NCBI RefSeq assembly: GCF_017939625.1
Contig: NZ_JAGKTC010000001.1
Location: forward strand, 248,413 to 312,412
Reading direction: 5' to 3'
DNA length: 64,000 bases
From: Pseudoxanthomonas helianthi
GTDB taxonomy: Bacteria; Pseudomonadota; Gammaproteobacteria; Xanthomonadales; Xanthomonadaceae
Position numbers and translations under genes: made by a program. Below the pieces are notes generated by a model. It did not search any database. It worked only from the letters and a program-made list of their open reading frames with translations, and had not been told where the DNA came from. Positions 1 to 64,000 of this stretch are shown here, piece by piece (the first letter of the stretch is position 1; the number at the start of each line of letters is the position of its first letter).

Positions 1-2
1 GC

Positions 3-1409
<1,407 letters not shown>

Positions 1410-1423
1410 CCGCACGAAACGGG

Positions 1424-1461
1424 TGTGGGAGTGGCTATGGCATGCCATAGCCACTCCCACA
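1424..1461. repeat. Perfect 38-bp palindrome, REP-like
   Basis: The sequence reads the same on both strands, with arms beginning TGTGGGAGTGGCTATGG. It lies 14 bases after the ptsI stop and could act as a transcription end or mRNA stabiliser. It shares the GTGGGAG head with the elements at 17833 and 33729, which suggests one mobile repeat superfamily. Confidence 0.8.
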
Positions 1462-1592
1462 TCGGATGCCGCGCGGGGTGTCCATATTCCGCCGCGCGGG
1501 GGATAATGTGCGGATGAACGCCTGACCTGCCGCGACTCCCACGGGCACCACGCCCTCGGACGCGGTTCCAACGCCACTCCCGGGAGCCGCGC

Positions 1593-2954
1593 ATGGCAGA
1601 AGCCGTCCGCCACGACAAGACCGCGCGCCAGCTGCGACTGTTGTCCAGCGCGCTGGACAGCGGCCGGCTCGGTCCGGTGCGGCGGCTGGTCAACACCCTG
1701 TCGCCCGCGGAAATCGGCAACCTGCTCGAATCGCTGCCGCCCGGCAAGCGCGAAGTCGTGTGGGGCCTGGTCGATGCCGAGGACGACGGCGAGGTGCTGG
1801 TCCATGTCGGCGACGAGGTCCGTGAAAGCCTGCTGGCGGAAATGGACCCGGACGAAATCGTCGCCGCGGTCGAAGACCTCGACATCGACGACCTCGCCGA
1901 CCTGGTCGAGGACCTGCCGGACACCGTCATCGACGAAGTGCTCAAGTCGATGGACCGGGAGAACCGCGAGCGGCTCGAGCAGGTGCTGTCGTACCCGGAG
2001 GACAGCGCCGGCCGCCTGATGAATCCCGACGTGGTCACGGTGCGCGCCGACGTCAACGTCGACGTGGTGCTGCGCTACCTGCGCCTGCGCGGCGAACTGC
2101 CCGACCACACCGACCACCTGTTCGTGGTCAGCCGCCGCCACCAGTACCTCGGCCGGGTGTCGCTGGCCGCGCTGGTGACGCACGAGGATTCCACCCCGAT
2201 CAATCGGCTAATCGACGACGAGCAACCGGCCATCGACGTCGGCGAGAGCGCCGACGAAGTCGCCCGCCAGTTCTCCGACCACGACTGGATCTCCGCGCCG
2301 GTGGTCGACGACAACAACATCCTGCTCGGCCGCATCACCATCGACGACGTGGTCGACATCATCCGCGATCAGGCCGAGCACCAGGCGATGAGCGCCGCCG
2401 GCCTCGACGAGGACGAGGACCTGTTCTCGCCGGTGCGCCGCGCGTTCCGCCGCCGCCTGCTGTGGCTGTCGGTCAACCTGGCCACCGCCTTCCTCGCCGC
2501 CAGCGTGGTCGGCCAGTTCGAAGGCACCATCGACAAGCTGGTCGCGCTGGCGGTGCTGATGCCGATCGTCGCCGGCATGGGCGGCAACGCCGGCACCCAG
2601 GTGCTGGCGCTGATGGTGCGCGGCCTGGCCTTGGGCCAGGTCGGTGCGTCCAACGTGCGCACGCTGCTGTGGAAGGAACTGCGCGTGGCGCTGATCAACG
2701 GACTGGCGCTGGGCCTGGTGCTGGGCCTGATCGTGCTGTTGTGGTTCCACAACGTCGGCCTGTCGCTGGTGATCGCCGCGGCATTGACCCTGAACCTGCT
2801 GTTCGCCGCGCTGGCCGGCGTGCTGGTGCCGGTCACGCTGAAGCGGATGGGCTTCGATCCGGCGCTGGCCAGCGGCATCTTCCTGACCACGGTCACCGAC
2901 GTGATGGGCTTCCTCAGCTTCCTCGGCCTGGCCACGCTGATCCTGTTGCGTTGA
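1593..2954 (+). CDS. mgtE: Magnesium transporter MgtE
   Basis: This 453-residue protein has the MgtE layout: an acidic N-terminal helical domain (about 20-130, rich in Asp and Glu, where regulatory Mg2+ binds), tandem CBS domains (about 140-265), and five membrane helices in the last 180 residues. The conserved pore stretch MPIVAGMGGNAGTQ is present. It is an inner-membrane Mg2+ channel gated by cytoplasmic Mg2+. A GGGAG Shine-Dalgarno lies 8 bases before the ATG. The upstream gap of about 180 bases has a GATAAT hexamer near 1502 that could be a -10; no riboswitch was recognised. Confidence 0.95.
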   Translation: MAEAVRHDKTARQLRLLSSALDSGRLGPVRRLVNTLSPAEIGNLLESLPPGKREVVWGLVDAEDDGEVLVHVGDEVRESLLAEMDPDEIVAAVEDLDIDDLADLVEDLPDTVIDEVLKSMDRENRERLEQVLSYPEDSAGRLMNPDVVTVRADVNVDVVLRYLRLRGELPDHTDHLFVVSRRHQYLGRVSLAALVTHEDSTPINRLIDDEQPAIDVGESADEVARQFSDHDWISAPVVDDNNILLGRITIDDVVDIIRDQAEHQAMSAAGLDEDEDLFSPVRRAFRRRLLWLSVNLATAFLAASVVGQFEGTIDKLVALAVLMPIVAGMGGNAGTQVLALMVRGLALGQVGASNVRTLLWKELRVALINGLALGLVLGLIVLLWFHNVGLSLVIAAALTLNLLFAALAGVLVPVTLKRMGFDPALASGIFLTTVTDVMGFLSFLGLATLILLR

Positions 2955-3058
2955 GCGACGCGCCCGCGCGGGCTTTGCTGCAGCGAAGCAAGCCATTCCC
3001 GGACGGGACGATATGATCGGCCCGCCTCCGCTCGGGAGGCTCAAGGGAAGGGGGATAC

Positions 3059-3298
3059 ATGTACTGGCTTGCACTGATCCTGATGTTCGTCGGCGGCATC
3101 TGGCTGATCGTCAACGGCTTCCGCAAAAGCATCTGGTGGGGCTTGGGCAACCTGCTGATTCCGTTCGTGGCCCTGATCTTCGGCCTGCTGAATTTCGCCG
3201 AGAACAAGATTCCGTTGCTGCTTTACGTCATCGGCGTGGTGCTGTTCTTCGTCAGCGGCGGTTGGGCAGCCGGCATGCCGGCACCTGCCACCGCATGA
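3059..3298 (+). CDS. Small hydrophobic membrane protein, 79 residues
   Basis: The product is nearly all membrane-spanning, with hydrophobic segments at about 2-18, 26-46 and 52-70 and a short Pro/Ala tail (GMPAPATA). The ATG follows a strong purine run (AAGGGAAGGGGG). I recognise no family beyond short inner-membrane proteins of this type. It stands alone between mgtE and an esterase gene on the same strand. The strong ribosome site and consistent hydrophobic pattern support a real gene. Confidence 0.65.
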   Translation: MYWLALILMFVGGIWLIVNGFRKSIWWGLGNLLIPFVALIFGLLNFAENKIPLLLYVIGVVLFFVSGGWAAGMPAPATA

Positions 3299-3367
3299 TC
3301 CAGGGCGGCCCGCGTCACGCGGCGCGGGCCGCGTCTTCTTCCCTCCCTGCCCCACAGGTCGACCCGC

Positions 3368-4156
3368 ATGTTCCATAGGATCGCGTTCGTGTTGCTGACC
3401 CTCCTTGCTTTGGCCGGTTGCGCCCATGCCCCGAAAACCGCGATGGAACACGGTCGCTTCGAGGCGCGCGAAGTCGAAACCGGCGGCCAGCGCCGCGGCT
3501 ACCAGGTGTTCGTGCCGGCGGCGAAACACGTGGGCAAACGGCCGGTGATCCTGTTCCTGCACGGCTCCGGAGAACGCGGCAGCGACAACCAGGCGCAGTT
3601 GAAAGCAGGCATCGGCCCGTACCTGCGCAAGCACATGGACGATTTCCCCGCGATCGTCGTGCTGCCGCAGATGCCGGCCGATGGCGCGTGGCTGGGGGAC
3701 ACCAACCGCTATGCACTGGCGGCGCTGGATTCGGCGACCCGCGAATTCGGCGGCGATCCGCACCACACTTACCTGACCGGTCTGTCGATGGGCGGTTACG
3801 GCACCTGGGAAATCGCACTGGCCGAACCGCAGCGTTTCGCCGCGCTGGTGCCGATCTGCGGCGCGCTGAAGGCGCCCAGCGACGAACTCTCGCTGTTCGT
3901 CACCCCGGTCGCCAACGAGGCAGACCCCTACTCGGCCCTGGCCAGCCGCCTGCACCACCTGCCCATCTGGATCTTCCACGGCGCGAAGGACGATGTCGTG
4001 CCGCCTGCGGACGACCGCAAGACCTATGCCGCGCTGAAAGCCGCCGGCGCCGACGTGCGCTACACAGAGTTCCCCGACGCCGACCACAACAGCTGGGATC
4101 CGGCCTACAACACGCCGGAACTGTGGACGTGGCTGTTCGCGCAAAGACAGCGGTGA
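3368..4156 (+). CDS. Alpha/beta-hydrolase lipoprotein, esterase/phospholipase-like
   Basis: The N terminus is a lipoprotein signal (LLTLLALAGCAHA), so the mature protein is probably anchored in the envelope through Cys18. The body is an alpha/beta hydrolase of the dienelactone hydrolase/prolyl oligopeptidase-like esterase group: FLHGSGERGSDN forms the oxyanion region, GLSMGGYGTWE holds the nucleophile Ser, HGAKDDVVP the Asp and DADHNSW the His. At 262 residues it is a single domain. The natural substrate cannot be told from sequence. A TPR gene follows 35 bases downstream, so the two may be co-transcribed. Confidence 0.85.
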   Translation: MFHRIAFVLLTLLALAGCAHAPKTAMEHGRFEAREVETGGQRRGYQVFVPAAKHVGKRPVILFLHGSGERGSDNQAQLKAGIGPYLRKHMDDFPAIVVLPQMPADGAWLGDTNRYALAALDSATREFGGDPHHTYLTGLSMGGYGTWEIALAEPQRFAALVPICGALKAPSDELSLFVTPVANEADPYSALASRLHHLPIWIFHGAKDDVVPPADDRKTYAALKAAGADVRYTEFPDADHNSWDPAYNTPELWTWLFAQRQR

Positions 4157-4191
4157 GCTGGCGCATTCCATGAATCACTGAAAGGAATCGC

Positions 4192-4914
4192 ATGGACCGG
4201 AAAAGCCTGTTTTTCCTCATCGCCGGGGCCTTTGCGATCGCCGTGCCGGCGCTGGCCCAGACCAACGTCGTGGTGGAGACGCGCCTCTATTCGTCCGCGG
4301 AACGCAAGATCGGCTACGAATTCCGCGACGACGTGAATGCCTTGTGGGCGAATCTTCCCAACGATGGTGCCGAAGCCACCCATCGCAAGCTGGAGCCGAT
4401 CCTGGCCTATTGCGACGCCCAGCGGCGAGCGGGGCGTCGCCTCGTCAGCGTCGCGACGACGCAGGAATACGAGCGCTACATGACCGAGAACGCCAATGGC
4501 GAGCCGACCGAATGGATCGACATCGCCTGTCCTGCGGCCTACAAGTTGAAGGGCTATCTCCATGCGGGCGCAAGGCAGGCTCCCGAAGCCATCGAATGGC
4601 TGGACCGTGCGATAGCACTGGCGCCGTATTACCCGGAAGCCCATACCGAGAAGGGCTTCGTCCTCGGGCAGTCGGGACGTTTACCGGAAGCGCTGGAATC
4701 CTATCGCCACGCCCTGGAGCTCGCCGAAGCGGTCCCGAGCGCCGCCCACATCAAGCCCTTGGCGCTGCGTGGCCAAGGCTGGGTACTGACGGAAATGGGC
4801 GACCTGGACGGCGCGCAGCGCGCCTACGAAGCTTCGCTCGAGATCGAACCGGACAACCCGTTGGCGAAGAACGAACTGGAATACATCGCAAAGCTGCGCG
4901 AAAAGCAGCCATAA
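4192..4914 (+). CDS. Exported tetratricopeptide-repeat protein
   Basis: The 240-residue product has a signal peptide (KSLFFLIAGAFAIAVPALAQ) and is probably periplasmic. The C-terminal half contains at least two TPR units, near residues 125-160 (AIEWLDRAIALAPYYPEAHT) and 190-225 (AQRAYEASLEIEPDNPLAKN). The N-terminal half contains a few Cys residues and no domain I recognise. TPRs serve protein binding; the partner is unknown. It follows the esterase lipoprotein closely and ends before a long inverted repeat that probably stops transcription against the opposing pyrB. Confidence 0.75.
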   Translation: MDRKSLFFLIAGAFAIAVPALAQTNVVVETRLYSSAERKIGYEFRDDVNALWANLPNDGAEATHRKLEPILAYCDAQRRAGRRLVSVATTQEYERYMTENANGEPTEWIDIACPAAYKLKGYLHAGARQAPEAIEWLDRAIALAPYYPEAHTEKGFVLGQSGRLPEALESYRHALELAEAVPSAAHIKPLALRGQGWVLTEMGDLDGAQRAYEASLEIEPDNPLAKNELEYIAKLREKQP

Positions 4915-4936
4915 CCGATCCCCACCCGGCAATCGC

Positions 4937-5016
4937 TTCGTAGAGTCGAGCTTGCTCGACTGCTCTTCTTCGGACGTCGGGGAGCAAAGGCAGTCGAGCA
5001 AGCTCGACTCTACGAA
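4937..5016. repeat. REP-like inverted repeat with perfect 27-bp arms
   Basis: Arms at 4937-4963 and 4990-5016 are exact reverse complements; each contains the smaller palindrome TCGAGCTTGCTCGA. The 26-base spacer is not conserved with the second copy at 17872-17955. It lies between the convergent TPR gene and pyrB, 17 bases from the pyrB stop, where it could end transcription from both sides. Confidence 0.85.
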
Positions 5017-5033
5017 AAAGCAGCGCTTCGGCC

Positions 5034-5978
5034 TCAGGCCAGCAACGTCTCCAGCACCGCCATCCTGATCGCCACGCCATTGCTGACCTGGCGCAACACC
5101 AGCGATTGCGGGCCATCGGCGACTTCGTCGGTGATCTCGATGCCGCGGTTGATCGGACCCGGGTGCAGCACGACCGCATCGGCCGCAGCGCGGCGCAGCC
5201 GCTGCACGGTCAGGCCATAGTCGCGGTGGTAGTCGTCCAGCGACGACACCAGGCCCTCTTCCATGCGCTCGCGTTGCAGGCGCAGCATCATCACCACATC
5301 GGCGTCTTCCAGCATCGCGTCGAAATCGTCGCCGACCACGCAGCCTTTCAGGACGCCGTCGTCCGGCAAGAGGGATTGCGGACCGCACACGCGGATTTCC
5401 CCCGTCCCCAACGTGTGCAGCGCGTGCAGGTCGGAACGCGCCACGCGCGAATGCTTCACGTCGCCGACGATCAAGACCTTCAGCTTCGAGAAATCCGGCC
5501 CCTTGGCCTGGCGGATGGTCAGCGCGTCCAGCAAGCCCTGGGTGGGGTGCGCGCTGCGGCCGTCGCCGGCGTTGATCACCGTGGTGCCTTCCCCGGCATG
5601 GGTGGCCAGCATCTCCGCGGCGCCATCCTCGGCATGCCGGACCACGAAGCCGCGCACGCCCATCGCCTCGAGGTTGCGCAACGTGTCCAGTGCGGTTTCG
5701 CCCTTGCGCGCCGACGAGGTGGAGGCCTCGAAATTGATGATGTCCGCGCCCAGCCGCTGCGCGGCGATCTGGAACGAGCTGCGCGTGCGCGTGGATGGCT
5801 CGAAGAAGAGCGTGCAGATCGTGGTGCCGACCAGGGAATTGCGCTTGCAGGTGCGGCCCAAGGCCGTGTCGCGGATCTGCCCGGCGCGGTCCAGCAGGCG
5901 CACCAGTATTTCGCGCGGCAGGCCATCGAGGGTCAACAGGTGTCGCAGGTGTCCGTCCGAATCGAGTTGCAGGGTCAT
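5034..5978 (-). CDS. pyrB: Aspartate carbamoyltransferase catalytic subunit
   Basis: The 314-residue protein catalyses the first committed step of pyrimidine synthesis. The carbamoyl-phosphate site FFEPSTRTRSSF is at about 60-70, the HPTQGLLD segment near 145, the GDVKHSRVARS stretch near 170 and the HPGPINRG loop near 270. Length fits catalytic chains that assemble without a regulatory PyrI subunit. It is the last gene of a minus-strand algH-ruvX-pyrB series, an order typical of xanthomonads. A small REP-like palindrome separates it from ruvX. Confidence 0.96.
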   Translation of the reverse strand: MTLQLDSDGHLRHLLTLDGLPREILVRLLDRAGQIRDTALGRTCKRNSLVGTTICTLFFEPSTRTRSSFQIAAQRLGADIINFEASTSSARKGETALDTLRNLEAMGVRGFVVRHAEDGAAEMLATHAGEGTTVINAGDGRSAHPTQGLLDALTIRQAKGPDFSKLKVLIVGDVKHSRVARSDLHALHTLGTGEIRVCGPQSLLPDDGVLKGCVVGDDFDAMLEDADVVMMLRLQRERMEEGLVSSLDDYHRDYGLTVQRLRRAAADAVVLHPGPINRGIEITDEVADGPQSLVLRQVSNGVAIRMAVLETLLA

Positions 5979-6005
5979 GCAATGCTCCTGAAAAAAAGAA
6001 TTCTC

Positions 6006-6028
6006 TCCTTCTCCCGGCGGGAGAAGGG
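6006..6028. repeat. Short REP-like palindrome between ruvX and pyrB
   Basis: CCTTCTCCC and GGGAGAAGG flank a three-base loop, giving a stable hairpin in either transcript. The same core recurs at 16183-16351 and 35533-35696, so it is a minimal copy of that repeat family. Confidence 0.7.
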
Positions 6029-6032
6029 AAAA

Positions 6033-6479
6033 TCAAACCTGCCGCGCATCCTGCGGCGCGGCCAGCCAGCGTTCGATGATTACCGCCGCCGCCACCGCGT
6101 CCAGTGCGGCCGCGTCGCGACGCCGCTTGCGTCCTTCGGCGCGATCCAGCGCGAAACGCTGCGCGGCCTCGACCGAACTGGAACGCTCGTCGACCATCAC
6201 CACCGGCAGGCCGTAACGCACCTGCAATTGCTTGGCGAACGCCTGCGCACGCTGGCGGATCGGCTGGTCGTCGCCTTCCAGCGTCATCGGGTCGCCGACC
6301 ACCAGGCCGTCCGGTCGCCATTCCTCGCGCAGTCGATCGATTTCCGGCCAGTCCGGCTGGTTGCCGTGCACGTCGACCACCGCCAGCGCACGCGCCTGGC
6401 TGGAGAACGCACTGCCGACGGCCACGCCGATGCGGCGCGAACCGACGTCGAAGCCAAGCACGGTGCCGTCCAGCTTCAT
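6033..6479 (-). CDS. ruvX: RuvX/YqgF-type Holliday-junction resolvase-like nuclease
   Basis: The RNase H-like fold is seen in the first strand GFDVGSRRIGVAVG (first catalytic Asp), in VVGDPMTLEG and VVMVDERSSSVEA in the middle, and in RRRDAAALDAVAAAVIIERWL at the end (last acidic residue). In E. coli the homologue is essential and has been linked to 16S rRNA 5' maturation and to junction processing. An upstream in-frame ATG at 6497 overlaps the algH stop, but the ATG at 6479 (MKLDGTVLGF) has a GAGG eight bases before it and is preferred, giving 148 residues. Confidence 0.9.
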   Translation of the reverse strand: MKLDGTVLGFDVGSRRIGVAVGSAFSSQARALAVVDVHGNQPDWPEIDRLREEWRPDGLVVGDPMTLEGDDQPIRQRAQAFAKQLQVRYGLPVVMVDERSSSVEAAQRFALDRAEGRKRRRDAAALDAVAAAVIIERWLAAPQDARQV

Positions 6480-6489
6480 CGGCGCGGCC

Positions 6490-7047
6490 TCAGGCATGCC
6501 CGCTGTAATCGGTGAGCCGGCTCATGTCCACGCCGATGCGTCCGCCGGCGGCCTGCCAGCGCTGTTCCAGCGGCATCGCGAACAACAGTTCGTTGTCGGC
6601 CGGCGCGGTCAGCCAGCTGTTCTCGCCCAGTTCGTATTCCAGCTGGCCTGCGCCCCAGCCGGCGCAACCCAGCACGACGATCGCGCGTTGCGGTCCCTCG
6701 CCTTCGGCCATCGCCTCGAGCACGTCGCGGGAAGTGGTCAGGTACAGGTTTCGGCCGACGGCCAGGCTGGACTCCCATTCGCGCGCGCCATCGTGCAGGA
6801 CGAAGCCCCGCTCCGGGTGGACCGGCCCGCCATAAAGCACCGCGCGGCCGCGCAGGCGCCCGTCGCGCGGGGTGAGCCGCATCTGCTCCATCACCTCGCC
6901 CAGGGTGAAGTCGGACGCGCGATTGACCACGATGCCCATCGCGCCCTGTTCGTCGTGCTGGCAGATCAGCGCCACGCTGCGGGCGAAATTGGGATCGTCC
7001 AGCGCGGGCAGCGCGATCAGCAACTGGCTGGTCAGGTGCTCGTCCAT
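6490..7047 (-). CDS. algH: YqgE/AlgH family protein
   Basis: The 185-residue protein has the family hallmarks: [20 protein letters not shown] at the N terminus, [19 protein letters not shown], and [15 protein letters not shown] near residue 90. In Pseudomonas algH affects alginate genes, but the molecular role of the fold is unsettled. It lies directly upstream of ruvX, as in many gammaproteobacteria. It has no signal peptide or membrane segment, so it is probably cytoplasmic. Confidence 0.93.
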
Positions 7048-7135
7048 GCGGTCATTCTAGCCGGGCCGGAGCCGGCCGGCGGCATTGCGCCGTACTCGCA
7101 TCCCCCTGGTCCGCGAGCATCGTCCATGAAACGAA

Positions 7136-7161
7136 AAACCCCGCGACGCTGCGCGGGGTTT
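7136..7161 (-). terminator. Rho-independent terminator after pilU
   Basis: On the minus strand the stem AAACCCCGCG / CGCGGGGTTT with a 6-base loop is followed by a T run (TTTTTC). It starts 31 bases after the pilU stop and separates the pilTU genes from algH. Confidence 0.85.
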
Positions 7162-7191
7162 CTCCTATGCGACGAAGAGGATGGCGCCTGT

Positions 7192-8322
7192 TCAGCGCAC
7201 TTCGGCCACTTCCACCCCATCCAGGCCCTTGGCCAGGGTCTTGGCGTCGCCGCCCTGCGACAGTTTGATCTTCAGCCGCACCTCGTTCTGCGAGTCGGCG
7301 TAGCGCAGCGCGTCTTCGTAGCTGATCTCGCCGGCCTGGTACAGCTCGAACAGGCTCTGGTCGAAGGTGCGCATGCCCAGCTGCGTCGATTCCTTCATCA
7401 CTTCCTTGAGCTTGTGGATCTCGCCGTCGCGGATGTAGTCCTGCACCAGCGGGGTGCCCAGCAGGATCTCCATCGCCACGCGCCGGCCCTTGCCGTCCGG
7501 CGTGGGCACCAGCTGCTGCGCGACCACGCCCTTGATGTTGAGCGACAGGTCCATCAGCAACTGGGTGCGGCGGTCTTCCGGGAAGAAGTTGATGATGCGG
7601 TCCATCGCCTGGTTGGCGTTGTTGGCGTGCAGGGTGCACAGCACCAGATGGCCGGTTTCGGCGAAGGCGATGGCGTGGTCCATGCCCTCGCGGGTACGCA
7701 CCTCGCCGATCATGATCACGTCTGGCGCCTGGCGCAGGGTGTTCTTCAGCGCGTTCTCCCAGCTGTCGGTGTCGATGCCGACCTCGCGCTGGGTGATGAT
7801 GCAGCCGGCGTGCTGGTGCACGAATTCGATCGGGTCCTCGATGGTGATGATGTGCCCGGTCGAATTGCGGTTGCGGTAGCCGATCATCGCGGCCAGCGAA
7901 GTCGACTTGCCGGTGCCGGTGGCGCCGACGAAGATGATGATGCCGCGCTTGGTCATCGCGAGCGTATTGATGATCGGCGGCAGGTTCAGCTCTTCGACCG
8001 TCGGGATGTGGGTCTCGATCCGGCGCAGCACCATGCCGACCTGGTTGCGCTGGTAGAAGCAGCTGACGCGGAACCGCCCCACCCCGGCCAGGCCGATGGC
8101 GAAGTTGCACTCGTGGGTCTTCTCGAATTCCTCGCGCTGCGACGGGGTCATCACGTTCAGCACCATGTCGCGGCTCTGCTGCGGCGTCAGCGGCTCCTGG
8201 GTGATCGGCGACAGGCGCCCGTGGACCTTCATCGACGGCGGCATGCCGGACGTGATGAACAGGTCCGAGGCCTTCTGGTGCGCCATCAGCTTGAGGTAGG
8301 AAGTGAAGTCGTGTTCGCTCAT
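7192..8322 (-). CDS. pilU: Type IV pilus ATPase PilU
   Basis: PilU is a PilT paralogue that assists retraction of type IV pili in the cytoplasm. The 376-residue protein shows Walker A GATGTGKS, the Asp box IITIEDPIEF, Walker B VIMIGEVRTREGMD and the His box AFAETGHLVLCTLH. The extended C-terminal tail after about 345 (SQGGDAKTLAKGLDGVEV) separates PilU from PilT. It lies 71 bases downstream of pilT on the same strand and ends at a clear terminator, so pilT-pilU is one transcript, probably for twitching motility. Confidence 0.95.
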   Translation of the reverse strand: MSEHDFTSYLKLMAHQKASDLFITSGMPPSMKVHGRLSPITQEPLTPQQSRDMVLNVMTPSQREEFEKTHECNFAIGLAGVGRFRVSCFYQRNQVGMVLRRIETHIPTVEELNLPPIINTLAMTKRGIIIFVGATGTGKSTSLAAMIGYRNRNSTGHIITIEDPIEFVHQHAGCIITQREVGIDTDSWENALKNTLRQAPDVIMIGEVRTREGMDHAIAFAETGHLVLCTLHANNANQAMDRIINFFPEDRRTQLLMDLSLNIKGVVAQQLVPTPDGKGRRVAMEILLGTPLVQDYIRDGEIHKLKEVMKESTQLGMRTFDQSLFELYQAGEISYEDALRYADSQNEVRLKIKLSQGGDAKTLAKGLDGVEVAEVR

Positions 8323-8393
8323 GGCTTTGCTCCGGTGCCCGCGGCCGTGGCGGACGCGGGCGAATCAATGGGCCGGCGGCTGGCGGGCCGGCC

Positions 8394-9431
8394 TTATTCG
8401 AACAGCCGCTTGTCCTTGGCGTATTCCCTGGCGCTCGGACGGGTGATCAGCCCGCGCTTGACCAGTTCCTGCAGGTGCTGGTCCAGGGTCATCATGCCGT
8501 ACTGCTGGCCGGTCTGGATCGCCGAATACATCTGCGCGACCTTGTCTTCGCGGATCAGGTTGCGGATGGCCGGGATGCCGACCATGATCTCCCACGCCGC
8601 GGTGCGACCGCCGCCGACCTTCTTCAGCAGCGACTGCGAAATCACCGCGCGCAGCGATTCGGACAGCATCGAACGGACCATCGGCTTCTCGCCGGCCGGG
8701 AACACGTCGATCACGCGGTCGATGGTCTTCGCCGCCGACGAGGTATGCACGGTGGCGAACACCAGGTGGCCGGTTTCGGCCGCGGTCAGCGCCAGGCGGA
8801 TGGTTTCCAGGTCGCGCAATTCGCCGACCAGGATGTAGTCGGGGTCCTCGCGCAGCGCCGAACGCAGCGCTTCGTTGAAGCCATGGGTATCGCGGTGCAC
8901 CTCGCGCTGGTTGATCAGGCACTTCTGCGAGGTGTGTACGAATTCGATCGGGTCCTCGATGCTGAGGATGTGCGCGTATTCGTTCTTGTTGATGTGGTCG
9001 ATCATCGCCGCCAGCGTGGTCGACTTGCCCGAACCGGTCGGGCCGGTCACCAGGATCAGCCCCTGCGGCTGCGCGATCAGGTCGCGGAAGACCGGCGGGC
9101 AGCCCAGGTCGTCCAGGCTCAGTACGTCCGAGGGAATGGTGCGGAACACCGCGCCGGCGCCGCGGTTCTGGTTGAACGCGTTGACGCGGAAGCGGGCCAG
9201 CGACGGGATCTCGAACGAGAAGTCGACCTCGAGGAATTCCTCGTAGTCGCGGCGCTGCTTGTCCGACATGATGTCGTAGACCATCGCGTGGACCTGCTTG
9301 TGGTCCAACGCGGGCACGTTGACCCGGCGCACGTCGCCATCGACGCGAATCAGCGGCGGCAGACCCGCCGACAGGTGCAGGTCCGATGCCTTGTTCTTGA
9401 CCGAGAAGGCCAGTAGTTCGGCGATATCCAC
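8394..9431 (-). CDS. pilT: Type IV pilus retraction ATPase PilT
   Basis: PilT drives pilus depolymerisation. The 345-residue product has Walker A GPTGSGKS, Asp box ILSIEDPIEF, Walker B YILVGELRDLETI, the His box AAETGHLVFATVHT and the C-terminal AIRNLIREDK motif. The start is a GTG at 9431 (MDIAELLAFSVKNKASDLHL) preceded by GGGGG eight bases upstream, matching the usual PilT length. The frame stays open much further upstream, but that part only mirrors the divergent yggS-proC genes. Confidence 0.95.
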   Translation of the reverse strand: MDIAELLAFSVKNKASDLHLSAGLPPLIRVDGDVRRVNVPALDHKQVHAMVYDIMSDKQRRDYEEFLEVDFSFEIPSLARFRVNAFNQNRGAGAVFRTIPSDVLSLDDLGCPPVFRDLIAQPQGLILVTGPTGSGKSTTLAAMIDHINKNEYAHILSIEDPIEFVHTSQKCLINQREVHRDTHGFNEALRSALREDPDYILVGELRDLETIRLALTAAETGHLVFATVHTSSAAKTIDRVIDVFPAGEKPMVRSMLSESLRAVISQSLLKKVGGGRTAAWEIMVGIPAIRNLIREDKVAQMYSAIQTGQQYGMMTLDQHLQELVKRGLITRPSAREYAKDKRLFE

Positions 9432-9509
9432 GCGGTGTTCCCCCTTGAAAGCCGCAACTGGAACGAAAACCCCTTGCACGGCAGTATAAACCCCGTCTTC
9501 CCCCGCGCA

Positions 9510-10199
9510 ATGGACCCGATCTTGCCCTCCGCCCTGGCTTCGACGCTGCGACGTATCGAAAACGCCGCCCGCGCATGCGATCGGCCAATGCCGCGCCTGC
9601 TGGCCGTCTCCAAACTGCAGCCGGCGGCCGCCGTGGCCGCGCTGGCGGCGCAGGGACAGCTCGCTTTCGGCGAGAACTACGTGCAGGAAGCCGCGGCGAA
9701 AACCGCCGAAACCGCCTCGCTGGGGCTCGAGTGGCACCTGATCGGACACCTGCAATCGAACAAGGCCGACGTGGCCGCGCGCCTGTTCGACTGGATACAG
9801 ACCGTCGACCGCACCAAACTTGTGACCGCGTTGGCAAAACACCGCGATGCCGCGCGACCGCCGTTGAACGTGCTGATCCAGGTGAACGTGGACGACGAAG
9901 CCAGCAAGGCCGGTTGCCATCCGGACGAAGTCGATGCGCTCGCCGACGCCATCGCCGCCGAGTCGTCGCTGGTGCTGCGCGGGCTGATGGCGATTCCGAC
10001 CCCGCATGCCGACGTCGAACTGCGACGCCCCGCATTCAGGCGAATGAAGGCGCTGTTCGATGCCTTGGCCGCCCGCCATCCGCGGGCCGACACCCTGTCG
10101 ATGGGCATGAGCGACGATTTCGAACTGGCCATCGCCGAAGGCGCGACCATGGTTCGCATCGGCACCGCGCTGTTCGGCGCCAGACCTTCCAGACCTTGA
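9510..10199 (+). CDS. yggS: YggS-type PLP homeostasis protein
   Basis: This PLP-binding alanine-racemase-fold protein (YggS/PLPBP family) buffers pyridoxal phosphate. The PLP lysine is in LLAVSKLQPA; GENYVQEA, WHLIGHLQSNK and LSMGMSDDFELAIAEGATMVRIG are family signatures. The ATG at 9510 gives 229 residues, the normal length; an earlier in-frame ATG at 9435 adds an unrelated tail. A TATAAA hexamer at 9485-9490 may be the -10, giving a short leader. proC follows 10 bases later, the classic pairing. Confidence 0.93.
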   Translation: MDPILPSALASTLRRIENAARACDRPMPRLLAVSKLQPAAAVAALAAQGQLAFGENYVQEAAAKTAETASLGLEWHLIGHLQSNKADVAARLFDWIQTVDRTKLVTALAKHRDAARPPLNVLIQVNVDDEASKAGCHPDEVDALADAIAAESSLVLRGLMAIPTPHADVELRRPAFRRMKALFDALAARHPRADTLSMGMSDDFELAIAEGATMVRIGTALFGARPSRP

Positions 10200-10209
10200 G
10201 AGAGCGTAC

Positions 10210-11031
10210 ATGACGACAAGCCCCTCCATCGCCTTCATCGGCGGCGGCAACATGGCCCGCAGCCTGATCGGCGGCCTCGTCGCCACCGGCATGCGGCCTG
10301 GCGATATTCTCGTCGCCGAGCCGGTCGCCGAATTGCGCGATGCGTTGGCGCGCGACTTCGGCGTGCAGGTCCACACCGAAGCTGCGCAAGTTGCCGAAGC
10401 CGGTACCTGGGTGTTCGCGGTTAAACCGCAGGTGATGCGCGGCGTGTGCGAATCGCTGGCCGCGGCTGCCCAATCGCGACAACCGCTGGTCGTGTCCATC
10501 GCCGCCGGCATCACCGCCGCGCAACTGGACCGCTGGCTGGGCGGCGACGTCGCCGTCGTGCGCACGATGCCCAATACACCGGCCCTGCTCGGCGCCGGCA
10601 TCACCGCGTTGTTCGCCAACGCGCGCGTCGATGCCGCCGGTCGTGATGCTTCCGAACGCCTGCTCGCCGCCGCCGGCAAGACCGTATGGATCGACGACGA
10701 GGGACTGATGGACGCGGTCACCGCCGTGTCCGGCAGCGGCCCGGCCTACATATTCCTGCTGGCCGAGGCGATGGAAGCCTCTGCACAAAAACAGGGCCTT
10801 CCTGCCGACACCGCGCGCGCCCTGGTGTTGCAGACGATACTGGGTGCCGCTCGCATGCTGACCGAAGCCGGCGAGGCGCCTGCCGAACTGCGTCGTCGCG
10901 TCACCTCGCCCAACGGCACCACGCAAGCGGCAGTTGAAACCTTCCAGGCCGGCGGATTCGAGGCGCTGGTCGATGCGGCCATCGCCGCGGCCACCAAGCG
11001 CGGCCGCCAGTTGTCCGCCGCGAACGATTGA
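10210..11031 (+). CDS. proC: Pyrroline-5-carboxylate reductase
   Basis: ProC makes proline from pyrroline-5-carboxylate with NAD(P)H. The 273-residue protein has the Rossmann start IAFIGGGNMARSLIGG, VVRTMPNTPALLGAGIT in the middle, and the family signature VSGSGPAYIFLLAEAM near residue 175. The end TSPNGTTQAAVETFQ is also typical. Spacing to yggS is 10 bases and the following lipoprotein starts 8 bases after the stop, so the three form one operon. Confidence 0.96.
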   Translation: MTTSPSIAFIGGGNMARSLIGGLVATGMRPGDILVAEPVAELRDALARDFGVQVHTEAAQVAEAGTWVFAVKPQVMRGVCESLAAAAQSRQPLVVSIAAGITAAQLDRWLGGDVAVVRTMPNTPALLGAGITALFANARVDAAGRDASERLLAAAGKTVWIDDEGLMDAVTAVSGSGPAYIFLLAEAMEASAQKQGLPADTARALVLQTILGAARMLTEAGEAPAELRRRVTSPNGTTQAAVETFQAGGFEALVDAAIAAATKRGRQLSAAND

Positions 11032-11039
11032 GGCCCGCC

Positions 11040-11495
11040 ATGATCCGCAGACTGCTGTTCCCCGCGACGTTGCTGCTGGCCGCCTGCTCCGCCGGCGAAG
11101 CGCCTCGCGTCGTCGCCCCGGTCGCGACGGAACCGGCCTATACCGATTTCGGCACGCTGCGCGTGCGCTACAACGCGTTGCCGACGCAAAGCTTGAACGA
11201 GCAGATGGCCAAACGCTATGGCGTGCCGCGCGACGCCGGTCTGGCCCTGGTCACGGTCGGCCTGCGCCAGTTGCACGACGGCGAAGAGACGGGCATCGAA
11301 GGACAGGCACGGGCCACGGCCGTCGACCTGCAGGGCGAACGCACCCCCATCGCGCTGAAGCCGGTGAAGATCGGCGACAGCTACGTCGACCACATCGGCA
11401 CTTTCGCGATCAGTCCGCGCAACCATTACCGCATCGAGGTTTCCATCGAAGCGCAGGGTCGGCGCGAGACGGTCGGCTTCCAGCGCGAGTTCTGA
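11040..11495 (+). CDS. DUF4426 family lipoprotein
   Basis: The 151-residue product has a lipoprotein signal (LLFPATLLLAACSAG), so it is probably anchored in the envelope. The body (FGTLRVRYNALPTQSLNEQ, then YGVPRDAGLALVTVGLR) resembles DUF4426, a family often found near yggS/proC or metXW in gammaproteobacteria. Function is unknown. The ATG at 11040 has GAGG just upstream, overlapping the proC stop, and is preferred over the ATG at 11028 inside proC. The family assignment rests on recognition of the pattern only. Confidence 0.8.
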   Translation: MIRRLLFPATLLLAACSAGEAPRVVAPVATEPAYTDFGTLRVRYNALPTQSLNEQMAKRYGVPRDAGLALVTVGLRQLHDGEETGIEGQARATAVDLQGERTPIALKPVKIGDSYVDHIGTFAISPRNHYRIEVSIEAQGRRETVGFQREF

Positions 11496-11507
11496 CGCCA
11501 ACCCAGC

Positions 11508-12305
11508 TTACGAATGGCGCTGATTCCACTCGCGCACGATCCGTGCGATTTCTTGGACACCATCACCCAATGCCGCCGGCCCCGGCTGCAGGATCAACGG
11601 CGACTTGATCTCGTGCAGCTCGCCGTCGCGGACCGCCGGGATCGCGTCCCAGCCCGGACGCGCGGCGACCTTGTCGGGACGGAACTTCTTGCCGCACCAC
11701 GAACCCAGGATGAGCTCCGGCGCGCGCCGCACCACTTCGGCGTTGTCGGCAAGAATGCGCTGCTTCGCCAAGGGCTCGCAGGCCAGTTCGGGGAAGATGT
11801 CGTCGCCACCCGCGATGCGCACCAGTTCGGCGACCCACTGGATGCCGCTGATCGCCGGCTCGTCCCATTCCTCGAAATACACGCGCGGACGCCGCGCCAG
11901 TGCCGCCGCATCGCGCTCGATGCGTTCCAGGCCACGGCGCAATCCGTCGGCATAGGCCTTCGCCTTCTCCGCCGCGCCGACCAGTGCGCCGAGGCGGCGG
12001 ATGTAATCGAGGATGCCATCGACGCTGCGGTGGTTGGCGATCCACACTTCGACGCCCCGCCGCACCAGTTCGGCGGCGATGTCGGCCTGGATGTCGGAGA
12101 AGCCGATGGCGAAATCCGGCTTCAGCTTCAGGATCTCGTCGATCTTGGCGCTGGTGAACGCGCTGACCTTCGGCTTCTCCTTGCGCGCCTGCGGCGGCCG
12201 CACGGTGAAACCGCTGATGCCGACGATGCGATCCGCTTCGCCCAGCGCGTACAGCGTCTCGGTCGGTTCTTCAGTCAGGCAGACGATGCGCCGCGGACCC
12301 TTCAT
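11508..12305 (-). CDS. BtuF-like cobalamin-binding periplasmic-fold protein without signal peptide
   Basis: The 265-residue protein has the helical-backbone substrate-binding fold of BtuF/FhuD proteins: RIVCLTEEPTETLYALGEADRIVG at the start, KPDFAIGFSDIQADIAAEL, a long linking helix near 130-150, and GSWCGKKFRPDKV near 210. It starts directly with the first beta strand and has no signal peptide, so it would stay in the cytoplasm. No permease or ATPase genes lie nearby. Its ATG overlaps the stop of the NIF3-like gene by 4 bases, so the two are translationally coupled. Confidence 0.75.
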   Translation of the reverse strand: MKGPRRIVCLTEEPTETLYALGEADRIVGISGFTVRPPQARKEKPKVSAFTSAKIDEILKLKPDFAIGFSDIQADIAAELVRRGVEVWIANHRSVDGILDYIRRLGALVGAAEKAKAYADGLRRGLERIERDAAALARRPRVYFEEWDEPAISGIQWVAELVRIAGGDDIFPELACEPLAKQRILADNAEVVRRAPELILGSWCGKKFRPDKVAARPGWDAIPAVRDGELHEIKSPLILQPGPAALGDGVQEIARIVREWNQRHS

Positions 12306-12646
12306 GGCAATGCAAACGAAGATTCGTCGACGAAGATCGCCGGCACGTCCCAGGGATGGTGCGGGCGGATGCCCTGCTCGATCAGCCGCTGCAGCCGTGC
12401 CGGATCGCGCGGGATGCACAGTTCGAGGCGCACGGTTTCCACCTGCTCCAGCTCGCCGACCCGGCCTTGCGACGGTTGTGCGCCCGGCAAGGGACGGAAC
12501 TGCTCAAGGCCCGGCGCCGAAATCCACATGCCTTGTTCGTAATCGCCCTGCCGCAACGAATCGATCGCGCAGATGCCGCGTTGCAGGCCTTCGAGATGCG
12601 CGGGCGGTACGAACACCGTGATGCGATAGACCGGAACCAGACGCAT
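12302..12646 (-). CDS. NIF3-like (YqfO insert/CutA-like) single-domain protein
   Basis: The 114-residue protein matches the extra domain seen in YqfO-type NIF3 proteins: YRITVFVPPAHLEGLQRGI at the start, FRPLPGAQPSQGRVGELEQVE in the middle and HPWDVPAIFVDE at the end. In full-length NIF3 proteins this ferredoxin-like domain is inserted in a dinuclear-metal hydrolase; here it stands alone, as in other xanthomonads. Function is unknown. It lies 8 bases after the pdxH stop in the same minus-strand operon. The ATG at 12646 fits the fold; the frame stays open upstream only as a shadow of pdxH. Confidence 0.75.
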   Translation of the reverse strand: MRLVPVYRITVFVPPAHLEGLQRGICAIDSLRQGDYEQGMWISAPGLEQFRPLPGAQPSQGRVGELEQVETVRLELCIPRDPARLQRLIEQGIRPHHPWDVPAIFVDESSFALP

Positions 12647-12654
12647 GCGGACGG

Positions 12655-13254
12655 TCAGGGGAACAGCATGCGCTTCGACCACGCGCCATCGGCACCGCGT
12701 TCGTAACGCCAGCGCTCGTGCAGGCGGAATTGCACGCCGTACCAGAACTCGAACGCCTGCGGCACCACGCGATAGCCATTCCAGCCCGGCGGGCGCGGCA
12801 CCGGCTGGCCGTCGAAGCGCGCCTCGGTTTCGGCGATGCGCTGTTCGAATTCTTCCCGCGAGGCCAGCGTCTCGGACTGGTGCGAGGCCCAGGCGCCGAT
12901 CTGGCTCGGGCGCGGACGCGAGGCGAAATAGGCATCGGCCTCGGCCGCCTCGACCGCTTCTACCGCGCCTTCGATGCGCACCTGGATGCCGGCCTCGCGC
13001 AGCGTGCGCCACAGGAACAGCAGCGCGGCGCGCGGGTTTTCCGCCAGTTCATGGCCTTTCTGGCTGCCGACGTGGGTGTAGAACACGAAGCCGCGCTCGT
13101 CGAACGCCTTCAGAAGCACGGTGCGCGCGGATGGATGGCCATCGCGGGTCGCGGTGGCGACGGTCATCGCGTTGGCTTCGGGTTCGCGGCTGTGCTTCGC
13201 TTCCTCGAACAGTTGGGCGAAGGTGGCGAGTGCTTCGGTGTAGAGGTCGGTCAT
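12655..13254 (-). CDS. pdxH: Pyridoxamine 5'-phosphate oxidase
   Basis: PdxH is the FMN enzyme that makes pyridoxal phosphate. The 199-residue protein has [19 protein letters not shown] (FMN/substrate region), [19 protein letters not shown], the signature [17 protein letters not shown] and the usual RMLFP C terminus. The start codon lies only 20 bases from the divergent kinase start, and a GACAAT hexamer on this strand (13264-13269) would start transcription about 3 bases before the ATG, so the mRNA may be almost leaderless. Confidence 0.95.
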
Positions 13255-13262
13255 GGCAGTGC

Positions 13263-13269
13263 TATTGTC
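13263..13269. promoter_or_regulatory. Putative overlapping bidirectional -10 elements
   Basis: TATTGT on the plus strand (13263-13268) and GACAAT on the minus strand (13264-13269) overlap. The plus element predicts +1 exactly at the kinase ATG (13275); the minus element predicts +1 about 3 bases before the pdxH ATG (13254). Neither gene has a Shine-Dalgarno. No strong -35 is seen on either side. Confidence 0.45.
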
Positions 13270-13274
13270 GCGCG

Positions 13275-14102
13275 ATGCCGCCTTCGCCGCCATCGTCCGC
13301 CGGGACTTCCGGGTTTTCCGCTCCCTTCGTCGCCGGCGCATTGGAGGCCGCGTTGGCCGCGGCGTCGGGCCGGCCACCGGTATTCGCGATCTGCGGCCTG
13401 CAAGGCACCGGCAAGTCGACCCTGGCCGCGCAGATCGCCGCGCTGGCGCAGGCGCAGGGGTTGCGCATCGCGGCCCTATCGATCGACGACTTCTACCTGA
13501 CCCATGCGCAGCGCCGGCAACTCGCCCGAGATGTGCACCCATTGCTGGCCACGCGTGGCCCGCCCGGTACGCATGACGTGGCGCTGGCCTTGCATGTGCT
13601 GGATAAGCTGCGCGCCGGCGCGTCCGTCGGCTTGCCGCGCTTCGACAAGCTGGCTGACGACCGGTTGCCGGAATCGCAATGGCAACGGGTCGACGAGCCG
13701 GTCGACCTGACGATCTTCGAAGGCTGGTTTTTGGCGACGCCAGCGGAGGAAGAAGCCGCGCTGGGCGAGCCGGTCAATGCGCTGGAGCGCGTCGAAGACA
13801 GCGAAGGCACCTGGCGGCGCTGGTGCAATACCGCACTCGCCCGCGACTATCCGGCGTTGTGGGCACGGATCGACGCGCTGTGGTTCCTGCAGCCTCCCGG
13901 TTTCGAAGTGGTATCGGAATGGCGCTGGCAGCAGGAACAGGCCCTCCAGGCCAGCGATCCATCAAGGCCGGCGATGGATCGCACGCAGGTCGAACGCTTC
14001 ATCCAGCATTTCGAACGGGTCAGCCGGCAGGCGCTGCGCACCCTGCCGGCGATTGCCGATGAAACGATTCCGCTGGACGCCGAACGCCGACCGCTTTCGT
14101 AG
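13275..14102 (+). CDS. P-loop kinase, D-glycerate 3-kinase-like
   Basis: The 275-residue protein belongs to the P-loop kinases related to D-glycerate 3-kinase and the yeast ATP-binding protein Tda10. Walker A is [13 protein letters not shown], followed by [46 protein letters not shown] and FEGWFLATP, all typical of this group. The physiological substrate in xanthomonads is not settled. There is no Shine-Dalgarno; a TATTGT hexamer predicts +1 at the ATG. The TAG stop lies inside the left arm of a REP-like repeat (14098-14189), so the present C terminus was set by that element. Confidence 0.82.
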
Positions 14103-14189
14103 GAGCGCCCCTGGGCGCGACCGAAAGATTCGGGATCCTCGAATTTCACCGGCGTCCGAGCGACGGTCGCGCCCAAGAGCGCTCCTACG
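14098..14189. repeat. REP-like inverted repeat overlapping the kinase stop codon
   Basis: Arms at 14098-14123 and 14164-14189 match as reverse complements with two mismatches; the head is CGTAGGAGCGCCCCTGGGCG. The kinase TAG (14100-14102) is within the left arm. The right arm ends 3 bases before the dodecin stop, so the element fills the whole space between two convergent genes. Confidence 0.85.
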
Positions 14190-14192
14190 CCA

Positions 14193-14396
14193 TCAATCGA
14201 CGATGAAGGTGATCTTCAGGTTCACCCGCCATTCCTGGACCGCGCCGTTGGCGTCGGTGACGACCTTGATCTCGTTGACCCATGCGCCCTGGATGTTCTT
14301 CACCGTCTCGGCGGTCTTCTTCAGGCCGGCCTTGACCGCGTCTTCCATGCTGGTCTTGGACGATGCATTGACTTCGATGATCTTGGCGACGGACAT
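14193..14396 (-). CDS. Dodecin, flavin-binding storage protein
   Basis: The 67-residue product matches dodecins: [20 protein letters not shown], then [18 protein letters not shown] with the flavin-stacking Trp, and [13 protein letters not shown] at the end. Dodecins form hollow dodecamers that sequester FMN or riboflavin in the cytoplasm. AAGGAAAACGAC before the ATG gives a good ribosome site. It is monocistronic and its 3' side abuts a REP-like element. Confidence 0.92.
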
Positions 14397-14483
14397 GTCG
14401 TTTTCCTTCCGTTGAAGGCAGCTGGGCCGCGGGAACCGGCAGCCTAGTCCGGCGGCCGTTAAGCGCCCGCCATGGAGTGCTGG

Positions 14484-14489
14484 CATCAT
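14484..14489 (+). promoter_or_regulatory. Putative -10 for leaderless aroK
   Basis: CATCAT (four of six matches to TATAAT) ends 7 bases before the aroK ATG, putting +1 at the A of the start codon. The nearest GGAG is about 18 bases upstream of the ATG, too far for a Shine-Dalgarno. Confidence 0.35.
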
Positions 14490-14495
14490 TCGCCC

Positions 14496-15050
14496 ATGCA
14501 GTCCGCTCCCAACCTGATCCTGGTCGGCCCGATGGGCGCCGGCAAGACCTCCATCGGCCGTCGCCTGGCCGATCGGCTGGGCCTGCACTTCGTCGACGTG
14601 GACCAGTTGGTGGTGGAACGTGCGGGCGCGGACATCCCGACCCTGTTCGAACACGTCGGCGAAGCCGGCTTCCGCGAACGCGAGCACGCCGCCCTGGCCA
14701 GTGCGTTGACCGGCGACGGGCAAGTGGTGTCGACCGGCGGCGGTGCGGTGTTGGGCGCGGAAAACCGCAGGCTGATGCGCGAACGCGGCTTCGTCGTGCA
14801 CCTGCACGTCAGCGTCGAAGGCCAGTTGCGCCGCGTCGGCCACGACCGCAACCGTCCGCTGCTGCAACGTCCCGACCGCGAGCGCACGCTGCGCGAATTG
14901 GCCGCGGTGCGCGAACCGCTGTACGCCGAGGTCGCCGACCTGCACCACGACACCGAAGGCCTCAGCCCGGGCCGCGCCACCACCGAACTGATCGAACGAC
15001 TGGCCGTGCACTGGCAGCGCGGCGCCATTCCCACCGCGAATACGCCATGA
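14496..15050 (+). CDS. aroK: Shikimate kinase
   Basis: AroK phosphorylates shikimate in the aromatic amino-acid pathway. The 184-residue protein starts [20 protein letters not shown] with the P-loop; [11 protein letters not shown] carries the shikimate/Mg Asp pair, [13 protein letters not shown] and [10 protein letters not shown] bind substrate, and [13 protein letters not shown] is the lid. An in-frame ATG at 14472 would add 8 unlikely residues. The stop overlaps the aroB start by 4 bases. Confidence 0.95.
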
Positions 15051-16174
15051 ATCCTTCTGCTTCCCCCGAAATAGTCGTGACCCGCTTTGTGGAAGTGGGT
15101 GGCGACACGCCGTACCGCATCGCCATCGGCCCCGATCTGCTGACCGATGGCGCCGCTCTGGCCGCGCACGTGCGCGGCCGCCACGTGTTGCTGGTCAGCG
15201 ATTCCAACGTCGCCCCGCTGTACGCGGGACGCGTGCGCGAGGCGCTGCATGCGGCGCGGCCGGAACTGCTGATCGGCACCTGCATCCTGCCGGCCGGCGA
15301 GGAATCGAAGACCCTGGCCCACTTCGGCAAGGCCATCGACGCACTGGCCGAGCTCGGCGCGACCCGCGACGCCTGCGTGTTCGCGCTCGGCGGCGGCGTG
15401 GTTGGCGACCTGGCCGGTTTCGCCGCCGCGTGCTGGATGCGCGGGGTCGATTGCGTGCAACTGCCGACCACCCTGCTGTCGATGGTCGACTCGTCGGTCG
15501 GCGGCAAGACCGCGGTGGACATCCCGCTGGGCAAGAACCTGGTCGGCGCGTTCCATCCGCCGCGAGCGGTGTTCGCCGACACTTCTGCCCTGCGCAGCCT
15601 GCCACCGCGCGAGTTGCGCGCGGGATTGGCCGAGGTGATCAAGTACGGCGCGATCCGCGACCCGCGTTTCCTGCAATGGCTGGAACAGGAACGCGAAGCG
15701 CTGCTGGCCGGCGACGACGAAGCGCTGGCGCTGGCCATCGCCGCCAGTTGCGAGCACAAGGCCGAGATCGTCGCCCGCGATCCGCTGGAGAAAGGCGAGC
15801 GCGCCCTGCTCAACCTCGGCCACACCTTCGGCCACGCCATCGAGGCCGAACAGGGTTACGGCGGCATGGGCAACGACAACCTCAACCACGGCGAGGCGGT
15901 GGCGGTCGGCATGGTGCTGGCGGCGCGGCTGTCGACCGACCTGGGCTTGGCCCCGGCCGGAGACGCGGAGCGCCTTGCCGCCCTGCTGGACGCCTACGGC
16001 CTGCCGACCCGCATTCCCGCCGGCCTCGCGCCGGAAGCCCTGTTGGCGCGGATGCGCCTGGACAAGAAGAACGTCGCCGGCCGCCTGCGCCTGGTGCTGT
16101 GGCGCGGCGCGGGGCTGGCCGAGGTGGTGCCGGACGTGGACGAAGCCGCGGTGTTGAAGGTGTTGGCCGACTGA
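15047..16174 (+). CDS. aroB: 3-Dehydroquinate synthase
   Basis: AroB makes 3-dehydroquinate from DAHP using NAD and a divalent metal. In the 375-residue protein the NAD site is in [17 protein letters not shown], the substrate segment in [18 protein letters not shown] and NLVGAFHPP, the first metal Glu in [10 protein letters not shown], and the metal His residues in [11 protein letters not shown] and [11 protein letters not shown]. The coupled aroK-aroB order is standard. A long REP-like element follows the stop. Confidence 0.96.
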
Positions 16175-16182
16175 GCGCTCCT

Positions 16183-16351
16183 CCCTTCTCGCCTCGGGAG
16201 AAGGTGACGCGAAGCGCCGGATGAGGGTGCGGCCAAGCGGCGGAAATCGACTTTCAGGGAGCCGCCAACGGGCTCCAATGCGTTCCTTGCAAGCTTCGGC
16301 AGTCCCGCTCCGCCGTACCCTCACCCCCAACCCCTCCCGCCGGGAGAGGGG
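16183..16351. repeat. Composite REP-like element between aroB and the WGR gene
   Basis: A palindromic core (CCTTCTCGCCTCGGGAGAAGG) is followed by GTGACGCGAAGCGCCGGATG; the distal part, ending in CCCCTCCCGCCGGGAGAGGGG, runs in inverted orientation. The same layout occurs at 35533-35696 and a minimal core at 6006-6028. I see no coding capacity. Confidence 0.75.
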
Positions 16352-16361
16352 CTTGAACCGC

Positions 16362-16367
16362 TACAAT
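16362..16367 (+). promoter_or_regulatory. Putative -10 for leaderless WGR gene
   Basis: TACAAT (five of six matches to TATAAT) ends 7 bases before the ATG at 16375, predicting +1 at 16374. The gene has no nearby Shine-Dalgarno; the GAGAGGGG upstream belongs to the REP-like element. Confidence 0.5.
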
Positions 16368-16374
16368 TCGCCCC

Positions 16375-16632
16375 ATGCGCGTCTTCCTGCAGCAACGTCC
16401 CAACGCGGGCGAAGCCCCCCGCTACGTCCAGCTAACCCTGCAGCCCGACCTGTTCGGCGGCTGGGAGTTGCTGCGCGAAACCGGCCAGCTCGGCGGCCGT
16501 GCCCAACTCAAGCGCGAGCAGTACCTGCTGCAGGACGAGGCCACGGCGGCATTCGAAAAGGCGCGCGACGGGCACATCAAGCGCGGCTTCCAGCAGATGT
16601 TCGTGCAGGGCGCGGAAGCGCCGAAAGGCTGA
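16375..16632 (+). CDS. Small WGR-domain protein
   Basis: The 85-residue protein is a single WGR domain: YVQLTLQPDLFGGWELLRE, with the family motif altered to LGGRAQLKREQYL, then EATAAFEKARDGHIKRGF. WGR domains occur in PARPs and in bacterial nucleic-acid-linked proteins, where they bind DNA ends or partner proteins. Solo versions are common in proteobacteria but uncharacterised. It lies alone between a REP-like element and another repeat and has a leaderless-type promoter. Confidence 0.82.
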   Translation: MRVFLQQRPNAGEAPRYVQLTLQPDLFGGWELLRETGQLGGRAQLKREQYLLQDEATAAFEKARDGHIKRGFQQMFVQGAEAPKG

Positions 16633-16645
16633 TCCTTACCCGAAT

Positions 16646-16725
16646 GTCATCCCGAACGCAGTGAGGGATCTGCTTTTTGCCCGCGGCAAAGCAAAACAGA
16701 TTCCTCGCCTTCGGCTCGGAACGAC
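16646..16725. repeat. Imperfect inverted repeat, second repeat family
   Basis: GTCATCCCGAACGCAGTGAG at the left is mirrored by an arm ending CCTTCGGCTCGGAACGAC. This resembles a widespread intergenic repeat of the form TCATTCCGAGCGNAGCGAGG. It occupies the gap before hemE and ends about 20 bases before its ATG. Confidence 0.65.
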
Positions 16726-16746
16726 AGACCAACTTTCCGGAACAAA

Positions 16747-17823
16747 ATGTCTCCCACCGCACTGAAGAACGACCGCTTCCTCCGCGCCCTCCGCCGCCAG
16801 CCCACCGACTGCACGCCCGTGTGGCTGATGCGCCAGGCCGGGCGCTACCTGCCGGAATACCGCGAAACCCGCGCCAAGGCCGGCAGTTTCCTCGGCATGG
16901 CCAAGAACCCCGAGATCGCCTGCGAGATCACCCTGCAGCCCCTGCGCCGCTTCGACCTGGACGCCGCGATCCTGTTCTCCGACATCCTCACCGTGCCCGA
17001 CGCGATGGGCCTGGGCCTGTACTTCGTCGAAGGCGAAGGCCCCAAGTTCGAACGCACCGTGCGCACGATGGCCGACGCGGAAAAACTCGCCGTGCCGGAC
17101 ATGGAAACCGGGCTGCGCTACGTGATGGACGCGGTGCGGCTGATCCGCCGCGAGCTGGACGGCAAGGTTCCACTGATCGGTTTCTCCGGCAGTCCGTGGA
17201 CGCTGGCCTGCTACATGGTCGAAGGCGGCGGCAGCGACAACTATTCGAAGATCAAGGCGATGGCGCTGAACGACCCGGCCACGCTGCACAGGCTGCTGTC
17301 GGTCAACACCGATGCGGTGGTCGCCTACCTGTCGGCGCAGCGCGCGGCCGGCGCGCAGGCGCTGCAGGTATTCGACACCTGGGGTGGCGTCTTGTCGCCG
17401 GCGATGTACCGCGAATTCTCCCTGCCCTACCTGCAGCGCATCGCGCGCGAACTGCAACGTGGAGAAGGCGATGAACGCGCGCCGTTGATCCTGTTCGGCA
17501 AGGGCAATGCGCCGTACCTGGAAGAACTCGCCGACAGCGGCGCCGAAGGCATCGGCGTGGACTGGCTGGTCGAGCTGGGCGAAGCCGCGCGCCGCACCGG
17601 CGGCAAGGTCGCGCTGCAGGGCAACCTGGATCCGGCGACGCTGTACGGCTCGCCCGACGCGATCCGTGCGCAGGCGAAGCAGGCGCTGGACAGCTATGCC
17701 GCCGGCAACGGCGGCTCGCGCGATGGCCACGTGTTCAACCTGGGCCATGGCATGTCGCCCGACATGAATCCCGACCACGTCGCAGTGCTGGTCGATGCGG
17801 TGCACGAACTGAGCCAGCGCTGA
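16747..17823 (+). CDS. hemE: Uroporphyrinogen decarboxylase
   Basis: HemE removes four acetate carboxyls from uroporphyrinogen III in heme synthesis. The 358-residue protein shows [17 protein letters not shown] at about 20-36, the catalytic Asp region [48 protein letters not shown] and [11 protein letters not shown] at the C terminus. No clear Shine-Dalgarno precedes the ATG. A near-palindromic GTGGGA element follows 9 bases after the stop. Confidence 0.96.
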
Positions 17824-17832
17824 CGATTCCTT

Positions 17833-17858
17833 GTGGGAACGGCCTTGGCCGCTCCCAC
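17833..17858. repeat. Short near-perfect palindrome after hemE
   Basis: GTGGGAACGGCC and GGCCGCTCCCAC pair with one mismatch. It lies 9 bases after the hemE stop and probably folds as a 3' hairpin. It shares the GTGGGA head with the repeats at 1424 and 33729. Confidence 0.7.
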
Positions 17859-17871
17859 ATTCATCAATCCG

Positions 17872-17955
17872 CTTTCGTAGAGTCGGGCTTGCTCGACTGT
17901 TCTGCTCTCCGCCGCCGAAAGGCAAAGCAGTCGAGCAAGCTCGACTCTACGAAAG
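17872..17955. repeat. REP-like inverted repeat, second copy of the 4937 family
   Basis: Arms at 17872-17899 and 17928-17955 are 28 bases and pair with one mismatch. The arms match those at 4937-5016 almost exactly, while the spacer differs. It sits between convergent hemE and the histidine kinase, 4 bases from the kinase stop. Confidence 0.85.
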
Positions 17956-17959
17956 GCGG

Positions 17960-20900
17960 CTACGACTGCGGATCGAGCAATGCTCCGATCGCCTCGGCCA
18001 ACATGTCGCCGGTCACCGGCTTGCGCAGGAAACCATCGAAACCCGCCTCCCTGGCCAGCGGCTCGGCCTCGCCGTCGGCGCGCGCGGTGACCGCGAGCAA
18101 TGGCGCGGCAAATCCCTGCGCGCGCAGTTGCCGGGCCAAGGCGAGGCCATCAAGCCCCGGCAGATCCAGATCGAGCACGGCCAGGTCGAAGCGCTGAACC
18201 GCGACTTCGGCCAGCGCGGCCAGGCCGTGGGCCACGTGCTGCACGCGATGGCCGCGTGCGCGCAGCAGGCCAGCGATGACCTCGGCCACGGTCGGATCGT
18301 CTTCGACCAACAACAGGTCGAGCTCGCGATGCGGCACGGGCGACACCACGGGCGCATCCGCCAAGACCGGCGCCGCGGGCGGCAATGGCAGGTCGACATG
18401 GAAGCGCGTGCCCGCGCCCGGCGCGCTTTCCACGGCAATGCGGCCGCCCATCGCCAGCGCCAGTTCCTGGCAGATGGCCAGGCCCAGGCCACTGCCGCCG
18501 TAACGCGCCCGGGTGCGGGCGCCTTCGGCTTGTTCGAAGCGCTGGAACAAGCGCTCCTGCTGCGCCACGCTGATGCCCGGCCCGGTGTCGTCGACGCTGA
18601 AGCGCACGCCGCCGTCGCGCGGCCTGGCGTGCAGGCTCACGCCGCCCTGCTCGGTGAACTTCAATGCGTTGTTGAGCAGGTTGAGCAGGATCTGCCGCAC
18701 CCGCAGCGGATCGCCGCGCAGGGCGGCAGGCACGCCCGCATCCACGGTCGCGGCGAAGGACAGCCCGCGTTGTCGCGCGATCGGTTCGCACAGCGCGGTC
18801 AGCTCGGCGAACAGCGCGCGCGGGTCGAACGCCTGTTCGTCCAGGTCGAGTTTCCCCGCCTCGATCCTGGCCAGGTCCAGCGCGTCGTTGACCAGGCGCA
18901 GCAGGTGCTTGCCGGCGCTCTGGATCGCGGTGGTGTAGCCGCGCTGGCGTTCGTCCAGCGGCGTCGCCAGCAGGAGTTCGCTCATGCCCAGCACGCCGGT
19001 CATCGGCGTGCGCACTTCATGGCCGAGAGTGGCGAGGAAGCGGGTCTTGGCCAGCGAAGCCTGTTCGGCCAGCTCGCGCTTGTGCACGGTCAACTGCCAT
19101 GCGTTGCGCCTGCGCAGGCGTCGACGGTAACTGGCGGCGGCGAGGAACAGGCTGAGCACGACCAGCGCGATCGCCGCGCCGCGCGCCCACCAGGTCTGCC
19201 ACCACGCGGGATCGACGACGAACTGCAGCACCTGCGGCTTCGACCACACGTTGTCGGCGGTGGCGCCGACGATTTCCAGGCGGTAATTGCCGGGCGGCAA
19301 CTGGGTGTATATGCGTTCGCCGCTCGCGCCGACTTCGGCCCAATCCGCATCGACGCCGGACAGGCGGAAGCGATAGCGATGGCTGGCGGCGTTCTTGAAC
19401 GACTCGAGGTGGGCGACCACGCGCAGGTCGCGATCGCCGGGCGCCAAGTGGAAGCCGCCGCGGACCGGCAGCAGGCGCGGACCGTCGGCGGACTGTACGC
19501 CGATCGATTCCACGTTGAGCCGCGGCGGTTCGCGCGACGGGCGCAAGGCCAGCGGATCGAAGATCACCAGGCCATGCGCGGCGCTGGCGATGATCCGGCC
19601 GTCCTGCGGGCGCAGGATCGGGGGTGCGATGATTTCCTGGCCCGGCAGGCCATCGCGAACGCCGTACAGGCGCAGCGAACGGCTGGCCGGATCCAACCGC
19701 AGCAGTCCGCGCGCCGACGACAGCCACAGGACCCCGCGGCGGTCGACCACCACGCCACTGAATTCGATCTGCGGCATTCCCTGCTTCGCATCGAGGCGGC
19801 GCTGCAACCGCCATTGCGCGCCGGCGCGCCGGTATTGTTCGACGTAGCCCAGGCCGGCGAGCCAGACATCGCCGTTTTCGTCGAAGGCGAACGCGGTCAC
19901 CGCCTCTTCCGGCAACCCGGGCACGCCGGTGAAGCGTCGTTCGCGCGCATTCCAGGCACGCACCCCGCGGCTGTCGGCCAACCACACCGCCGAGCCGGGA
20001 CCGGCGCCGAGGAAATGCAACTGTTCGCCCGGGCCCACGCCGCGGGCGTCGCCGAGCGGGAGCTGTTCGACCACGCCGCTATCGTCGGGCCGACGTGCCT
20101 GCAGGTCGCCGCGCAGGTTGGCCGTCCAGATCAGTCCGGCGGCGTCCTGGGCGATGTAGGTCACGTCGTCGCTCAGCGCCGCGTCGCGCGCGTCGCCGGC
20201 GCGCCAGCGCCGTTGTGCGCGCGTGGCCGGGTCGTAGCGGGTCACGCCGCCCGGCGTGCCGACCCAGACCAAGCCGTCGCGATCCTCGAACACCGAGCTG
20301 GCGATGGTGCCGGGACCGATGTTCTCGACGCGGTGCACGACCGCACCGGTTTCCGGATCGATCTCGTCGAGCGTGCCGCTGGTGCCGACCGCCCAGATCG
20401 CGCCGCTGCGCGACGGCGCCAACTGGTAGACCTGCGGATTGCCCAGCGAGTCGGGCTTGTCCGCGCGCTTGGTCAGCACCGAGAACTGGCGCCAGTCAGG
20501 CGTCAGGTACCACAGGCCGGAATCCGAGCTGGAAAACCACAGTCCGCCCTCGGCGTCCTCCATCGCGTCGGTGAACTGCGGCTTGGTCGTTCCCTGGATC
20601 ACCGCGCTGTACAGCGGCACGTGCCAGACCACGTCTTCTTCGGCGCGATACAGGCCTTCGAACGCATCCAGCCAATAAGTGCCCTGCCGGTCCTGCAGCA
20701 GGGTGCCGTAGATCACCATGCCGCCTTCGACCACCCAGGGTTCGCGCAGGTAGCCGCCATCGGCGCGATACAGGCTTCCGCCCATGATCGTGCCGATCCA
20801 CAACGCATTGCTGCGGTCGGCATACAGGCGGGTCACGTAGGGGTGGACCAGCGCCGCATCGGGCACGCGCGCGAAATCGCGCCCGGTCCAGCGCGCCACG

Positions 20901-21490
20901 CCGCGGTCGGTGCCGATCCACAACGTGCCGTCCGGCGCCACGTGCAGCGAAGTCACCATCGTGCTGGGCAGGCTGCGCGGATCGCCGGCGCGCGGCAGGT
21001 AATGGTCGAGGCGGCCGTTCGCCGCCAGCCGGTACAGGCCCGCCTTTTCCACGCCGAACCAGATGTCGCCATTGGCGGTGCTGGTCACCGTCCACACGCT
21101 GTCGCCGTCCAGCGCCGGCTGGGTGCGACGGTTCAGATAGCGGAAGCCTTTGCGTTCGGCGTCGAAGATCGCCAGACCCTGGCCGAGCGTGCCGGCCAGC
21201 ACCCGGTTGCCGCGGTCGATGGCGATGCTCTGCACCACGTTCGCGCTTAGGCCCTGGCCGATGCGCCAGACCTTGAAATCGATTCCGTCGTAGCGGGCCA
21301 GTCCGTCGCCCGTGGCCAACCACAGGTAGCCGTCGGCGTCTTCGGCGACGTCCCAAACCGCATTGGAAGGCAGGCCGTCGGCGACGGTCAGTTGGCGTAC
21401 GCGCGGGGTTTCCGGCAGGCCGGCGCGCGCCGGGGCCGCCAGCCATGCCATGCATGCCAGCGCCAACCAGGCCCGCCAGTTCAGCCGCAC
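17960..21490 (-). CDS. Hybrid sensor histidine kinase with periplasmic beta-propeller sensor
   Basis: The 1176-residue protein starts with a signal sequence (LALACMAWLAAPARA). Residues about 30-680 form two-component-regulator propeller repeats (VWDVAEDADGYLWLATGDGL and similar Asp-Gly-x-x-W units), then a Y_Y_Y domain near 690-760, a membrane helix near 770-790, HisKA with the phospho-His about 824 (LGHEVRTPMTG), HATPase with GTR/GLG motifs, and a receiver domain whose phospho-Asp is about 1105 (VLDLDLPGLDG). It lacks the DNA-binding domain of hybrid one-protein regulators, so it must signal to another partner. The GTG start has GGGAGGT 5 bases upstream. Such sensors often detect glycans. 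Confidence 0.9.
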   Translation of the reverse strand: MRLNWRAWLALACMAWLAAPARAGLPETPRVRQLTVADGLPSNAVWDVAEDADGYLWLATGDGLARYDGIDFKVWRIGQGLSANVVQSIAIDRGNRVLAGTLGQGLAIFDAERKGFRYLNRRTQPALDGDSVWTVTSTANGDIWFGVEKAGLYRLAANGRLDHYLPRAGDPRSLPSTMVTSLHVAPDGTLWIGTDRGVARWTGRDFARVPDAALVHPYVTRLYADRSNALWIGTIMGGSLYRADGGYLREPWVVEGGMVIYGTLLQDRQGTYWLDAFEGLYRAEEDVVWHVPLYSAVIQGTTKPQFTDAMEDAEGGLWFSSSDSGLWYLTPDWRQFSVLTKRADKPDSLGNPQVYQLAPSRSGAIWAVGTSGTLDEIDPETGAVVHRVENIGPGTIASSVFEDRDGLVWVGTPGGVTRYDPATRAQRRWRAGDARDAALSDDVTYIAQDAAGLIWTANLRGDLQARRPDDSGVVEQLPLGDARGVGPGEQLHFLGAGPGSAVWLADSRGVRAWNARERRFTGVPGLPEEAVTAFAFDENGDVWLAGLGYVEQYRRAGAQWRLQRRLDAKQGMPQIEFSGVVVDRRGVLWLSSARGLLRLDPASRSLRLYGVRDGLPGQEIIAPPILRPQDGRIIASAAHGLVIFDPLALRPSREPPRLNVESIGVQSADGPRLLPVRGGFHLAPGDRDLRVVAHLESFKNAASHRYRFRLSGVDADWAEVGASGERIYTQLPPGNYRLEIVGATADNVWSKPQVLQFVVDPAWWQTWWARGAAIALVVLSLFLAAASYRRRLRRRNAWQLTVHKRELAEQASLAKTRFLATLGHEVRTPMTGVLGMSELLLATPLDERQRGYTTAIQSAGKHLLRLVNDALDLARIEAGKLDLDEQAFDPRALFAELTALCEPIARQRGLSFAATVDAGVPAALRGDPLRVRQILLNLLNNALKFTEQGGVSLHARPRDGGVRFSVDDTGPGISVAQQERLFQRFEQAEGARTRARYGGSGLGLAICQELALAMGGRIAVESAPGAGTRFHVDLPLPPAAPVLADAPVVSPVPHRELDLLLVEDDPTVAEVIAGLLRARGHRVQHVAHGLAALAEVAVQRFDLAVLDLDLPGLDGLALARQLRAQGFAAPLLAVTARADGEAEPLAREAGFDGFLRKPVTGDMLAEAIGALLDPQS

Positions 21491-21598
21491 CTGTTACCTC
21501 CCGCGTCCGCCATTGCCGGTCCTCCCTGTCCCGCCGTGCCGGGCATCCTCGCAATGGACTGTTGCGCGTGCAAGCAGCGGGGCTTCAGCCAGTCCGCC

Positions 21599-21604
21599 TA
21601 GAAT
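21599..21604 (+). promoter_or_regulatory. Putative -10 for leaderless yceI operon
   Basis: TAGAAT (five of six matches to TATAAT) ends 7 bases before the ATG at 21612, predicting +1 at 21611. No Shine-Dalgarno is present. It lies in the 121-base gap between the divergent kinase and yceI genes. Confidence 0.5.
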
Positions 21605-21611
21605 CCCGGAC

Positions 21612-22259
21612 ATGCGCATCCTTGCCTCCGCCTTGCTGCTGTTCGCGTCGCCGGCCGTTTTCGCGGCGACGGCCACCTACGCGCTCGACCCGGTGCACAC
21701 CCGGGTGGCCTTCGCGGTCAGCCATGCCGGTTTCTCGCAGGCCATCGGCACCGTATCCGGCAGCACCGGCACCCTGCGCTTCGACCCGGACGACTGGACC
21801 ACGGCCCGGCTCGAGGTCAGCGTGCCGCTGGAGCGCGCCGACCTGGGCGATGCCGACTGGAACCGCGCCGCGCTCGCCGGCAACCTGCTGGATGCGAAGC
21901 GCTACCCCACCGCGACCTTCGTTTCGACCCGGGTCGAACCCAACGGCCCGGATCGCGCCTCTGTGTATGGAACCCTGACCCTGCACGGCGTGGCCAAACC
22001 GGTGAAACTCGACGTGACCCTCAACGCGCTGAAGCGCCATCCGCTGCCGCCGTTCCGCCGCACCGCCGGCTTTTCCGCCACGGCGACGATCAGCCGCGCG
22101 GAATTCGGCATCGACGCGTGGAAGTCGGTGATCGGCGACAGCGTCGAACTGCGCATCGAGGCCGAAGCCGTGCGCAAGCGCGGCGACGCCGAACCCGACG
22201 ACGACGCGCCGCCCATCGTCCCGCCTTCTTCCACTTCCACCCAAGAGCCCGCCCAATGA
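21612..22259 (+). CDS. yceI: YceI family periplasmic lipid-binding-fold protein, first copy
   Basis: The 215-residue product has a signal peptide (ILASALLLFASPAVFAA). The mature part is a YceI lipocalin-like barrel: YALDPVHTRVAFAVSHAG, TGTLRFDPDDW, LLDAKRYPTATFVSTRV, GTLTLHGVAKPVKLDV and ATISRAEFGIDAWKSVIGD. YceI proteins bind polyisoprenoids or amphiphiles in the periplasm. An Asp- and Pro-rich tail of about 25 residues is extra. Its stop overlaps the cytochrome b561 start by 4 bases. Confidence 0.92.
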   Translation: MRILASALLLFASPAVFAATATYALDPVHTRVAFAVSHAGFSQAIGTVSGSTGTLRFDPDDWTTARLEVSVPLERADLGDADWNRAALAGNLLDAKRYPTATFVSTRVEPNGPDRASVYGTLTLHGVAKPVKLDVTLNALKRHPLPPFRRTAGFSATATISRAEFGIDAWKSVIGDSVELRIEAEAVRKRGDAEPDDDAPPIVPPSSTSTQEPAQ

Positions 22260-22861
22260 CCCTGAAGAACACCGACGACCGCTGGGGTACCGTCAGCCAG
22301 AGCCTGCACTGGTTGATCGTGGTGCTGATCCTCGGCCTGGGCGTGGTCGGCCTGATCATGGACGAATTGCCCAAGACCCCGAAATATTTCTGGGTCTACA
22401 CGATGCACAAGTCGTTCGGCATCACCGTGCTGGCGTTGATGCTGGTGCGGCTGGGCTGGCGCGTGTACGCGGGCGCACCGAAGCCGGTCGCCGGCACGCC
22501 GGGCTGGCAGCATGCCGCCGCCTCGCTGACCCATTTCCTGCTGTATGCATTGGCCCTGGGCATCCCGTTGAGCGGCTGGCTGTACGACTCGGCCAGCGGC
22601 CTGCGCCCGTTCAAGTTCTTCGGCCTGTTCGCCATGCCCAAGCTGGTGGCGCCGGACGATGCGCTGAAGGCCTTGACCCACGAATTGCACGAATGGGGTT
22701 TCTGGCTGTTGATCGCGCTGGTCGCGGCGCATGCCGGCGCAGCGCTCTACCACCACCTGTTCCAGCACGACGCCACGCTGGCGCGCATGTTGCCGCGCAG
22801 CTGGCTGAAATCCCCCACCGACGAAACCCTTGCCCCCGAGGACCGCAGCCATGTCGTCTAA
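22256..22861 (+). CDS. Cytochrome b561 family membrane protein
   Basis: The 201-residue protein has four membrane helices and heme-ligand-type His residues in SQSLHWLIVV, YTMHKSFGIT, LTHELHEWGFW and VAAHAGAALYHH. It is a di-heme b-type cytochrome of the inner membrane that moves electrons between quinol and periplasmic partners. It is sandwiched between two yceI genes with overlapping junctions; E. coli yceJ-yceI shows the same pairing, implying a shared redox or isoprenoid role. The C terminus overlaps the next gene by 11 bases. Confidence 0.92.
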   Translation: MTLKNTDDRWGTVSQSLHWLIVVLILGLGVVGLIMDELPKTPKYFWVYTMHKSFGITVLALMLVRLGWRVYAGAPKPVAGTPGWQHAAASLTHFLLYALALGIPLSGWLYDSASGLRPFKFFGLFAMPKLVAPDDALKALTHELHEWGFWLLIALVAAHAGAALYHHLFQHDATLARMLPRSWLKSPTDETLAPEDRSHVV

Positions 22862-23414
22862 ATTCACCAGCCCCGCCCTGACCGCCGCCGCCCTGGTCGC
22901 GATGATGGCATCGTCCGCCCGCGCCGCCGATTACGTGCAGGCGCCCGGCTCCACCCTCGCCTTCGCCAGCAAGTACGACGGCGAGGTGTTCAGCGGTCGC
23001 TTCGGCAGCTTCAGCACCACGCTGAGCTTCGATCCGGCCAAGCTGGCCGCGTCCAAGCTGGACGTGACCATCGGCCTGGCCGGCACCAAGACCGGCAACG
23101 AAGACCGCGATTCCACCCTGCAGTCGGCCGACTTCTTCGACGTGGCCAAGTTCGCCCAGGCCCGCTACACCGCGACCAAGTTCCGTTCGCTCGGCGGCAA
23201 CCAGTACGCCGCCGATGGCAACCTGACCCTGCGCGGCGTGACCAAGCCGGTCACCTTGACCTTCACCTGGACGCCCGGCGCACAGCCGGTGCTGGCCGGC
23301 AAGGCGACGGTCAAGCGCCTCGACTTCGGCGTCGGCGGCGGCGACTGGACCGATACCAGCAGCCTTCCGAACGAAGTGGCGATCAGCACCAAGGTCGTGT
23401 TCAAGGCGAAATAA
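22851..23414 (+). CDS. YceI family periplasmic protein, second copy
   Basis: The 187-residue product has a signal peptide ending SSARAA and a YceI barrel: YVQAPGSTLAFASKYDGEVF, FGSFSTTLSFDPAKL, LQSADFFDVAKFAQARYTA, GNLTLRGVTKPVTLTF and VKRLDFGVGGGDW. It diverges clearly from the first copy and may bind a different ligand. The ATG at 22851 follows GAGGA and lies inside the end of the cytochrome gene. It is the third gene of a translationally coupled operon. Confidence 0.92.
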   Translation: MSSKFTSPALTAAALVAMMASSARAADYVQAPGSTLAFASKYDGEVFSGRFGSFSTTLSFDPAKLAASKLDVTIGLAGTKTGNEDRDSTLQSADFFDVAKFAQARYTATKFRSLGGNQYAADGNLTLRGVTKPVTLTFTWTPGAQPVLAGKATVKRLDFGVGGGDWTDTSSLPNEVAISTKVVFKAK

Positions 23415-23526
23415 GCGCCCGCGTTGTGCCGGACCGGCGGGAATGCGCGCCGCGTGACTTCCAGCCCATGCGGGCCCGGAGCGGACGCGGACACTGCGTG
23501 CATCGTTCCGTTCCGGGAAATCCGCC

Positions 23527-23994
23527 ATGCCGCTCCGCTTCCTGCCGTTCTTCCTCGCCGCGCTGGTTGCGGGCCTGCCATGCGTCGCGTTCGCCGGCGA
23601 CGGCGCAAGCAGTCCCGAGGAAGCCGCACAACGCTACTTCCGTGCCGAGGCGCAGTTCGACCTGGATGCGCTGAAAGCCGTGGTGGATCCGCAATTCGTC
23701 GAGATCAGCCCGCTCGGCGAAGTCGACGAGCACGACAAGGTGCTGTCGTTCTACAGGCCCGACCAGAAGGTCGACGCGCCGCCGATGCAGTTCGAACCTT
23801 ACGCGGTGCGCCTGCACGGCGATTTCGCGGTGATCAGCACGCGCGCCACGATGACCATGAAGGAGCAATCGCGTTCGATGACCGTCGGCTTGACCGCGCG
23901 GCGCGACGCGGACGGCTGGAAACTGCTTTCGGCGCAATACACGGTGTTCCGGCCCAAAACCGCCCCGCCCGCCGGTGCTAAACCCGGCGGCTGA
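23527..23994 (+). CDS. Exported NTF2-like (SnoaL/DUF4440-type) protein
   Basis: The 155-residue protein has a signal peptide (FLPFFLAALVAGLPCVAFAG). The rest fits a cone-shaped NTF2-like fold: EEAAQRYFRAEAQFDLDALK, VVDPQFVEISPLGEVDEHDK, DFAVISTRATMTM and RDADGWKLLSAQYTVF. Such domains bind small molecules or act as simple enzymes; no catalytic residues can be named. GGGAAA lies a short distance before the ATG. Its 3' end overlaps the convergent glutaredoxin-like gene by 17 bases. Confidence 0.75.
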   Translation: MPLRFLPFFLAALVAGLPCVAFAGDGASSPEEAAQRYFRAEAQFDLDALKAVVDPQFVEISPLGEVDEHDKVLSFYRPDQKVDAPPMQFEPYAVRLHGDFAVISTRATMTMKEQSRSMTVGLTARRDADGWKLLSAQYTVFRPKTAPPAGAKPGG

Positions 23995-24211
23995 GGAAGT
24001 CCGCCAGCTTCGCCGCGTCGAACGGCCAGTCCAGCTCCGCGCCGCTGACCGTCTCCCGCAACACCGGCACGCGGACGCCGTAGCGCGCTTCCAGCACGTT
24101 GTCATCGTCGATGAACACGCTGTCGAAGTCGGGCGCGCGCGCCGCGGCCAGCATGGCCAGGGCCTGGTCGCAGAGGTGGCAATCGTCGCGCTGGTAAAGG
24201 ATCAGGGCCAA
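23978..24211 (-). CDS. Small glutaredoxin-like protein
   Basis: The 77-residue protein has a thioredoxin fold with the redox motif DCHLCDQA at residues 10-17 and the cis-Pro in GVRVPVLRE. It belongs to the DUF836/glutaredoxin-like group of short proteins found in many gammaproteobacteria. It probably reduces disulfides in the cytoplasm; the partner is unknown. The start lies 63 bases from the divergent sdaA ATG. Confidence 0.85.
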   Translation of the reverse strand: MALILYQRDDCHLCDQALAMLAAARAPDFDSVFIDDDNVLEARYGVRVPVLRETVSGAELDWPFDAAKLADFLSRRV

Positions 24212-24262
24212 GGTTCGCAGCCGTATCGTTGCGTTGCGGGACGTGCCGGCAACGAGGGGCCG

Positions 24263-24268
24263 TAGAAT
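24263..24268 (+). promoter_or_regulatory. Putative -10 for leaderless sdaA
   Basis: TAGAAT ends 6 bases before the ATG at 24275, which places +1 exactly at its A. GAGGGG lies about 15 bases before the ATG, too distant for a good Shine-Dalgarno. Confidence 0.5.
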
Positions 24269-24274
24269 ACGCGA

Positions 24275-25657
24275 ATGTCAGTCAGCACCTTCGACCTGTT
24301 CAAGATCGGCATCGGTCCGAGCTCCTCCCACACCGTCGGCCCGATGCGCGCCGCGGCGCGCTTCGTTTCGCGCTGGCTGGAAGAACCCGGCCGCCTCGGC
24401 GACGTCGCCCGCATCCGCGCCGAGGTATTCGGCTCGCTGGCCCTGACCGGGCGCGGCCATGGCACCGACAAGGCCGTGCTGATGGGCCTGGAAGGGCACC
24501 TGCCCAACCTGATCGATCCCGACATCATCCCGCCGGCGCTGGAACGCATCCGCGGCGAGAAGCGCATCACGCTGGGCGGCACCCACGCCGTCGCCTTCGA
24601 CGAGAAGCGCGACCTGCTGATGAACAAGCGGCAGAAGCTGCCCTATCACACCAACGGCATGCGCTTCACCGCCTACGACGCCAACGACGAAGTCATCGCC
24701 ACGCGCGACTACTACTCGGTCGGCGGCGGCTTCGTGGTCAACCAGGACGATGCGGCCGAAGACCGCATCGTCGCCGACACCACGCCGCTGCCGTATCCGT
24801 TCAAGACCGGCGACGAATTGCTGGCGCAGTGCCAGCGCAGCGGCCTGAGCATCGCCGCGCTGATGTTCGAGAACGAAAAGTCCTGGCGCAGCGAAGACGA
24901 CATCCGCGCCGGCCTGCGCGAAATCTGGGCGGCGATGCAGAGCTGCGTCGCCCGCGGCATCCGCGAGGAAGGCACCCTGCCCGGCGGCCTGCACGTGGCG
25001 CGGCGCGCGCCGGCGCTTTTCGCCGAACTGTCGAGCAAGCCGGAAGCGGCGATGCGCGACCCGCTGACCACCCTGGATTGGGTCAACCTGTACGCGTTGG
25101 CGGTGAACGAGGAAAACGCCGCCGGCGGCCGCGTGGTCACCGCACCGACCAACGGCGCGGCCGGCATCATTCCTTCGGTGATGCATTACTTCGACCGCTT
25201 CTGCGCCGGCGCCGATGAGGCGCGCGTGTTCGATTTCCTGCTGACCGCCGCGGCGGTGGGCATCCTGTACAAGGAAAACGCGTCGATTTCCGGCGCGGAA
25301 GTCGGCTGCCAGGGCGAAGTCGGCGTGGCCTGCTCGATGGCCGCCGCCGGCCTGACCGCCGCGCTGGGCGGCACGCCTTCGCAGATCGAGAACGCCGCCG
25401 AGATCGGCATGGAACACAACCTTGGCCTGACCTGCGATCCGATCGGCGGACTGGTGCAGATCCCGTGCATCGAGCGCAACGCGATGGGCGCGGTCAAGGC
25501 GATCAACGCCAGCCGCATGGCCATGCGCGGCGACGGCAAGCACAAGGTCTCGCTGGACAAGGTCATCAAGACCATGCGCGACACCGGCCGCGACATGCAG
25601 GACAAGTACAAGGAAACCAGCCGCGGCGGCTTGGCGGTGAACGTCATCGAGTGCTGA
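24275..25657 (+). CDS. sdaA: L-serine ammonia-lyase, iron-sulfur type
   Basis: SdaA deaminates L-serine to pyruvate with a [4Fe-4S] cluster. The 460-residue single-chain enzyme has the N-terminal [19 protein letters not shown] and the alpha-domain [17 protein letters not shown]. Cluster Cys residues lie in [39 protein letters not shown] and nearby. Domain order (beta then alpha) is that of SdaA/SdaB. It probably has a leaderless transcript. Confidence 0.96.
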
Positions 25658-25777
25658 TCCGCATGCGGTCGCACCGATGATCGAAAGATCGGGCGCGGCG
25701 AGCTTTCGCTGTGGCCCTCGCCGAACGACGGCGACGCTTGCGCGGCTATGATCCCGGCGAACGATCGGGTTCGTCGA

Positions 25778-27301
25778 GTGGAGCACGCCACATGTCCGCG
25801 AAGATCGGACCGCCGCACGCTACTGAAAGGATTGGGCGCAGGCGCGGCGACCGCGCTGTTCGGCGGCTGCGCTCCTGCCGCGGTGCGCAACCGCACCATG
25901 CGCCGCCCGAACATCGTCTTCATCATGACCGACGACCATGCGCGCTCGGCGATGAGCCTGTACGGCAACCGGATCCTGCAGACGCCGAACCTCGACCGCA
26001 TCGGCAACGAAGGCCTGCGCTTCGACCAGGCCTTCGTCACCAATTCGCTGTGCCTGCCCAGCCGTGCGACCTTCCTGACGGGGCAGTACTCGCACGTCCA
26101 CGGCATGCGCACCAATGGCGAGGATTCCGGCTTCACTGCCGAACCGCCGCTGCGCAATGCGCAAACCTGGCCGATCCTGCTGGGCGCACAGGGCTACCAC
26201 ACCGGCATGGTCGGCAAGTGGCACATCAACACTTTGCCGCAGGGTTACGACTACACCGCGATGATCAGGGGCCAGGGCACCTACTTCGACCCGCCGATGT
26301 GGATCGATGGGCAGTGGCGCCCGCAGCAAGGCCATACCGACGACGTGATCGGCGACCACGCCCTGCACTTCCTGCGCAACGCGCCGCGCGACAGGCCGTT
26401 CGCCCTGCTCTACCAGTTCAAGGCGCCGCACCGCGACTGGAACCCGGCCCCACGTTTTCGCAAGCGTTTCGAGGACGTGGAAATCCCGCTGCCGGCCAGC
26501 TTCGACGAACCGCTGGAAGCGCGTTCGCAAGCGGTACGCGGCACGATGATGCGGATCGCCGATATGCCCGACTTCCGTCGGGGCGCAAAACCCGGCGGCC
26601 CGCAGGGCGAAGCGCTGGCGCGGACCAACTTCCAGCAGTTCATGCGCAACTACTACCGCGTGCTGCTGGGCGTGGACGAGAACGTCGGCCGCGTGCTCGA
26701 TTACCTGCAACAGGCCGGCCTGGCCGAGGACACGCTGGTGGTCTACACCACCGACAACGGCTTCTTCCTCGGCGAGCACGGCCTGTTCGACAAGCGCCTG
26801 ATGTACGAGCCGTCGATCCGCATCCCGCTGCTGCTGCGCTGGCCCGGCGGCATCGAACAGGGACGCTTCGACGACGCGCACTTCGCGCTGAACATCGATC
26901 TGGCCCCGACCCTGCTGGAGCTCGGCGGAGCACCGGTGCCCGCGACCATGCAAGGCGACAGTTGGAAGCCTCTGGTCGAGGGGCAACCCACGGAATGGCG
27001 CAAGGACTTCCTGTACGAGTATTACGAATACCCCGGCGTGCACTGCGTACGCCCGCACCGGGGCGTGCGCAATGCGCGATGGAAGCTGATCGAGTTCTGG
27101 CGCGAACCGCGCGAGTACGAGATGTACGACCTCGCCAACGATCCCGACGAGCGTCGCAACCTGGCGACCGACCCCGCGCATGCGGCGACTTTCGCGCAGC
27201 TGCGCCAGCGCCTGGCCGAATTGCGCAGGCAGTACGACGACCGCGACCCGGACGACTACCTGCCCGATCAGCAGGTGCCGCAGGAATGCCATTACGGTTG
27301 A
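25778..27301 (+). CDS. Sulfatase, formylglycine-dependent, Tat/lipoprotein signal
   Basis: The protein (about 507 residues) is an arylsulfatase-type hydrolase. NIVFIMTDDHARS holds the metal Asp pair, NSLCLPSRATFLTGQ contains the C-x-P-S-R motif whose Cys becomes formylglycine, GYHTGMVGKWHI and TTDNGFFLGEHGLFDKR are further signatures. The N terminus DRRTLLKGLGAGAATALFGGC looks like a Tat signal ending in a possible lipobox, so it acts outside the cytoplasm. The start is uncertain: GTG at 25778 or ATG at 25748 are in frame but lack good ribosome sites, while an ATG at 25792 with GGAG upstream is out of frame by one. The substrate is unknown; a glycan or alkyl sulfate is likely. Confidence 0.88.
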   Translation: MEHATCPRRSDRRTLLKGLGAGAATALFGGCAPAAVRNRTMRRPNIVFIMTDDHARSAMSLYGNRILQTPNLDRIGNEGLRFDQAFVTNSLCLPSRATFLTGQYSHVHGMRTNGEDSGFTAEPPLRNAQTWPILLGAQGYHTGMVGKWHINTLPQGYDYTAMIRGQGTYFDPPMWIDGQWRPQQGHTDDVIGDHALHFLRNAPRDRPFALLYQFKAPHRDWNPAPRFRKRFEDVEIPLPASFDEPLEARSQAVRGTMMRIADMPDFRRGAKPGGPQGEALARTNFQQFMRNYYRVLLGVDENVGRVLDYLQQAGLAEDTLVVYTTDNGFFLGEHGLFDKRLMYEPSIRIPLLLRWPGGIEQGRFDDAHFALNIDLAPTLLELGGAPVPATMQGDSWKPLVEGQPTEWRKDFLYEYYEYPGVHCVRPHRGVRNARWKLIEFWREPREYEMYDLANDPDERRNLATDPAHAATFAQLRQRLAELRRQYDDRDPDDYLPDQQVPQECHYG

Positions 27302-27359
27302 GCAGCCATGCATCGGGCGGGTCTTGACCTGCCCTACCGCACTAAGCGATCTCCGGATC

Positions 27360-27776
27360 CTATCGACGGCAGTCGGCTGGGTTGGCCTTGCACGAAGCGT
27401 TTATCTGGTTATCCCGCTTTGCCAAGTCCCTCCCAACGACATAGCCCATCGCGATCATGAGCCCGACCACGAGCGCAATCAGCTGAGCGACCTTGAAGAG
27501 GTCGATAGCAGGCCGCGCCTTGATGACATCGACGGTCAATGTCGGAGGCAACTCAACGACAGGAGACTTCATGGCTTCATCCAATGCCAAAGGTTCGACG
27601 CCGAGTGCGAGCGTGATGGCGGACCTGGACTCCAAGGACGCATTACCCTCGGCTTCAAGGCGCTGGATGGTACGAACGCTCAACCCAGAGACCGCGGCAA
27701 GATGCTCCTGGGACCAGCCCTTGTCCTCACGCAATTTCCTAATGAGGCGTGTGTCTAGCTTCACGTCCGATGCCAT
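27360..27776 (-). CDS. XRE-type HTH regulator with C-terminal membrane helix
   Basis: The 138-residue protein has an N-terminal helix-turn-helix of the Cro/CI type (LIRKLREDKGWSQEHLAAVS then GLSVRTIQRLEAEG) at about 8-60, a linker, and one membrane helix near 100-120 (FKVAQLIALVVGLMIAMGYV), ending in a short tail with two Cys residues. This would be a membrane-anchored DNA-binding protein. AAGGA lies about 9 bases before the chosen ATG; an upstream in-frame ATG at 27884 is unlikely. G+C is visibly lower than in neighbouring genes, hinting at acquisition. It follows hom by 108 bases. Confidence 0.75.
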   Translation of the reverse strand: MASDVKLDTRLIRKLREDKGWSQEHLAAVSGLSVRTIQRLEAEGNASLESRSAITLALGVEPLALDEAMKSPVVELPPTLTVDVIKARPAIDLFKVAQLIALVVGLMIAMGYVVGRDLAKRDNQINASCKANPADCRR

Positions 27777-27884
27777 TTGCTGGATTCCTTTGGATATTGT
27801 CGATACCCATGGAATCTTTGTCGATGCGACGGTGACATGACCACGACAGCAACACGACAGATACCCGACATTCAAGCGAATCAA

Positions 27885-29030
27885 TTACATAGCGAACGGA
27901 AACGGTGGCGCATTGATGCCGAGCACGTCATCGAGCAATGCCGCAGCGGTGACCTCTGCGCCTGCACCCGGCCCCTGGATTACCAGCGGATTCGTGTCGT
28001 AGCGGTCGCTAAAGATCGCAACCTTGTTGTCGGTGCCGCTGCCGCCGCACAGTGGATGGTCGGCGGGCAGCGTGGCGAGGCCGACGCTGGCATTGCCCTC
28101 GCTGTCGAAGCGGCCGAGGAAGCGCAGTTTCTCGCCGTTGCGATAAGCCTCGCGGAAACGCTCGCCCAACGGCAGGTCGAGTTGATCGAGTTGGGCATCG
28201 ACTTCCCCGGCCGGCAACGCCGCCAGCGCCGCCGGCACCAGCGAATCGACGCGGATATCCGCCGCCTGCAGCGGCAAGCCGGCGGCGCGGGCCAGGATCA
28301 GCAGCTTGCGGCGCACGTCTTCGCCGGACAGGTCGATGCGCGGGTCCGGCTCGGTGTAGCCGGCTTCCTTCGCCTTGCGCACGAAGCCGGAGAACGGGCG
28401 CATGCCGTCGTAGTGGTTGAACAACCACGCCAGCGAGCCCGACAGCACGCCTTCGACCCGATGGATGCGGTCGCCGCCGCGGACCAGTTCGCGGATCGAA
28501 CGGATCAGCGGCAACCCCGCGCCGACCGTGGCGCTGTCTCCATAGCGCGCGCCGCTTTCGCCAGCCTGGCGGATGGCCTGCGCGCGCGACCAGTCGGCGC
28601 CGTTGCCCAGCTTGTTGGCGGTGACCACGTGGATGCCGCGTGCCAGCCATTGCGCATGCTTCCCGGCGACCGTTTCGCTGGCGGTGGCGTCGACGACGAT
28701 GTCGCCACGACGTAAGCACTTTTCGACTCCCCCTTTTGCAAAAGGGGGGCTGGGGGGGATTTCCGCGGGAGAAGCAAATCCCCCTGTATCCCCCTTTTGC
28801 AAAGGGGGAGAAAAAGCACGCGCCTGTTCAATCATGACGGCAAGATCATCACGACATTCCAGCACAATGCGCGAATTCGCCAACCATGCGATATCCGGCA
28901 GATGCACGCCACGCTCGCGCAGGTGCAGGTAGCGCGCGACGAAGGCGCTGCCGACCACGCCGGTGCCGAACAACGCGATGCGCGCCGGCGCGGGCTCCTG
29001 CGCCGGCGCGAGTCGGACGACAGCGCTCAT
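27885..29030 (-). CDS. Homoserine dehydrogenase with an in-frame REP-like insertion
   Basis: The 381-residue protein is a ThrA C-domain-type homoserine dehydrogenase without aspartokinase or ACT domain: RIALFGTGVVGSAFVARYL (NAD(P) site), VVDATASETVAGKHAQWLA, VVTANKLGNGADWS (catalytic Lys region), GVLSGSLAWLFNHYDG and YTEPDPRIDLSGEDVRRK. Residues about 74-103 (SPPLQKGDTGGF ... PPSPPFAKGG) are encoded by an intergenic-type repeat at 28726-28810 read through without stop or frameshift. They fall in a loop before the VVDATAS strand. The ATG overlaps the metB stop by 4 bases. It supplies homoserine to MetX. Confidence 0.88.
   Translation of the reverse strand: MSAVVRLAPAQEPAPARIALFGTGVVGSAFVARYLHLRERGVHLPDIAWLANSRIVLECRDDLAVMIEQARAFSPPLQKGDTGGFASPAEIPPSPPFAKGGVEKCLRRGDIVVDATASETVAGKHAQWLARGIHVVTANKLGNGADWSRAQAIRQAGESGARYGDSATVGAGLPLIRSIRELVRGGDRIHRVEGVLSGSLAWLFNHYDGMRPFSGFVRKAKEAGYTEPDPRIDLSGEDVRRKLLILARAAGLPLQAADIRVDSLVPAALAALPAGEVDAQLDQLDLPLGERFREAYRNGEKLRFLGRFDSEGNASVGLATLPADHPLCGGSGTDNKVAIFSDRYDTNPLVIQGPGAGAEVTAAALLDDVLGINAPPFPFAM
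28726..28810. repeat. REP-like double palindrome inside homoserine dehydrogenase
   Basis: A perfect 20-base palindrome CCCCCTTTTGCAAAAGGGGG (28729-28748) and a near copy (28790-28808) face each other as inverted arms, with TGGGGGGGATT mirrored by AATCCCCCTGTA. Such elements normally lie between genes. This copy is within the hom reading frame and keeps it open. Confidence 0.9.
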
Positions 29031-30241
29031 GCGTCGGCGAACTTGCGTTTCGACGCTTCGGCCACCGCCTGCGCGCGTTCCAGCGCGGCAGACAGGTCGG
29101 CCACCAGGTCTTCGGCAGCTTCGATGCCCACCGACAGGCGCAGCAGGCCGTCGGAAATGCCGGCCTTGGCGCGCGCCTCCGCCGTCATCGCCGCGTGGGT
29201 CATCGAAGCCGGATGCGCAACCAGGCTTTCGACGCCGCCCAGCGATTCGGCCAGGGTGAAGTAACGCAGGCCATCGATGAAGGCGCGTACTTCGGCTTCG
29301 CCGCCTTCCAGTTCGAACGAGATCATCGCGCCGAAACCCTTCTGCTGGCGCGCGGCCAGCGCATGACCCGGATGCGATTCCAGCCCCGGGAAATACACCT
29401 TCGCCACCGCCGCGTGCCCATCGAGCAGCGTTGCGATGGCAGTGGCATTCTCCTGGTGCACGCGCAGGCGCGCATCCAGCGTGCGCAGGCCGCGCAGGGT
29501 CAGGAAGCTGTCGAACGGCGAACCGGTCAGGCCCAGCGCGTTGCCCCACCAGGTCAGCAGCTCATGGTGTTCCCGAGTCTTCGCGATCACTGCACCGCCG
29601 ACCACGTCGCTGTGGCCGTTGATGTACTTGGTGGTCGAATGCAGCACGATGTCGGCGTCGAATTCGAACGGACGCTGCAGCGCCGGCGACAGGAAGGTGT
29701 TGTCGACCACGGCCAGCGCGCCGGCCTTGTGCGCGGCGTCGATGACGAAGCGCAGGTCGGTGACGCGCAGCAGCGGGTTCGACGGGGTTTCGACCAGCAC
29801 GACGGCCGGCGACTGCGCCAGCGCGTCGGCCAGCGAACGCGGATCGGTCAGGTCGGCGGTGATCAGTTCGAAGTGGCCCTTCTTCGCCAGCGCGTTGAAC
29901 AAACGCCAGCTGCCGCCGTACGCGTCGTGCGGCACGACCAGCTTGTCGCCCGGCTGCAGCAACGCATGCAGCACCAGGGTGATCGCGCCCATGCCGGTGG
30001 CGGTGACCACCGCGCCGGCGCCGCCTTCCAGTTCGGCGAGCGCTTCGGCCAGCAGGTCGCGTGTCGGGTTGCCGCTGCGGGTGTAGTCGTACTGGCGCTT
30101 GTTGCCGAAGCCATCGAAGCTGAAGTTCGACGACAGCACGATCGGCGGGGTCACCGCGCCGTAGGCGGTGTCGCGGTCGATGCCGGCGCGCACGGCGGCG
30201 GTGGCGGCGGTACAGGCGGGCGATTCTGGCTGGATGCTCAT
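29027..30241 (-). CDS. metB: Cystathionine gamma-synthase (trans-sulfuration PLP enzyme)
   Basis: The 404-residue PLP enzyme joins an activated homoserine ester with cysteine to give cystathionine. It has YDYTRSGNPTRDLLAEALAE, the substrate/PLP segments VPHDAYGGSWRLF and ETPSNPLLRVTD, and the PLP Lys in LHSTTKYINGHSDVVGG. SLGGVESLVAHPASMTH is the C-terminal family stretch. A gamma-lyase or O-succinylhomoserine sulfhydrylase role cannot be excluded from sequence. The chosen ATG at 30241 (MSIQPESPAC) lies 19 bases after metX; longer starts upstream are unlikely. Confidence 0.9.
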   Translation of the reverse strand: MSIQPESPACTAATAAVRAGIDRDTAYGAVTPPIVLSSNFSFDGFGNKRQYDYTRSGNPTRDLLAEALAELEGGAGAVVTATGMGAITLVLHALLQPGDKLVVPHDAYGGSWRLFNALAKKGHFELITADLTDPRSLADALAQSPAVVLVETPSNPLLRVTDLRFVIDAAHKAGALAVVDNTFLSPALQRPFEFDADIVLHSTTKYINGHSDVVGGAVIAKTREHHELLTWWGNALGLTGSPFDSFLTLRGLRTLDARLRVHQENATAIATLLDGHAAVAKVYFPGLESHPGHALAARQQKGFGAMISFELEGGEAEVRAFIDGLRYFTLAESLGGVESLVAHPASMTHAAMTAEARAKAGISDGLLRLSVGIEAAEDLVADLSAALERAQAVAEASKRKFADA

Positions 30242-30260
30242 GGGGGCGGCCTTGCGGAAG

Positions 30261-31340
30261 TCAGAGATTGGGAATGCGGGAGGCGTGGTCGAAAGCGGTG
30301 CCATCGTTGGCTGCACCTGCGCGCCGTGCCGGTTCGTCGATCACGGCCTTGAGGATGGCGTCGATGCGATCGGTTTCCTTCAGGAAAGCGTCGTGGCCGT
30401 AGGGCGAGCGCACGATGCGCAGGTGGCCGAGCGTGCCCAGGCCTTCGACCAGGGCGACATGGTCGGCGAGCGGCACCAGGCGGTCGCCTTCGACCGCGAC
30501 CACGGTGGTCGGCACGCCGATCTGCTGCGGATCGGCGCGGTGCAGGTCGATGGATTCGGACAGGCGCAGGAACGCGGTGACCGGCGTGCGCGCGACGTAC
30601 TGCGCGCCGGCCGCGTCGAGATAGTCTTCGGCGGCCACGCGCACGCGGCCGTTGACGATTTCCGGCAGCGCGTCGAAACGTTCGCCGAATTCCTCCGGCG
30701 TGCGGTAGCTGAGCATGGCGAACTGGCGCGCCAGCGACAGCCCCTGCTGGTCGGCGCACTGCAACTGGCCCAGGGCCACGGACTTGCGCTGCAGCGCGCG
30801 CCACGCGGCGGCGAACGGATGCGGCTTGTGCGCGCCGCTGACCGCGATCAGCTTGCCCAGCCGGTGTGGATGGCGGACGGCCAGGTGCTGGCCGACCAGC
30901 GCGCCGTAGGAATAACCGACGAAGGCTTGCAGCCGTTCGATTTCCAGCGCATCCAGCAGCGCGGCGATCGCGTCGGCCTGGTCGGCGGGATCGATCGGCG
31001 CATCGAGCTTGCCATCGGCGCCGACGAAGTCGAAGGCGAGGATGCGGCGCTGCGCCGGATCCAGCGCACGGCCTGCGCCGACCAGTTCGTTGGCCCAGCC
31101 TTTTTCCGGGAACTCGACGCTGGCGGCGATATGGCGATGCGCGGAAATGCCGCCGGCGACGAACACCACCGGCGCGTCCGCCGGGCCCTGCACTTCGTAA
31201 CGCAAGATCACCGAGCGGGGGCCGGCGTGGCGCAGGGCCAGAACGACAGGGAACTCACCGCGGACGGCACGCACGCCACGATCGACGCGCGCGGTGGTCT
31301 GGGGGAAGGAAGTCTGCGGCTTTGCGTTCACGACACTCAT
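30261..31340 (-). CDS. metX: Homoserine O-acyltransferase family (MetX; possibly serine O-succinyltransferase)
   Basis: The 359-residue alpha/beta-hydrolase-type acyltransferase shows VVFVAGGISAHRH, the nucleophile Ser in VGYSYGALVGQHLA, the Asp in VVAVEGDRLVP and the His in YGHDAFLKE. MetX activates homoserine for methionine synthesis. Some xanthomonad MetX-like enzymes have been reported to act on serine with succinyl-CoA, so specificity needs assay. The ATG at 31340 (MSVVNAKPQ) is preceded by a long leader with a SAM-I riboswitch, and metB and hom follow closely, so the operon is methionine-related. Confidence 0.88.
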   Translation of the reverse strand: MSVVNAKPQTSFPQTTARVDRGVRAVRGEFPVVLALRHAGPRSVILRYEVQGPADAPVVFVAGGISAHRHIAASVEFPEKGWANELVGAGRALDPAQRRILAFDFVGADGKLDAPIDPADQADAIAALLDALEIERLQAFVGYSYGALVGQHLAVRHPHRLGKLIAVSGAHKPHPFAAAWRALQRKSVALGQLQCADQQGLSLARQFAMLSYRTPEEFGERFDALPEIVNGRVRVAAEDYLDAAGAQYVARTPVTAFLRLSESIDLHRADPQQIGVPTTVVAVEGDRLVPLADHVALVEGLGTLGHLRIVRSPYGHDAFLKETDRIDAILKAVIDEPARRAGAANDGTAFDHASRIPNL

Positions 31341-31450
31341 GGCGGTTCCAAGGAAACTGAAACGGCCATCGAGCTTCGCGGAGCCCGCGTTCGCCGCGCC
31401 GGGAAGGCGCGTTCGAACCATCTTTCGGCGGACGCTTCGCTTGCGCGGGT

Positions 31451-31547
31451 CCCCGCAGGATTTGGCACCGTCCACGGAAGCTTGCGCGTCCGTCGGTTGC
31501 CCCGGCTTCAAAGGGCCTGTCCCTCAGCCGGTCTCGATGGTGCGGGC
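31451..31547 (-). ncRNA. SAM-I (S-box) riboswitch aptamer upstream of metX
   Basis: Read on the minus strand the leader contains CCATCGAGACCGGCTGAGGG, CAGGCCCTTTGAAGCCGGGG, CAACC and finally GACGGTGCCAAATCCTGC, the conserved S-box core including the kink-turn and the GGTGCCAA stretch. Helix P1 is formed by GCCCGCA (5') and TGCGGGG (3'). The aptamer ends about 110 bases before the metX ATG. A promoter lies directly upstream. Binding of S-adenosylmethionine should repress metX-metB-hom; whether through termination or translation is not clear. Confidence 0.88.
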
Positions 31548-31577
31548 ACTTTGCCAGCCCATCGCCCCGCCTGTCAA
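31548..31577 (-). promoter_or_regulatory. Putative promoter of the metX operon
   Basis: On the minus strand TTGACA (31577-31572, perfect -35) is followed 18 bases later by CAAAGT (31553-31548), which can act as a weak -10. Transcription would start within a few bases of the riboswitch P1 helix. Confidence 0.6.
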
Positions 31578-31656
31578 TCGCTTCATGCCGATAAAGCGAT
31601 AAATTATTTGCAGTGGAAACCATCGCCAATTCAGCAATGTCGGCAAGGACTTAACG

Positions 31657-31662
31657 CATACT
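31657..31662 (+). promoter_or_regulatory. Putative -10 for leaderless propeller lipoprotein gene
   Basis: CATACT ends 6 bases before the ATG at 31669, predicting +1 at its A. The same hexamer sits at the same place before the hydrolase gene at 57317. AAGGA lies about 19 bases upstream, too far for a Shine-Dalgarno. Confidence 0.4.
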
Positions 31663-31668
31663 TTGCAT

Positions 31669-32772
31669 ATGAAACGTTTTCAGCCATGGATTGGGGTCCT
31701 GGTCCTCCTGCTGGCCGGTTGCGCCAGTACCCCGCGCACCACAGCGCCAGTGAAGGCCGATGCAATGGTTCCGGAGGCCTGGCGTTCCGCGCCTTCCCCC
31801 GGCGACGAACTGGACTCCCTGGCCGTATGGCCCAGCGAGACCGGCACGCCCTGGGTGATCGCCACCGCCAAGTCCAGCCACCGCCTGGTGGTGTTCGACG
31901 GCGACAGCGGCCAACGCTTGCGCACGGTGGGCGAGCGCGGCCAGCAGCCCGGCCAGTTCAACCGGCCCAACGGCGTGGCCGTGTTCGGCGACCTGCTGCT
32001 GGTGGCCGAACGCGACAACCATCGCGTGCAAGTGTTCGGGCTGCCGGAGTTCCGACCGTTGCTGAGCTTCGGCGACGACGTGCTGCGGGCGCCCTACGGG
32101 CTGTGGTTGCACGAGGCCGGTCCCGGCCAACTGGAAGTGTTCGTCACCGACAGTTACATGGTCCGCAGCGGAAACGGCACGCGTTCCCACGACAAGGAAA
32201 ACGACTGGGTGCCACCGCCGCTGGCCGAGCTGGGCGAACGGATCAAGCGCTTCCGCGTGGACCAGGACGACGACGGCACGGTGAAGGCGACCTATCTCGG
32301 CGCATTCGGCGACACCGGCCGGTCGGGCGCGTTGCGCATGGTCGAGTCGATCGCCGGCGACGTGGCCAACGATCGCCTGCTGATCGCCGAGGAAGACCCG
32401 CGCAGCACGCGCACCTTGCGCGATTACACCCTGCAGGGCCGCTATCGCGGCGACGACCTGCCCGCGTTCGTCGCCGATCCGGAGGGCGTCGCCCTGTGGA
32501 ACTGCGATGCCGACCAGCGCGGCTATTGGGTCGCGGTGGACCAGCTGAAGCCGACCTTGTTCCGCGTGTTCGACCGTGACAACCTGCGCCCGATGGGCAC
32601 TTTCACCGGCGACGCCACCGCCAACACCGACGGCATTGCCCTGTATGCCGCCGGCACGCCGCGTTTTCCCGCCGGCGTGCTGTACGCGGTCGACGACGAT
32701 CTGTCGCTGTCCGCGTTCGACCTGGGCGAGGTCGCGCGCGCGTTGAACCTGTCGAAAACCTGCCAGCCATGA
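31669..32772 (+). CDS. Beta-propeller lipoprotein, phytase/NHL-like
   Basis: The product (367 residues) has a lipoprotein signal (GVLVLLLAGCASTP). The rest is propeller-like: VIATAKSSHRLVVFDGDSGQ, GQFNRPNGVAVFGDLLLVAE and HRVQVFGLPE resemble NHL and beta-propeller phytase blades; DPRSTRTLRDYTLQGRY and ADPEGVALW fit phytase-like proteins. It may hydrolyse phosphate esters or just bind a ligand; phytase calcium ligands cannot be verified. Its stop overlaps the next ATG by 4 bases, so it is coupled to an M23 peptidase-like gene. An ATG at 31663 would add two residues. Confidence 0.72.
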   Translation: MKRFQPWIGVLVLLLAGCASTPRTTAPVKADAMVPEAWRSAPSPGDELDSLAVWPSETGTPWVIATAKSSHRLVVFDGDSGQRLRTVGERGQQPGQFNRPNGVAVFGDLLLVAERDNHRVQVFGLPEFRPLLSFGDDVLRAPYGLWLHEAGPGQLEVFVTDSYMVRSGNGTRSHDKENDWVPPPLAELGERIKRFRVDQDDDGTVKATYLGAFGDTGRSGALRMVESIAGDVANDRLLIAEEDPRSTRTLRDYTLQGRYRGDDLPAFVADPEGVALWNCDADQRGYWVAVDQLKPTLFRVFDRDNLRPMGTFTGDATANTDGIALYAAGTPRFPAGVLYAVDDDLSLSAFDLGEVARALNLSKTCQP

Positions 32773-33704
32773 ACCGCGCGTGTCGCCCGTGGCTGTTGTT
32801 CGGCCTGGCGGCGTTGTTGCTGGCCGGGTCCATGCCGGGCGAAGCCTCGCGCCTGTATCGCTGGAAGGACAAGAACGGCGTCACCCACTACGGCGACCGC
32901 CCGCCTGACGCCTCGGTCGCTTCCGCGCGTGATGTCAGCATCATTCCGTTCCGCAATCCGCCCGGCGCGATGGTGCGCCTGCGCGTGGAAAGCCGCGGCC
33001 CCTCGTACCAGGTCTGGGCCGACAACAGCCTGTACGGCCCGGCCGAGGTCGAACTGCGCTTCAAGCGCAGCCGCAACGTGCGCGCCACCCCGACCCTGCC
33101 CTTGCGCGCGACCATTGCCGCGCGCGCCAGCAGCCGCGTCGCCGAGATCGTGCTGGAAGACGAATTCGCCGCCGGCGACTACGAGCTGGAGCTCGACGCC
33201 CTGCCCGGCAACCCGGCCGCACGGCCCGACCTGGGTTTCCAGTACCGCGTGCCGTTCGAATACGCCCGCGTGCGCGTCGACCAGGGCCCGGGCGGCGGCT
33301 TCAGCCACGACGACGCGCAGAACTACTACGCGGTCGACTTCGCCCTGCCGGTGGGCACGCCGATCCTGGCCGCGCGCGCCGGCACCGTGATGCAGGTCGA
33401 ATCCGATTTCGAGAAAGCCAGCCTGAACCGCGAGAAGTTCGGCGGCCGCGCCAACTTCATCCGCGTCCTGCACGACGACGGCAGCATGGCCGTGTACGCG
33501 CACCTGCAATGGGACGGGGTGCAGGTGCGGGTCGGCCAGCGCGTGCAGCAGGGCCAGCGCATCGGCCTGTCCGGCAACACCGGTTTCAGCACCGGGCCGC
33601 ACCTGCATTTCGTCGTGCAGGCCAACCGCGGCATGCAGCTGGCGGCGATCCCGTTCCGCATGTTCGGGCCGCTGGGTGAGCTGAAATTCCCTGGCGGACG
33701 GTAA
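32769..33704 (+). CDS. DUF4124-M23 peptidase-like envelope protein
   Basis: The 311-residue product has a signal peptide, then a DUF4124 motif (RLYRWKDKNGVTHYGDRPP) at 28-46 and a C-terminal M23/LytM domain (about 180-285). The LytM part keeps VYAHLQWDG (His245), GLSGNTGFSTGPHLHF (His278, His280) and Asp190 in YYAVDFALPVGTP. The first zinc His of HxxxD is replaced by Tyr186, so catalysis is doubtful and it may be a binding or activating factor. It is coupled to the upstream propeller lipoprotein. A REP-like repeat follows. Confidence 0.85.
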   Translation: MNRACRPWLLFGLAALLLAGSMPGEASRLYRWKDKNGVTHYGDRPPDASVASARDVSIIPFRNPPGAMVRLRVESRGPSYQVWADNSLYGPAEVELRFKRSRNVRATPTLPLRATIAARASSRVAEIVLEDEFAAGDYELELDALPGNPAARPDLGFQYRVPFEYARVRVDQGPGGGFSHDDAQNYYAVDFALPVGTPILAARAGTVMQVESDFEKASLNREKFGGRANFIRVLHDDGSMAVYAHLQWDGVQVRVGQRVQQGQRIGLSGNTGFSTGPHLHFVVQANRGMQLAAIPFRMFGPLGELKFPGGR

Positions 33705-33728
33705 CCGCCGCCCGAACTGCCATCCGGT

Positions 33729-33813
33729 GTGGGAGCGACGTAAGTCGCGAATGCTTTGCTTCTGGCTCCGACAACAAGGGCGGAAAAAGCATCGCGACTT
33801 ACGTCGCTCCCAC
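33729..33813. repeat. REP-like inverted repeat
   Basis: Arms at 33729-33750 and 33792-33813 are perfect reverse complements (head GTGGGAGCGACGTAAG), and pairing extends to ATGCT/AGCAT with one bulged base. A degraded copy lies at 61296-61357. It fills most of the gap between the M23 gene and prfC. Confidence 0.85.
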
Positions 33814-33856
33814 GATGAAGATACCGGGCGCGGGGACGTGATGGGGGCCTACGGCG

Positions 33857-33862
33857 TATAAT
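33857..33862 (+). promoter_or_regulatory. Putative prfC promoter -10
   Basis: A consensus TATAAT lies 46 bases before the prfC ATG. The region 18 bases upstream (GGGACG) is a weak -35. The leader contains a small hairpin (CGCCCTTGCGGGCG). Confidence 0.55.
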
Positions 33863-33908
33863 CCGCGCCTCCCCGAATCCCCGAAACGCCCTTGCGGGCG
33901 CCGTCCCC

Positions 33909-35525
<1,617 letters not shown>

Positions 35526-35532
35526 TGTCGTT

Positions 35533-35696
35533 CCCTTCTCCCTTCGGGAGAAGAAGGTGCCCGCAGAGCCTGCCCCGTACTTGATACGGGGGCGGATGAG
35601 GGCGGGAGAATTCCGACTCTCGGAAACTTTCATCGCGACCGGATGCTTACGCCCTCATCCGGCGCTTCGCGCCACCTTCTCCCGGTGGGAGAAGGG
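35533..35696. repeat. Composite REP-like element after prfC
   Basis: It begins with CCCTTCTCCCTTCGGGAGAAG and ends with CTTCTCCCGGTGGGAGAAGGG; the inner GGATGAGGGCG and CGCCCTCATCCGGCGCTTCG parts face each other. Same family as 16183-16351. It forms long-range secondary structure and has no coding potential I can support. Confidence 0.75.
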
Positions 35697-35767
35697 TTTA
35701 TTCACCATTCGGAACGGCCGTTCCGCGTACAGATGCACGCCATGCTGCGTTGCGGTAATTTGCGCGC

Positions 35768-36424
35768 ATGAACGCCGGCACCGCCCCGCGCCACGAAATC
35801 GTCGACATCCGCGATGAAATCGCCAACGCCCTGACCCACGGCCTGGGCGCGGTCGCCGCGCTTGCCGGCAGCGCAGTGCTGATCACCTTGGCGGCGATCT
35901 ACGGCGATGGCTGGCAACTGGGCGCGTCGATCGTGTTCGGCATCAGTCTGTTGCTGCTCTACACCGCCTCCACGCTGTACCACGCGATCCAGCATCCCGT
36001 CGCCAAGGGCCGGCTCAAGGTCTTCGACCATTGCGCGATCTACCTGCTGATCGCCGGCACCTATACCCCGTTCACCCTGATCGGCCTGCGCGGGCCGTGG
36101 GGCTGGGGGCTGTTCGCGGCGATCTGGACATTGGCGGTCGCCGGCGTGGCGTTCAAGCTGTTCTACACCGGACGCTTCAAGCTGCTGTCGACGATCGTGT
36201 ACATCGCGATGGGCTGGCTGGTGATCGTCGCGATCAAACCAATGCTGTCCGCGCTGGACGGCTGGACGCTGGGCTGGTTGCTCGCGGGCGGTGCGTTCTA
36301 CACGCTGGGCACGTTCTTCTACCATCGCGAATCGATCCCCTACTCGCATGCGATCTGGCACCTGTTCGTCATCGGCGGCAGCGTCTGCCACTTCGTCGCG
36401 GTGACGCGGCAGGTGCTGCCCTGA
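35768..36424 (+). CDS. Hemolysin III / PAQR-type membrane protein
   Basis: The 218-residue protein has seven predicted membrane helices and the family motifs: EIANALTHGLGAVAALAGS at the N terminus, TASTLYHAIQH, KVFDHCAIYLLIAGTYTPF and SHAIWHLFVIGGSVCHF. The His and Asp residues in these stretches form the metal site of PAQR proteins. The hemolytic role of the founding Bacillus protein is not general; bacterial relatives are linked to membrane lipid or metal homeostasis. A rho-independent terminator follows. Confidence 0.92.
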   Translation: MNAGTAPRHEIVDIRDEIANALTHGLGAVAALAGSAVLITLAAIYGDGWQLGASIVFGISLLLLYTASTLYHAIQHPVAKGRLKVFDHCAIYLLIAGTYTPFTLIGLRGPWGWGLFAAIWTLAVAGVAFKLFYTGRFKLLSTIVYIAMGWLVIVAIKPMLSALDGWTLGWLLAGGAFYTLGTFFYHRESIPYSHAIWHLFVIGGSVCHFVAVTRQVLP

Positions 36425-36457
36425 CCGGCGGTTCGATCGATACCGCCAACTGAACCG

Positions 36458-36480
36458 AAGCCGCCGCAAGGCGGCTTTTT
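36458..36480 (+). terminator. Rho-independent terminator after hemolysin III gene
   Basis: AAGCCGCC and GGCGGCTT form an 8-bp stem with a GCAA tetraloop, followed by TTT. It begins 34 bases after the stop codon and ends 38 bases before the asmA-like start. Confidence 0.85.
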
Positions 36481-36517
36481 CGCGCGCTGTGGACACCGCT
36501 GCTGGTCAAGTGGCCAC

Positions 36518-38467
36518 ATGGAGAGCGTCCCTGCTCGCAAGACGCCGTTCCGCTGGCGCCGGCCGTCGCGCCGGACCACGATCATCCTTGCGGCGCTGGC
36601 CGCCGCGATCGTGCTCCTGGCGATCCTGTGGGACTGGAACTGGTTCAAGCCCCTGGTCGAACGCCAGGTCAGCGCGCGCACCGGCCGCGAATTCCGCATC
36701 GACGGCGACCTCGATGTCGACCTGGGCCGGGTGATCACGATCAGTGGAGATGCATTGCGCTTCGGCAATGCAAAGTGGTCGAAGGAGCCGACCATGGCTA
36801 CGGCCCAGCGCGCCGAGATCGACGTCGATTTCTGGCCCCTGTTGCGTTTGGCCGTGCGCATTCCGGAAATCCGCCTGACCAGGCCACGGCTGCGGCTGGA
36901 AACCGGCCCGGACGGCAAGGGCAACTGGAATTTCCTGCGCTCCGACGGAGAGAAGGGCCGGGTGGAGTTCCGCCGATTGTGGGTCGATGAAGGCAACCTG
37001 GTATTCCTCGACCCGAGGAAAAAAACCGACATCGACGTGCGCCTGCAGAGCGCTGCGCCCAAACCGGGCGAACGGGCGTCCTCGATCGATGTGCAGGGCG
37101 AAGGCCACTGGAGCGGAGAACGTTTCGCGCTGCAAGGCAACGCCGCATCGCCGCTGGCCCTGCGCGAACGGGAGCAGCCGTACCGCATCGATGCGCACGC
37201 GCAGGCCGGCCCAACCCGCGCGCATGCGCGCGGCACCCTGCTCGACCCGCTGCGCCTGCGCGATTTCGATCTGCAGCTGACGCTGATCGGGCGCGACATG
37301 CAGGACTTGTACCCGCTGCTGGGCCTGGCCATCCCGCCGACGCCGCCGTACCGGTTGAATGGCCGATTCACCCGCGACCGCGATACCTGGCATTACGACA
37401 GGTTCACCGGCCAGGTCGGCGACAGCGACCTCGGCGGTTCGGCCGCAGTGACCACCGGCGGCGCGCGGCCGTTCCTGAAAGCGAACCTGGTGTCGAAGCG
37501 GCTGGATTTCGACGATCTCGCCGGGTTCATCGGCGCGCAACCGCAGACCGGCGCCAGCGAAACCAGCAATGCCGAACAAAAAGCCAAGGCAGCGCGGGAG
37601 CGTGGCGACGGACGCGTGCTGCCGGACGAACCCTACAACCTGGCCAAGCTGCGATCGATGGATGCGGACGTGCGCTGGAAGGCGCACCGGATCAATGCGC
37701 CGAAACTGCCGATCGACGACATGGACGCGCACCTGCTGCTCGACGATGGCCTGCTGCGCATGGAGCCGCTGAATTTCGGTGTGGCCAGCGGCGACATCCG
37801 CTCGACCATCCGCATGGATGCGCGCGAAAAAATCATCCGCACCCGGGCCGACATCGCGGTGCGCGGACTGGATCTGGGCAAGCTGTTCCCGACCGCCGAA
37901 ATTGCGCGCACCGCGGTCGGCCGGATTGGCGGCAACATCGCGATCAGCGGCAGCGGCAATTCGGTCGCCCAGATCCTCGGCAGTGCGGACGGCGATGTCG
38001 CCGTGGGCATGGGCAAGGGCCAGATCAGCAACCTGCTGATGGAACTGGCCGGGCTGGACGTCGCCGAATCGCTGAAATTCCTGCTCACCAGGGACAAGAT
38101 AATCCCGGTCCGCTGCGCCTTCGGCGACTTCGCGGTGCAGGACGGAACGATGCGGACGCGCGCGCTGGCCTTCGACTCCACCGACACGATCATCGTCGGC
38201 AAGGGCGACATCAGCCTGAAGAACGAAACCCTGGACCTGGAACTGCGTCCGCGTCCGAAGGACCGCAGCATCCTGACGTTCCGTTCGCCGCTGGTGATCG
38301 GCGGCACCTTCGCCGATCCTTCGTTCCGCCCCGACTTCAAGCGCCTTGGACTGCGCGGTGCGCTGGCCGTCGCGCTGGGCAACATCGCCCCGCCGGCCGC
38401 ACTGCTGGCGACGCTGGAACTGGGGCCGGGCAAGGATTCGAATTGCGGTGGACGTTATGCGCGTTGA
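36518..38467 (+). CDS. AsmA family envelope protein
   Basis: The 649-residue protein has an N-terminal membrane helix (TIILAALAAAIVLLAILWDW, about 20-40) followed by AsmA repeats: VERQVSARTGREFRIDGDLD, IEVDF-type strands, GKGNWNF and the C-terminal AsmA block with VGRIGGNIAISGSGNSV and LLMELAGLDVAESLKFLL. AsmA-like proteins are long beta-groove proteins bridging inner and outer membranes, proposed to carry phospholipids. No sharp Shine-Dalgarno is seen before the ATG. It is monocistronic. Confidence 0.92.
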   Translation: MESVPARKTPFRWRRPSRRTTIILAALAAAIVLLAILWDWNWFKPLVERQVSARTGREFRIDGDLDVDLGRVITISGDALRFGNAKWSKEPTMATAQRAEIDVDFWPLLRLAVRIPEIRLTRPRLRLETGPDGKGNWNFLRSDGEKGRVEFRRLWVDEGNLVFLDPRKKTDIDVRLQSAAPKPGERASSIDVQGEGHWSGERFALQGNAASPLALREREQPYRIDAHAQAGPTRAHARGTLLDPLRLRDFDLQLTLIGRDMQDLYPLLGLAIPPTPPYRLNGRFTRDRDTWHYDRFTGQVGDSDLGGSAAVTTGGARPFLKANLVSKRLDFDDLAGFIGAQPQTGASETSNAEQKAKAARERGDGRVLPDEPYNLAKLRSMDADVRWKAHRINAPKLPIDDMDAHLLLDDGLLRMEPLNFGVASGDIRSTIRMDAREKIIRTRADIAVRGLDLGKLFPTAEIARTAVGRIGGNIAISGSGNSVAQILGSADGDVAVGMGKGQISNLLMELAGLDVAESLKFLLTRDKIIPVRCAFGDFAVQDGTMRTRALAFDSTDTIIVGKGDISLKNETLDLELRPRPKDRSILTFRSPLVIGGTFADPSFRPDFKRLGLRGALAVALGNIAPPAALLATLELGPGKDSNCGGRYAR

Positions 38468-38523
38468 ATCCCCGCCCTAGCAAGCCGAGGGCGACGCGGC
38501 AGATTTCGGCTCGCGCTTTTTGC

Positions 38524-38952
38524 CTAACTCGCGATATACCGCTGCAACTGGTCCAACTGCACCTGCTGGTCCTCGATCACCGCCTTGACCAGGTCGCCGA
38601 TCGAAATCACCCCGACCACGTTGTCTCCGTCCACCACCGGCAGGTGGCGGATGCGGTGCTCGGTGACCATCTGCATGCAGCGCTCCACCGTGTGGTTCAG
38701 GCCCACGGTGATCACGTTGGCGGACATGATGTCGCGCACCGGCGTGTTCGACGAGGAACGCCCGTGCAACACGATCTTGCGTGCGTAATCGCGTTCGGAA
38801 ACGATGCCGACCAGCCTGCCGCCGTGCATCGCCAATACCGCGCCGACCCCTTTCTCCGCCATCAGCCGGATCGCGTCGATCACCGCGTCGTCCGGCGATA
38901 CCGCGTACACCTCAGGCGTCTTCGCCCCCAGCAACTGTCGTACCGTGCGCAT
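38524..38952 (-). CDS. Tandem CBS-domain protein
   Basis: The 142-residue cytoplasmic protein has two CBS domains: VYAVSPDDAVIDAIRLMAEK ... LVGIVSERDYARKIVL and DIMSANVITVGLNHTVERC ... VVGVISIGDLVKAVIED. CBS pairs bind adenosyl nucleotides and often sense energy state. An excellent AAGGAG seven bases before the ATG supports the start at 38952, even though this lies inside the last 41 bases of the glycosyltransferase gene. The two genes are probably co-transcribed. Confidence 0.92.
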   Translation of the reverse strand: MRTVRQLLGAKTPEVYAVSPDDAVIDAIRLMAEKGVGAVLAMHGGRLVGIVSERDYARKIVLHGRSSSNTPVRDIMSANVITVGLNHTVERCMQMVTEHRIRHLPVVDGDNVVGVISIGDLVKAVIEDQQVQLDQLQRYIAS

Positions 38953-39931
38953 GGCCCGCTCCTTCGACTAGAGGTTGTGCCAAGGATACTCCCGGCGCGG
39001 CCGGTTGCCACACGTCGACCAGGTACAGCGGTCGCTGTTTGGCCTCTTCGTACAGCCGGCCCAGGTACTCGCCGATCAGGCCCAACGCCATCAGCTGAAC
39101 GCCGCCGAGGAACAGGATCACCACCATCATCGTCGGCCAGCCCGCGACCGGATCGCCCCACAGCAGGGCCTTGACCACGATCCACAATGCATAGACGAAG
39201 GCGAGCAGCGCCGTGACCACGCCCAGGTAAGTGGCCACGCGCAACGGCGCGGTGCTGAAACTGGTGATGCCTTCCAGGGCGAAGTTCCACAGCTTCCACA
39301 AACCGAAATTGCTGCGCCCGGCCACGCGCGCTTCACGCTTGTAGGGCACGGAAACACGGTTGAAACCGACCCAGCCGAACAGGCCCTTCATGAAACGGTG
39401 GCGCTCACGCAACTGCTTCAGCGCAGCCAGCGCGCGTGGCGACAGCAAGCGGAAATCGCCGGTATCGGCGGGCACCGGCGTCTTCGACAGCCGGCCTATC
39501 ACTCGGTAGAACGCGTGCGCGGTGGCGCGTTTCAGCCAGCCTTCGCCATCGCGCTGGACGCGCGTGCCGTAGACGTCGTCGTAGCCCTCGCGCCAGTGCG
39601 CGACGAACTGCGGGATCAGCTCCGGCGGATCCTGGCCGTCCGCGTCGAGGATGACCACGGCGCCCTCGTCGACCTGGTCCAGCCCCGCGGTCAGCGCCGC
39701 TTCCTTGCCGAAATTGCGCGATAGCTTCAGCAGCGATACGCGCGCGTCCTGCGCCGCCAGTTGTTTCATCGCCGCCCAGGTACCGTCGGTGCTGCCGTCG
39801 TCGACATACAACACGCGGCCATCGATGCCCTCCAGCCGCCGCAACGTCGCGGCGATGCGCGGGTGCAGGCGCGGCAGGGTTTCGGCTTCGTTGCGCGCGG
39901 CAACGATGACGGTCAGGCGTTCGGCACTCAT
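38912..39931 (-). CDS. Family 2 glycosyltransferase, polyprenyl-phosphate type with two C-terminal helices
   Basis: The 339-residue protein is a GT2 enzyme of the DPM/GtrB/ArnC type: LTVIVAARNEAETLPRLHPR, VLYVDDGSTDGT, VILDADGQDPPELI (DxD), DTGDFRLLSPRALAALKQLR and RVSVPYKREARVAGRSNFG. Two membrane helices at about 235-260 and 275-300 anchor it. It probably transfers a sugar to undecaprenyl phosphate on the cytoplasmic face. The C-terminal tail overlaps the CBS gene and is not part of the fold. Confidence 0.92.
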   Translation of the reverse strand: MSAERLTVIVAARNEAETLPRLHPRIAATLRRLEGIDGRVLYVDDGSTDGTWAAMKQLAAQDARVSLLKLSRNFGKEAALTAGLDQVDEGAVVILDADGQDPPELIPQFVAHWREGYDDVYGTRVQRDGEGWLKRATAHAFYRVIGRLSKTPVPADTGDFRLLSPRALAALKQLRERHRFMKGLFGWVGFNRVSVPYKREARVAGRSNFGLWKLWNFALEGITSFSTAPLRVATYLGVVTALLAFVYALWIVVKALLWGDPVAGWPTMMVVILFLGGVQLMALGLIGEYLGRLYEEAKQRPLYLVDVWQPAAPGVSLAQPLVEGAGHAHGTTVAGGEDA

Positions 39932-39970
39932 GCAGCCATGGTAACCGCTGCGCGTCGCGGCGGTTCCGGC

Positions 39971-40741
39971 CTAGTCCAGCGTGGCCAGGTAGGCCGTGCC
40001 GCCGATCTGCTGCATCTGCCGCTGGATCCGGTTCGCACGACCGGACACGTACGGCCCCGGCCGCGCCGCACTGTAGCGCCTTGGCGCGGGCAGGACGGCG
40101 GCCAGACGCGCGCATTCGGCCGGTGTCAGGCGGCTGGCATCCTTGCGCCAGTAACTGCGTGCCGCGGCCTGCGCGCCATAGATACCGTCGCCGAATTCGG
40201 CCACGTTGGCGTAGACCTCCAGGATGCGCCGCTTCGGCCATAACGCCTCGATCAACGCGGTGTACCAGACTTCCAGTCCCTTGCGCAGCCAGCGCGTCGG
40301 CCCGCGTCCCTGCCACAGGAACAGGTTCTTCGCGGTCTGCTGGCTGATCGTGCTGGCGCCACGCAAGCGCTTGACCGGCTGGCCGCGCCGTTCGGCACGC
40401 TCGATCATGCGCTCGTTGTGGGCCTGAGCCTTCTCGATGGCCTTGAAATCGAAGCCATGGTGGCTGGCGAAATTCTGGTCCTCCGCCGCGACCAGCGCCA
40501 CGGGCAGGTTCGGCGACATCTGCCCCAGGTCGCGCCAGTCGTAGGCCGGGCGGAAGCCGAAATCGCCTTCGCCCCAGGCTTCGAACTGGCGCAGGGCGAT
40601 GAACGCCGTGAAGGGCGGATCGACGAAGCGCAACACCAGCACCTGCAAGGCGCTGCCCGCGGCGAACAACAGCGGCAGGGCCAGCAACCAGCGCAGCCAG
40701 CGGCGCTTGCGGCGGACCGGTTCGGAGGCGGTGGCGGTCAA
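39971..40741 (-). CDS. mtgA: Monofunctional peptidoglycan transglycosylase
   Basis: MtgA polymerises lipid II into glycan strands at the inner membrane. The protein has one N-terminal helix ([18 protein letters not shown]), the catalytic Glu motif [52 protein letters not shown] and [15 protein letters not shown] place the start at a TTG (40741), which has AAGGGGA six bases upstream and gives 256 residues; an ATG at 40783 in the same frame would give 270 but lacks a ribosome site. Confidence 0.92.
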
Positions 40742-40837
40742 TCGATTCCCCTTCAACTTGTGTATCGCGGCAGGCGCCCGCATTGTCTGGGCTTCCCCAC
40801 ACGACATTATGCCGGCCCGGCCGGCACGGATAGCCCC

Positions 40838-41731
40838 ATGTCCCAAGAAGCCGCCGACCTCCAGACCCGCTTCCTGCTGCCCCGCGCAGGCGTGCGTGGC
40901 GTCCATGTGCAGCTGGGGCAAAGCTGGCGGGAAATCCTCGCGCATGGCGACTACCCGGCCACGGCCCGCGAACTGCTCGGCCAAGCGACCGCGGCAGCCG
41001 CGCTGTTCACCGGGCATACCAAGGTGGGCGGTCGCCTGTCGGTGCAGTTGCGCGCCGGCGGCCCGCTGCGCACCCTGTTCGCCGAATGCACGGCGGCCGG
41101 AACCGTGCGCGGCATCGTCCAGTGCGATGAAGACGCGGAAATTCCCCGCGACCTGACCCGGCAGGGTGACGACGCCCTGCTGGCGATCACCATCGAAAAC
41201 CCCGGCCTTGATCCGCGCGAACCACAGCGCTACCAGAGCCTGGTCGCTCTGCAATCGCCGACCCTAGCCGAGGCCTTCGAGGACTATTTCCGTCAATCGG
41301 AGCAGTTGCCGACCCGCCTGCTGCTGGCCACTGGCGGCGAAAACGCGACTGGATTGATGCTGCAGAAACTCCCGGGCGACGAGGGCGATGCGGACGGCTG
41401 GAACCGGGTAGGCGCCCTGTTCGACACCCTGGCCGAGGCGGAATTGCTGGCCACGCCGGCGGCGACCCTGCTGCACCGCCTGTTCCACGAGGACGGCGTC
41501 GAGTTGTTGGGCAGCAAGCCGCTGGCGTTCGCCTGCTCGTGCTCGCGGGCCCGGGTCGAAGCCATGCTGCGGTCGCTCGGGGTCGACGAAGCCCGAGCCG
41601 CGACGGCCGACGGCGTGGCCGAGGTACGTTGTGAGTTTTGTGGGCAGCAATACCGGTTCAGTCCGGCCGAAATCGAGGAACTTTTCGTCCCCCAGCCGGT
41701 CGAAGTGACCGCTCCGGAGCGGCTGCAATAG
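40838..41731 (+). CDS. hslO: Redox-regulated chaperone Hsp33
   Basis: Hsp33 is a cytoplasmic holdase activated by oxidation and unfolding of a zinc centre. In the 297-residue protein the zinc Cys residues are CSCSRARV and CEFCGQQY near the C terminus, in the CxC/CxxC arrangement. The N-terminal body ([40 protein letters not shown]) and [22 protein letters not shown] match the family. The frame is open upstream only as a shadow of mtgA. There is no clear Shine-Dalgarno before the ATG. Confidence 0.96.
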
Positions 41732-41754
41732 GCAAAAGTGACGGGCGTCTCGAC

Positions 41755-41783
41755 TTGTTAAACAAACATAAAACGGCTAGCAT
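41755..41783 (+). promoter_or_regulatory. Putative promoter for the exported 281-residue protein
   Basis: TTGTTA (41755-41760) and TAGCAT (41778-41783) are separated by 17 bases, each with four matches to the sigma-70 consensus. The leader contains CCCCTCCCCAAAGGGG, which can fold into a hairpin. Confidence 0.5.
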
Positions 41784-41836
41784 CGGGCCCCTCCCCAAAG
41801 GGGAACCAGCGCCGTTGGCGGGGATCCAAACAAGCC

Positions 41837-42682
41837 ATGAAACCGCGTTACCTGCGACTGCCGACTGCCTTGTTGCTGGCCCTTGGGCTGGCGATGGGCG
41901 CGCATGCGCAGACCGCGAGCAAACGCCTGTCCACCCAGCTGCCGATCATCGGTAGCGATGGCAAGGTCCAGGCCGTACTCGTGCTGGAACCCACCGGCGA
42001 AGCCACGGCCGGCGCCCGCTGGCGTCTCGGCAGCAACACGCTCGATGCCGCCTTCGGGCTGGAATCAGGCGATTCGCTTGGTCTGGCCTGCGACCGCCAA
42101 ACCGGCTTCGCCAACAGCATCAGCAGCTTGGTCAGCTATTGCCACGTTGCTGCTCTCGACGACGACCCGCAGGCCAACAAGCGGGTTTCCGCCACCGCCA
42201 ACCTGACCCGCCCGGGCAGCCGCCTGGGCGTATCCGCCGGCACCGGCCGCGACACCCTGCCCGCCTGGTTGAATCCCGGCAAGCCCGCTGCACGAGTCGA
42301 ACAGAACGACCTGACGGTATTCGGCGAAAAGAACATCGGCCGTGAAGGCTTCGTCCGCATCGGCGGCGCCGTGGCCCGCGCCCGCCTGGTTCCGGCGGCC
42401 GACCTGCCCGCGATCGCCGACCGCTGGAACAGCAAGAGCCTCACCGTCGGCGGCGGTTACGGCGCCTTCAGCGCCAACATCATCGGCCGCGTCGTCGACA
42501 CCCCGGGCAAGCCGCCCTTCGAAGGCCTCGGCCTGGGCATCACCTGGCGCACCCCGTGGAGCGGCCAACTCACCGTCGGCGCCGAAAACGTCATCACCCG
42601 CGGCAAGAACCCCTTCGCCCCCAACAACGACGCCAGCGACGAAGGCACCGTGCCGTATGTGCGGTACGAGCAGGATTTGTAA
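41837..42682 (+). CDS. Exported protein of unknown function, possibly beta-rich outer-membrane
   Basis: The 281-residue product has a clear signal peptide (PTALLLALGLAMGAHAQ). The mature part alternates in a beta-strand-like way: ARWRLGSNTLDAAFGLESGD, SLTVGGGYGAFSANIIGRVV, FEGLGLGITWRTPWSGQLTV. It ends in YVRYEQDL with aromatic residues near the C terminus. Two Cys residues (in LGLACDRQ and SYCHVAA) may form a disulfide. I do not recognise a family. It has its own promoter and sits between hslO and the sulfotransferase island. Confidence 0.7.
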   Translation: MKPRYLRLPTALLLALGLAMGAHAQTASKRLSTQLPIIGSDGKVQAVLVLEPTGEATAGARWRLGSNTLDAAFGLESGDSLGLACDRQTGFANSISSLVSYCHVAALDDDPQANKRVSATANLTRPGSRLGVSAGTGRDTLPAWLNPGKPAARVEQNDLTVFGEKNIGREGFVRIGGAVARARLVPAADLPAIADRWNSKSLTVGGGYGAFSANIIGRVVDTPGKPPFEGLGLGITWRTPWSGQLTVGAENVITRGKNPFAPNNDASDEGTVPYVRYEQDL

Positions 42683-42755
42683 ATCTACTAACGGCGAGCC
42701 GACGGGCACCGCTAACTCCGGAAATGTAGGGGACGACCTGAGTCTCGGAACCGCG

Positions 42756-44336
42756 CTAGATGCAGCCCATCTCATTGAGCTTGGTACGTAGCGGACCCAG
42801 ATGCGTTGCATATTTTTTCCAACCCGAAATCCTTCTGGTATGGATCGGCTCTCGCACTTGAACGCTACTGGCGGTTGACACAGCGGACATATTCCTTTCT
42901 ATGTTCGCCATCCCTGTGCCGACTGGCAAACCGCAAAACTCTTGGATCCGTAAACTCTGGCTATGCGGCTCACACACCAGATTTTCATAGCTGACGCTCA
43001 AAAACTGCTGCGGGAATTCCGCAGATAACATGTCCGCCCATCTGGAAAAGCATCGGTAGTGAACCGCAACATCCGAAATGTCATAGCTATATTCGTAATA
43101 CCCTGGGGAAAAGTACTCTTTCAAGTTGCCGAAACAGCTGTCCATGGCATCGCGACGCAGGCAGATCATCTTCGCCTCCGGCAAGGCCTTCAGAATCAAA
43201 TGCGCGTACAGGTAGTTTGCTGGCTGCTTGTCCACTAGCCAGCGTTTGCCGCCCGCACGCCAACGGACACGATCGATATATCCTCTCCCAAGGCTGTCCA
43301 AGTCCACGCTGGCTGCCTTCCTTGCGGCTTCGACGTCCAGAAACCCCGGACAGTAATAATCGGTCTCCCATTTGAACTGCATGCGCAATTCACTGAGTTC
43401 GCCACAAGCCGCCACCAAGGGGTGATTCCCAAGTATCCGCTCAAGCAAAGTAGTTCCCGTTCGTGGCATGCCGACCACGAAGATCGGCAAGCAGTCTGTC
43501 TGGCGTTCCTGCATCTTCCGTTCCGAAATCGCTCTCGCGCCATGCCCGAGATGTTCGAAAATTAGCTCATCGCTTCTCGCCTCATGGCGTGCCATCTGCT
43601 TCTTGATTTGCATAGCCTCGCGCAGAGCTGCCCAAGCCCGGTCGACATCCCCGATGCCATCAAACTCCTTAAATAGGGCATAACCAAGTACCCCCTTGGA
43701 ACCCTGTTCCGTCGTCGCGCGTATCCGGCGCTCCAGCGCATCGATTCTTGCTTCCGCTCCCTGTCGCACACCAATGGAAGCCAAGGCTAAATACGGATAT
43801 GGATTGTCTGGCTGCAGCCTTATTGAATGTCCATAGGCGTTGACCGCCTTTTCGAAATCGCCTCTGTATTTCCAGTTATTTCCGCTGAAATACCAAAGCC
43901 TGCTCTCGTGGGGCATGCGCTCAAGGAAATAGTCCAGCCATTCACGGACTTCCCTATGCTCGTCCAACTGGGCCAATTGCGAAGCAATTTCCGCTACCAA
44001 CGACGGCCGCAGCCCCTCGTCCTTAGGGACAGTACTCAATTCTTCGATCGCGGCCCGGTAATCTCCTATTGAAATCAATCCATGAATTACTGCCAATCTC
44101 TGCGCCAACGGCAAATGCCGCAAATAGGTAGCAGAAACTCGCGCGTGATGAACCGCAAGACGGAATCTCCGCTGCGCCTGGAATACCCTGCCAAGCAACC
44201 AATGCGCCGCTGGATGTTCAGGCGCCACGGACAATATTTTCCTGCAAGCAATCTCAGCATCGCCCAGTCGGCCTGCCCGATAACCGGACTCCGCTTGTCT
44301 CCAGGCACCTTGCAGATCGACGTCCGATTGGGTCAT
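42756..44336 (-). CDS. TPR-sulfotransferase 1
   Basis: The 526-residue protein has TPR repeats in its first 240 residues (AEIACRKILSVAPEHPAAHW, FEKAVNAYGHSIRLQPDNPY) and a Sulfotransfer_3-type domain from about 280: 5'-phosphosulfate loop PRTGTTLLERIL (291-302), GE at 312-313, DKQPAN (369-374), 3'-phosphate motif RRDAMDSCF (394-402) and TASSVQVREP near 488. It has no signal peptide, consistent with cytoplasmic PAPS use. It follows TonB receptor 1, after a strong hairpin ending 36 bases before the ATG. G+C is visibly low (a sampled 60-base line is 50%), unlike the window. The substrate is unknown; a protein or peptide is possible. Confidence 0.85.
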   Translation of the reverse strand: MTQSDVDLQGAWRQAESGYRAGRLGDAEIACRKILSVAPEHPAAHWLLGRVFQAQRRFRLAVHHARVSATYLRHLPLAQRLAVIHGLISIGDYRAAIEELSTVPKDEGLRPSLVAEIASQLAQLDEHREVREWLDYFLERMPHESRLWYFSGNNWKYRGDFEKAVNAYGHSIRLQPDNPYPYLALASIGVRQGAEARIDALERRIRATTEQGSKGVLGYALFKEFDGIGDVDRAWAALREAMQIKKQMARHEARSDELIFEHLGHGARAISERKMQERQTDCLPIFVVGMPRTGTTLLERILGNHPLVAACGELSELRMQFKWETDYYCPGFLDVEAARKAASVDLDSLGRGYIDRVRWRAGGKRWLVDKQPANYLYAHLILKALPEAKMICLRRDAMDSCFGNLKEYFSPGYYEYSYDISDVAVHYRCFSRWADMLSAEFPQQFLSVSYENLVCEPHSQSLRIQEFCGLPVGTGMANIERNMSAVSTASSVQVREPIHTRRISGWKKYATHLGPLRTKLNEMGCI

Positions 44337-44371
44337 GTCCGAATTATCAACCGACTCCTCGATCGAGAAAA

Positions 44372-44399
44372 GAAAAGGCCGCCCAAAGGCGGCCTTTTC
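44372..44399 (-). terminator. Strong GC hairpin between receptor 1 and sulfotransferase 1
   Basis: GAAAAGGCCGCC and GGCGGCCTTTTC form a perfect 12-bp stem with a 4-base loop; on the minus strand it ends in TTTTC followed by TTTTC. It lies 29 bases after the receptor stop and 35 bases before the sulfotransferase ATG, so it may end most transcription or cut down expression of the downstream gene. Confidence 0.75.
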
Positions 44400-44428
44400 A
44401 GCCGAGCTAAAGTGGCTACACCCGTGGC

Positions 44429-47401
44429 TTACCAGGTGTAACGCACGGTGAAGCGGACATAACGCGGGGCCTGGTAGTTGACATCGTTCAGGAAATCCGG
44501 ATTGACCCGATAGAAGTAGTTGCCGTCGTCATCGACGGTACGGGACAGCTCACCGGCCTCGTTCCGTTCCGTCACCTTGTGCGAATTGAACACATTAAAG
44601 ACGGAAGCGTTGAACTCTAGGTGCTTGTTCGCCCAATTAGGCACATAGCTCAAGCCCATGTCGACCCGGTACTGCCACGGGGTACGCCCGAAGCTGCCAC
44701 GGGCCTTCAGCTCCCGAACACCATCAGCATAGATACCATCCTTGGTGAGGCAATAGAAACTGGAAGCCGAGTATGCCTCGAGTTCGGATGCATCATCCGG
44801 ATCGAGCGCTTCGAGCGGGATATAGCCTTGGCAGCTGACGGGACGACCCGATTGCACCAGCAAATTGCCGCTGACCATCAGCTCGCTGGTGATATCGTAC
44901 GTACCGAAAAGCTTGAACGTATGCCGACGATCGTTCGGCAGATAGCCGAAAGCGCCATCTTCGAACATCGCGTGGTCGAAGTCCTGGGTCAGGCCAGCGT
45001 CGGTCTGCTCCAGGCTGGAGTTGACATAACCCTCCGAATTGCCCTTGCTATGCGCAAAGGTATAGGAGCCCTGCAGGTACAGTTTGTCCTGCTTCGGGCG
45101 CTCCACTGTGAATTCGAGCGCATTGTACGAACGGCGCTCCTTCGGCAGGTTCAGATAGCCTTCGTTAGGTACCTTAACCACGGTCAGATTGCCATCGTTG
45201 TTCAGGTCCATGGCGATATGGACGTCCTTGCCCGGATTGATGACCATGCAACCGGCCATCGTGCTCGGATCGAAGTCGTCGTAGCCATTATCCGCTGCCC
45301 AGCGAGCGAACGCGGCGTGGGTGCAATAGTCTTCCATGCCGTTCTTGAGCTTACGGTAGATCCCCTTGACACCGACGGTCCAAGAATCCATCGCCCATTG
45401 CGCGCCCAGGATGAACTCATCTTGGTACATCGGCTTCAGTTCGGTATCAGCAACCGTCTTGGGGTTGGGCGGGGTCAAGCTGCCATTGACGGACGGGCCC
45501 GACAGCAGCGGCCCCAACGTGACCGGCGAGCCATCCGCGTTCCAACCACCGCTATACGAGTAGAACGAAGTCGTCAGCGCTTCGAATCCTGAACCGCGAA
45601 TATTCGTGTTCGAGGCCACGGGGATGTAATAACGACCGGCGTTACCATAGACCTTAAAGGTCGAATCGCCATTGACGTCCCATGAGAAGCCAAGGCGAGG
45701 AGCAATCAAATTGTCTGCCTTGACAAAGCTCTCACCCAAGCCATTCTTGTTATCGAACGATTCCGAACGCAAGCCCAGATAGAAGAGCCAGTTATCAGTT
45801 GCGCGCCAAGTATCTTCCAGATAGTAAGCCGTATTCTGCACTTCATACTTGCCGCTGGCCGTCTGGTACGTGCGGACGCGGACGCGGTTACCGGGGTAGT
45901 AACGATAGTAAACACCACCGGAGTACTCGAGACCGGCGTTCGTCGAAGTGAACTTCTCGGTATCGTAGCCGAACCGCAGCGTGTGATCGCCAATCAGCCA
46001 CTCAGCGTCAGCGCGATAGGCCTTGCGCTTGTCGGTATTCGGACCAAACTTGCGATCCGCCGGGGTGAACTCGTTCGGATTCCAGCAACCGATGTAATTC
46101 AGATTGAGACCATCGGTGTTGTCGTAGGCCGCTGGGCAATCGGTACCCTCAGGCGCCGTCGTACGCCAATCGCGAACATTCTTCAGCTGTCCCGCAAGCA
46201 GCGACAGCGTGAAGTTGTCCGTCAAGTAGCCCGTGTATTTGCCGATATAGACATCACCGCCGTTTTCGTATTCGGCATCATCGGACAACTCATCGTGAGT
46301 CTTCGCGTAATCCGTGTTGCTGAAATAGTGCTTCTCGCGCGTCTTAGTTTTGTTACGGATGCCGGTGAATTCGAGCAGATGATTATCCGTGATGTTCCAG
46401 TCGAGCTTGACCAGGCCCGTTGGTGTCGTATCGGTGTCACGCTCGCTGGTATTGCGACCGTACAGATCGGTGGAACTGTCCTGACCCTGCACCAAACCGA
46501 AGAAGAACAGCCGATCCTTGATGATTGGGCCGCCGCCGTACACGTTGTATTCCAGCGTTTCGCTTTCATTGCCGGAACGGAAAACCGAAATCTCGCCCGG
46601 CACTCGTGACTTCACATCACGACCATGTTCGCGCAGGCCCGAGGGTTCCCAGTACACACTGGCGCCGCCCTTCCATTCATTGGTGCCGCGCTTGGTCACT
46701 AGGTTGATCACGCCGCCCAGAGAGCGACCATATTCGGCTCCGTAACCGCCCGTCTTGATCTGCTGCGAACCAATCGCATCGAATGGCAGATCGGCGAACG
46801 ACAGGAAGTTGTAAATGTTGGTGACATCGAATCCATTGATGTAGTAGCCGTTTTCCGCCACCGAGGAACCGCCGAACGAGGCAAGATTGCCAAAGCCGGT
46901 GTCACCCTGCACAGTGCCCGGAGCCAGCAGAGCCACGTTGGTGATGTCACGGGCGACGGGCAGCGCCTGGATTTGCTCCTGGCTGAAAACCGTCGTCGAT
47001 TCAACCGAGGACACGTCAATCGGATTAATACGACTACCGCTCACCGTAATGGCGTCGAGTGTGGTCGCACCGCCAGAACCCGTAGCCTCGAAGGCCACTT
47101 GGGTACCAGTGCCCACGGCAACCGTAACCTCACGAGTAACGCCGCCCGACGTTACCTTGTAATGTCCAGGGGGGAGCTGGGATGCCGTGAAGCGGCCGTC
47201 CGAGCCAGCGGAAATCTCGCGCGAGGTGCCCGTATCGGTATTTTCAATGGTGACCGTAGCACCAGCTCCAGTCTTGCCGAACAGCGAACCGACTGCACTT
47301 TGCGCATGGATGCTGCCCGCGAAGCACATACCGAGCGCAACGCTCAATGCAGTGCGACGCACACCTTTCGAAAAGTATTTGGAACCCTTGTGGGTAGTCA
47401 T
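44429..47401 (-). CDS. Oar-like TonB-dependent receptor 1
   Basis: The 990-residue outer-membrane protein has a long signal peptide (SVALGMCFAGSIHAQ), a carboxypeptidase-regulatory-like domain (about 35-110), a TonB-box-like LDAITVSG, a plug (IDVSSVESTTVFSQEQIQAL, FGGSSVAENGYYINGFDVTN, GGYGAEYGRSLGGVINLVTK) and a 22-strand-type barrel ending YVRFTVRYTW. Oar-like receptors import glycans or peptides or take part in protein export; the ligand is unknown. The ATG at 47401 has GAGAGAG five bases upstream. Its signal peptide and leader are nearly identical to receptor 2. Sulfotransferase 1 follows downstream. Confidence 0.9.
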   Translation of the reverse strand: MTTHKGSKYFSKGVRRTALSVALGMCFAGSIHAQSAVGSLFGKTGAGATVTIENTDTGTSREISAGSDGRFTASQLPPGHYKVTSGGVTREVTVAVGTGTQVAFEATGSGGATTLDAITVSGSRINPIDVSSVESTTVFSQEQIQALPVARDITNVALLAPGTVQGDTGFGNLASFGGSSVAENGYYINGFDVTNIYNFLSFADLPFDAIGSQQIKTGGYGAEYGRSLGGVINLVTKRGTNEWKGGASVYWEPSGLREHGRDVKSRVPGEISVFRSGNESETLEYNVYGGGPIIKDRLFFFGLVQGQDSSTDLYGRNTSERDTDTTPTGLVKLDWNITDNHLLEFTGIRNKTKTREKHYFSNTDYAKTHDELSDDAEYENGGDVYIGKYTGYLTDNFTLSLLAGQLKNVRDWRTTAPEGTDCPAAYDNTDGLNLNYIGCWNPNEFTPADRKFGPNTDKRKAYRADAEWLIGDHTLRFGYDTEKFTSTNAGLEYSGGVYYRYYPGNRVRVRTYQTASGKYEVQNTAYYLEDTWRATDNWLFYLGLRSESFDNKNGLGESFVKADNLIAPRLGFSWDVNGDSTFKVYGNAGRYYIPVASNTNIRGSGFEALTTSFYSYSGGWNADGSPVTLGPLLSGPSVNGSLTPPNPKTVADTELKPMYQDEFILGAQWAMDSWTVGVKGIYRKLKNGMEDYCTHAAFARWAADNGYDDFDPSTMAGCMVINPGKDVHIAMDLNNDGNLTVVKVPNEGYLNLPKERRSYNALEFTVERPKQDKLYLQGSYTFAHSKGNSEGYVNSSLEQTDAGLTQDFDHAMFEDGAFGYLPNDRRHTFKLFGTYDITSELMVSGNLLVQSGRPVSCQGYIPLEALDPDDASELEAYSASSFYCLTKDGIYADGVRELKARGSFGRTPWQYRVDMGLSYVPNWANKHLEFNASVFNVFNSHKVTERNEAGELSRTVDDDGNYFYRVNPDFLNDVNYQAPRYVRFTVRYTW

Positions 47402-47510
47402 TGATGCTCTCTCTCTCATATAGGTCTGGATACAACCAAGAACGACCGGGTGCAGAACCTAGTCAACTGAACAGGCGCGACGCCATAACACCTGCTTCTC
47501 CGAAGGATAA

Positions 47511-47523
47511 CGTAAATTTTACG
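47511..47523. promoter_or_regulatory. Palindromic block shared by both receptor promoters
   Basis: CGTAAATTTTACG is a palindrome around its central base, 110 bases before the receptor 1 ATG. The receptor 2 copy (54205-54217) differs in one base. On the minus strand it is followed by GTTATNCT in both cases, which may be a -10, so the palindrome would overlap the promoter. Confidence 0.55.
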
Positions 47524-47640
47524 GTCATGGGAAGGGTTCTCGGCCAGTCTCGGCCCGTCTGATCACTGCAATTTCAATGGGTTAACCAAATTGCAAGCCC
47601 CTTGAGGGGCTGATCGACCGAAAAAAATTTTGTTACGTCG

Positions 47641-47669
47641 GCTAAGTAGTTGCAATTGCTACAGTTTCA
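47641..47669. promoter_or_regulatory. Conserved 29-base block, copy 1
   Basis: The block holds TTGCAATTGCTAC and begins GCTAAGTAG. It matches 54357-54385 at 26 of 29 positions although the surrounding sequence differs. It lies between the sulfotransferase 2 stop and receptor 1. It may be a binding site or a transcript end. Confidence 0.5.
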
Positions 47670-47725
47670 GGCAGCAACAATCTCACCGGAGTCTCCGACG
47701 ATCCACGCTCGCGAGTACAACTCGG

Positions 47726-49294
47726 CTAGGAATGCTGCACCGCAGCTAAAATTCGCGACAACGGTTCCAGTTGTTGCGCATAGGGCACCCATTTCGGGCG
47801 TGGTTGCGTAACGATACCCTCGCGAACTTGCACGGCACTGGCCGTCACAACGCCTCGCTGCCGTGGTGAAATGTCCAGCATCGCCATGTCGAATGGAAGC
47901 CCGCAGAAATCGCAAACCCGGCGGAGTTCCCTTTCGGGATGCCGGGTCAACTCTGAATAGTCCACGTCCAGCACACGCTCCGGGAATGTCGCGTGCCAAT
48001 GCCGCATCAGTTCCTGATAGTGGCGGTAAAAGTTAGCCAGATCCGCTTGGTCGTAGCTGTACGGATTCGCATCCGAGAATAGCTCGCGCAGGTTAGAGAA
48101 GCACACCTCCATTGGATCGCGAACCATGTGCAATATCTTTGCGTGCGGCAAGGCCTGGCAAATGAATCCGATATTCAGGAAATTGGATGGCAGCTTGTCG
48201 GTAAAGAAGCGCTCTCCTTGCAGGCGCCACCCCATGCCCAACAGGTAAGTCCTACCCACCTCGGAGAAATCCGAGCCTTGCGCCCGCCGGATTAACTCCC
48301 GATCGATGACACCAGAGCAGTGGCGATCAGTTGCCATTCGCATTGCCGCCGTGAAGTCGTACAACTCCCCCATTGCCCTCAATTGCTTCGCGCCACTCAG
48401 CATCTGCTCAAGCAGGGTGGTCCCTGAGCGGTGCATGCCAACTATGAAGATCGGAGTCAACTCATCAGCACTCTCTTCCAGAACGCGCGAAGGTGCGTCC
48501 ACGGGAAACGCATGCAGCGCCCGGAAGATCGCCTGCGTTTCGGATCGATCATAGGCCAATTGAGCACGCTTGGCCCTGCAACCGATCATCAGCGCTTCCC
48601 ACGCATCCGCATGCTCGCCCAGATCGTCGAGCGCTTTGTGCAGGGCGAAGCCGAGCAGCGCCAAATCCGCCGGAGAACGCCCAGGGCGCAGGAGTTGCCG
48701 GCGGATCTGCTCGACATGGTTGTCGGCTGCGGTCTGCTTACCGAGCGCCGTGAGTAGCCAGTAACCCTGCGCGATCTCGGGTGCGCGCTTCAGCGCGCGC
48801 AGCACATCGACCCTAGCTTCCTCGAATCTGCCCAAGTACATGAGCACGTGCGCTCGCGCCAGCAACGTGGTTGGGAAGTCCGGGTCGGCTCGCTTGGCTT
48901 CGTCGAGAAACTCGATCGCCTGGCCCGGCAAGTTGGCATAGCTCAGTTGCGCGCCCAGCTTGATCAGCATCGGAATCGGAATGCCGGACATAGGCAGGAG
49001 TCGCGCAATGCAGTCCTGCATCTCCTCGATGGCATTGAAAGTGCGCAGCCGCGGAATCAACTCGGACAGGACTTTCGGCGCCCGCACGCCTGTCGCATGC
49101 GCACGCAAGGCGTATTCCCGTGCCAATCGGTAATGACCGGCCAGCGAATGGACATACGACAACTGCACGAGGGTTCCTGCGTCACCCGGTGCCGCTTGCA
49201 ATGCACGTTCGTAGCAGTCGATCGCGCGAGCCCAGTTCTTGGCGGCCGCGAACCCTTCGGCCTGCTGTAACAGCGGCCACACCGCGGAGATCAT
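47726..49294 (-). CDS. TPR-sulfotransferase 2
   Basis: The 522-residue protein has N-terminal TPR units (ARAIDCYERALQAAPGDAGT, AIEFLDEAKRADPDFPTTLL) up to about 240 and a Sulfotransfer_3-type domain: HRSGTTLLEQML (288-299), GE at 309-310, DKLPSN (366-371), VRDPMEVCFS (391-400) and TASAVQVRE at 484-492. The ATG at 49294 overlaps the sulfotransferase 3 stop by 4 bases, so the two are translationally coupled. It is probably cytoplasmic. It shares the motif set but little overall sequence with the other two, suggesting distinct substrates or a heteromeric enzyme. Confidence 0.86.
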   Translation of the reverse strand: MISAVWPLLQQAEGFAAAKNWARAIDCYERALQAAPGDAGTLVQLSYVHSLAGHYRLAREYALRAHATGVRAPKVLSELIPRLRTFNAIEEMQDCIARLLPMSGIPIPMLIKLGAQLSYANLPGQAIEFLDEAKRADPDFPTTLLARAHVLMYLGRFEEARVDVLRALKRAPEIAQGYWLLTALGKQTAADNHVEQIRRQLLRPGRSPADLALLGFALHKALDDLGEHADAWEALMIGCRAKRAQLAYDRSETQAIFRALHAFPVDAPSRVLEESADELTPIFIVGMHRSGTTLLEQMLSGAKQLRAMGELYDFTAAMRMATDRHCSGVIDRELIRRAQGSDFSEVGRTYLLGMGWRLQGERFFTDKLPSNFLNIGFICQALPHAKILHMVRDPMEVCFSNLRELFSDANPYSYDQADLANFYRHYQELMRHWHATFPERVLDVDYSELTRHPERELRRVCDFCGLPFDMAMLDISPRQRGVVTASAVQVREGIVTQPRPKWVPYAQQLEPLSRILAAVQHS

Positions 49295-50877
49295 TCTGGT
49301 AGGCCTAGGCTGTCGAAGATCGGCGAAAGCCACGGCGCATACCGCCGCCATGCCCCTACCCCTCTTTGATGCACGGGCTCCCGAACTTGAGCGCTGCTCG
49401 CCGTGGAAACCGGCGCGACATTGGTCGTGATGTCCGCGAAAGCCGCATTGCGCGGCAGGCCGATGAAATCCTGCACGCATTCGAGCGTAGCGCCCGGATC
49501 GACGGCCAGCGCTTCGTATTCAACGATCTTCACCATGCCCGGAAGGCGCGCATGCCAATGACGCATCCAGCTCTGCGCCAACTTCCAGTGCGCGGCCAGA
49601 TGATCGAGCCTATAACTGTATGGATAGCTCGCGCCGTGGAACAATTCCTTGAAACCCGAGAAGCAAGCATCCCTGCCGTTGCGGGAGAGGCACAGGATTC
49701 GGGCTTGCGGCAGCGCGCGGGCGATCAGCGGGATGCTGAACAGGTTGCGCGGATTCTTGTCGATAACGAACACCGCCTGAGGTTCCACTTGACGAAGCCG
49801 CTGCAAGTAGCGCAGGCCTGCTCTCTGCATGTCGATACGTGAAAGCGGACGTGTTTCCCGTTCTTCTAGCAAGGTGCCGAAGAAACTGTTAGAAACTTCG
49901 CTGACTGCCATCGACAGGTCGTTCCGCTCACCAGCCGACGACACGCCCGGAATATTGCCCAGCATCCGGTCTAGCAAGGTCGTTCCAGTTCGCGGCATCC
50001 CCACCACGAAAACCGGAATCGGCATGCCCGGAACCGACTTGCCCTCCGCGGGCGGGAGTGGATCGCCATCCATCAGTCCCTCGATTTGACGCCGCTCCGC
50101 CTCCGGATCGTAGCGGAATTTCTGCGCCATGATTGCGGCGCCTTCACCCAGCGCCGCCCAGGCGTGCTCGACGTCCCCAGCCGCATCCAGTTCATGGAAC
50201 AATGCATAGTAGAGATGCGCCTGTTCCTCACTCGTTGCCCCATGCGCACTTTGGGCTCGGCGGATGCGATCCACCCTTTCCAAGGGCGATCTCGCCCTGC
50301 CAAGGGTCGCCAGCGACCAATGCGCGTCTGCCAGTTCCGGATTTATTTCCAACGTCGCCTCATACGCTTCCCGCGCATCGTCCAACCTCCCCAGGAAGCG
50401 AAAGACATTGGCGCGAGCGTAGTGCAGCAAAGCGTTTGGCGGCACGCGCGGCAATGCGTGGCCGATGAACCTGAGCGCATCTTCATAGCGACCGGCAAGC
50501 CATAGGTGTTGGGCCAGCATCGGCGACTGGTTGAGTACGTGGGGGTTGTTCCAGTCTGCGGTTAGGATTACCGACGCGACCTCGGCATCCTCAGCGAAAT
50601 CGAGCAAGCGCAAGCTCACGAAACTGATCTGCCTGTAACGGTTGGCGAACCGCACGGAGTCCGATGCACGCATGACATAAGAACGCGCCATGTGGAAATC
50701 TCCGTCGCGTTGCGCATGACGTGAAAGCCGCAACAACGCAGGCACGTGATGCGCATCTAACACCAGGATTGCCCTGTATTCCGAGCGCGCGGACGCGATA
50801 TCGCGATTGGATTCGAATTGCTGCGCGCGTTCCCACCGCAAATCGAGTTCTTGATGCGTTGGGGTTATCAGATTCAT
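49291..50877 (-). CDS. TPR-sulfotransferase 3
   Basis: The 528-residue protein has TPR repeats (ALLHYARANVFRFLGRLDDA, AREAYEATLEINPELADAHW) and a sulfotransferase domain with PRTGTTLLDRML (295-306), AGE at 315-317, DKNPRN (373-378), SRNGRDACFS (398-407) and STASSAQVREP at 491-501. In place of the common RDP it has RNG, a variation of the 3'-phosphate motif. It follows TonB receptor 2 by 89 bases, separated by a GC hairpin, and precedes sulfotransferase 2. The substrate is unknown. Confidence 0.86.
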   Translation of the reverse strand: MNLITPTHQELDLRWERAQQFESNRDIASARSEYRAILVLDAHHVPALLRLSRHAQRDGDFHMARSYVMRASDSVRFANRYRQISFVSLRLLDFAEDAEVASVILTADWNNPHVLNQSPMLAQHLWLAGRYEDALRFIGHALPRVPPNALLHYARANVFRFLGRLDDAREAYEATLEINPELADAHWSLATLGRARSPLERVDRIRRAQSAHGATSEEQAHLYYALFHELDAAGDVEHAWAALGEGAAIMAQKFRYDPEAERRQIEGLMDGDPLPPAEGKSVPGMPIPVFVVGMPRTGTTLLDRMLGNIPGVSSAGERNDLSMAVSEVSNSFFGTLLEERETRPLSRIDMQRAGLRYLQRLRQVEPQAVFVIDKNPRNLFSIPLIARALPQARILCLSRNGRDACFSGFKELFHGASYPYSYRLDHLAAHWKLAQSWMRHWHARLPGMVKIVEYEALAVDPGATLECVQDFIGLPRNAAFADITTNVAPVSTASSAQVREPVHQRGVGAWRRYAPWLSPIFDSLGLPE

Positions 50878-50915
50878 AGCTCAAGCATAAGGCCTGGAAG
50901 GCCATCGCGAAACGG

Positions 50916-50941
50916 GAACGGCCGCCCTGCGGCGGCCGTTC
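50916..50941 (-). terminator. GC hairpin between receptor 2 and sulfotransferase 3
   Basis: GAACGGCCGCC and GGCGGCCGTTC form a perfect 11-bp stem with a 4-base loop, 25 bases after the receptor 2 stop. On the minus strand it lacks a long T run (CCCGTTTCG follows). The stem core GGCCGCC matches the hairpin after receptor 1, so it is a conserved feature of the module and may attenuate rather than fully stop transcription. Confidence 0.65.
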
Positions 50942-50966
50942 GGGGACTTCCAAAGCGACGTATCGA

Positions 50967-53900
50967 TCAGAAGTCGTACTGCACCATGAAACGCACCGAA
51001 CGCGGAGCCTGGTAGGCGCGCGGCAACAGGTACGTGCTCAATGGATTGCCGGTAGCGGAATCCTCAGCCACATCGCTAACCGCGATGACCTTCTGCGAAT
51101 TGAACACGTTGAACACGTCCACCTTGAACTGCAGGCCCGGCGCAAACGAAGGGCGATATGCCGCGTTCAAGTCGACCGTGGTGGTCCAAGGCAGGCGACC
51201 TGCCGTGCCACGCGGCACGGCATGTACGGTCGCATCGTTCGAAGCGCCATCCGGCGAGTTGCTGCAACGCATGAAGCCAGAACCGTAGGGATGCGGACTG
51301 TAATGGTTATTGCCGGTCACCGGATCGGGCAGGGCCGGGTCCAGATCCAGTACGCCGAGACAGTTGTAGGGACGCCCGGACTGCACCAGCAAGTTGGCAC
51401 CCAACGACCACTGGTCGTTGAACTGGTAGCTGCCAAATACCTTCAGCGCGTGGCGACGGTCGTTGGGCAGGTAGCCGAAGGTATCGACCGTCAGCTCCTT
51501 GTAGTCGAAGTCCTGGGTGGTATTGGTATCAGACTGGCCGATATCCGACTTCACGCCGCCTTCGGTATTACCCTTGTTCGCCGACCAGGTATACGACGCC
51601 TGGAAGAAGAACTTGTCCCAATTGCCGTCCAGGAACAACTCCAGTGCCTTGTAGCTGCGCTTGGCGTCGGGGCTTAGACGATCTCCCTTGACTGTGTACG
51701 TCGTGTAATGCCCATCGCCATTAAGGTCGGTGACCAAAACCGCATCCTTACCCGGGTTGAACAGGCGGCAGTACGGGAAGCCCGGGTTGGGCACTGTGTA
51801 CGACAGACCGTCGGCATCAGCGAGTTCGGTAATCGCGGTGTAGTCGCAGTTGTCGTCGATGGCTGCCTTAAGCTTGCGGTAAATTGCGCGAGCGCCCAGG
51901 TTCACATGATCTGTAATTGCACTCTGGAAACCAAGGATATATTCATCCTGGTACATCGGCTCAAGATTCTTGGAAGCGATGGTCAGCGGGTCGTGCGCCT
52001 TCCCATCTTCGCCGTTGATCAGGTTCAACGGGTTCAGCGGACCGGTCAGTATCGGCGCGCCAGTCACCGGATCCACACCCGAGAAGCGATTGTTGTTGCT
52101 ACGCTGGAAGATCGATGCGCTGGAACCGCGCACGGCCACGCTGGGGGTTAACGGCAAGGCATAACGACCGGCATTGCCGTAGACCTTGAAGGTCGAATCG
52201 CCATTCACGTCCCAGGAGAAGCCGAGGCGGGGGCCGAACTGATTATCGATCTTGACGAAGGCGCGGCCGTCGGCGCCCAGGTTCTCGAAGGTATCCCAGC
52301 GCAAGCCCAGATAAGCCAGGAAATTGTCGGTAACCTTCCAACTGTCCTCGATATAGAAGGCGCGCTGCTTGACTTCGATGGTCGTCCCTCGTGCCGTGGT
52401 CTGACGGCGCACGACGTCGAACTCATCGCCCGTGTTAGCCTTGCCGTCTGGGCCATTGTTGGTCGAATAACGCCACAACCAGCCGCCGGCGTTGGCTTCG
52501 CCTGCCACCGATTCGTAATTGTCGATGTCGACGCCAAAGCGCAGCTGGTGAGAGCCCAGGATCCACTCCGCGTCGATACGGTACTGGTCGCGGGTGTCCT
52601 TATTGTTGTCAGCCTGCAGCAGGGCACCGTTGGTCAGGTTGCAGAAGCTGCCATATGGCCCGGTCATTGCCTTACGGTAGCCGGGGCGCACATCGATAAT
52701 AACCGGGCATCCGCCCAGCGAAGTAGTGCCGGTGATGCTTCGGGTATACGCGGTGTTGATATCGCCGTTGTAGCGCACTTCCGAACCATCCGGGTTGCGA
52801 AGGTGCTGCTGGCGCTTGAACTCGCCATGGCCCGCCAATGCGGTCAGAGTGAAGTTGTCGGTCAGATAACCGGTGTACTTCAACACGAAGTTTTGGCCGC
52901 CCTGGGTATCGAACAACGTGCCCGCGTAGGCCTTGCGATCCAGCTGGCCCGGCGTGTTGGCATAGACCTTGGTATCCGTCTTCTGCTCATCGGAAAACGC
53001 GGTCAGTTCCAGCTTGTTGTTGTCGTTGATGTTCCAGTCGAACTTGGCCAGCCAGGTCGGATTCTTGACCTTGTTGTTGATGTTTTGCAGCGCATCCTTG
53101 TTGCCCCAGGTATCTTGCTCGGTATTGCCGTAGGACAGCAACGCATAGGCGAACAGGCGATCCTTGATCAATGCGCCGCTGGCCCAGACGCTCGTGATGA
53201 GCTGATCTTCGGCGTCCTTGCTGTTGTCTTCCTCGATCTTTCCGAAATCGCTCGGCGACAACGGATTGGAATACTTGACGTTCTTGACCTTCTCGCGCAG
53301 CGAGTCGGGTGCCCAGAACACGTTCGCACCGGCCTTGAATTCATTGGTACCGCGCTTGGTGATCTGGTTGACCACGCCGCCGAGCGAACGGCCGAATTCC
53401 GCGCCATAGCCGCCGGTCTTGACCTGCTGCTCGGCAATGGCCTCGAAGGGCACCTTGGAGAAGTTCAGGCTGCGGAACGAGTTGGTGACGTTGAAACCGT
53501 TGATGTAGTACTGGTTCTCGGCCACCGACGAACCGCCGAACGACGCCAGGTTGCCGAACGCGGCGTCGCCACGCACGGTGCCCGGGGCCAGCAGCGCCAC
53601 CGACGTGGTGTCGCGCGGTACCGGAATGCGGGCGATCTGCTCGGACGTCAGCACGGTGGTCGATTCGACCGACGACACGTCGATCGGGTTGACCAGTTGG
53701 CTGGCGGTGACGACGACGCTGTCGAGCGTCTTGGCGTCACCACCGGCCGCGGCCGCGAAGCTCACCGGCGTACCGGTACCCACACTCACGCCGACCGCCT
53801 CACGAACGACGGTACTGCCATCGGCGCGACGCAAAGTCACGTTGTACCTGCCGGGCTGCAGCGCGGAAATGCGATATGCGCCATCGGCACCCACCACGAC

Positions 53901-54089
53901 TTCACGGCGGAAACCGGTGGCCGGGTTTTCGACCACCACGGTCTCTCCCGACGACGCCTGACCGAAAACCGAACCGGTCGTATTGGACTGAGCCTGCACG
54001 CCACCCGCGACGCACATACCAAGCGCAACGCTCAACGCAGTGCGTTTGGCACCTTTCGAAAAGTATTTGGAACCCTTATGGGTAGTCAT
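50967..54089 (-). CDS. Oar-like TonB-dependent receptor 2
   Basis: The 1040-residue outer-membrane receptor begins MTTHKGSKYFSKGAKRTALS, almost identical to receptor 1, with a signal peptide ending VQAQ. A carboxypeptidase-regulatory-like domain (GETVVVENPATGFRREVVVG, about 45-110) precedes the plug (LVNPIDVSSVESTTVLTSEQ, SSVAENQYYINGFNVTN, GGYGAEFGRSLGGVVNQITK) and a large barrel ending RSVRFMVQYDF. The extracellular loops differ strongly from receptor 1, so the ligands probably differ. The ATG has GAGAGAG upstream; a longer frame to 54209 covers only the leader. Sulfotransferases 3 and 2 follow. Confidence 0.9.
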   Translation of the reverse strand: MTTHKGSKYFSKGAKRTALSVALGMCVAGGVQAQSNTTGSVFGQASSGETVVVENPATGFRREVVVGADGAYRISALQPGRYNVTLRRADGSTVVREAVGVSVGTGTPVSFAAAAGGDAKTLDSVVVTASQLVNPIDVSSVESTTVLTSEQIARIPVPRDTTSVALLAPGTVRGDAAFGNLASFGGSSVAENQYYINGFNVTNSFRSLNFSKVPFEAIAEQQVKTGGYGAEFGRSLGGVVNQITKRGTNEFKAGANVFWAPDSLREKVKNVKYSNPLSPSDFGKIEEDNSKDAEDQLITSVWASGALIKDRLFAYALLSYGNTEQDTWGNKDALQNINNKVKNPTWLAKFDWNINDNNKLELTAFSDEQKTDTKVYANTPGQLDRKAYAGTLFDTQGGQNFVLKYTGYLTDNFTLTALAGHGEFKRQQHLRNPDGSEVRYNGDINTAYTRSITGTTSLGGCPVIIDVRPGYRKAMTGPYGSFCNLTNGALLQADNNKDTRDQYRIDAEWILGSHQLRFGVDIDNYESVAGEANAGGWLWRYSTNNGPDGKANTGDEFDVVRRQTTARGTTIEVKQRAFYIEDSWKVTDNFLAYLGLRWDTFENLGADGRAFVKIDNQFGPRLGFSWDVNGDSTFKVYGNAGRYALPLTPSVAVRGSSASIFQRSNNNRFSGVDPVTGAPILTGPLNPLNLINGEDGKAHDPLTIASKNLEPMYQDEYILGFQSAITDHVNLGARAIYRKLKAAIDDNCDYTAITELADADGLSYTVPNPGFPYCRLFNPGKDAVLVTDLNGDGHYTTYTVKGDRLSPDAKRSYKALELFLDGNWDKFFFQASYTWSANKGNTEGGVKSDIGQSDTNTTQDFDYKELTVDTFGYLPNDRRHALKVFGSYQFNDQWSLGANLLVQSGRPYNCLGVLDLDPALPDPVTGNNHYSPHPYGSGFMRCSNSPDGASNDATVHAVPRGTAGRLPWTTTVDLNAAYRPSFAPGLQFKVDVFNVFNSQKVIAVSDVAEDSATGNPLSTYLLPRAYQAPRSVRFMVQYDF

Positions 54090-54204
54090 TGATGCTCTCT
54101 CTCGGTGGAATAAGGATCTGGATACGGCCAATGGTTGCGTGCTAAATCCAAGCCAAGGCAACGACAGGCGGTTCGCCACGTACGCCTGTTCGACTTGAGC
54201 ATAA

Positions 54205-54217
54205 CGCAAATTTTACG
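54205..54217. promoter_or_regulatory. Palindromic block, receptor 2 copy
   Basis: CGCAAATTTTACG, one mismatch from the perfect palindrome before receptor 1, 116 bases from the ATG. Flanks are also shared (ATAACG on one side, GG on the other). Confidence 0.55.
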
Positions 54218-54356
54218 GCAGGGGAAAAGACTTCCATGCCAATTCTTGCGAATCACGACTCCTGCAATATCAACAAGTTAAGCAACAGAATTTCGGTTAC
54301 GCCTTGACGATGCGAGAGGCCTGCGGTCCTGGGGCGGTGATCCGATGTCGGCTCAA

Positions 54357-54385
54357 GCTAAGTTGTTGCAATTGCTACGGTTTCG
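54357..54385. promoter_or_regulatory. Conserved 29-base block, copy 2
   Basis: GCTAAGTTGTTGCAATTGCT is followed by ACGGTTTCG, matching 47641-47669 with three differences. The distance to the receptor start (about 270 bases) is similar in both copies (about 240). Confidence 0.5.
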
Positions 54386-54492
54386 GATGGAATGATCTTG
54401 CACCACGCGAAAGCAAAGGGGCGCCATGCTCGAACACAGCGCCCGTACATGACCGTATGGATTCGGCTTTTGCCCACGCCGGGGAGTCGCCT

Positions 54493-55407
54493 TTATTCCA
54501 AGCTCAATGTTGCACTGCCAGAAAAAGTCTCGATGCTGATTTCGCCGTCGCCGTTGCCGTAACGGGTGTTGAAGCTGGCGCCGGGGCCGTACTTGGGGCG
54601 CTCGATGGTGGCGCCGGGGGCCTTGAGGTCGCCGCTGAAGGTTTCGGCGGTGACGCGGGCGGAAAGGTTCTTGGGTAGCGTCAGGGTCAGGTCGCCGCTG
54701 ACCGTTTCCAGGTGGATGCGGCCATTGGTGTACAGCCCAGTGCGCAAGGTGGCGTCGCCGCTGACGGTGGTAGCCGACAGTTCGCGCAATCTTTCGTCCT
54801 TGACGGCAACGTCGATGTTGCCGCTGACGGTTTCAGTGGAAACTTCGCCATTCATGCGTCCGCGCAAGGTGATGTCGCCGCTCACGCTGTCGACGGTCAC
54901 GCTGGGGCTGTTGACGGTCAGGTTGACCGAACCGCTGACGCTGTCGACGCTGACTTCTTTCGGCGCGGCGGCCACCACGACATCGCCGCTGACGTTGTCG
55001 ATCGACAAACTCGACGGCGCCACGCCGGTCACGTGGACATTGGCGGAAACCGAATCGATCTCCAGATCGGCACGCAGCGGAACCATCAGCTGCAGGTCGG
55101 TCGGGCCGAACTTGCGGCCGCCCGCCCACCCTTCGCTCTGCGGCGTCTTCACTTTCACTTCGAGGTGGTCGTCGTCGCCTTCGATGATCAGCTTCTCGAC
55201 GCCATCGCCGAGCGTGCCGCCGATCTTCACTTCGGGACGATCCCAGGCGCGTACCACGATGCTGCCCTTGACGTTGGAGATGTCCACGCGGCCGGTCGGC
55301 GACAAGGGGCGGGTCTGGTCGATCGGCGTGCCGGCGAAGGCCGGGACGGACAGGGACAGTGCGGCAGCGAAAGCCGTGGCGAATGCGGTGCGTGTGATGG
55401 CGGTCAT
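54493..55407 (-). CDS. DUF4097 beta-strand-repeat envelope protein
   Basis: The 304-residue protein has a signal peptide (TAFAAALSLSVPAFAG) and then a run of short repeats with the pattern V-(S/T)G-x-(I/V/A/L) (SVSGSVNLTV, SVSGDITLRG, TVSGNIDVAV, TVSGDATLRT, TVSGDLTLTL, TFSGDLKAPG). This is the right-handed beta-helix-like DUF4097 fold. Function is unknown; homologues often accompany sigma/anti-sigma genes, as here, and may be the envelope output or sensor. It lies 11 bases downstream of the anti-sigma-like gene. Confidence 0.87.
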   Translation of the reverse strand: MTAITRTAFATAFAAALSLSVPAFAGTPIDQTRPLSPTGRVDISNVKGSIVVRAWDRPEVKIGGTLGDGVEKLIIEGDDDHLEVKVKTPQSEGWAGGRKFGPTDLQLMVPLRADLEIDSVSANVHVTGVAPSSLSIDNVSGDVVVAAAPKEVSVDSVSGSVNLTVNSPSVTVDSVSGDITLRGRMNGEVSTETVSGNIDVAVKDERLRELSATTVSGDATLRTGLYTNGRIHLETVSGDLTLTLPKNLSARVTAETFSGDLKAPGATIERPKYGPGASFNTRYGNGDGEISIETFSGSATLSLE

Positions 55408-55418
55408 GGCGGTATTCC

Positions 55419-55907
55419 TCAGGTCAGGGCGGCGCGCTGGGTCAGTTCCAGACGACGGGCATAGGTGCGGCGCAGCTGCTCGAGCAGGAAGCGCGCGTTG
55501 GGGTCGTGTTCCAGCGCGACCAGGATCTTGGCGGCGCTGCTATCGAGGTCTCGCAGCGCCGGGGCGTATGCGGAACTTGAACGCGTCTGCGGCATGGATT
55601 GCAGCGCGCCCTGGTATTCGCGGGTAAGCGCGCCGGCTTCCTGGCGCAACAGCGGATCGGTGGAAACGGAACCTGGCACCAAGCCGCCTTGCCAGACGAC
55701 GCCGACTGCAAGCAGCAAGGAAGCTGCCATCGCGGCAGGCGCGAACCAGCGCTTGCCGCGCCTTGTCGTCCGCATCGGCGCGTCCTGAGGCGTCGCCGCG
55801 ATGCGCGCGGCGATGTCGGGCCACAGGTCGCGCTGCGGCGGCACATCCTTGCGCAAGGCGCGGAGCTGCCAGCGCAGGGTATCGTCGTTGATGTTCGTTT
55901 CGTTCAT
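55419..55907 (-). CDS. Putative anti-sigma factor, single-pass membrane protein
   Basis: The 162-residue protein has an N-terminal cytoplasmic part with DDTLRWQLRALRKDVPPQRD and LWPDIAARIAATPQ, resembling the anti-sigma pattern but without a zinc-binding HxxxCxxC. One membrane helix lies at about 57-75 (FAPAAMAASLLLAVGVVWQG), followed by a periplasmic helical region. Its start overlaps the sigma factor stop by 4 bases, which strongly supports a regulator pair. No enzyme motif is seen. Confidence 0.75.
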   Translation of the reverse strand: MNETNINDDTLRWQLRALRKDVPPQRDLWPDIAARIAATPQDAPMRTTRRGKRWFAPAAMAASLLLAVGVVWQGGLVPGSVSTDPLLRQEAGALTREYQGALQSMPQTRSSSAYAPALRDLDSSAAKILVALEHDPNARFLLEQLRRTYARRLELTQRAALT

Positions 55908-56494
55908 GCTTCGTCTCCCAACCGTCCGCGCAACAACTGCCGTGCGCGGTGCAACTGCGCTTTCGAACTGCCCACCGCCATGCCGAGTTCGGCGGCGATT
56001 TCCTCGTGCTTCCAGCCTTCCACGTCGTGCAGCACCAGCACGGCGCGCGCGCGTGGCGGCAAGGTGGCCACCGCGCGCTCCAGGTCCAGTGACAACGCCG
56101 TGGCCTGTCCCGCCGAATCGGCCATGCCGACATCGTCCAGTGCGTCTTCGTCGTCGTCGAAACGCGGGCCGCCGCGGCGGCTGCGCAATTCCATCAGCGC
56201 GGTATTGACCGCGAGCCGATGCAGCCAGGTGGAGAAGGCGCTTTCGAAACGGAACTTCGGCAGCGCCTGCCAGGCACGGACGAACGCTTCCTGGGTCAGA
56301 TCCTCGGCGCGCACGCCCTGCCCGCCGACCAGTCGCGAGATCACGCCATGCACGCGGCCGGCGTGGCGGCGGTAGATCGAGGCGAAGGCATCGCCGTCGC
56401 CGCCGGCCGCCGAACGCACCAGCGCGGCGTCCGCTTCCGCGGCGGCTTCGGCGGTGGTGTCCAGGCTCAGTTCGATCACGGCTGCATTCAACAT
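55904..56494 (-). CDS. ECF-type RNA polymerase sigma factor
   Basis: The 196-residue protein has region 2 (FASIYRRHAGRVHGVISRLV, AEDLTQEAFVRAWQALPKF, FSTWLHRLAVNTALMELR) and region 4 (ATLPPRARAVLVLHDVEGWK, HEEIAAELGMAVGSSKAQLH). GAAGGATT before the ATG is a good ribosome site. It heads a sigma / anti-sigma-like / DUF4097 operon that probably responds to an envelope signal. Target promoters are not identified; the TonB receptors next door are candidates by position only. Confidence 0.93.
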   Translation of the reverse strand: MLNAAVIELSLDTTAEAAAEADAALVRSAAGGDGDAFASIYRRHAGRVHGVISRLVGGQGVRAEDLTQEAFVRAWQALPKFRFESAFSTWLHRLAVNTALMELRSRRGGPRFDDDEDALDDVGMADSAGQATALSLDLERAVATLPPRARAVLVLHDVEGWKHEEIAAELGMAVGSSKAQLHRARQLLRGRLGDEA

Positions 56495-56570
56495 AATCCT
56501 TCGGATGCCAGGGGGGCGCGGAAGGTTTAACTCCGTGAATGCCGGGTGGAGAACCCGACGCCCCTCCGGG

Positions 56571-57170
56571 TTACTGCGGGATCAGCGTACCGATCACGTG
56601 TTCCATGTAGGCGTCGAATTCGTCGTGGTGCATGCGCGGCTGTTGCAGCTGCAACGACAGTTGCAGGAAGCCGAGGTAGGCCGAGTAGGCCAGACGGGCA
56701 CGATGCTGGGCTTCGGCGCGGTTGAGCCCGGCCTGGCGGAACATCGCCACCAGGTATTCCATGCGCCGCTGCGAGATCCGGTTGATCACCGGCTGTACCA
56801 CCGGATGGTCCAGCGCCTTCAGCAGCTCGCTATAGATAATGTGCGGCTGCATTTCGCGCGCCACCACCATGAACAGCTCGCGCAGGCGCGCGCGCGGATC
56901 GGACAGGCCCTCCAGGCTGCTGCCGAACAGGGTTTGCTGTTCGACCACCTCCCAGCGCTCCAACGCGGCCTGCAACAGGGCATCGCGGGAAGGGAAATGC
57001 CAGTAGAAGCTGCCTTTGGTGACGCCCAACCGGCGCGCGAGCGGTTCGACCGCGACCGCGGCGACGCCGGCTTCGGCAATCAGATCCAGTGCGGCCTGCG
57101 CCCAATCGTCGGCACTGAGACGCGTACTGCGGGGCGGTGTGGCCGGAGGCGGTGTGGCTTCGGTGGTCAT
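56571..57170 (-). CDS. TetR family transcriptional regulator
   Basis: The 199-residue regulator has an N-terminal HTH (SADDWAQAALDLIAEAGVAA then LARRLGVTKGSFYWHFPSRD) and a ligand-binding C-terminal domain with YSELLKALDHPVVQPVINRI. The ATG at 57170 is preferred; another in frame at 57179 would precede the likely transcription start. It is divergent from the hydrolase-fadE operon, with two palindromes between them, so it probably represses both directions and responds to an acyl-CoA or fatty acid. Confidence 0.9.
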   Translation of the reverse strand: MTTEATPPPATPPRSTRLSADDWAQAALDLIAEAGVAAVAVEPLARRLGVTKGSFYWHFPSRDALLQAALERWEVVEQQTLFGSSLEGLSDPRARLRELFMVVAREMQPHIIYSELLKALDHPVVQPVINRISQRRMEYLVAMFRQAGLNRAEAQHRARLAYSAYLGFLQLSLQLQQPRMHHDEFDAYMEHVIGTLIPQ

Positions 57171-57181
57171 GTGACGCATTT

Positions 57182-57198
57182 AACCATACGCAATGGTT
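57182..57198. promoter_or_regulatory. Putative TetR operator 1
   Basis: AACCATACGCAATGGTT has 6-base arms around a 5-base centre and lies 12 bases upstream of the TetR ATG. On the minus strand TATGGT within it can act as the TetR -10, so binding would give autoregulation. Confidence 0.6.
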
Positions 57199-57279
57199 TG
57201 TGTTGGTACGTTTGTTGCGCCGCAACAGCAAGTTCAACCAAATCAACAAGTTAGGCGCGAATTTCCCTCCAGAAACCGA

Positions 57280-57309
57280 TTGACTACTCTAAACCGCGAG
57301 GTCCATACT
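57280..57309 (+). promoter_or_regulatory. Putative promoter of the hydrolase-fadE operon
   Basis: TTGACT (57280-57285) and CATACT (57304-57309) are 18 bases apart with five and four consensus matches. Predicted +1 is at 57316, one base before the ATG at 57317, and no Shine-Dalgarno exists, so the transcript is probably leaderless. Confidence 0.6.
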
Positions 57310-57320
57310 AAAGCGTATGG
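57303..57320. promoter_or_regulatory. Putative TetR operator 2
   Basis: CCATACTAAAGCGTATGG has 6-base arms around a 6-base centre. It covers the -10 and the start codon of the hydrolase gene. It shares the CCATAC half-site with operator 1 but the spacing differs, so the two may bind with different affinity. Confidence 0.55.
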
Positions 57321-58246
57321 TCAATTCAAGTTACCTCGACGGCGATTCCGTCCGCACGCTCTCGGGTGCTGGCGGGCTGGCGTTGGCCGTCAGCCGCTTT
57401 CCGTCCGGTCGAACCGAGGGGCCGTCACTGCTGTTCGCCCATGGCTTCGGCCAGACCCGCGGCGCGTGGGCCAGGACGGCGCAGGCCTTGGCCGCCGAAG
57501 GCCACACCGGTATCAGCTACGACGCCCGCGGTCACGGCGAATCGGAACGCAATCCGGTCGAACTGCCCTACACCGGCGACCAGTTCGCCGACGACCTGAT
57601 CATCGTCGCCGGGGAACAGACCGAAGCGCCGGTACTGATCGGTGCATCGATGGGCGGCTTGTTCGGCCTGATCGCCGAAGCGCGCTGGCCCGGGTTGTTC
57701 AGCGCGATGGTGCTGGTCGACATCACCCCGCGCTGGGAGGAAGCCGGCTTGCAACGCATCCTCGGCTTCATCACCGCGTTCCCGCAGGGCTTCGATTCGC
57801 TCGAACACGCGGCGGACGTCGTTGCCGCCTACCTGCCGCACCGGCGCAGCCGCAAGACGCCGGAAGAACTGCGCGAATTGTTGCGCGAAGGCCAGGACGG
57901 ACGCTGGCGCTGGCATTGGGATGCGCGCCTGGTCGACGACTTGGTGCGCGATTGCGCGCAGCACCAGGATGCGATCGCCGAGGCCGCGCGCGCGATCCGT
58001 TGCCCGGTATTGCTGGTCAGCGGCGGGCGCAGCGACCTGGTTTCCGCGCGCACCATCGCCGAGTTCCAGGCGTTGGTGCCGCACGCGCGCCACGCGCACC
58101 TGCCGCAGGCGACGCACATGCTGGCCGGCGACGACAACGACGGCTTCACCGGCGTCGTTCGCGATTATCTGGCCGAACTGTCCACCACATCCTCCCCTCT
58201 TTCCCACGCTGCCGCTGCCGAAGCGATTTCCGGAGTTTCCCCATGA
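57317..58246 (+). CDS. Alpha/beta-fold hydrolase
   Basis: The 309-residue protein has LLFAHGFGQTRGAWARTAQA (oxyanion loop), ISYDARGHGESE, the nucleophile elbow LIGASMGGLFGLIAEA (Ser about 113), LLVSGGRSDLVS with the acid and LPQATHML with the His. It resembles peroxidase/esterase-type hydrolases that could cleave thioesters or lactones. A Ser/Thr/Ala-rich tail of about 25 residues follows the fold. The stop overlaps the fadE start by 4 bases, and a TetR gene is divergent, so it probably serves fatty-acid degradation. Confidence 0.87.
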   Translation: MVNSSYLDGDSVRTLSGAGGLALAVSRFPSGRTEGPSLLFAHGFGQTRGAWARTAQALAAEGHTGISYDARGHGESERNPVELPYTGDQFADDLIIVAGEQTEAPVLIGASMGGLFGLIAEARWPGLFSAMVLVDITPRWEEAGLQRILGFITAFPQGFDSLEHAADVVAAYLPHRRSRKTPEELRELLREGQDGRWRWHWDARLVDDLVRDCAQHQDAIAEAARAIRCPVLLVSGGRSDLVSARTIAEFQALVPHARHAHLPQATHMLAGDDNDGFTGVVRDYLAELSTTSSPLSHAAAAEAISGVSP

Positions 58247-60720
58247 GCATCCTCGCCCCGTTCCTCGCCTTCCTGCTGGCGGGTGCCGTCGCCGCCTACC
58301 ATCGCCTGCGGCTGGCTTACTGGGCCGCGATCACCGCGACCTTGCTGGTGGCGTGTTGGCTGTTCGGCGCCAACCACACGGCGACGCTGATCGCCGCGGC
58401 GATCGTGGCGCTGATCGCGGTGCCGCTGCTGGTCCCGGGCCTGCGCAAGCCGCTGGTCACCGCGCCGCTGCTCGGCTTCTACAAGAAGATCCTGCCGCCG
58501 CTTTCGCAGACCGAACGCATCGCGCTGGAGTCCGGTTCCGTCGGCTTCGAAGGCGAGCTGTTCTCCGGCGACCCCGACTGGAAGCAGTTGCTCGACCAGC
58601 CCAAGCCGCAACTGACCGCGGAAGAGCAGGCGTTCCTCGACGGTCCGGTCGAAGAATTGGCCCGGATGACCAACGACTGGGAAATCACTCACGTTCACGC
58701 CGACCTGCCGCCGGAGCTGTGGGACTTCATCAAGCGCAACAAGTTCTTCGGCATGATCATCCCGAAGGAATACGGCGGCCTCGGTTTCTCCGCGCTGGCC
58801 CACCACAAGGTGATCCAGAAGCTGGCTTCGGTTTCCACGGTGCTCAGCAGCACGGTCGGCGTACCCAATTCGCTGGGCCCGGGCGAACTGTTGATGCATT
58901 ACGGTACGCAAGCGCAGAAGGACCATTACCTGCCGCGCCTGGCCGACGGACGTGAAGTACCGTGCTTCGGACTGACCGGTCCGTTCGCCGGTTCCGATGC
59001 GACTTCGATTCCCGACTACGGCATCGTCTGCGAAGGCGAATGGAACGGCGCCAAGGTGGTCGGCATCAAGCTGACCTTCGACAAGCGCTACATCACCCTG
59101 GCGCCGGTCGCGTCGATCATCGGCCTGGCCTTCCGCATGTACGACCCGGACGGCCTGCTCGGCGACAAGCGCGACCTGGGCATCACCCTGGCGTTGATGC
59201 CGCGCGACACCGCCGGCGTGGAAGTCGGCCGCCGCCATTTCCCGCTGAACTCGCCGTTCCAGAACGGCCCGGTGCGCGGGCATGAAGTGTTCCTGCCGCT
59301 GTCGCAGATCATCGGCGAGGAGAACGGCATCGGCGAAGGCTGGCGCATGCTCAGCGAGTGCCTGTCGATCGGCCGTTCGATCACCCTGCCCTCCACCGCC
59401 AGCGGCGGCGCCAAGTTCGGCGCGATCGTCACCGGTGCCTACGCGCGCATCCGCAAGCAGTTCGGACTATCGGTCGGGCGCTTCGAAGGCGTGGAAGAAG
59501 CATTGGCGCGCATCGCCGGCAAGGCCTATGCGACCAGCGCGCTGTCGCAGGCTACCGCCGCGGCCGTCGACCGCGGCGAGAAGCCGGCGGTGCCCTCGGC
59601 CATCGCCAAGTATCACTGCACGACGATGGGCCGCGAAGTCGCCAAGGATGTGATGGACGTGCTCGGCGGCAAGGGCATCATCCTCGGTCCGCGCAACTTC
59701 GCCGGCCGCGCATGGCAGGCCTCGCCGATCGCGATCACCGTGGAAGGCGCCAACATCATGACCCGCAGCCTGCTGATCTTCGGCCAGGGTGCGATCCTCT
59801 GCCATCCATGGGTGCTGAAGGAAATGAAGGCAGCGCAGGACCCGGATGCGAAGGCCGGCCTGGAAGCGTTCGACCGCAACCTGTTCGGCCACATCGGTTA
59901 TGCGTTCTCCAACGCGGTGCGTTCGTTCTGGTTCGGCCTGACCGCGGCGAAGATCGGCAAGGCGCCGGGTGACGACTACACGCGCCGCTATTTCCGCAAG
60001 CTGGATCGCTATTCGGCCAACCTCGCGTTGATGGCGGACGTGTCGATGCTGCTCCTCGGCGGCAAGCTGAAGTTCAAGGAGTCGCTGTCCGGGCGCCTGG
60101 GCGACGTACTCAGCCACCTGTACATGACCAGCGCGATGCTCAAGCGCTACCACGACGAAGGCGCGCCGGTCGCAGACCAGCCGTTGCTGGCCTGGGCCTT
60201 CCATAACAGCGTGCACGAGATCGAACTGGCGCTGTCGGCGGCGCTGCGCAACTTCCCGATCCGCCCGGTGGTGTGGTTGCTGTGGGCGCTGATCTTCCCG
60301 TGGGGTCGCCGCGCGGAGGCACCAAGCGACCGTCTCGGCCGTCGCGCCGCGGCCTTGTTGATGACGCCGAACGAAGCGCGCGACCGCCTGGCCCAGGGCG
60401 TGTTCACCACGCCGTGCGCGAACAACCCGGCCGGCCGCATCGACAGCTACCTGGCCCGCGTGGTGCTGGCCGAACCGGTCGAGCGCAAGTTCCTCAAGGC
60501 GCTGAAGACCAGCGATATCGAGGCGCTGGATTTCCCCGCGCAGCTGGACGAAGGCGTGCGCGAAGGCTGGATCACCGCCGAGGAGCGCAAGCAACTGGAG
60601 GAACTGCGCGCGATGACCCTGGACACGATCAGCGTGGACGACTTCGATCCGCACGAACTGCGTGCCGCGGGTTACTACGACCTGCCGCAGCACCAGCGGC
60701 ATCCGCGCGAGGCAGCGTGA
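58243..60720 (+). CDS. fadE: Acyl-CoA dehydrogenase, FadE type
   Basis: FadE carries out the first step of fatty-acid beta-oxidation with FAD at the inner membrane. The 825-residue protein has two N-terminal membrane helices (about 3-60), then the dehydrogenase: EYGGLGFSALAHHKVIQKLA, CFGLTGPFAGSDATSIPDYG, IKLTFDKRYITLAPVASIIG, LSIGRSITLPSTASGGAK, VLGGKGIILGPRNFAGRAWQ and ITVEGANIMTRSLLIFGQG. The long C-terminal domain is specific to FadE-type enzymes. It is coupled to the hydrolase and followed after 58 bases by a hotdog-fold gene. Confidence 0.95.
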   Translation: MSILAPFLAFLLAGAVAAYHRLRLAYWAAITATLLVACWLFGANHTATLIAAAIVALIAVPLLVPGLRKPLVTAPLLGFYKKILPPLSQTERIALESGSVGFEGELFSGDPDWKQLLDQPKPQLTAEEQAFLDGPVEELARMTNDWEITHVHADLPPELWDFIKRNKFFGMIIPKEYGGLGFSALAHHKVIQKLASVSTVLSSTVGVPNSLGPGELLMHYGTQAQKDHYLPRLADGREVPCFGLTGPFAGSDATSIPDYGIVCEGEWNGAKVVGIKLTFDKRYITLAPVASIIGLAFRMYDPDGLLGDKRDLGITLALMPRDTAGVEVGRRHFPLNSPFQNGPVRGHEVFLPLSQIIGEENGIGEGWRMLSECLSIGRSITLPSTASGGAKFGAIVTGAYARIRKQFGLSVGRFEGVEEALARIAGKAYATSALSQATAAAVDRGEKPAVPSAIAKYHCTTMGREVAKDVMDVLGGKGIILGPRNFAGRAWQASPIAITVEGANIMTRSLLIFGQGAILCHPWVLKEMKAAQDPDAKAGLEAFDRNLFGHIGYAFSNAVRSFWFGLTAAKIGKAPGDDYTRRYFRKLDRYSANLALMADVSMLLLGGKLKFKESLSGRLGDVLSHLYMTSAMLKRYHDEGAPVADQPLLAWAFHNSVHEIELALSAALRNFPIRPVVWLLWALIFPWGRRAEAPSDRLGRRAAALLMTPNEARDRLAQGVFTTPCANNPAGRIDSYLARVVLAEPVERKFLKALKTSDIEALDFPAQLDEGVREGWITAEERKQLEELRAMTLDTISVDDFDPHELRAAGYYDLPQHQRHPREAA

Positions 60721-60778
60721 TCGGCAACCTCCCCTCACGACGGCGGGCTTCGGCTCGCCGTCCTCGCATGAGAACCCG

Positions 60779-61258
60779 ATGAGCGCCGACGTCCTCGAAA
60801 TCTACCGCAAGCTCGAACGCAAGCCGCTGGGAAAATGGTTGTTCTCGCGGCTGATCTGCTTCAAGGCCCCCTACTTCGGCAGCATCGGCCCGCGTATCGT
60901 CGAACTGCGGCCGAACCACGGCGAGGCGACGATCCGTCACCGCCGTCGCGTCACCAACCATCTCGGCACAGTCCATGCCATCGCCCTGTGCAACCTGGCC
61001 GAATTCATCGGCGGCCTGACTTGCGACGTCAGCATTCCGAAGTCGATGCGCTGGATCCCGAAGGGCATGCGCGTGGAGTACCTGAAGAAGGCCGTCGGCA
61101 CGATGCACGCGGTCGCCAAGCCGGCATTCCTGCCGCCTGAAGCCGCCGAAGGCTACGAGTTGCCGTTCGAAGTCGTCGTCGTCGACCCGCAGGGCGAGAC
61201 GGTGTTCAAGGCAACGATCTCGATGTGGGTATCGCCGAAGCCGGCGCGCGGAGGCTGA
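60779..61258 (+). CDS. DUF4442 hotdog-fold protein, thioesterase-like
   Basis: The 159-residue protein belongs to the DUF4442/hotdog group: FKAPYFGSIGPRIVELRPNH, RRVTNHLGTVHAIALCNLAE and TVFKATISMWVSPKP. The NHLGTVHA stretch corresponds to the thioesterase active-site helix start. It probably hydrolyses acyl-CoA and completes the FadE operon. The ATG at 60779 has weak ribosome-site support (CGAGAACCCG-type context); an upstream start inside fadE is unlikely. Confidence 0.85.
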   Translation: MSADVLEIYRKLERKPLGKWLFSRLICFKAPYFGSIGPRIVELRPNHGEATIRHRRRVTNHLGTVHAIALCNLAEFIGGLTCDVSIPKSMRWIPKGMRVEYLKKAVGTMHAVAKPAFLPPEAAEGYELPFEVVVVDPQGETVFKATISMWVSPKPARGG

Positions 61259-61295
61259 CGCCATGTCCAGGGACACGACGCCATCGTGACCGGGT

Positions 61296-61357
61296 TAGTC
61301 GCGAACGCTTTTGCCGGAGCGATGAAAAAGTCGGTTCGCGACTTACGTCGCTCCCAC
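61296..61357. repeat. Partly degraded REP-like element at the DUF1304 stop
   Basis: The right arm (61334-61357) keeps GTTCGCGACTTACGTCGCTC and CCAC, matching 33788-33813, while the left arm keeps only TAGTCGCGAAC. The right arm encodes the last residues and TAA stop of the DUF1304 gene on the minus strand. Confidence 0.75.
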
Positions 61358-61705
61358 ACCAACCAGTATCGCGAGGATCGCGAGGATTGCCGGCACGCCC
61401 TGCACGAAGAAGATGCGCCGGCTGACGCTGTACGCACCGTACAGCGCAGCCACGACGACGCAGCCGAGGAAGAACAGCACCACGTTCCACTGCCCGCTAC
61501 CCAGGCCCCACAGCAGGCCCGCGGCGAGGAAGCCGTTGTACAGCCCCTGGTTCGCCGCCAGCACGCGCGTTGTTTCCGCCTTCTCCGGGGTGTTGCGGAA
61601 GGTCTTCAACCCCAGCGGCCTGGTCCACAGGAACATTTCCAGCACGAGAAAGTAGCCGTGCAGCGCGGCGACCAGGACCGTCAGGATTTGTGCAAGCAAG
61701 AGCAT
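61343..61705 (-). CDS. DUF1304 family membrane protein
   Basis: The 120-residue protein has four membrane helices and the family stretches LHGYFLVLEMFLWTRPLGLK, LAANQGLYNGFLAAGLLWG and GAYSVSRRIFFVQGVPAILA. Function is unknown. The terminal VGVGAT and the TAA are encoded by the REP-like repeat, so the C terminus may be younger than the rest. Its start lies 19 bases after the stop of the MFS gene on the same strand, so co-transcription is likely. Confidence 0.88.
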   Translation of the reverse strand: MLLLAQILTVLVAALHGYFLVLEMFLWTRPLGLKTFRNTPEKAETTRVLAANQGLYNGFLAAGLLWGLGSGQWNVVLFFLGCVVVAALYGAYSVSRRIFFVQGVPAILAILAILVGVGAT

Positions 61706-61724
61706 GGCTGTCCCCTCGATTCCG

Positions 61725-63041
61725 TCAACGACGCGACGCAGTCGCTTCCCCTACCGTCTCCACCCGTTTCCACAGCCGCCAGCCGATGCCAGCCGCGGCG
61801 AAGGCAGCCAGCGCACTCAAGCCGGCGAAACCGCCGATGCTCATGCCGACAGCCTTGAGACCGTTCATCCCGGTCGCGATGGCCACGTCGCCGAAACGCC
61901 ATACCGCAGTGTCCACCGCGTCCTGGCCCTTGTAGCGCACGTTGCGCGGCACGCGGGTGTACAGGCTGTGCCGCGCCGGCTCGGCCATGCCGTAGGCCAG
62001 GCCGCGGCTGACGATCAGCGCCAGCACCGTCGGCGCCACCGGCCCCAGCAGCAGCGGCAGATTGAACATCGGCGCATGTGGATCGGCCGAGAACACCACC
62101 ACCAGCAGCACGGCGATGCTGACCAGCGCCCAGAGCATGATCACCAGCCCCGGGCCCTTGCGCGGCAGCAGCCAGCGGGTCACGGCGATCTGCACGACCA
62201 CGGTCAGCAGGTTCGCGACCAGGTCGACGTCGGCGTGGAAGCGCGTGCGCGCCGCCGCGTCGGCGAAGGTCGCACCGGAGTAATCGATCATCAGCGCGTA
62301 GTTGACCGTGCCGATGCCATCGGCCAGCAGCAGCAGCACGGCCATGCCGCGGATGAAGGGATCCGCGAAGATCTGCTTCAGGCCGTCCCACATGCCGCCG
62401 CCGACCGCGTCCTCGTGGCCGGCTTCGTGCCGGCGCGCGCCATGCACGCGCGCCCAGCGGCCGAGCAGCACCACGCAAACGGTGGCGATGCCGAGCAGGC
62501 TGGCCGACACCAGCAGCAATGGCGCCACGCCGATCACGTTGACCAGCGAGCGAGTCAGCGTAGGTCCAGCGAGCGCACCCAGGGTGCCGGCGACGGCGAT
62601 GATCGGAAACAGCCTTTTCGACTGTTCCAGGCTCCAGATGTCGGACATGAATATCCAGAACACCGATACCACGATCAGGTTGAACACGCTGACCCAGACG
62701 AAGAACACCATGCCCAGCATGCGCGGGCTGAGCAGGCCCACGTTGGTGAACGCCGGGATGAAGGCCAGCAGGCAGGCGATGAAGAACACGTACACCACCG
62801 GTACCAGCACCCGGCGCGGCCAGCGCGAAGCCATGGCGGCGAATACCGGCGTCAGCACCAGCGTGGCGACGAAGGTCGCGGCGTAGAACCACGGCAACTG
62901 GGTCGAACCGACCGCGGCCGACAACTGCTCCCGCACCGGGCGGATCACGTAATAGGCGGCCAGCACGCAGAAGAAATAGACGAAGGAAATGGCGACCCCG
63001 CGCCATTCTCCCGTGTGGATGCGTCCCTGGTTCGGCTGCAT
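61725..63041 (-). CDS. MFS-type transporter, nucleotide-exchanger-like
   Basis: The 438-residue protein has about 12 membrane helices. FCVLAAYYVIRPVREQLSAA at the N terminus, VSVFWIFMSDIWSLEQSKRL, FPIIAVAGTLGALAGPTLTR and the end ARHSLYTRVPRNVRYKGQDA match the NTP/NDP-antiporter-like MFS group found in free-living bacteria. The substrate is unknown. The ATG at 63041 (MQPNQGRIHTGEW) is preferred to the ATG at 63098. It precedes DUF1304 on the minus strand. Confidence 0.85.
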   Translation of the reverse strand: MQPNQGRIHTGEWRGVAISFVYFFCVLAAYYVIRPVREQLSAAVGSTQLPWFYAATFVATLVLTPVFAAMASRWPRRVLVPVVYVFFIACLLAFIPAFTNVGLLSPRMLGMVFFVWVSVFNLIVVSVFWIFMSDIWSLEQSKRLFPIIAVAGTLGALAGPTLTRSLVNVIGVAPLLLVSASLLGIATVCVVLLGRWARVHGARRHEAGHEDAVGGGMWDGLKQIFADPFIRGMAVLLLLADGIGTVNYALMIDYSGATFADAAARTRFHADVDLVANLLTVVVQIAVTRWLLPRKGPGLVIMLWALVSIAVLLVVVFSADPHAPMFNLPLLLGPVAPTVLALIVSRGLAYGMAEPARHSLYTRVPRNVRYKGQDAVDTAVWRFGDVAIATGMNGLKAVGMSIGGFAGLSALAAFAAAGIGWRLWKRVETVGEATASRR

Positions 63042-63179
63042 GGCCCCGCTCTCGTCCACTTGGTCCGGCCTCGATTGCGCGCACGGTATCCGATGCACTG
63101 CAACATCGCCAGCGGAATTTCGCCTGCGGCGCGTTCCGGCTCAGGCGGTTGCCGTCCGTTGCCGGCCCCGATCCGGCTG

Positions 63180-63193
63180 AGAGCATTTGCTCT
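63180..63193. promoter_or_regulatory. Small palindrome before the GMC gene
   Basis: AGAGCATTTGCTCT has 6-base arms and a 2-base centre. It lies 46 bases before the GMC start in the divergent gap and may be an operator. Confidence 0.35.
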
Positions 63194-63238
63194 AGGCGCC
63201 CCCGATAGCTTCGGCCCGTCTTCGCCCCGGATCCATGC

Positions 63239-64000
63239 GTGTACGACTACATCATCATCGGCGCCGGCTCGGCCGGTTGCGTGCTGGCCTACCGGCTCAG
63301 CGAAGACCCAGGCACCAAGGTACTGCTGCTGGAAGCCGGCCCGCGCGACTGGCATCCCTTCATCCACATGCCCGCCGGCCTGGCCAAGCTGGTCGGCCGC
63401 AAGGGCATCAACTGGAACTACGACACCGCGCCGGAACCGCAGCTCGACAACCGCCGCCTGTGGTGGCCGCGCGGCAAGGTGCTGGGCGGCTCCAGTTCGA
63501 TCAACGCGATGTGCTACATCCGCGGCGCGCCCGGCGACTACGACGACTGGGCCGCGCAAGGTGCGGACGGCTGGAGCTGGAACGAAGTACTGCCCTACTT
63601 CAAGCGCGCCGAACGCAACGGCCGCGGCGCCGACGCGCTGCACGGCGCCGACGGCCCGCTGTACGTGTCCGACCTGCGCTACACCAATCCGCTGTCGGCC
63701 GCTTTCATCGAGGCCGGGCAGCGCATCGGCCTGGCCCATAACCGCGATTTCAACGGCGCGGAGCAGATGGGCGTCGGCTATTACCAGGTCACCCAGAAGG
63801 ACGGCGCGCGCTGTTCCGCCGCCGTGGCCTACTTGCACCCGATCAAGGACCGGCCGAACCTCGACATCGTCACCGGTGCGCTGGTGCGGCGCATCGTGAT
63901 CGAGAACGGACGCGCGGTCGGGGTCGACTACGCGCACGGCGGGCACGCCGCGCAAGCTCGTGCGCAACGCGAGGTGCTGCTCAGCGGCGGTGCGATCAAT
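63239..64000 (+). CDS. GMC-family FAD oxidoreductase, 3' end outside window
   Basis: The 254 visible codons start at GTG 63239 (MYDYIIIGAGSAGCVLAYRL) with the FAD-binding GxGxxG, then LLLEAGPRDWHPFIHMPAG, the GMC signature WPRGKVLGGSSSINAMCYIR and GAPGDYDDWAAQGADGWSW. It matches choline/alcohol dehydrogenases of the GMC family; the catalytic C-terminal part is beyond the window. An ATG at 63235 is out of frame. The substrate cannot be told. Confidence 0.92.
   Translation, partial: MYDYIIIGAGSAGCVLAYRLSEDPGTKVLLLEAGPRDWHPFIHMPAGLAKLVGRKGINWNYDTAPEPQLDNRRLWWPRGKVLGGSSSINAMCYIRGAPGDYDDWAAQGADGWSWNEVLPYFKRAERNGRGADALHGADGPLYVSDLRYTNPLSAAFIEAGQRIGLAHNRDFNGAEQMGVGYYQVTQKDGARCSAAVAYLHPIKDRPNLDIVTGALVRRIVIENGRAVGVDYAHGGHAAQARAQREVLLSGGAIN

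What the first reader, a model, noticed from the sequence alone, without database searches (positions are those of the whole stretch)
42756..54089. Repeated module: Oar-like TonB receptor plus TPR-sulfotransferases
Seen: two large TonB-dependent receptors with almost identical first 30 residues and leaders, each followed on the same strand by TPR-sulfotransferase genes (one after receptor 1; two overlapping by 4 bases after receptor 2). The barrels differ strongly, the signal/leader parts do not, as if the unit duplicated and the binding part diversified. Known: TPR-sulfotransferase genes recur near TonB receptors in some proteobacteria, but I know of no assigned function. Inference: sulfation in the cytoplasm and a dedicated outer-membrane receptor act on the same ligand or peptide, or the receptor itself is modified. 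This is the best candidate for an undescribed system here.
Basis: partly seen in the sequence, partly recalled or inferred. Interest (0 to 1): 0.8.

Follow-up and report, generated by a model that had tools for sequence, protein, structure and literature searches.

The report
Receptors paired with protein-sulfating enzymes
In 120 genomes of one bacterial family, two kinds of outer-membrane receptor turned up only where the genome also carries a matching enzyme gene, at least one copy lying right beside or close behind it; the enzyme's predicted shape is closest to the animal enzymes that put sulfate on protein tyrosines, so it likely sulfates its own receptor before export, which would be a new way to decorate the bacterial surface.

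The parts
50967..54089 (-). receptor A: Oar-like TonB-dependent receptor, 1040 aa
   Evidence: Pfam PF13620, PF07715, PF25183, PF00593; A-type receptors in 28 of 120 genomes
49291..50877 (-). ST1: TPR-sulfotransferase, 528 aa
   Evidence: PF13469 E 7e-37 plus TPR; model pLDDT 93.8, TPST top in PDB
47726..49294 (-). ST2: TPR-sulfotransferase, 522 aa, overlaps ST1 by 4 bases
   Evidence: PF13469 E 7e-48; 28 of 31 hits in 120 genomes lie downstream of an A-type receptor
44429..47401 (-). receptor B: Oar-like TonB-dependent receptor, 990 aa
   Evidence: Pfam PF13620, PF25183, PF00593 on the 996-aa frame; 44% identical to A
42756..44336 (-). ST3: TPR-sulfotransferase, 526 aa
   Evidence: PF13469 E 2e-39; its sister in the tree (L116_5509) also lies beside a B-type receptor
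53989..54103 (-). shared leader of receptor A
   Evidence: 87% identical over 115 nt to 47301-47415
47301..47415 (-). shared leader of receptor B
   Evidence: 87% identical over 115 nt to 53989-54103
54198..54218 (-). upstream element CGTAAAATTTGCGTTAT before A
   Evidence: 90% to 47504-47524; a like element in L126 and L137
47504..47524 (-). upstream element CGTAAAATTTACGTTAT before B
44372..44399 (-). terminator-like hairpin between receptor B and ST3 (12 pairs)
   Evidence: the scan as a whole found 11 terminator-like sites, shuffles 12.1
51840..51842 (-). codon of Tyr750 of receptor A (DDNCDYTAI), candidate sulfation site
   Evidence: Tyr in 97% of 60 A-type rows, 2-3% of 41 unpaired Oar-like receptors; in a long loop of the model
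51501..51503 (-). codon of Tyr863 of receptor A (TQDFDYKEL), candidate sulfation site
   Evidence: Tyr in 100% of 60 A-type rows, 10% of 41 unpaired Oar-like receptors; in a long loop
45326..45328 (-). codon of Tyr692 of receptor B (GMEDYC), candidate site in a loop that looks comparable to A's Tyr750 loop
   Evidence: sequence; conservation not tested
49927..49929 (-). codon of ST1 Glu317, matching the TPST catalytic Glu (21 residues after Arg296)
   Evidence: invariant in 46 of 46 rows; position; TPST2 R78/E99

Best explanation
Each TonB-type receptor gene here is followed by one or two genes for TPR-sulfotransferases, and these enzymes likely add sulfate to tyrosines in the outer loops of the partner receptor before it is exported. 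Shown: the gene pairs, the co-occurrence of two receptor families with their enzymes in every one of the genomes examined that holds the receptor, conserved catalytic residues, a predicted fold closest to tyrosylprotein sulfotransferases, and an APS kinase gene (so the donor PAPS can likely be made). Inferred: the enzyme stays in the cytosol (no signal peptide seen by eye), its TPR superhelix holds the unfolded receptor, PAPS-dependent sulfation falls on acidic-context tyrosines, and the Sec and BAM machineries then carry the modified receptor to the surface, where sulfotyrosine would change ligand, partner or attacker binding.
Against: No sulfation was measured. Total Tyr is not higher in paired A-type receptors (4.5%, n 14) than in unpaired Oar-like ones (5.4%, n 41). 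With receptors collapsed to families (14 paired, 18 unpaired) the excess of acidic-context Tyr is modest (1.22 vs 0.81, p 0.027; Phe control 1.33 vs 1.10, p 0.23). Of 20 DY[SNT]DY places away from STs that I fetched, at least 6 lie in receptors without an ST in the fetched 7 kb, one in a genome with no PF13469 hit at all. 40 of 101 TPR-STs have no receptor neighbour, and 14 of 54 A-type copies have no ST2 within 12 kb. The DYxDY motif has Asp at -1 but mostly not the acidic +1 residue that also matters for human TPSTs. ST2 also matches polyketide-synthase sulfotransferases, one of them with the best E-value. Which loops face outward is inferred from strand order.
Confidence: 0.5

Rival explanations
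1. The enzyme sulfates the receptor's own ligand or another exported product (a peptide or secondary metabolite made by the cell), which the receptor then takes up or exports, as in methanobactin clusters or as Oar does for PopC in Myxococcus.
For: Some methanobactin operons combine a TonB transporter with a sulfotransferase (MbnS) thought to act on the peptide (passages of PMC3621798); Oar is required for PopC secretion (start of abstract, PMC6434023).
Against: The gaps between receptor and ST are 89 and 92 bp, and the 324-bp gap before B holds only small frames (21-78 aa, and one of 110 aa that lies mostly inside ST2). No biosynthesis or inner-membrane transport genes in the five-gene run.
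Confidence: 0.2
2. The enzyme sulfates the partner receptor, but on Ser/Thr or on a site other than the acidic tyrosines proposed here.
For: Same gene-pair evidence; the Tyr statistics are weak after family collapse.
Against: Closest fold and catalytic residues are those of tyrosine-specific enzymes.
Confidence: 0.13
3. The enzyme sulfates a surface glycan, lipid or other cell component, and the neighbourhood reflects shared regulation or inherited gene order rather than direct action on the receptor.
For: 40 of 101 TPR-STs have no receptor neighbour; 14 of 54 A-type copies lack a nearby ST2; one chromosomal site recurs in 26 of 40 genomes, so part of the adjacency is inherited synteny.
Against: Two genomes (G089, G109) hold the ST4 pair twice, each time as a pair, and the pair is present or absent as a whole in all but one of 120 genomes; the ST4 pair lies elsewhere than that site; Z to the listed glycan and small-molecule sulfotransferases is 13.3 or lower.
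Confidence: 0.12

Closest known systems
Tyrosylprotein sulfotransferases TPST1/TPST2 of animals
   Different: TPSTs are Golgi enzymes with a type II membrane anchor (PMC5562738 passage; PMC6094398 abstract start); these carry an N-terminal TPR superhelix, no anchor visible by eye, and sit beside single receptor genes.
RaxST with RaxX in Xanthomonas
   Same: Bacterial sulfation of a tyrosine in a gene-encoded product (abstract start of PMC6637879).
   Different: raxX-raxSTAB has a 60-residue precursor (same abstract) and, as recalled, a dedicated exporter; no such genes in this run. RaxST sequence was not compared.
Methanobactin operons (MbnT TonB transporter plus MbnS sulfotransferase)
   Same: TonB transporter and sulfotransferase in one operon (PMC3621798 passages).
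   Different: There the sulfotransferase is assigned to a peptide, with MbnA/B/C genes; none seen in this run of genes.
Autotransporter heptosyltransferases (AIDA-I/Aah, TibA/TibC)
   Same: Works alike: a dedicated modifying enzyme encoded beside the surface protein (recalled; one search gave only search listings).
   Different: Glycosylation of autotransporters, not sulfation of TonB receptors.
O-GlcNAc transferase and SPINDLY
   Same: TPR superhelix joined to a transferase domain (Foldseek hits).
   Different: Transferase domain not comparable; rmsd over the whole length is poor, so only the TPR part compares, and TPR superhelices are common.
Oar of Myxococcus xanthus
   Same: Oar-like TonB receptor type; databases call some relatives of A 'Oar protein'.
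   Different: Oar is required for PopC secretion (PMC6434023 abstract start); nothing of the kind tested here.

Membership tests
Tyrosylprotein sulfotransferase (TPST) | Catalytic domain closest to TPST among solved structures | tested here: met
Tyrosylprotein sulfotransferase (TPST) | Catalytic Arg, Glu (21 residues later) and Lys | tested here: met
   R296/E317/K374 invariant in 46 of 46 rows; Arg and Glu at the same spacing in ST2 and ST3; TPST2 R78/E99/K158
Tyrosylprotein sulfotransferase (TPST) | Type II membrane topology facing the Golgi lumen | tested here: not met
   the N-terminal half is TPR helices from residue 6 on in the ST1 model; no hydrophobic anchor in the sequences, read by eye (no predictor run). 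Hence TPST-like, not filed as a TPST
Tyrosylprotein sulfotransferase (TPST) | Transfers sulfate from PAPS to protein tyrosine | not testable with these tools
   no assay; APS kinase gene present
TPR-sulfotransferase family of Proteobacteria (PF13469 plus TPR) | PF13469 domain behind several TPRs | tested here: met
   all three STs
Oar-like TonB-dependent receptors | N-terminal carboxypeptidase-regulatory domain and TonB barrel | tested here: met
   PF13620, PF25183, PF00593 in both; Plug at E<=1e-3 only in A
Methanobactin system | MbnA precursor with MbnB/MbnC | tested here: not met
   only receptors and STs in the run 42756-54089; of the flanks only the two next genes were scanned
raxX-raxSTAB system | RaxX-like precursor and transporter genes beside the sulfotransferase | tested here: not met
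   no such gene in the run 42756-54089; of the flanks only the two next genes were scanned

The most novel reading that the evidence does not exclude
Proteobacteria run a receptor-modification code: TonB receptors are each decorated in the cytosol by dedicated TPR enzymes, sulfotransferases here and 2OG-Fe(II) or Asp/Asn hydroxylases at sister loci, so that the surface displays sulfotyrosine on receptor loops and its pattern sets which ligands, phages or neighbours a receptor meets.
Probability: 0.35. Interest if true: 0.92.

Novelty: new variant of a known kind. Interest (0 to 1): 0.78.

Why it matters
If true, it would show protein-tyrosine sulfation of outer-membrane proteins in bacteria by TPST-like enzymes, give a function to a large enzyme family (2,333 relatives of ST2 at E<=1e-3 among the 7,999 candidates scored), and offer ready test pairs. 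Sulfation is nearly isobaric with phosphorylation (abstract start of PMC11894665), so it may have been overlooked. It would also change how ligand, phage and bacteriocin specificity of TonB receptors is read.

Tried and rejected
Leader as a sorting or recognition tag for the sulfotransferase: rejected, because ST-less Oar-like receptors share the signal-peptide motif and leaders look alike within a genome.

Overall tyrosine enrichment in paired receptors: not found. A-specific Tyr: 6 of 51 A-specific columns against 22 of 390 conserved ones, suggestive only; 42 of the 60 A-type rows there are database proteins whose neighbours I do not know. DYxDY as exclusive to paired receptors: rejected. 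I picked 21 DY[SNT]DY places outside the known pairs from the capped list, fetched 20, and at least 6 lie in receptors without a nearby ST; a place without a receptor label may still be an undetected receptor; other middle residues were not examined.

A separate sulfated peptide gene in the window: only small frames without further support in the 324-bp gap before B. RNA families: none at gathering threshold in 40000-58000. Promoter scan: 1 site against 5.1 in shuffles. A second-pass receptor search (round 2) was dropped, as wrong-frame queries gave spurious hits; only first-pass receptors are counted, so receptors may be undercounted.

Rows dropped: I fetched regions for the strong rows only (112 bits or more, open frame of about 490 aa or more) and missed one of these (G002:C12:173499); the weaker rows were not examined. 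From the 59 rows I left out five B-type rows (45-46% identity) before counting. The counts on 120 genomes (44 genera) treat genomes as independent although presence is shared by descent within genera. In one search receptors over 1150 or under 600 aa were left out, one ST4 partner (L114) among them.

Papers: no report of TPR-sulfotransferases with TonB receptors was found in the searches (open-licence PMC only). Of PMC5562738, PMC3621798 and PMC10932419 I saw passages; of all others only listings or abstract starts.

Full report
Observation. On the minus strand of the window lie, in order of transcription, receptor A (54089-50967), ST1 (50877-49291), ST2 (49294-47726), receptor B (47401-44429) and ST3 (44336-42756). 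The receptors are Oar-like TonB receptors, the STs are PF13469 sulfotransferases with N-terminal TPRs. Gaps are 89 bp (A to ST1), minus 4 (ST1 to ST2) and 92 bp (B to ST3). A and B agree at 26 of their first 30 residues and share 115 nt around the start at 87% plus two elements further upstream, but are 44% identical as a whole. The five genes form a GC-poor stretch (54-61% against about 65-69% on either side); among the 82 ST loci compared, this window has the largest GC drop of its ST genes (0.096), so the copy here may have been imported.

The leader is not special. Oar-like receptors without an ST in this genome carry the same kind of signal peptide, and leaders resemble each other within a genome, as if homogenised. 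ST1 is 31% and 30% identical to ST2 and ST3.

The genome. G000 has 5 PF13469 hits and 44 PF00593 hits. Four of the five are TPR-sulfotransferases (ST1-ST3 by Pfam; ST4 by alignment and length), and all four lie next to a TonB receptor: three in the window, and ST4 (L026) directly upstream of a non-Oar receptor.

Survey. PF13469 was found in 38 of 40 genomes of the family, 39 genera, G000 among them. Regions around the strong rows were fetched (one strong row missed, weak rows left out). Of 101 TPR-STs (97 from the other genomes, 4 own) 61 have a receptor as next gene, tandem STs skipped: 28 upstream and 13 downstream on the same strand, 16 convergent, 4 divergent. Of 492 genes four or more genes away in the same regions 12 do, 7 on the same strand. 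In a tree of the 101 enzymes the ST2 clade (11 rows) lies wholly behind Oar-like receptors, the ST1/ST3 clade 11 of 12 beside them, and the ST4 clade (10 rows) wholly upstream of another receptor; the label 'behind Oar' needs 4 changes against 19.3 in shuffles. One chromosomal site, between genes that I take for hslO/XOO1806 on one side and TetR/acyl-CoA dehydrogenase on the other (XOO1806 by NCBIfam; the rest by eye), recurs in 26 of the 40 genomes, so part of the adjacency is inherited gene order. In 80 named loci (best hits, hence biased to relatives, and some repeat survey genomes) 46 have a same-strand receptor directly beside the ST run, 4 another orientation, 30 none (3 of these at a contig edge); by class Gamma 38 of 54, Alpha 6 of 12, Beta 1 of 5, others and unassigned 1 of 9; background 6 of 353 genes, 4 on the same strand. 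Receptors in these loci were called by similarity to seed receptors.

Pairs in 120 genomes (44 genera). A-type receptors occur in 28 and ST2 relatives in 31; all 28 have both, and each of these ST2 genes lies on the same strand behind an A-type receptor, 83-125 bp away (6 cases) or 1.6-3.1 kb away (22 cases), room enough for an ST1 gene. The three others are G039 (behind Oar-like receptors of about 35% identity, L038), G032 (41% identical to ST2; beside an oxygenase and a non-Oar receptor in L111) and G114 (44%; not examined). The receptor of ST4 occurs in 34 genomes and ST4 in 35; all 36 receptor copies lie directly behind an ST4 copy, two genomes having two such pairs. The one ST4 without a receptor hit, in G114, matches residues 10-466 of 673. 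Of 54 A-type copies 40 have an ST2 within 12 kb downstream; 14 do not, all in genomes that hold a pair elsewhere.

Trees. Distances of A-type receptors correlate with those of their ST1 (r 0.67, 18 units) and ST2 (r 0.72, 24 units), p 1e-4. Species relatedness was not controlled, so this shows only that the matching is not random.

What it acts on. The enzyme lacks a signal peptide as far as the eye can tell, so its substrate would be met in the cytosol. There is little room for a peptide gene between receptor and ST, and no ligand-making genes lie in the run. The favoured substrate is the receptor chain before export. In the ten ST4-paired receptors of the survey a loop reads DY[SN]DYxxWYD (nine exactly, one with one residue fewer), kept in Rhodanobacter, Dyella and, in part, in Novosphingobium and a Caulobacteraceae genome, while the stretch behind it varies. 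DYxDY occurs in 26 of 79 paired and 1 of 93 other receptors; that one is the second gene upstream of a pair of STs. Asp at -1 is one main determinant of the Km of human TPSTs, an acidic +1 residue the other. A-type receptors have Tyr750 (DDNCDY; 97% of 60 rows) and Tyr863 (QDFDY; 100%), against 2-3% and 10% of 41 unpaired Oar-like receptors; both fall in long loops of a moderate model (pLDDT 74.7), taken as extracellular from strand order.

Results against. Total Tyr is lower, not higher, in paired A-type receptors. With families collapsed the acidic-Tyr excess is 1.22 against 0.81 (p 0.027), with Phe 1.33 against 1.10 (p 0.23). At least six of 20 fetched DY[SNT]DY places lie in receptors with no ST within the fetched stretch, including one in G001, which has no PF13469 hit. 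Forty of 101 TPR-STs have no receptor neighbour. So the pairing is firm, the TPST-like nature of the enzyme is firm as a prediction, and the tyrosine sites are a hypothesis.

A wider kit. At sister loci the receptors and STs sit beside 2OG-Fe(II) oxygenases of two kinds (PF13759, PF13640) and a TPR protein with an aspartyl/asparaginyl hydroxylase domain (PF05118). In the regions examined (survey plus named loci, genes found by phmmer from six examples) 12 of 14 PF13759-type, 11 of 15 PF13640-type and 5 of 14 TPR-hydroxylase genes are direct neighbours of an ST or receptor. Human AspH is likewise a TPR enzyme acting on proteins (recalled).

Comparison. The system would work like dedicated modification of autotransporters by a neighbouring glycosyltransferase (recalled), with TPST-type chemistry. 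The run holds no methanobactin or rax genes. It is not filed as a TPST because of its different topology and untested activity. Hence: new variant of a known kind, with a bolder reading left open.

Noticed in passing
L111:8752-9420, L111:10997-11593, L086:10179-10745, L091:11087-13776: 2OG-Fe(II) oxygenases (PF13759, PF13640) and a TPR plus Asp/Asn-hydroxylase protein (PF05118) sit beside receptors and TPR-STs at sister loci (L086 by similarity only).
   Followed up: partly
window 42756-54300: GC-poor stretch (54-61% vs about 65-69%), the largest ST GC drop among 82 loci: the copy here may have been imported into a conserved chromosomal site.
   Followed up: partly
window 54198-54218, 47504-47524, 54357-54384, 47641-47668: Elements shared upstream of both receptors (CGTAAAATTT[AG]CGTTAT and a 28-nt TTGCAATTGC element); the first also occurs in L126 and L137. 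Possible common promoter or operator.
   Followed up: no
window 44372-44399: Terminator-like hairpin of 12 pairs between receptor B and ST3, perhaps keeping the enzyme level below the receptor's.
   Followed up: no
window 54493-56494: DUF4097 protein (Pfam) and, by eye, an anti-sigma-like and an ECF sigma-like gene, same strand upstream of receptor A; like-sized gene sets recur beside STs in L041, L098 and L126.
   Followed up: no
L079 (G029:C1:209700-229500): Receptor genes in front of the ST pair are broken into pieces (one stop and split frames) while both STs are open.
   Followed up: no
L214-L219: A-type receptors with no ST in the fetched stretch, in genomes that hold an ST2 pair elsewhere; they keep Tyr750 and Tyr863.
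   Followed up: partly
L074:6363-8732, L093:5103-7403: Some receptor-less TPR-STs lie beside large secreted-looking proteins (leader seen by eye, not scanned); these might be other substrates.
   Followed up: no
L035:9532-11067: A gene that looks by eye like a flavin-dependent tryptophan halogenase follows a TonB receptor in this genome (not scanned).
   Followed up: no
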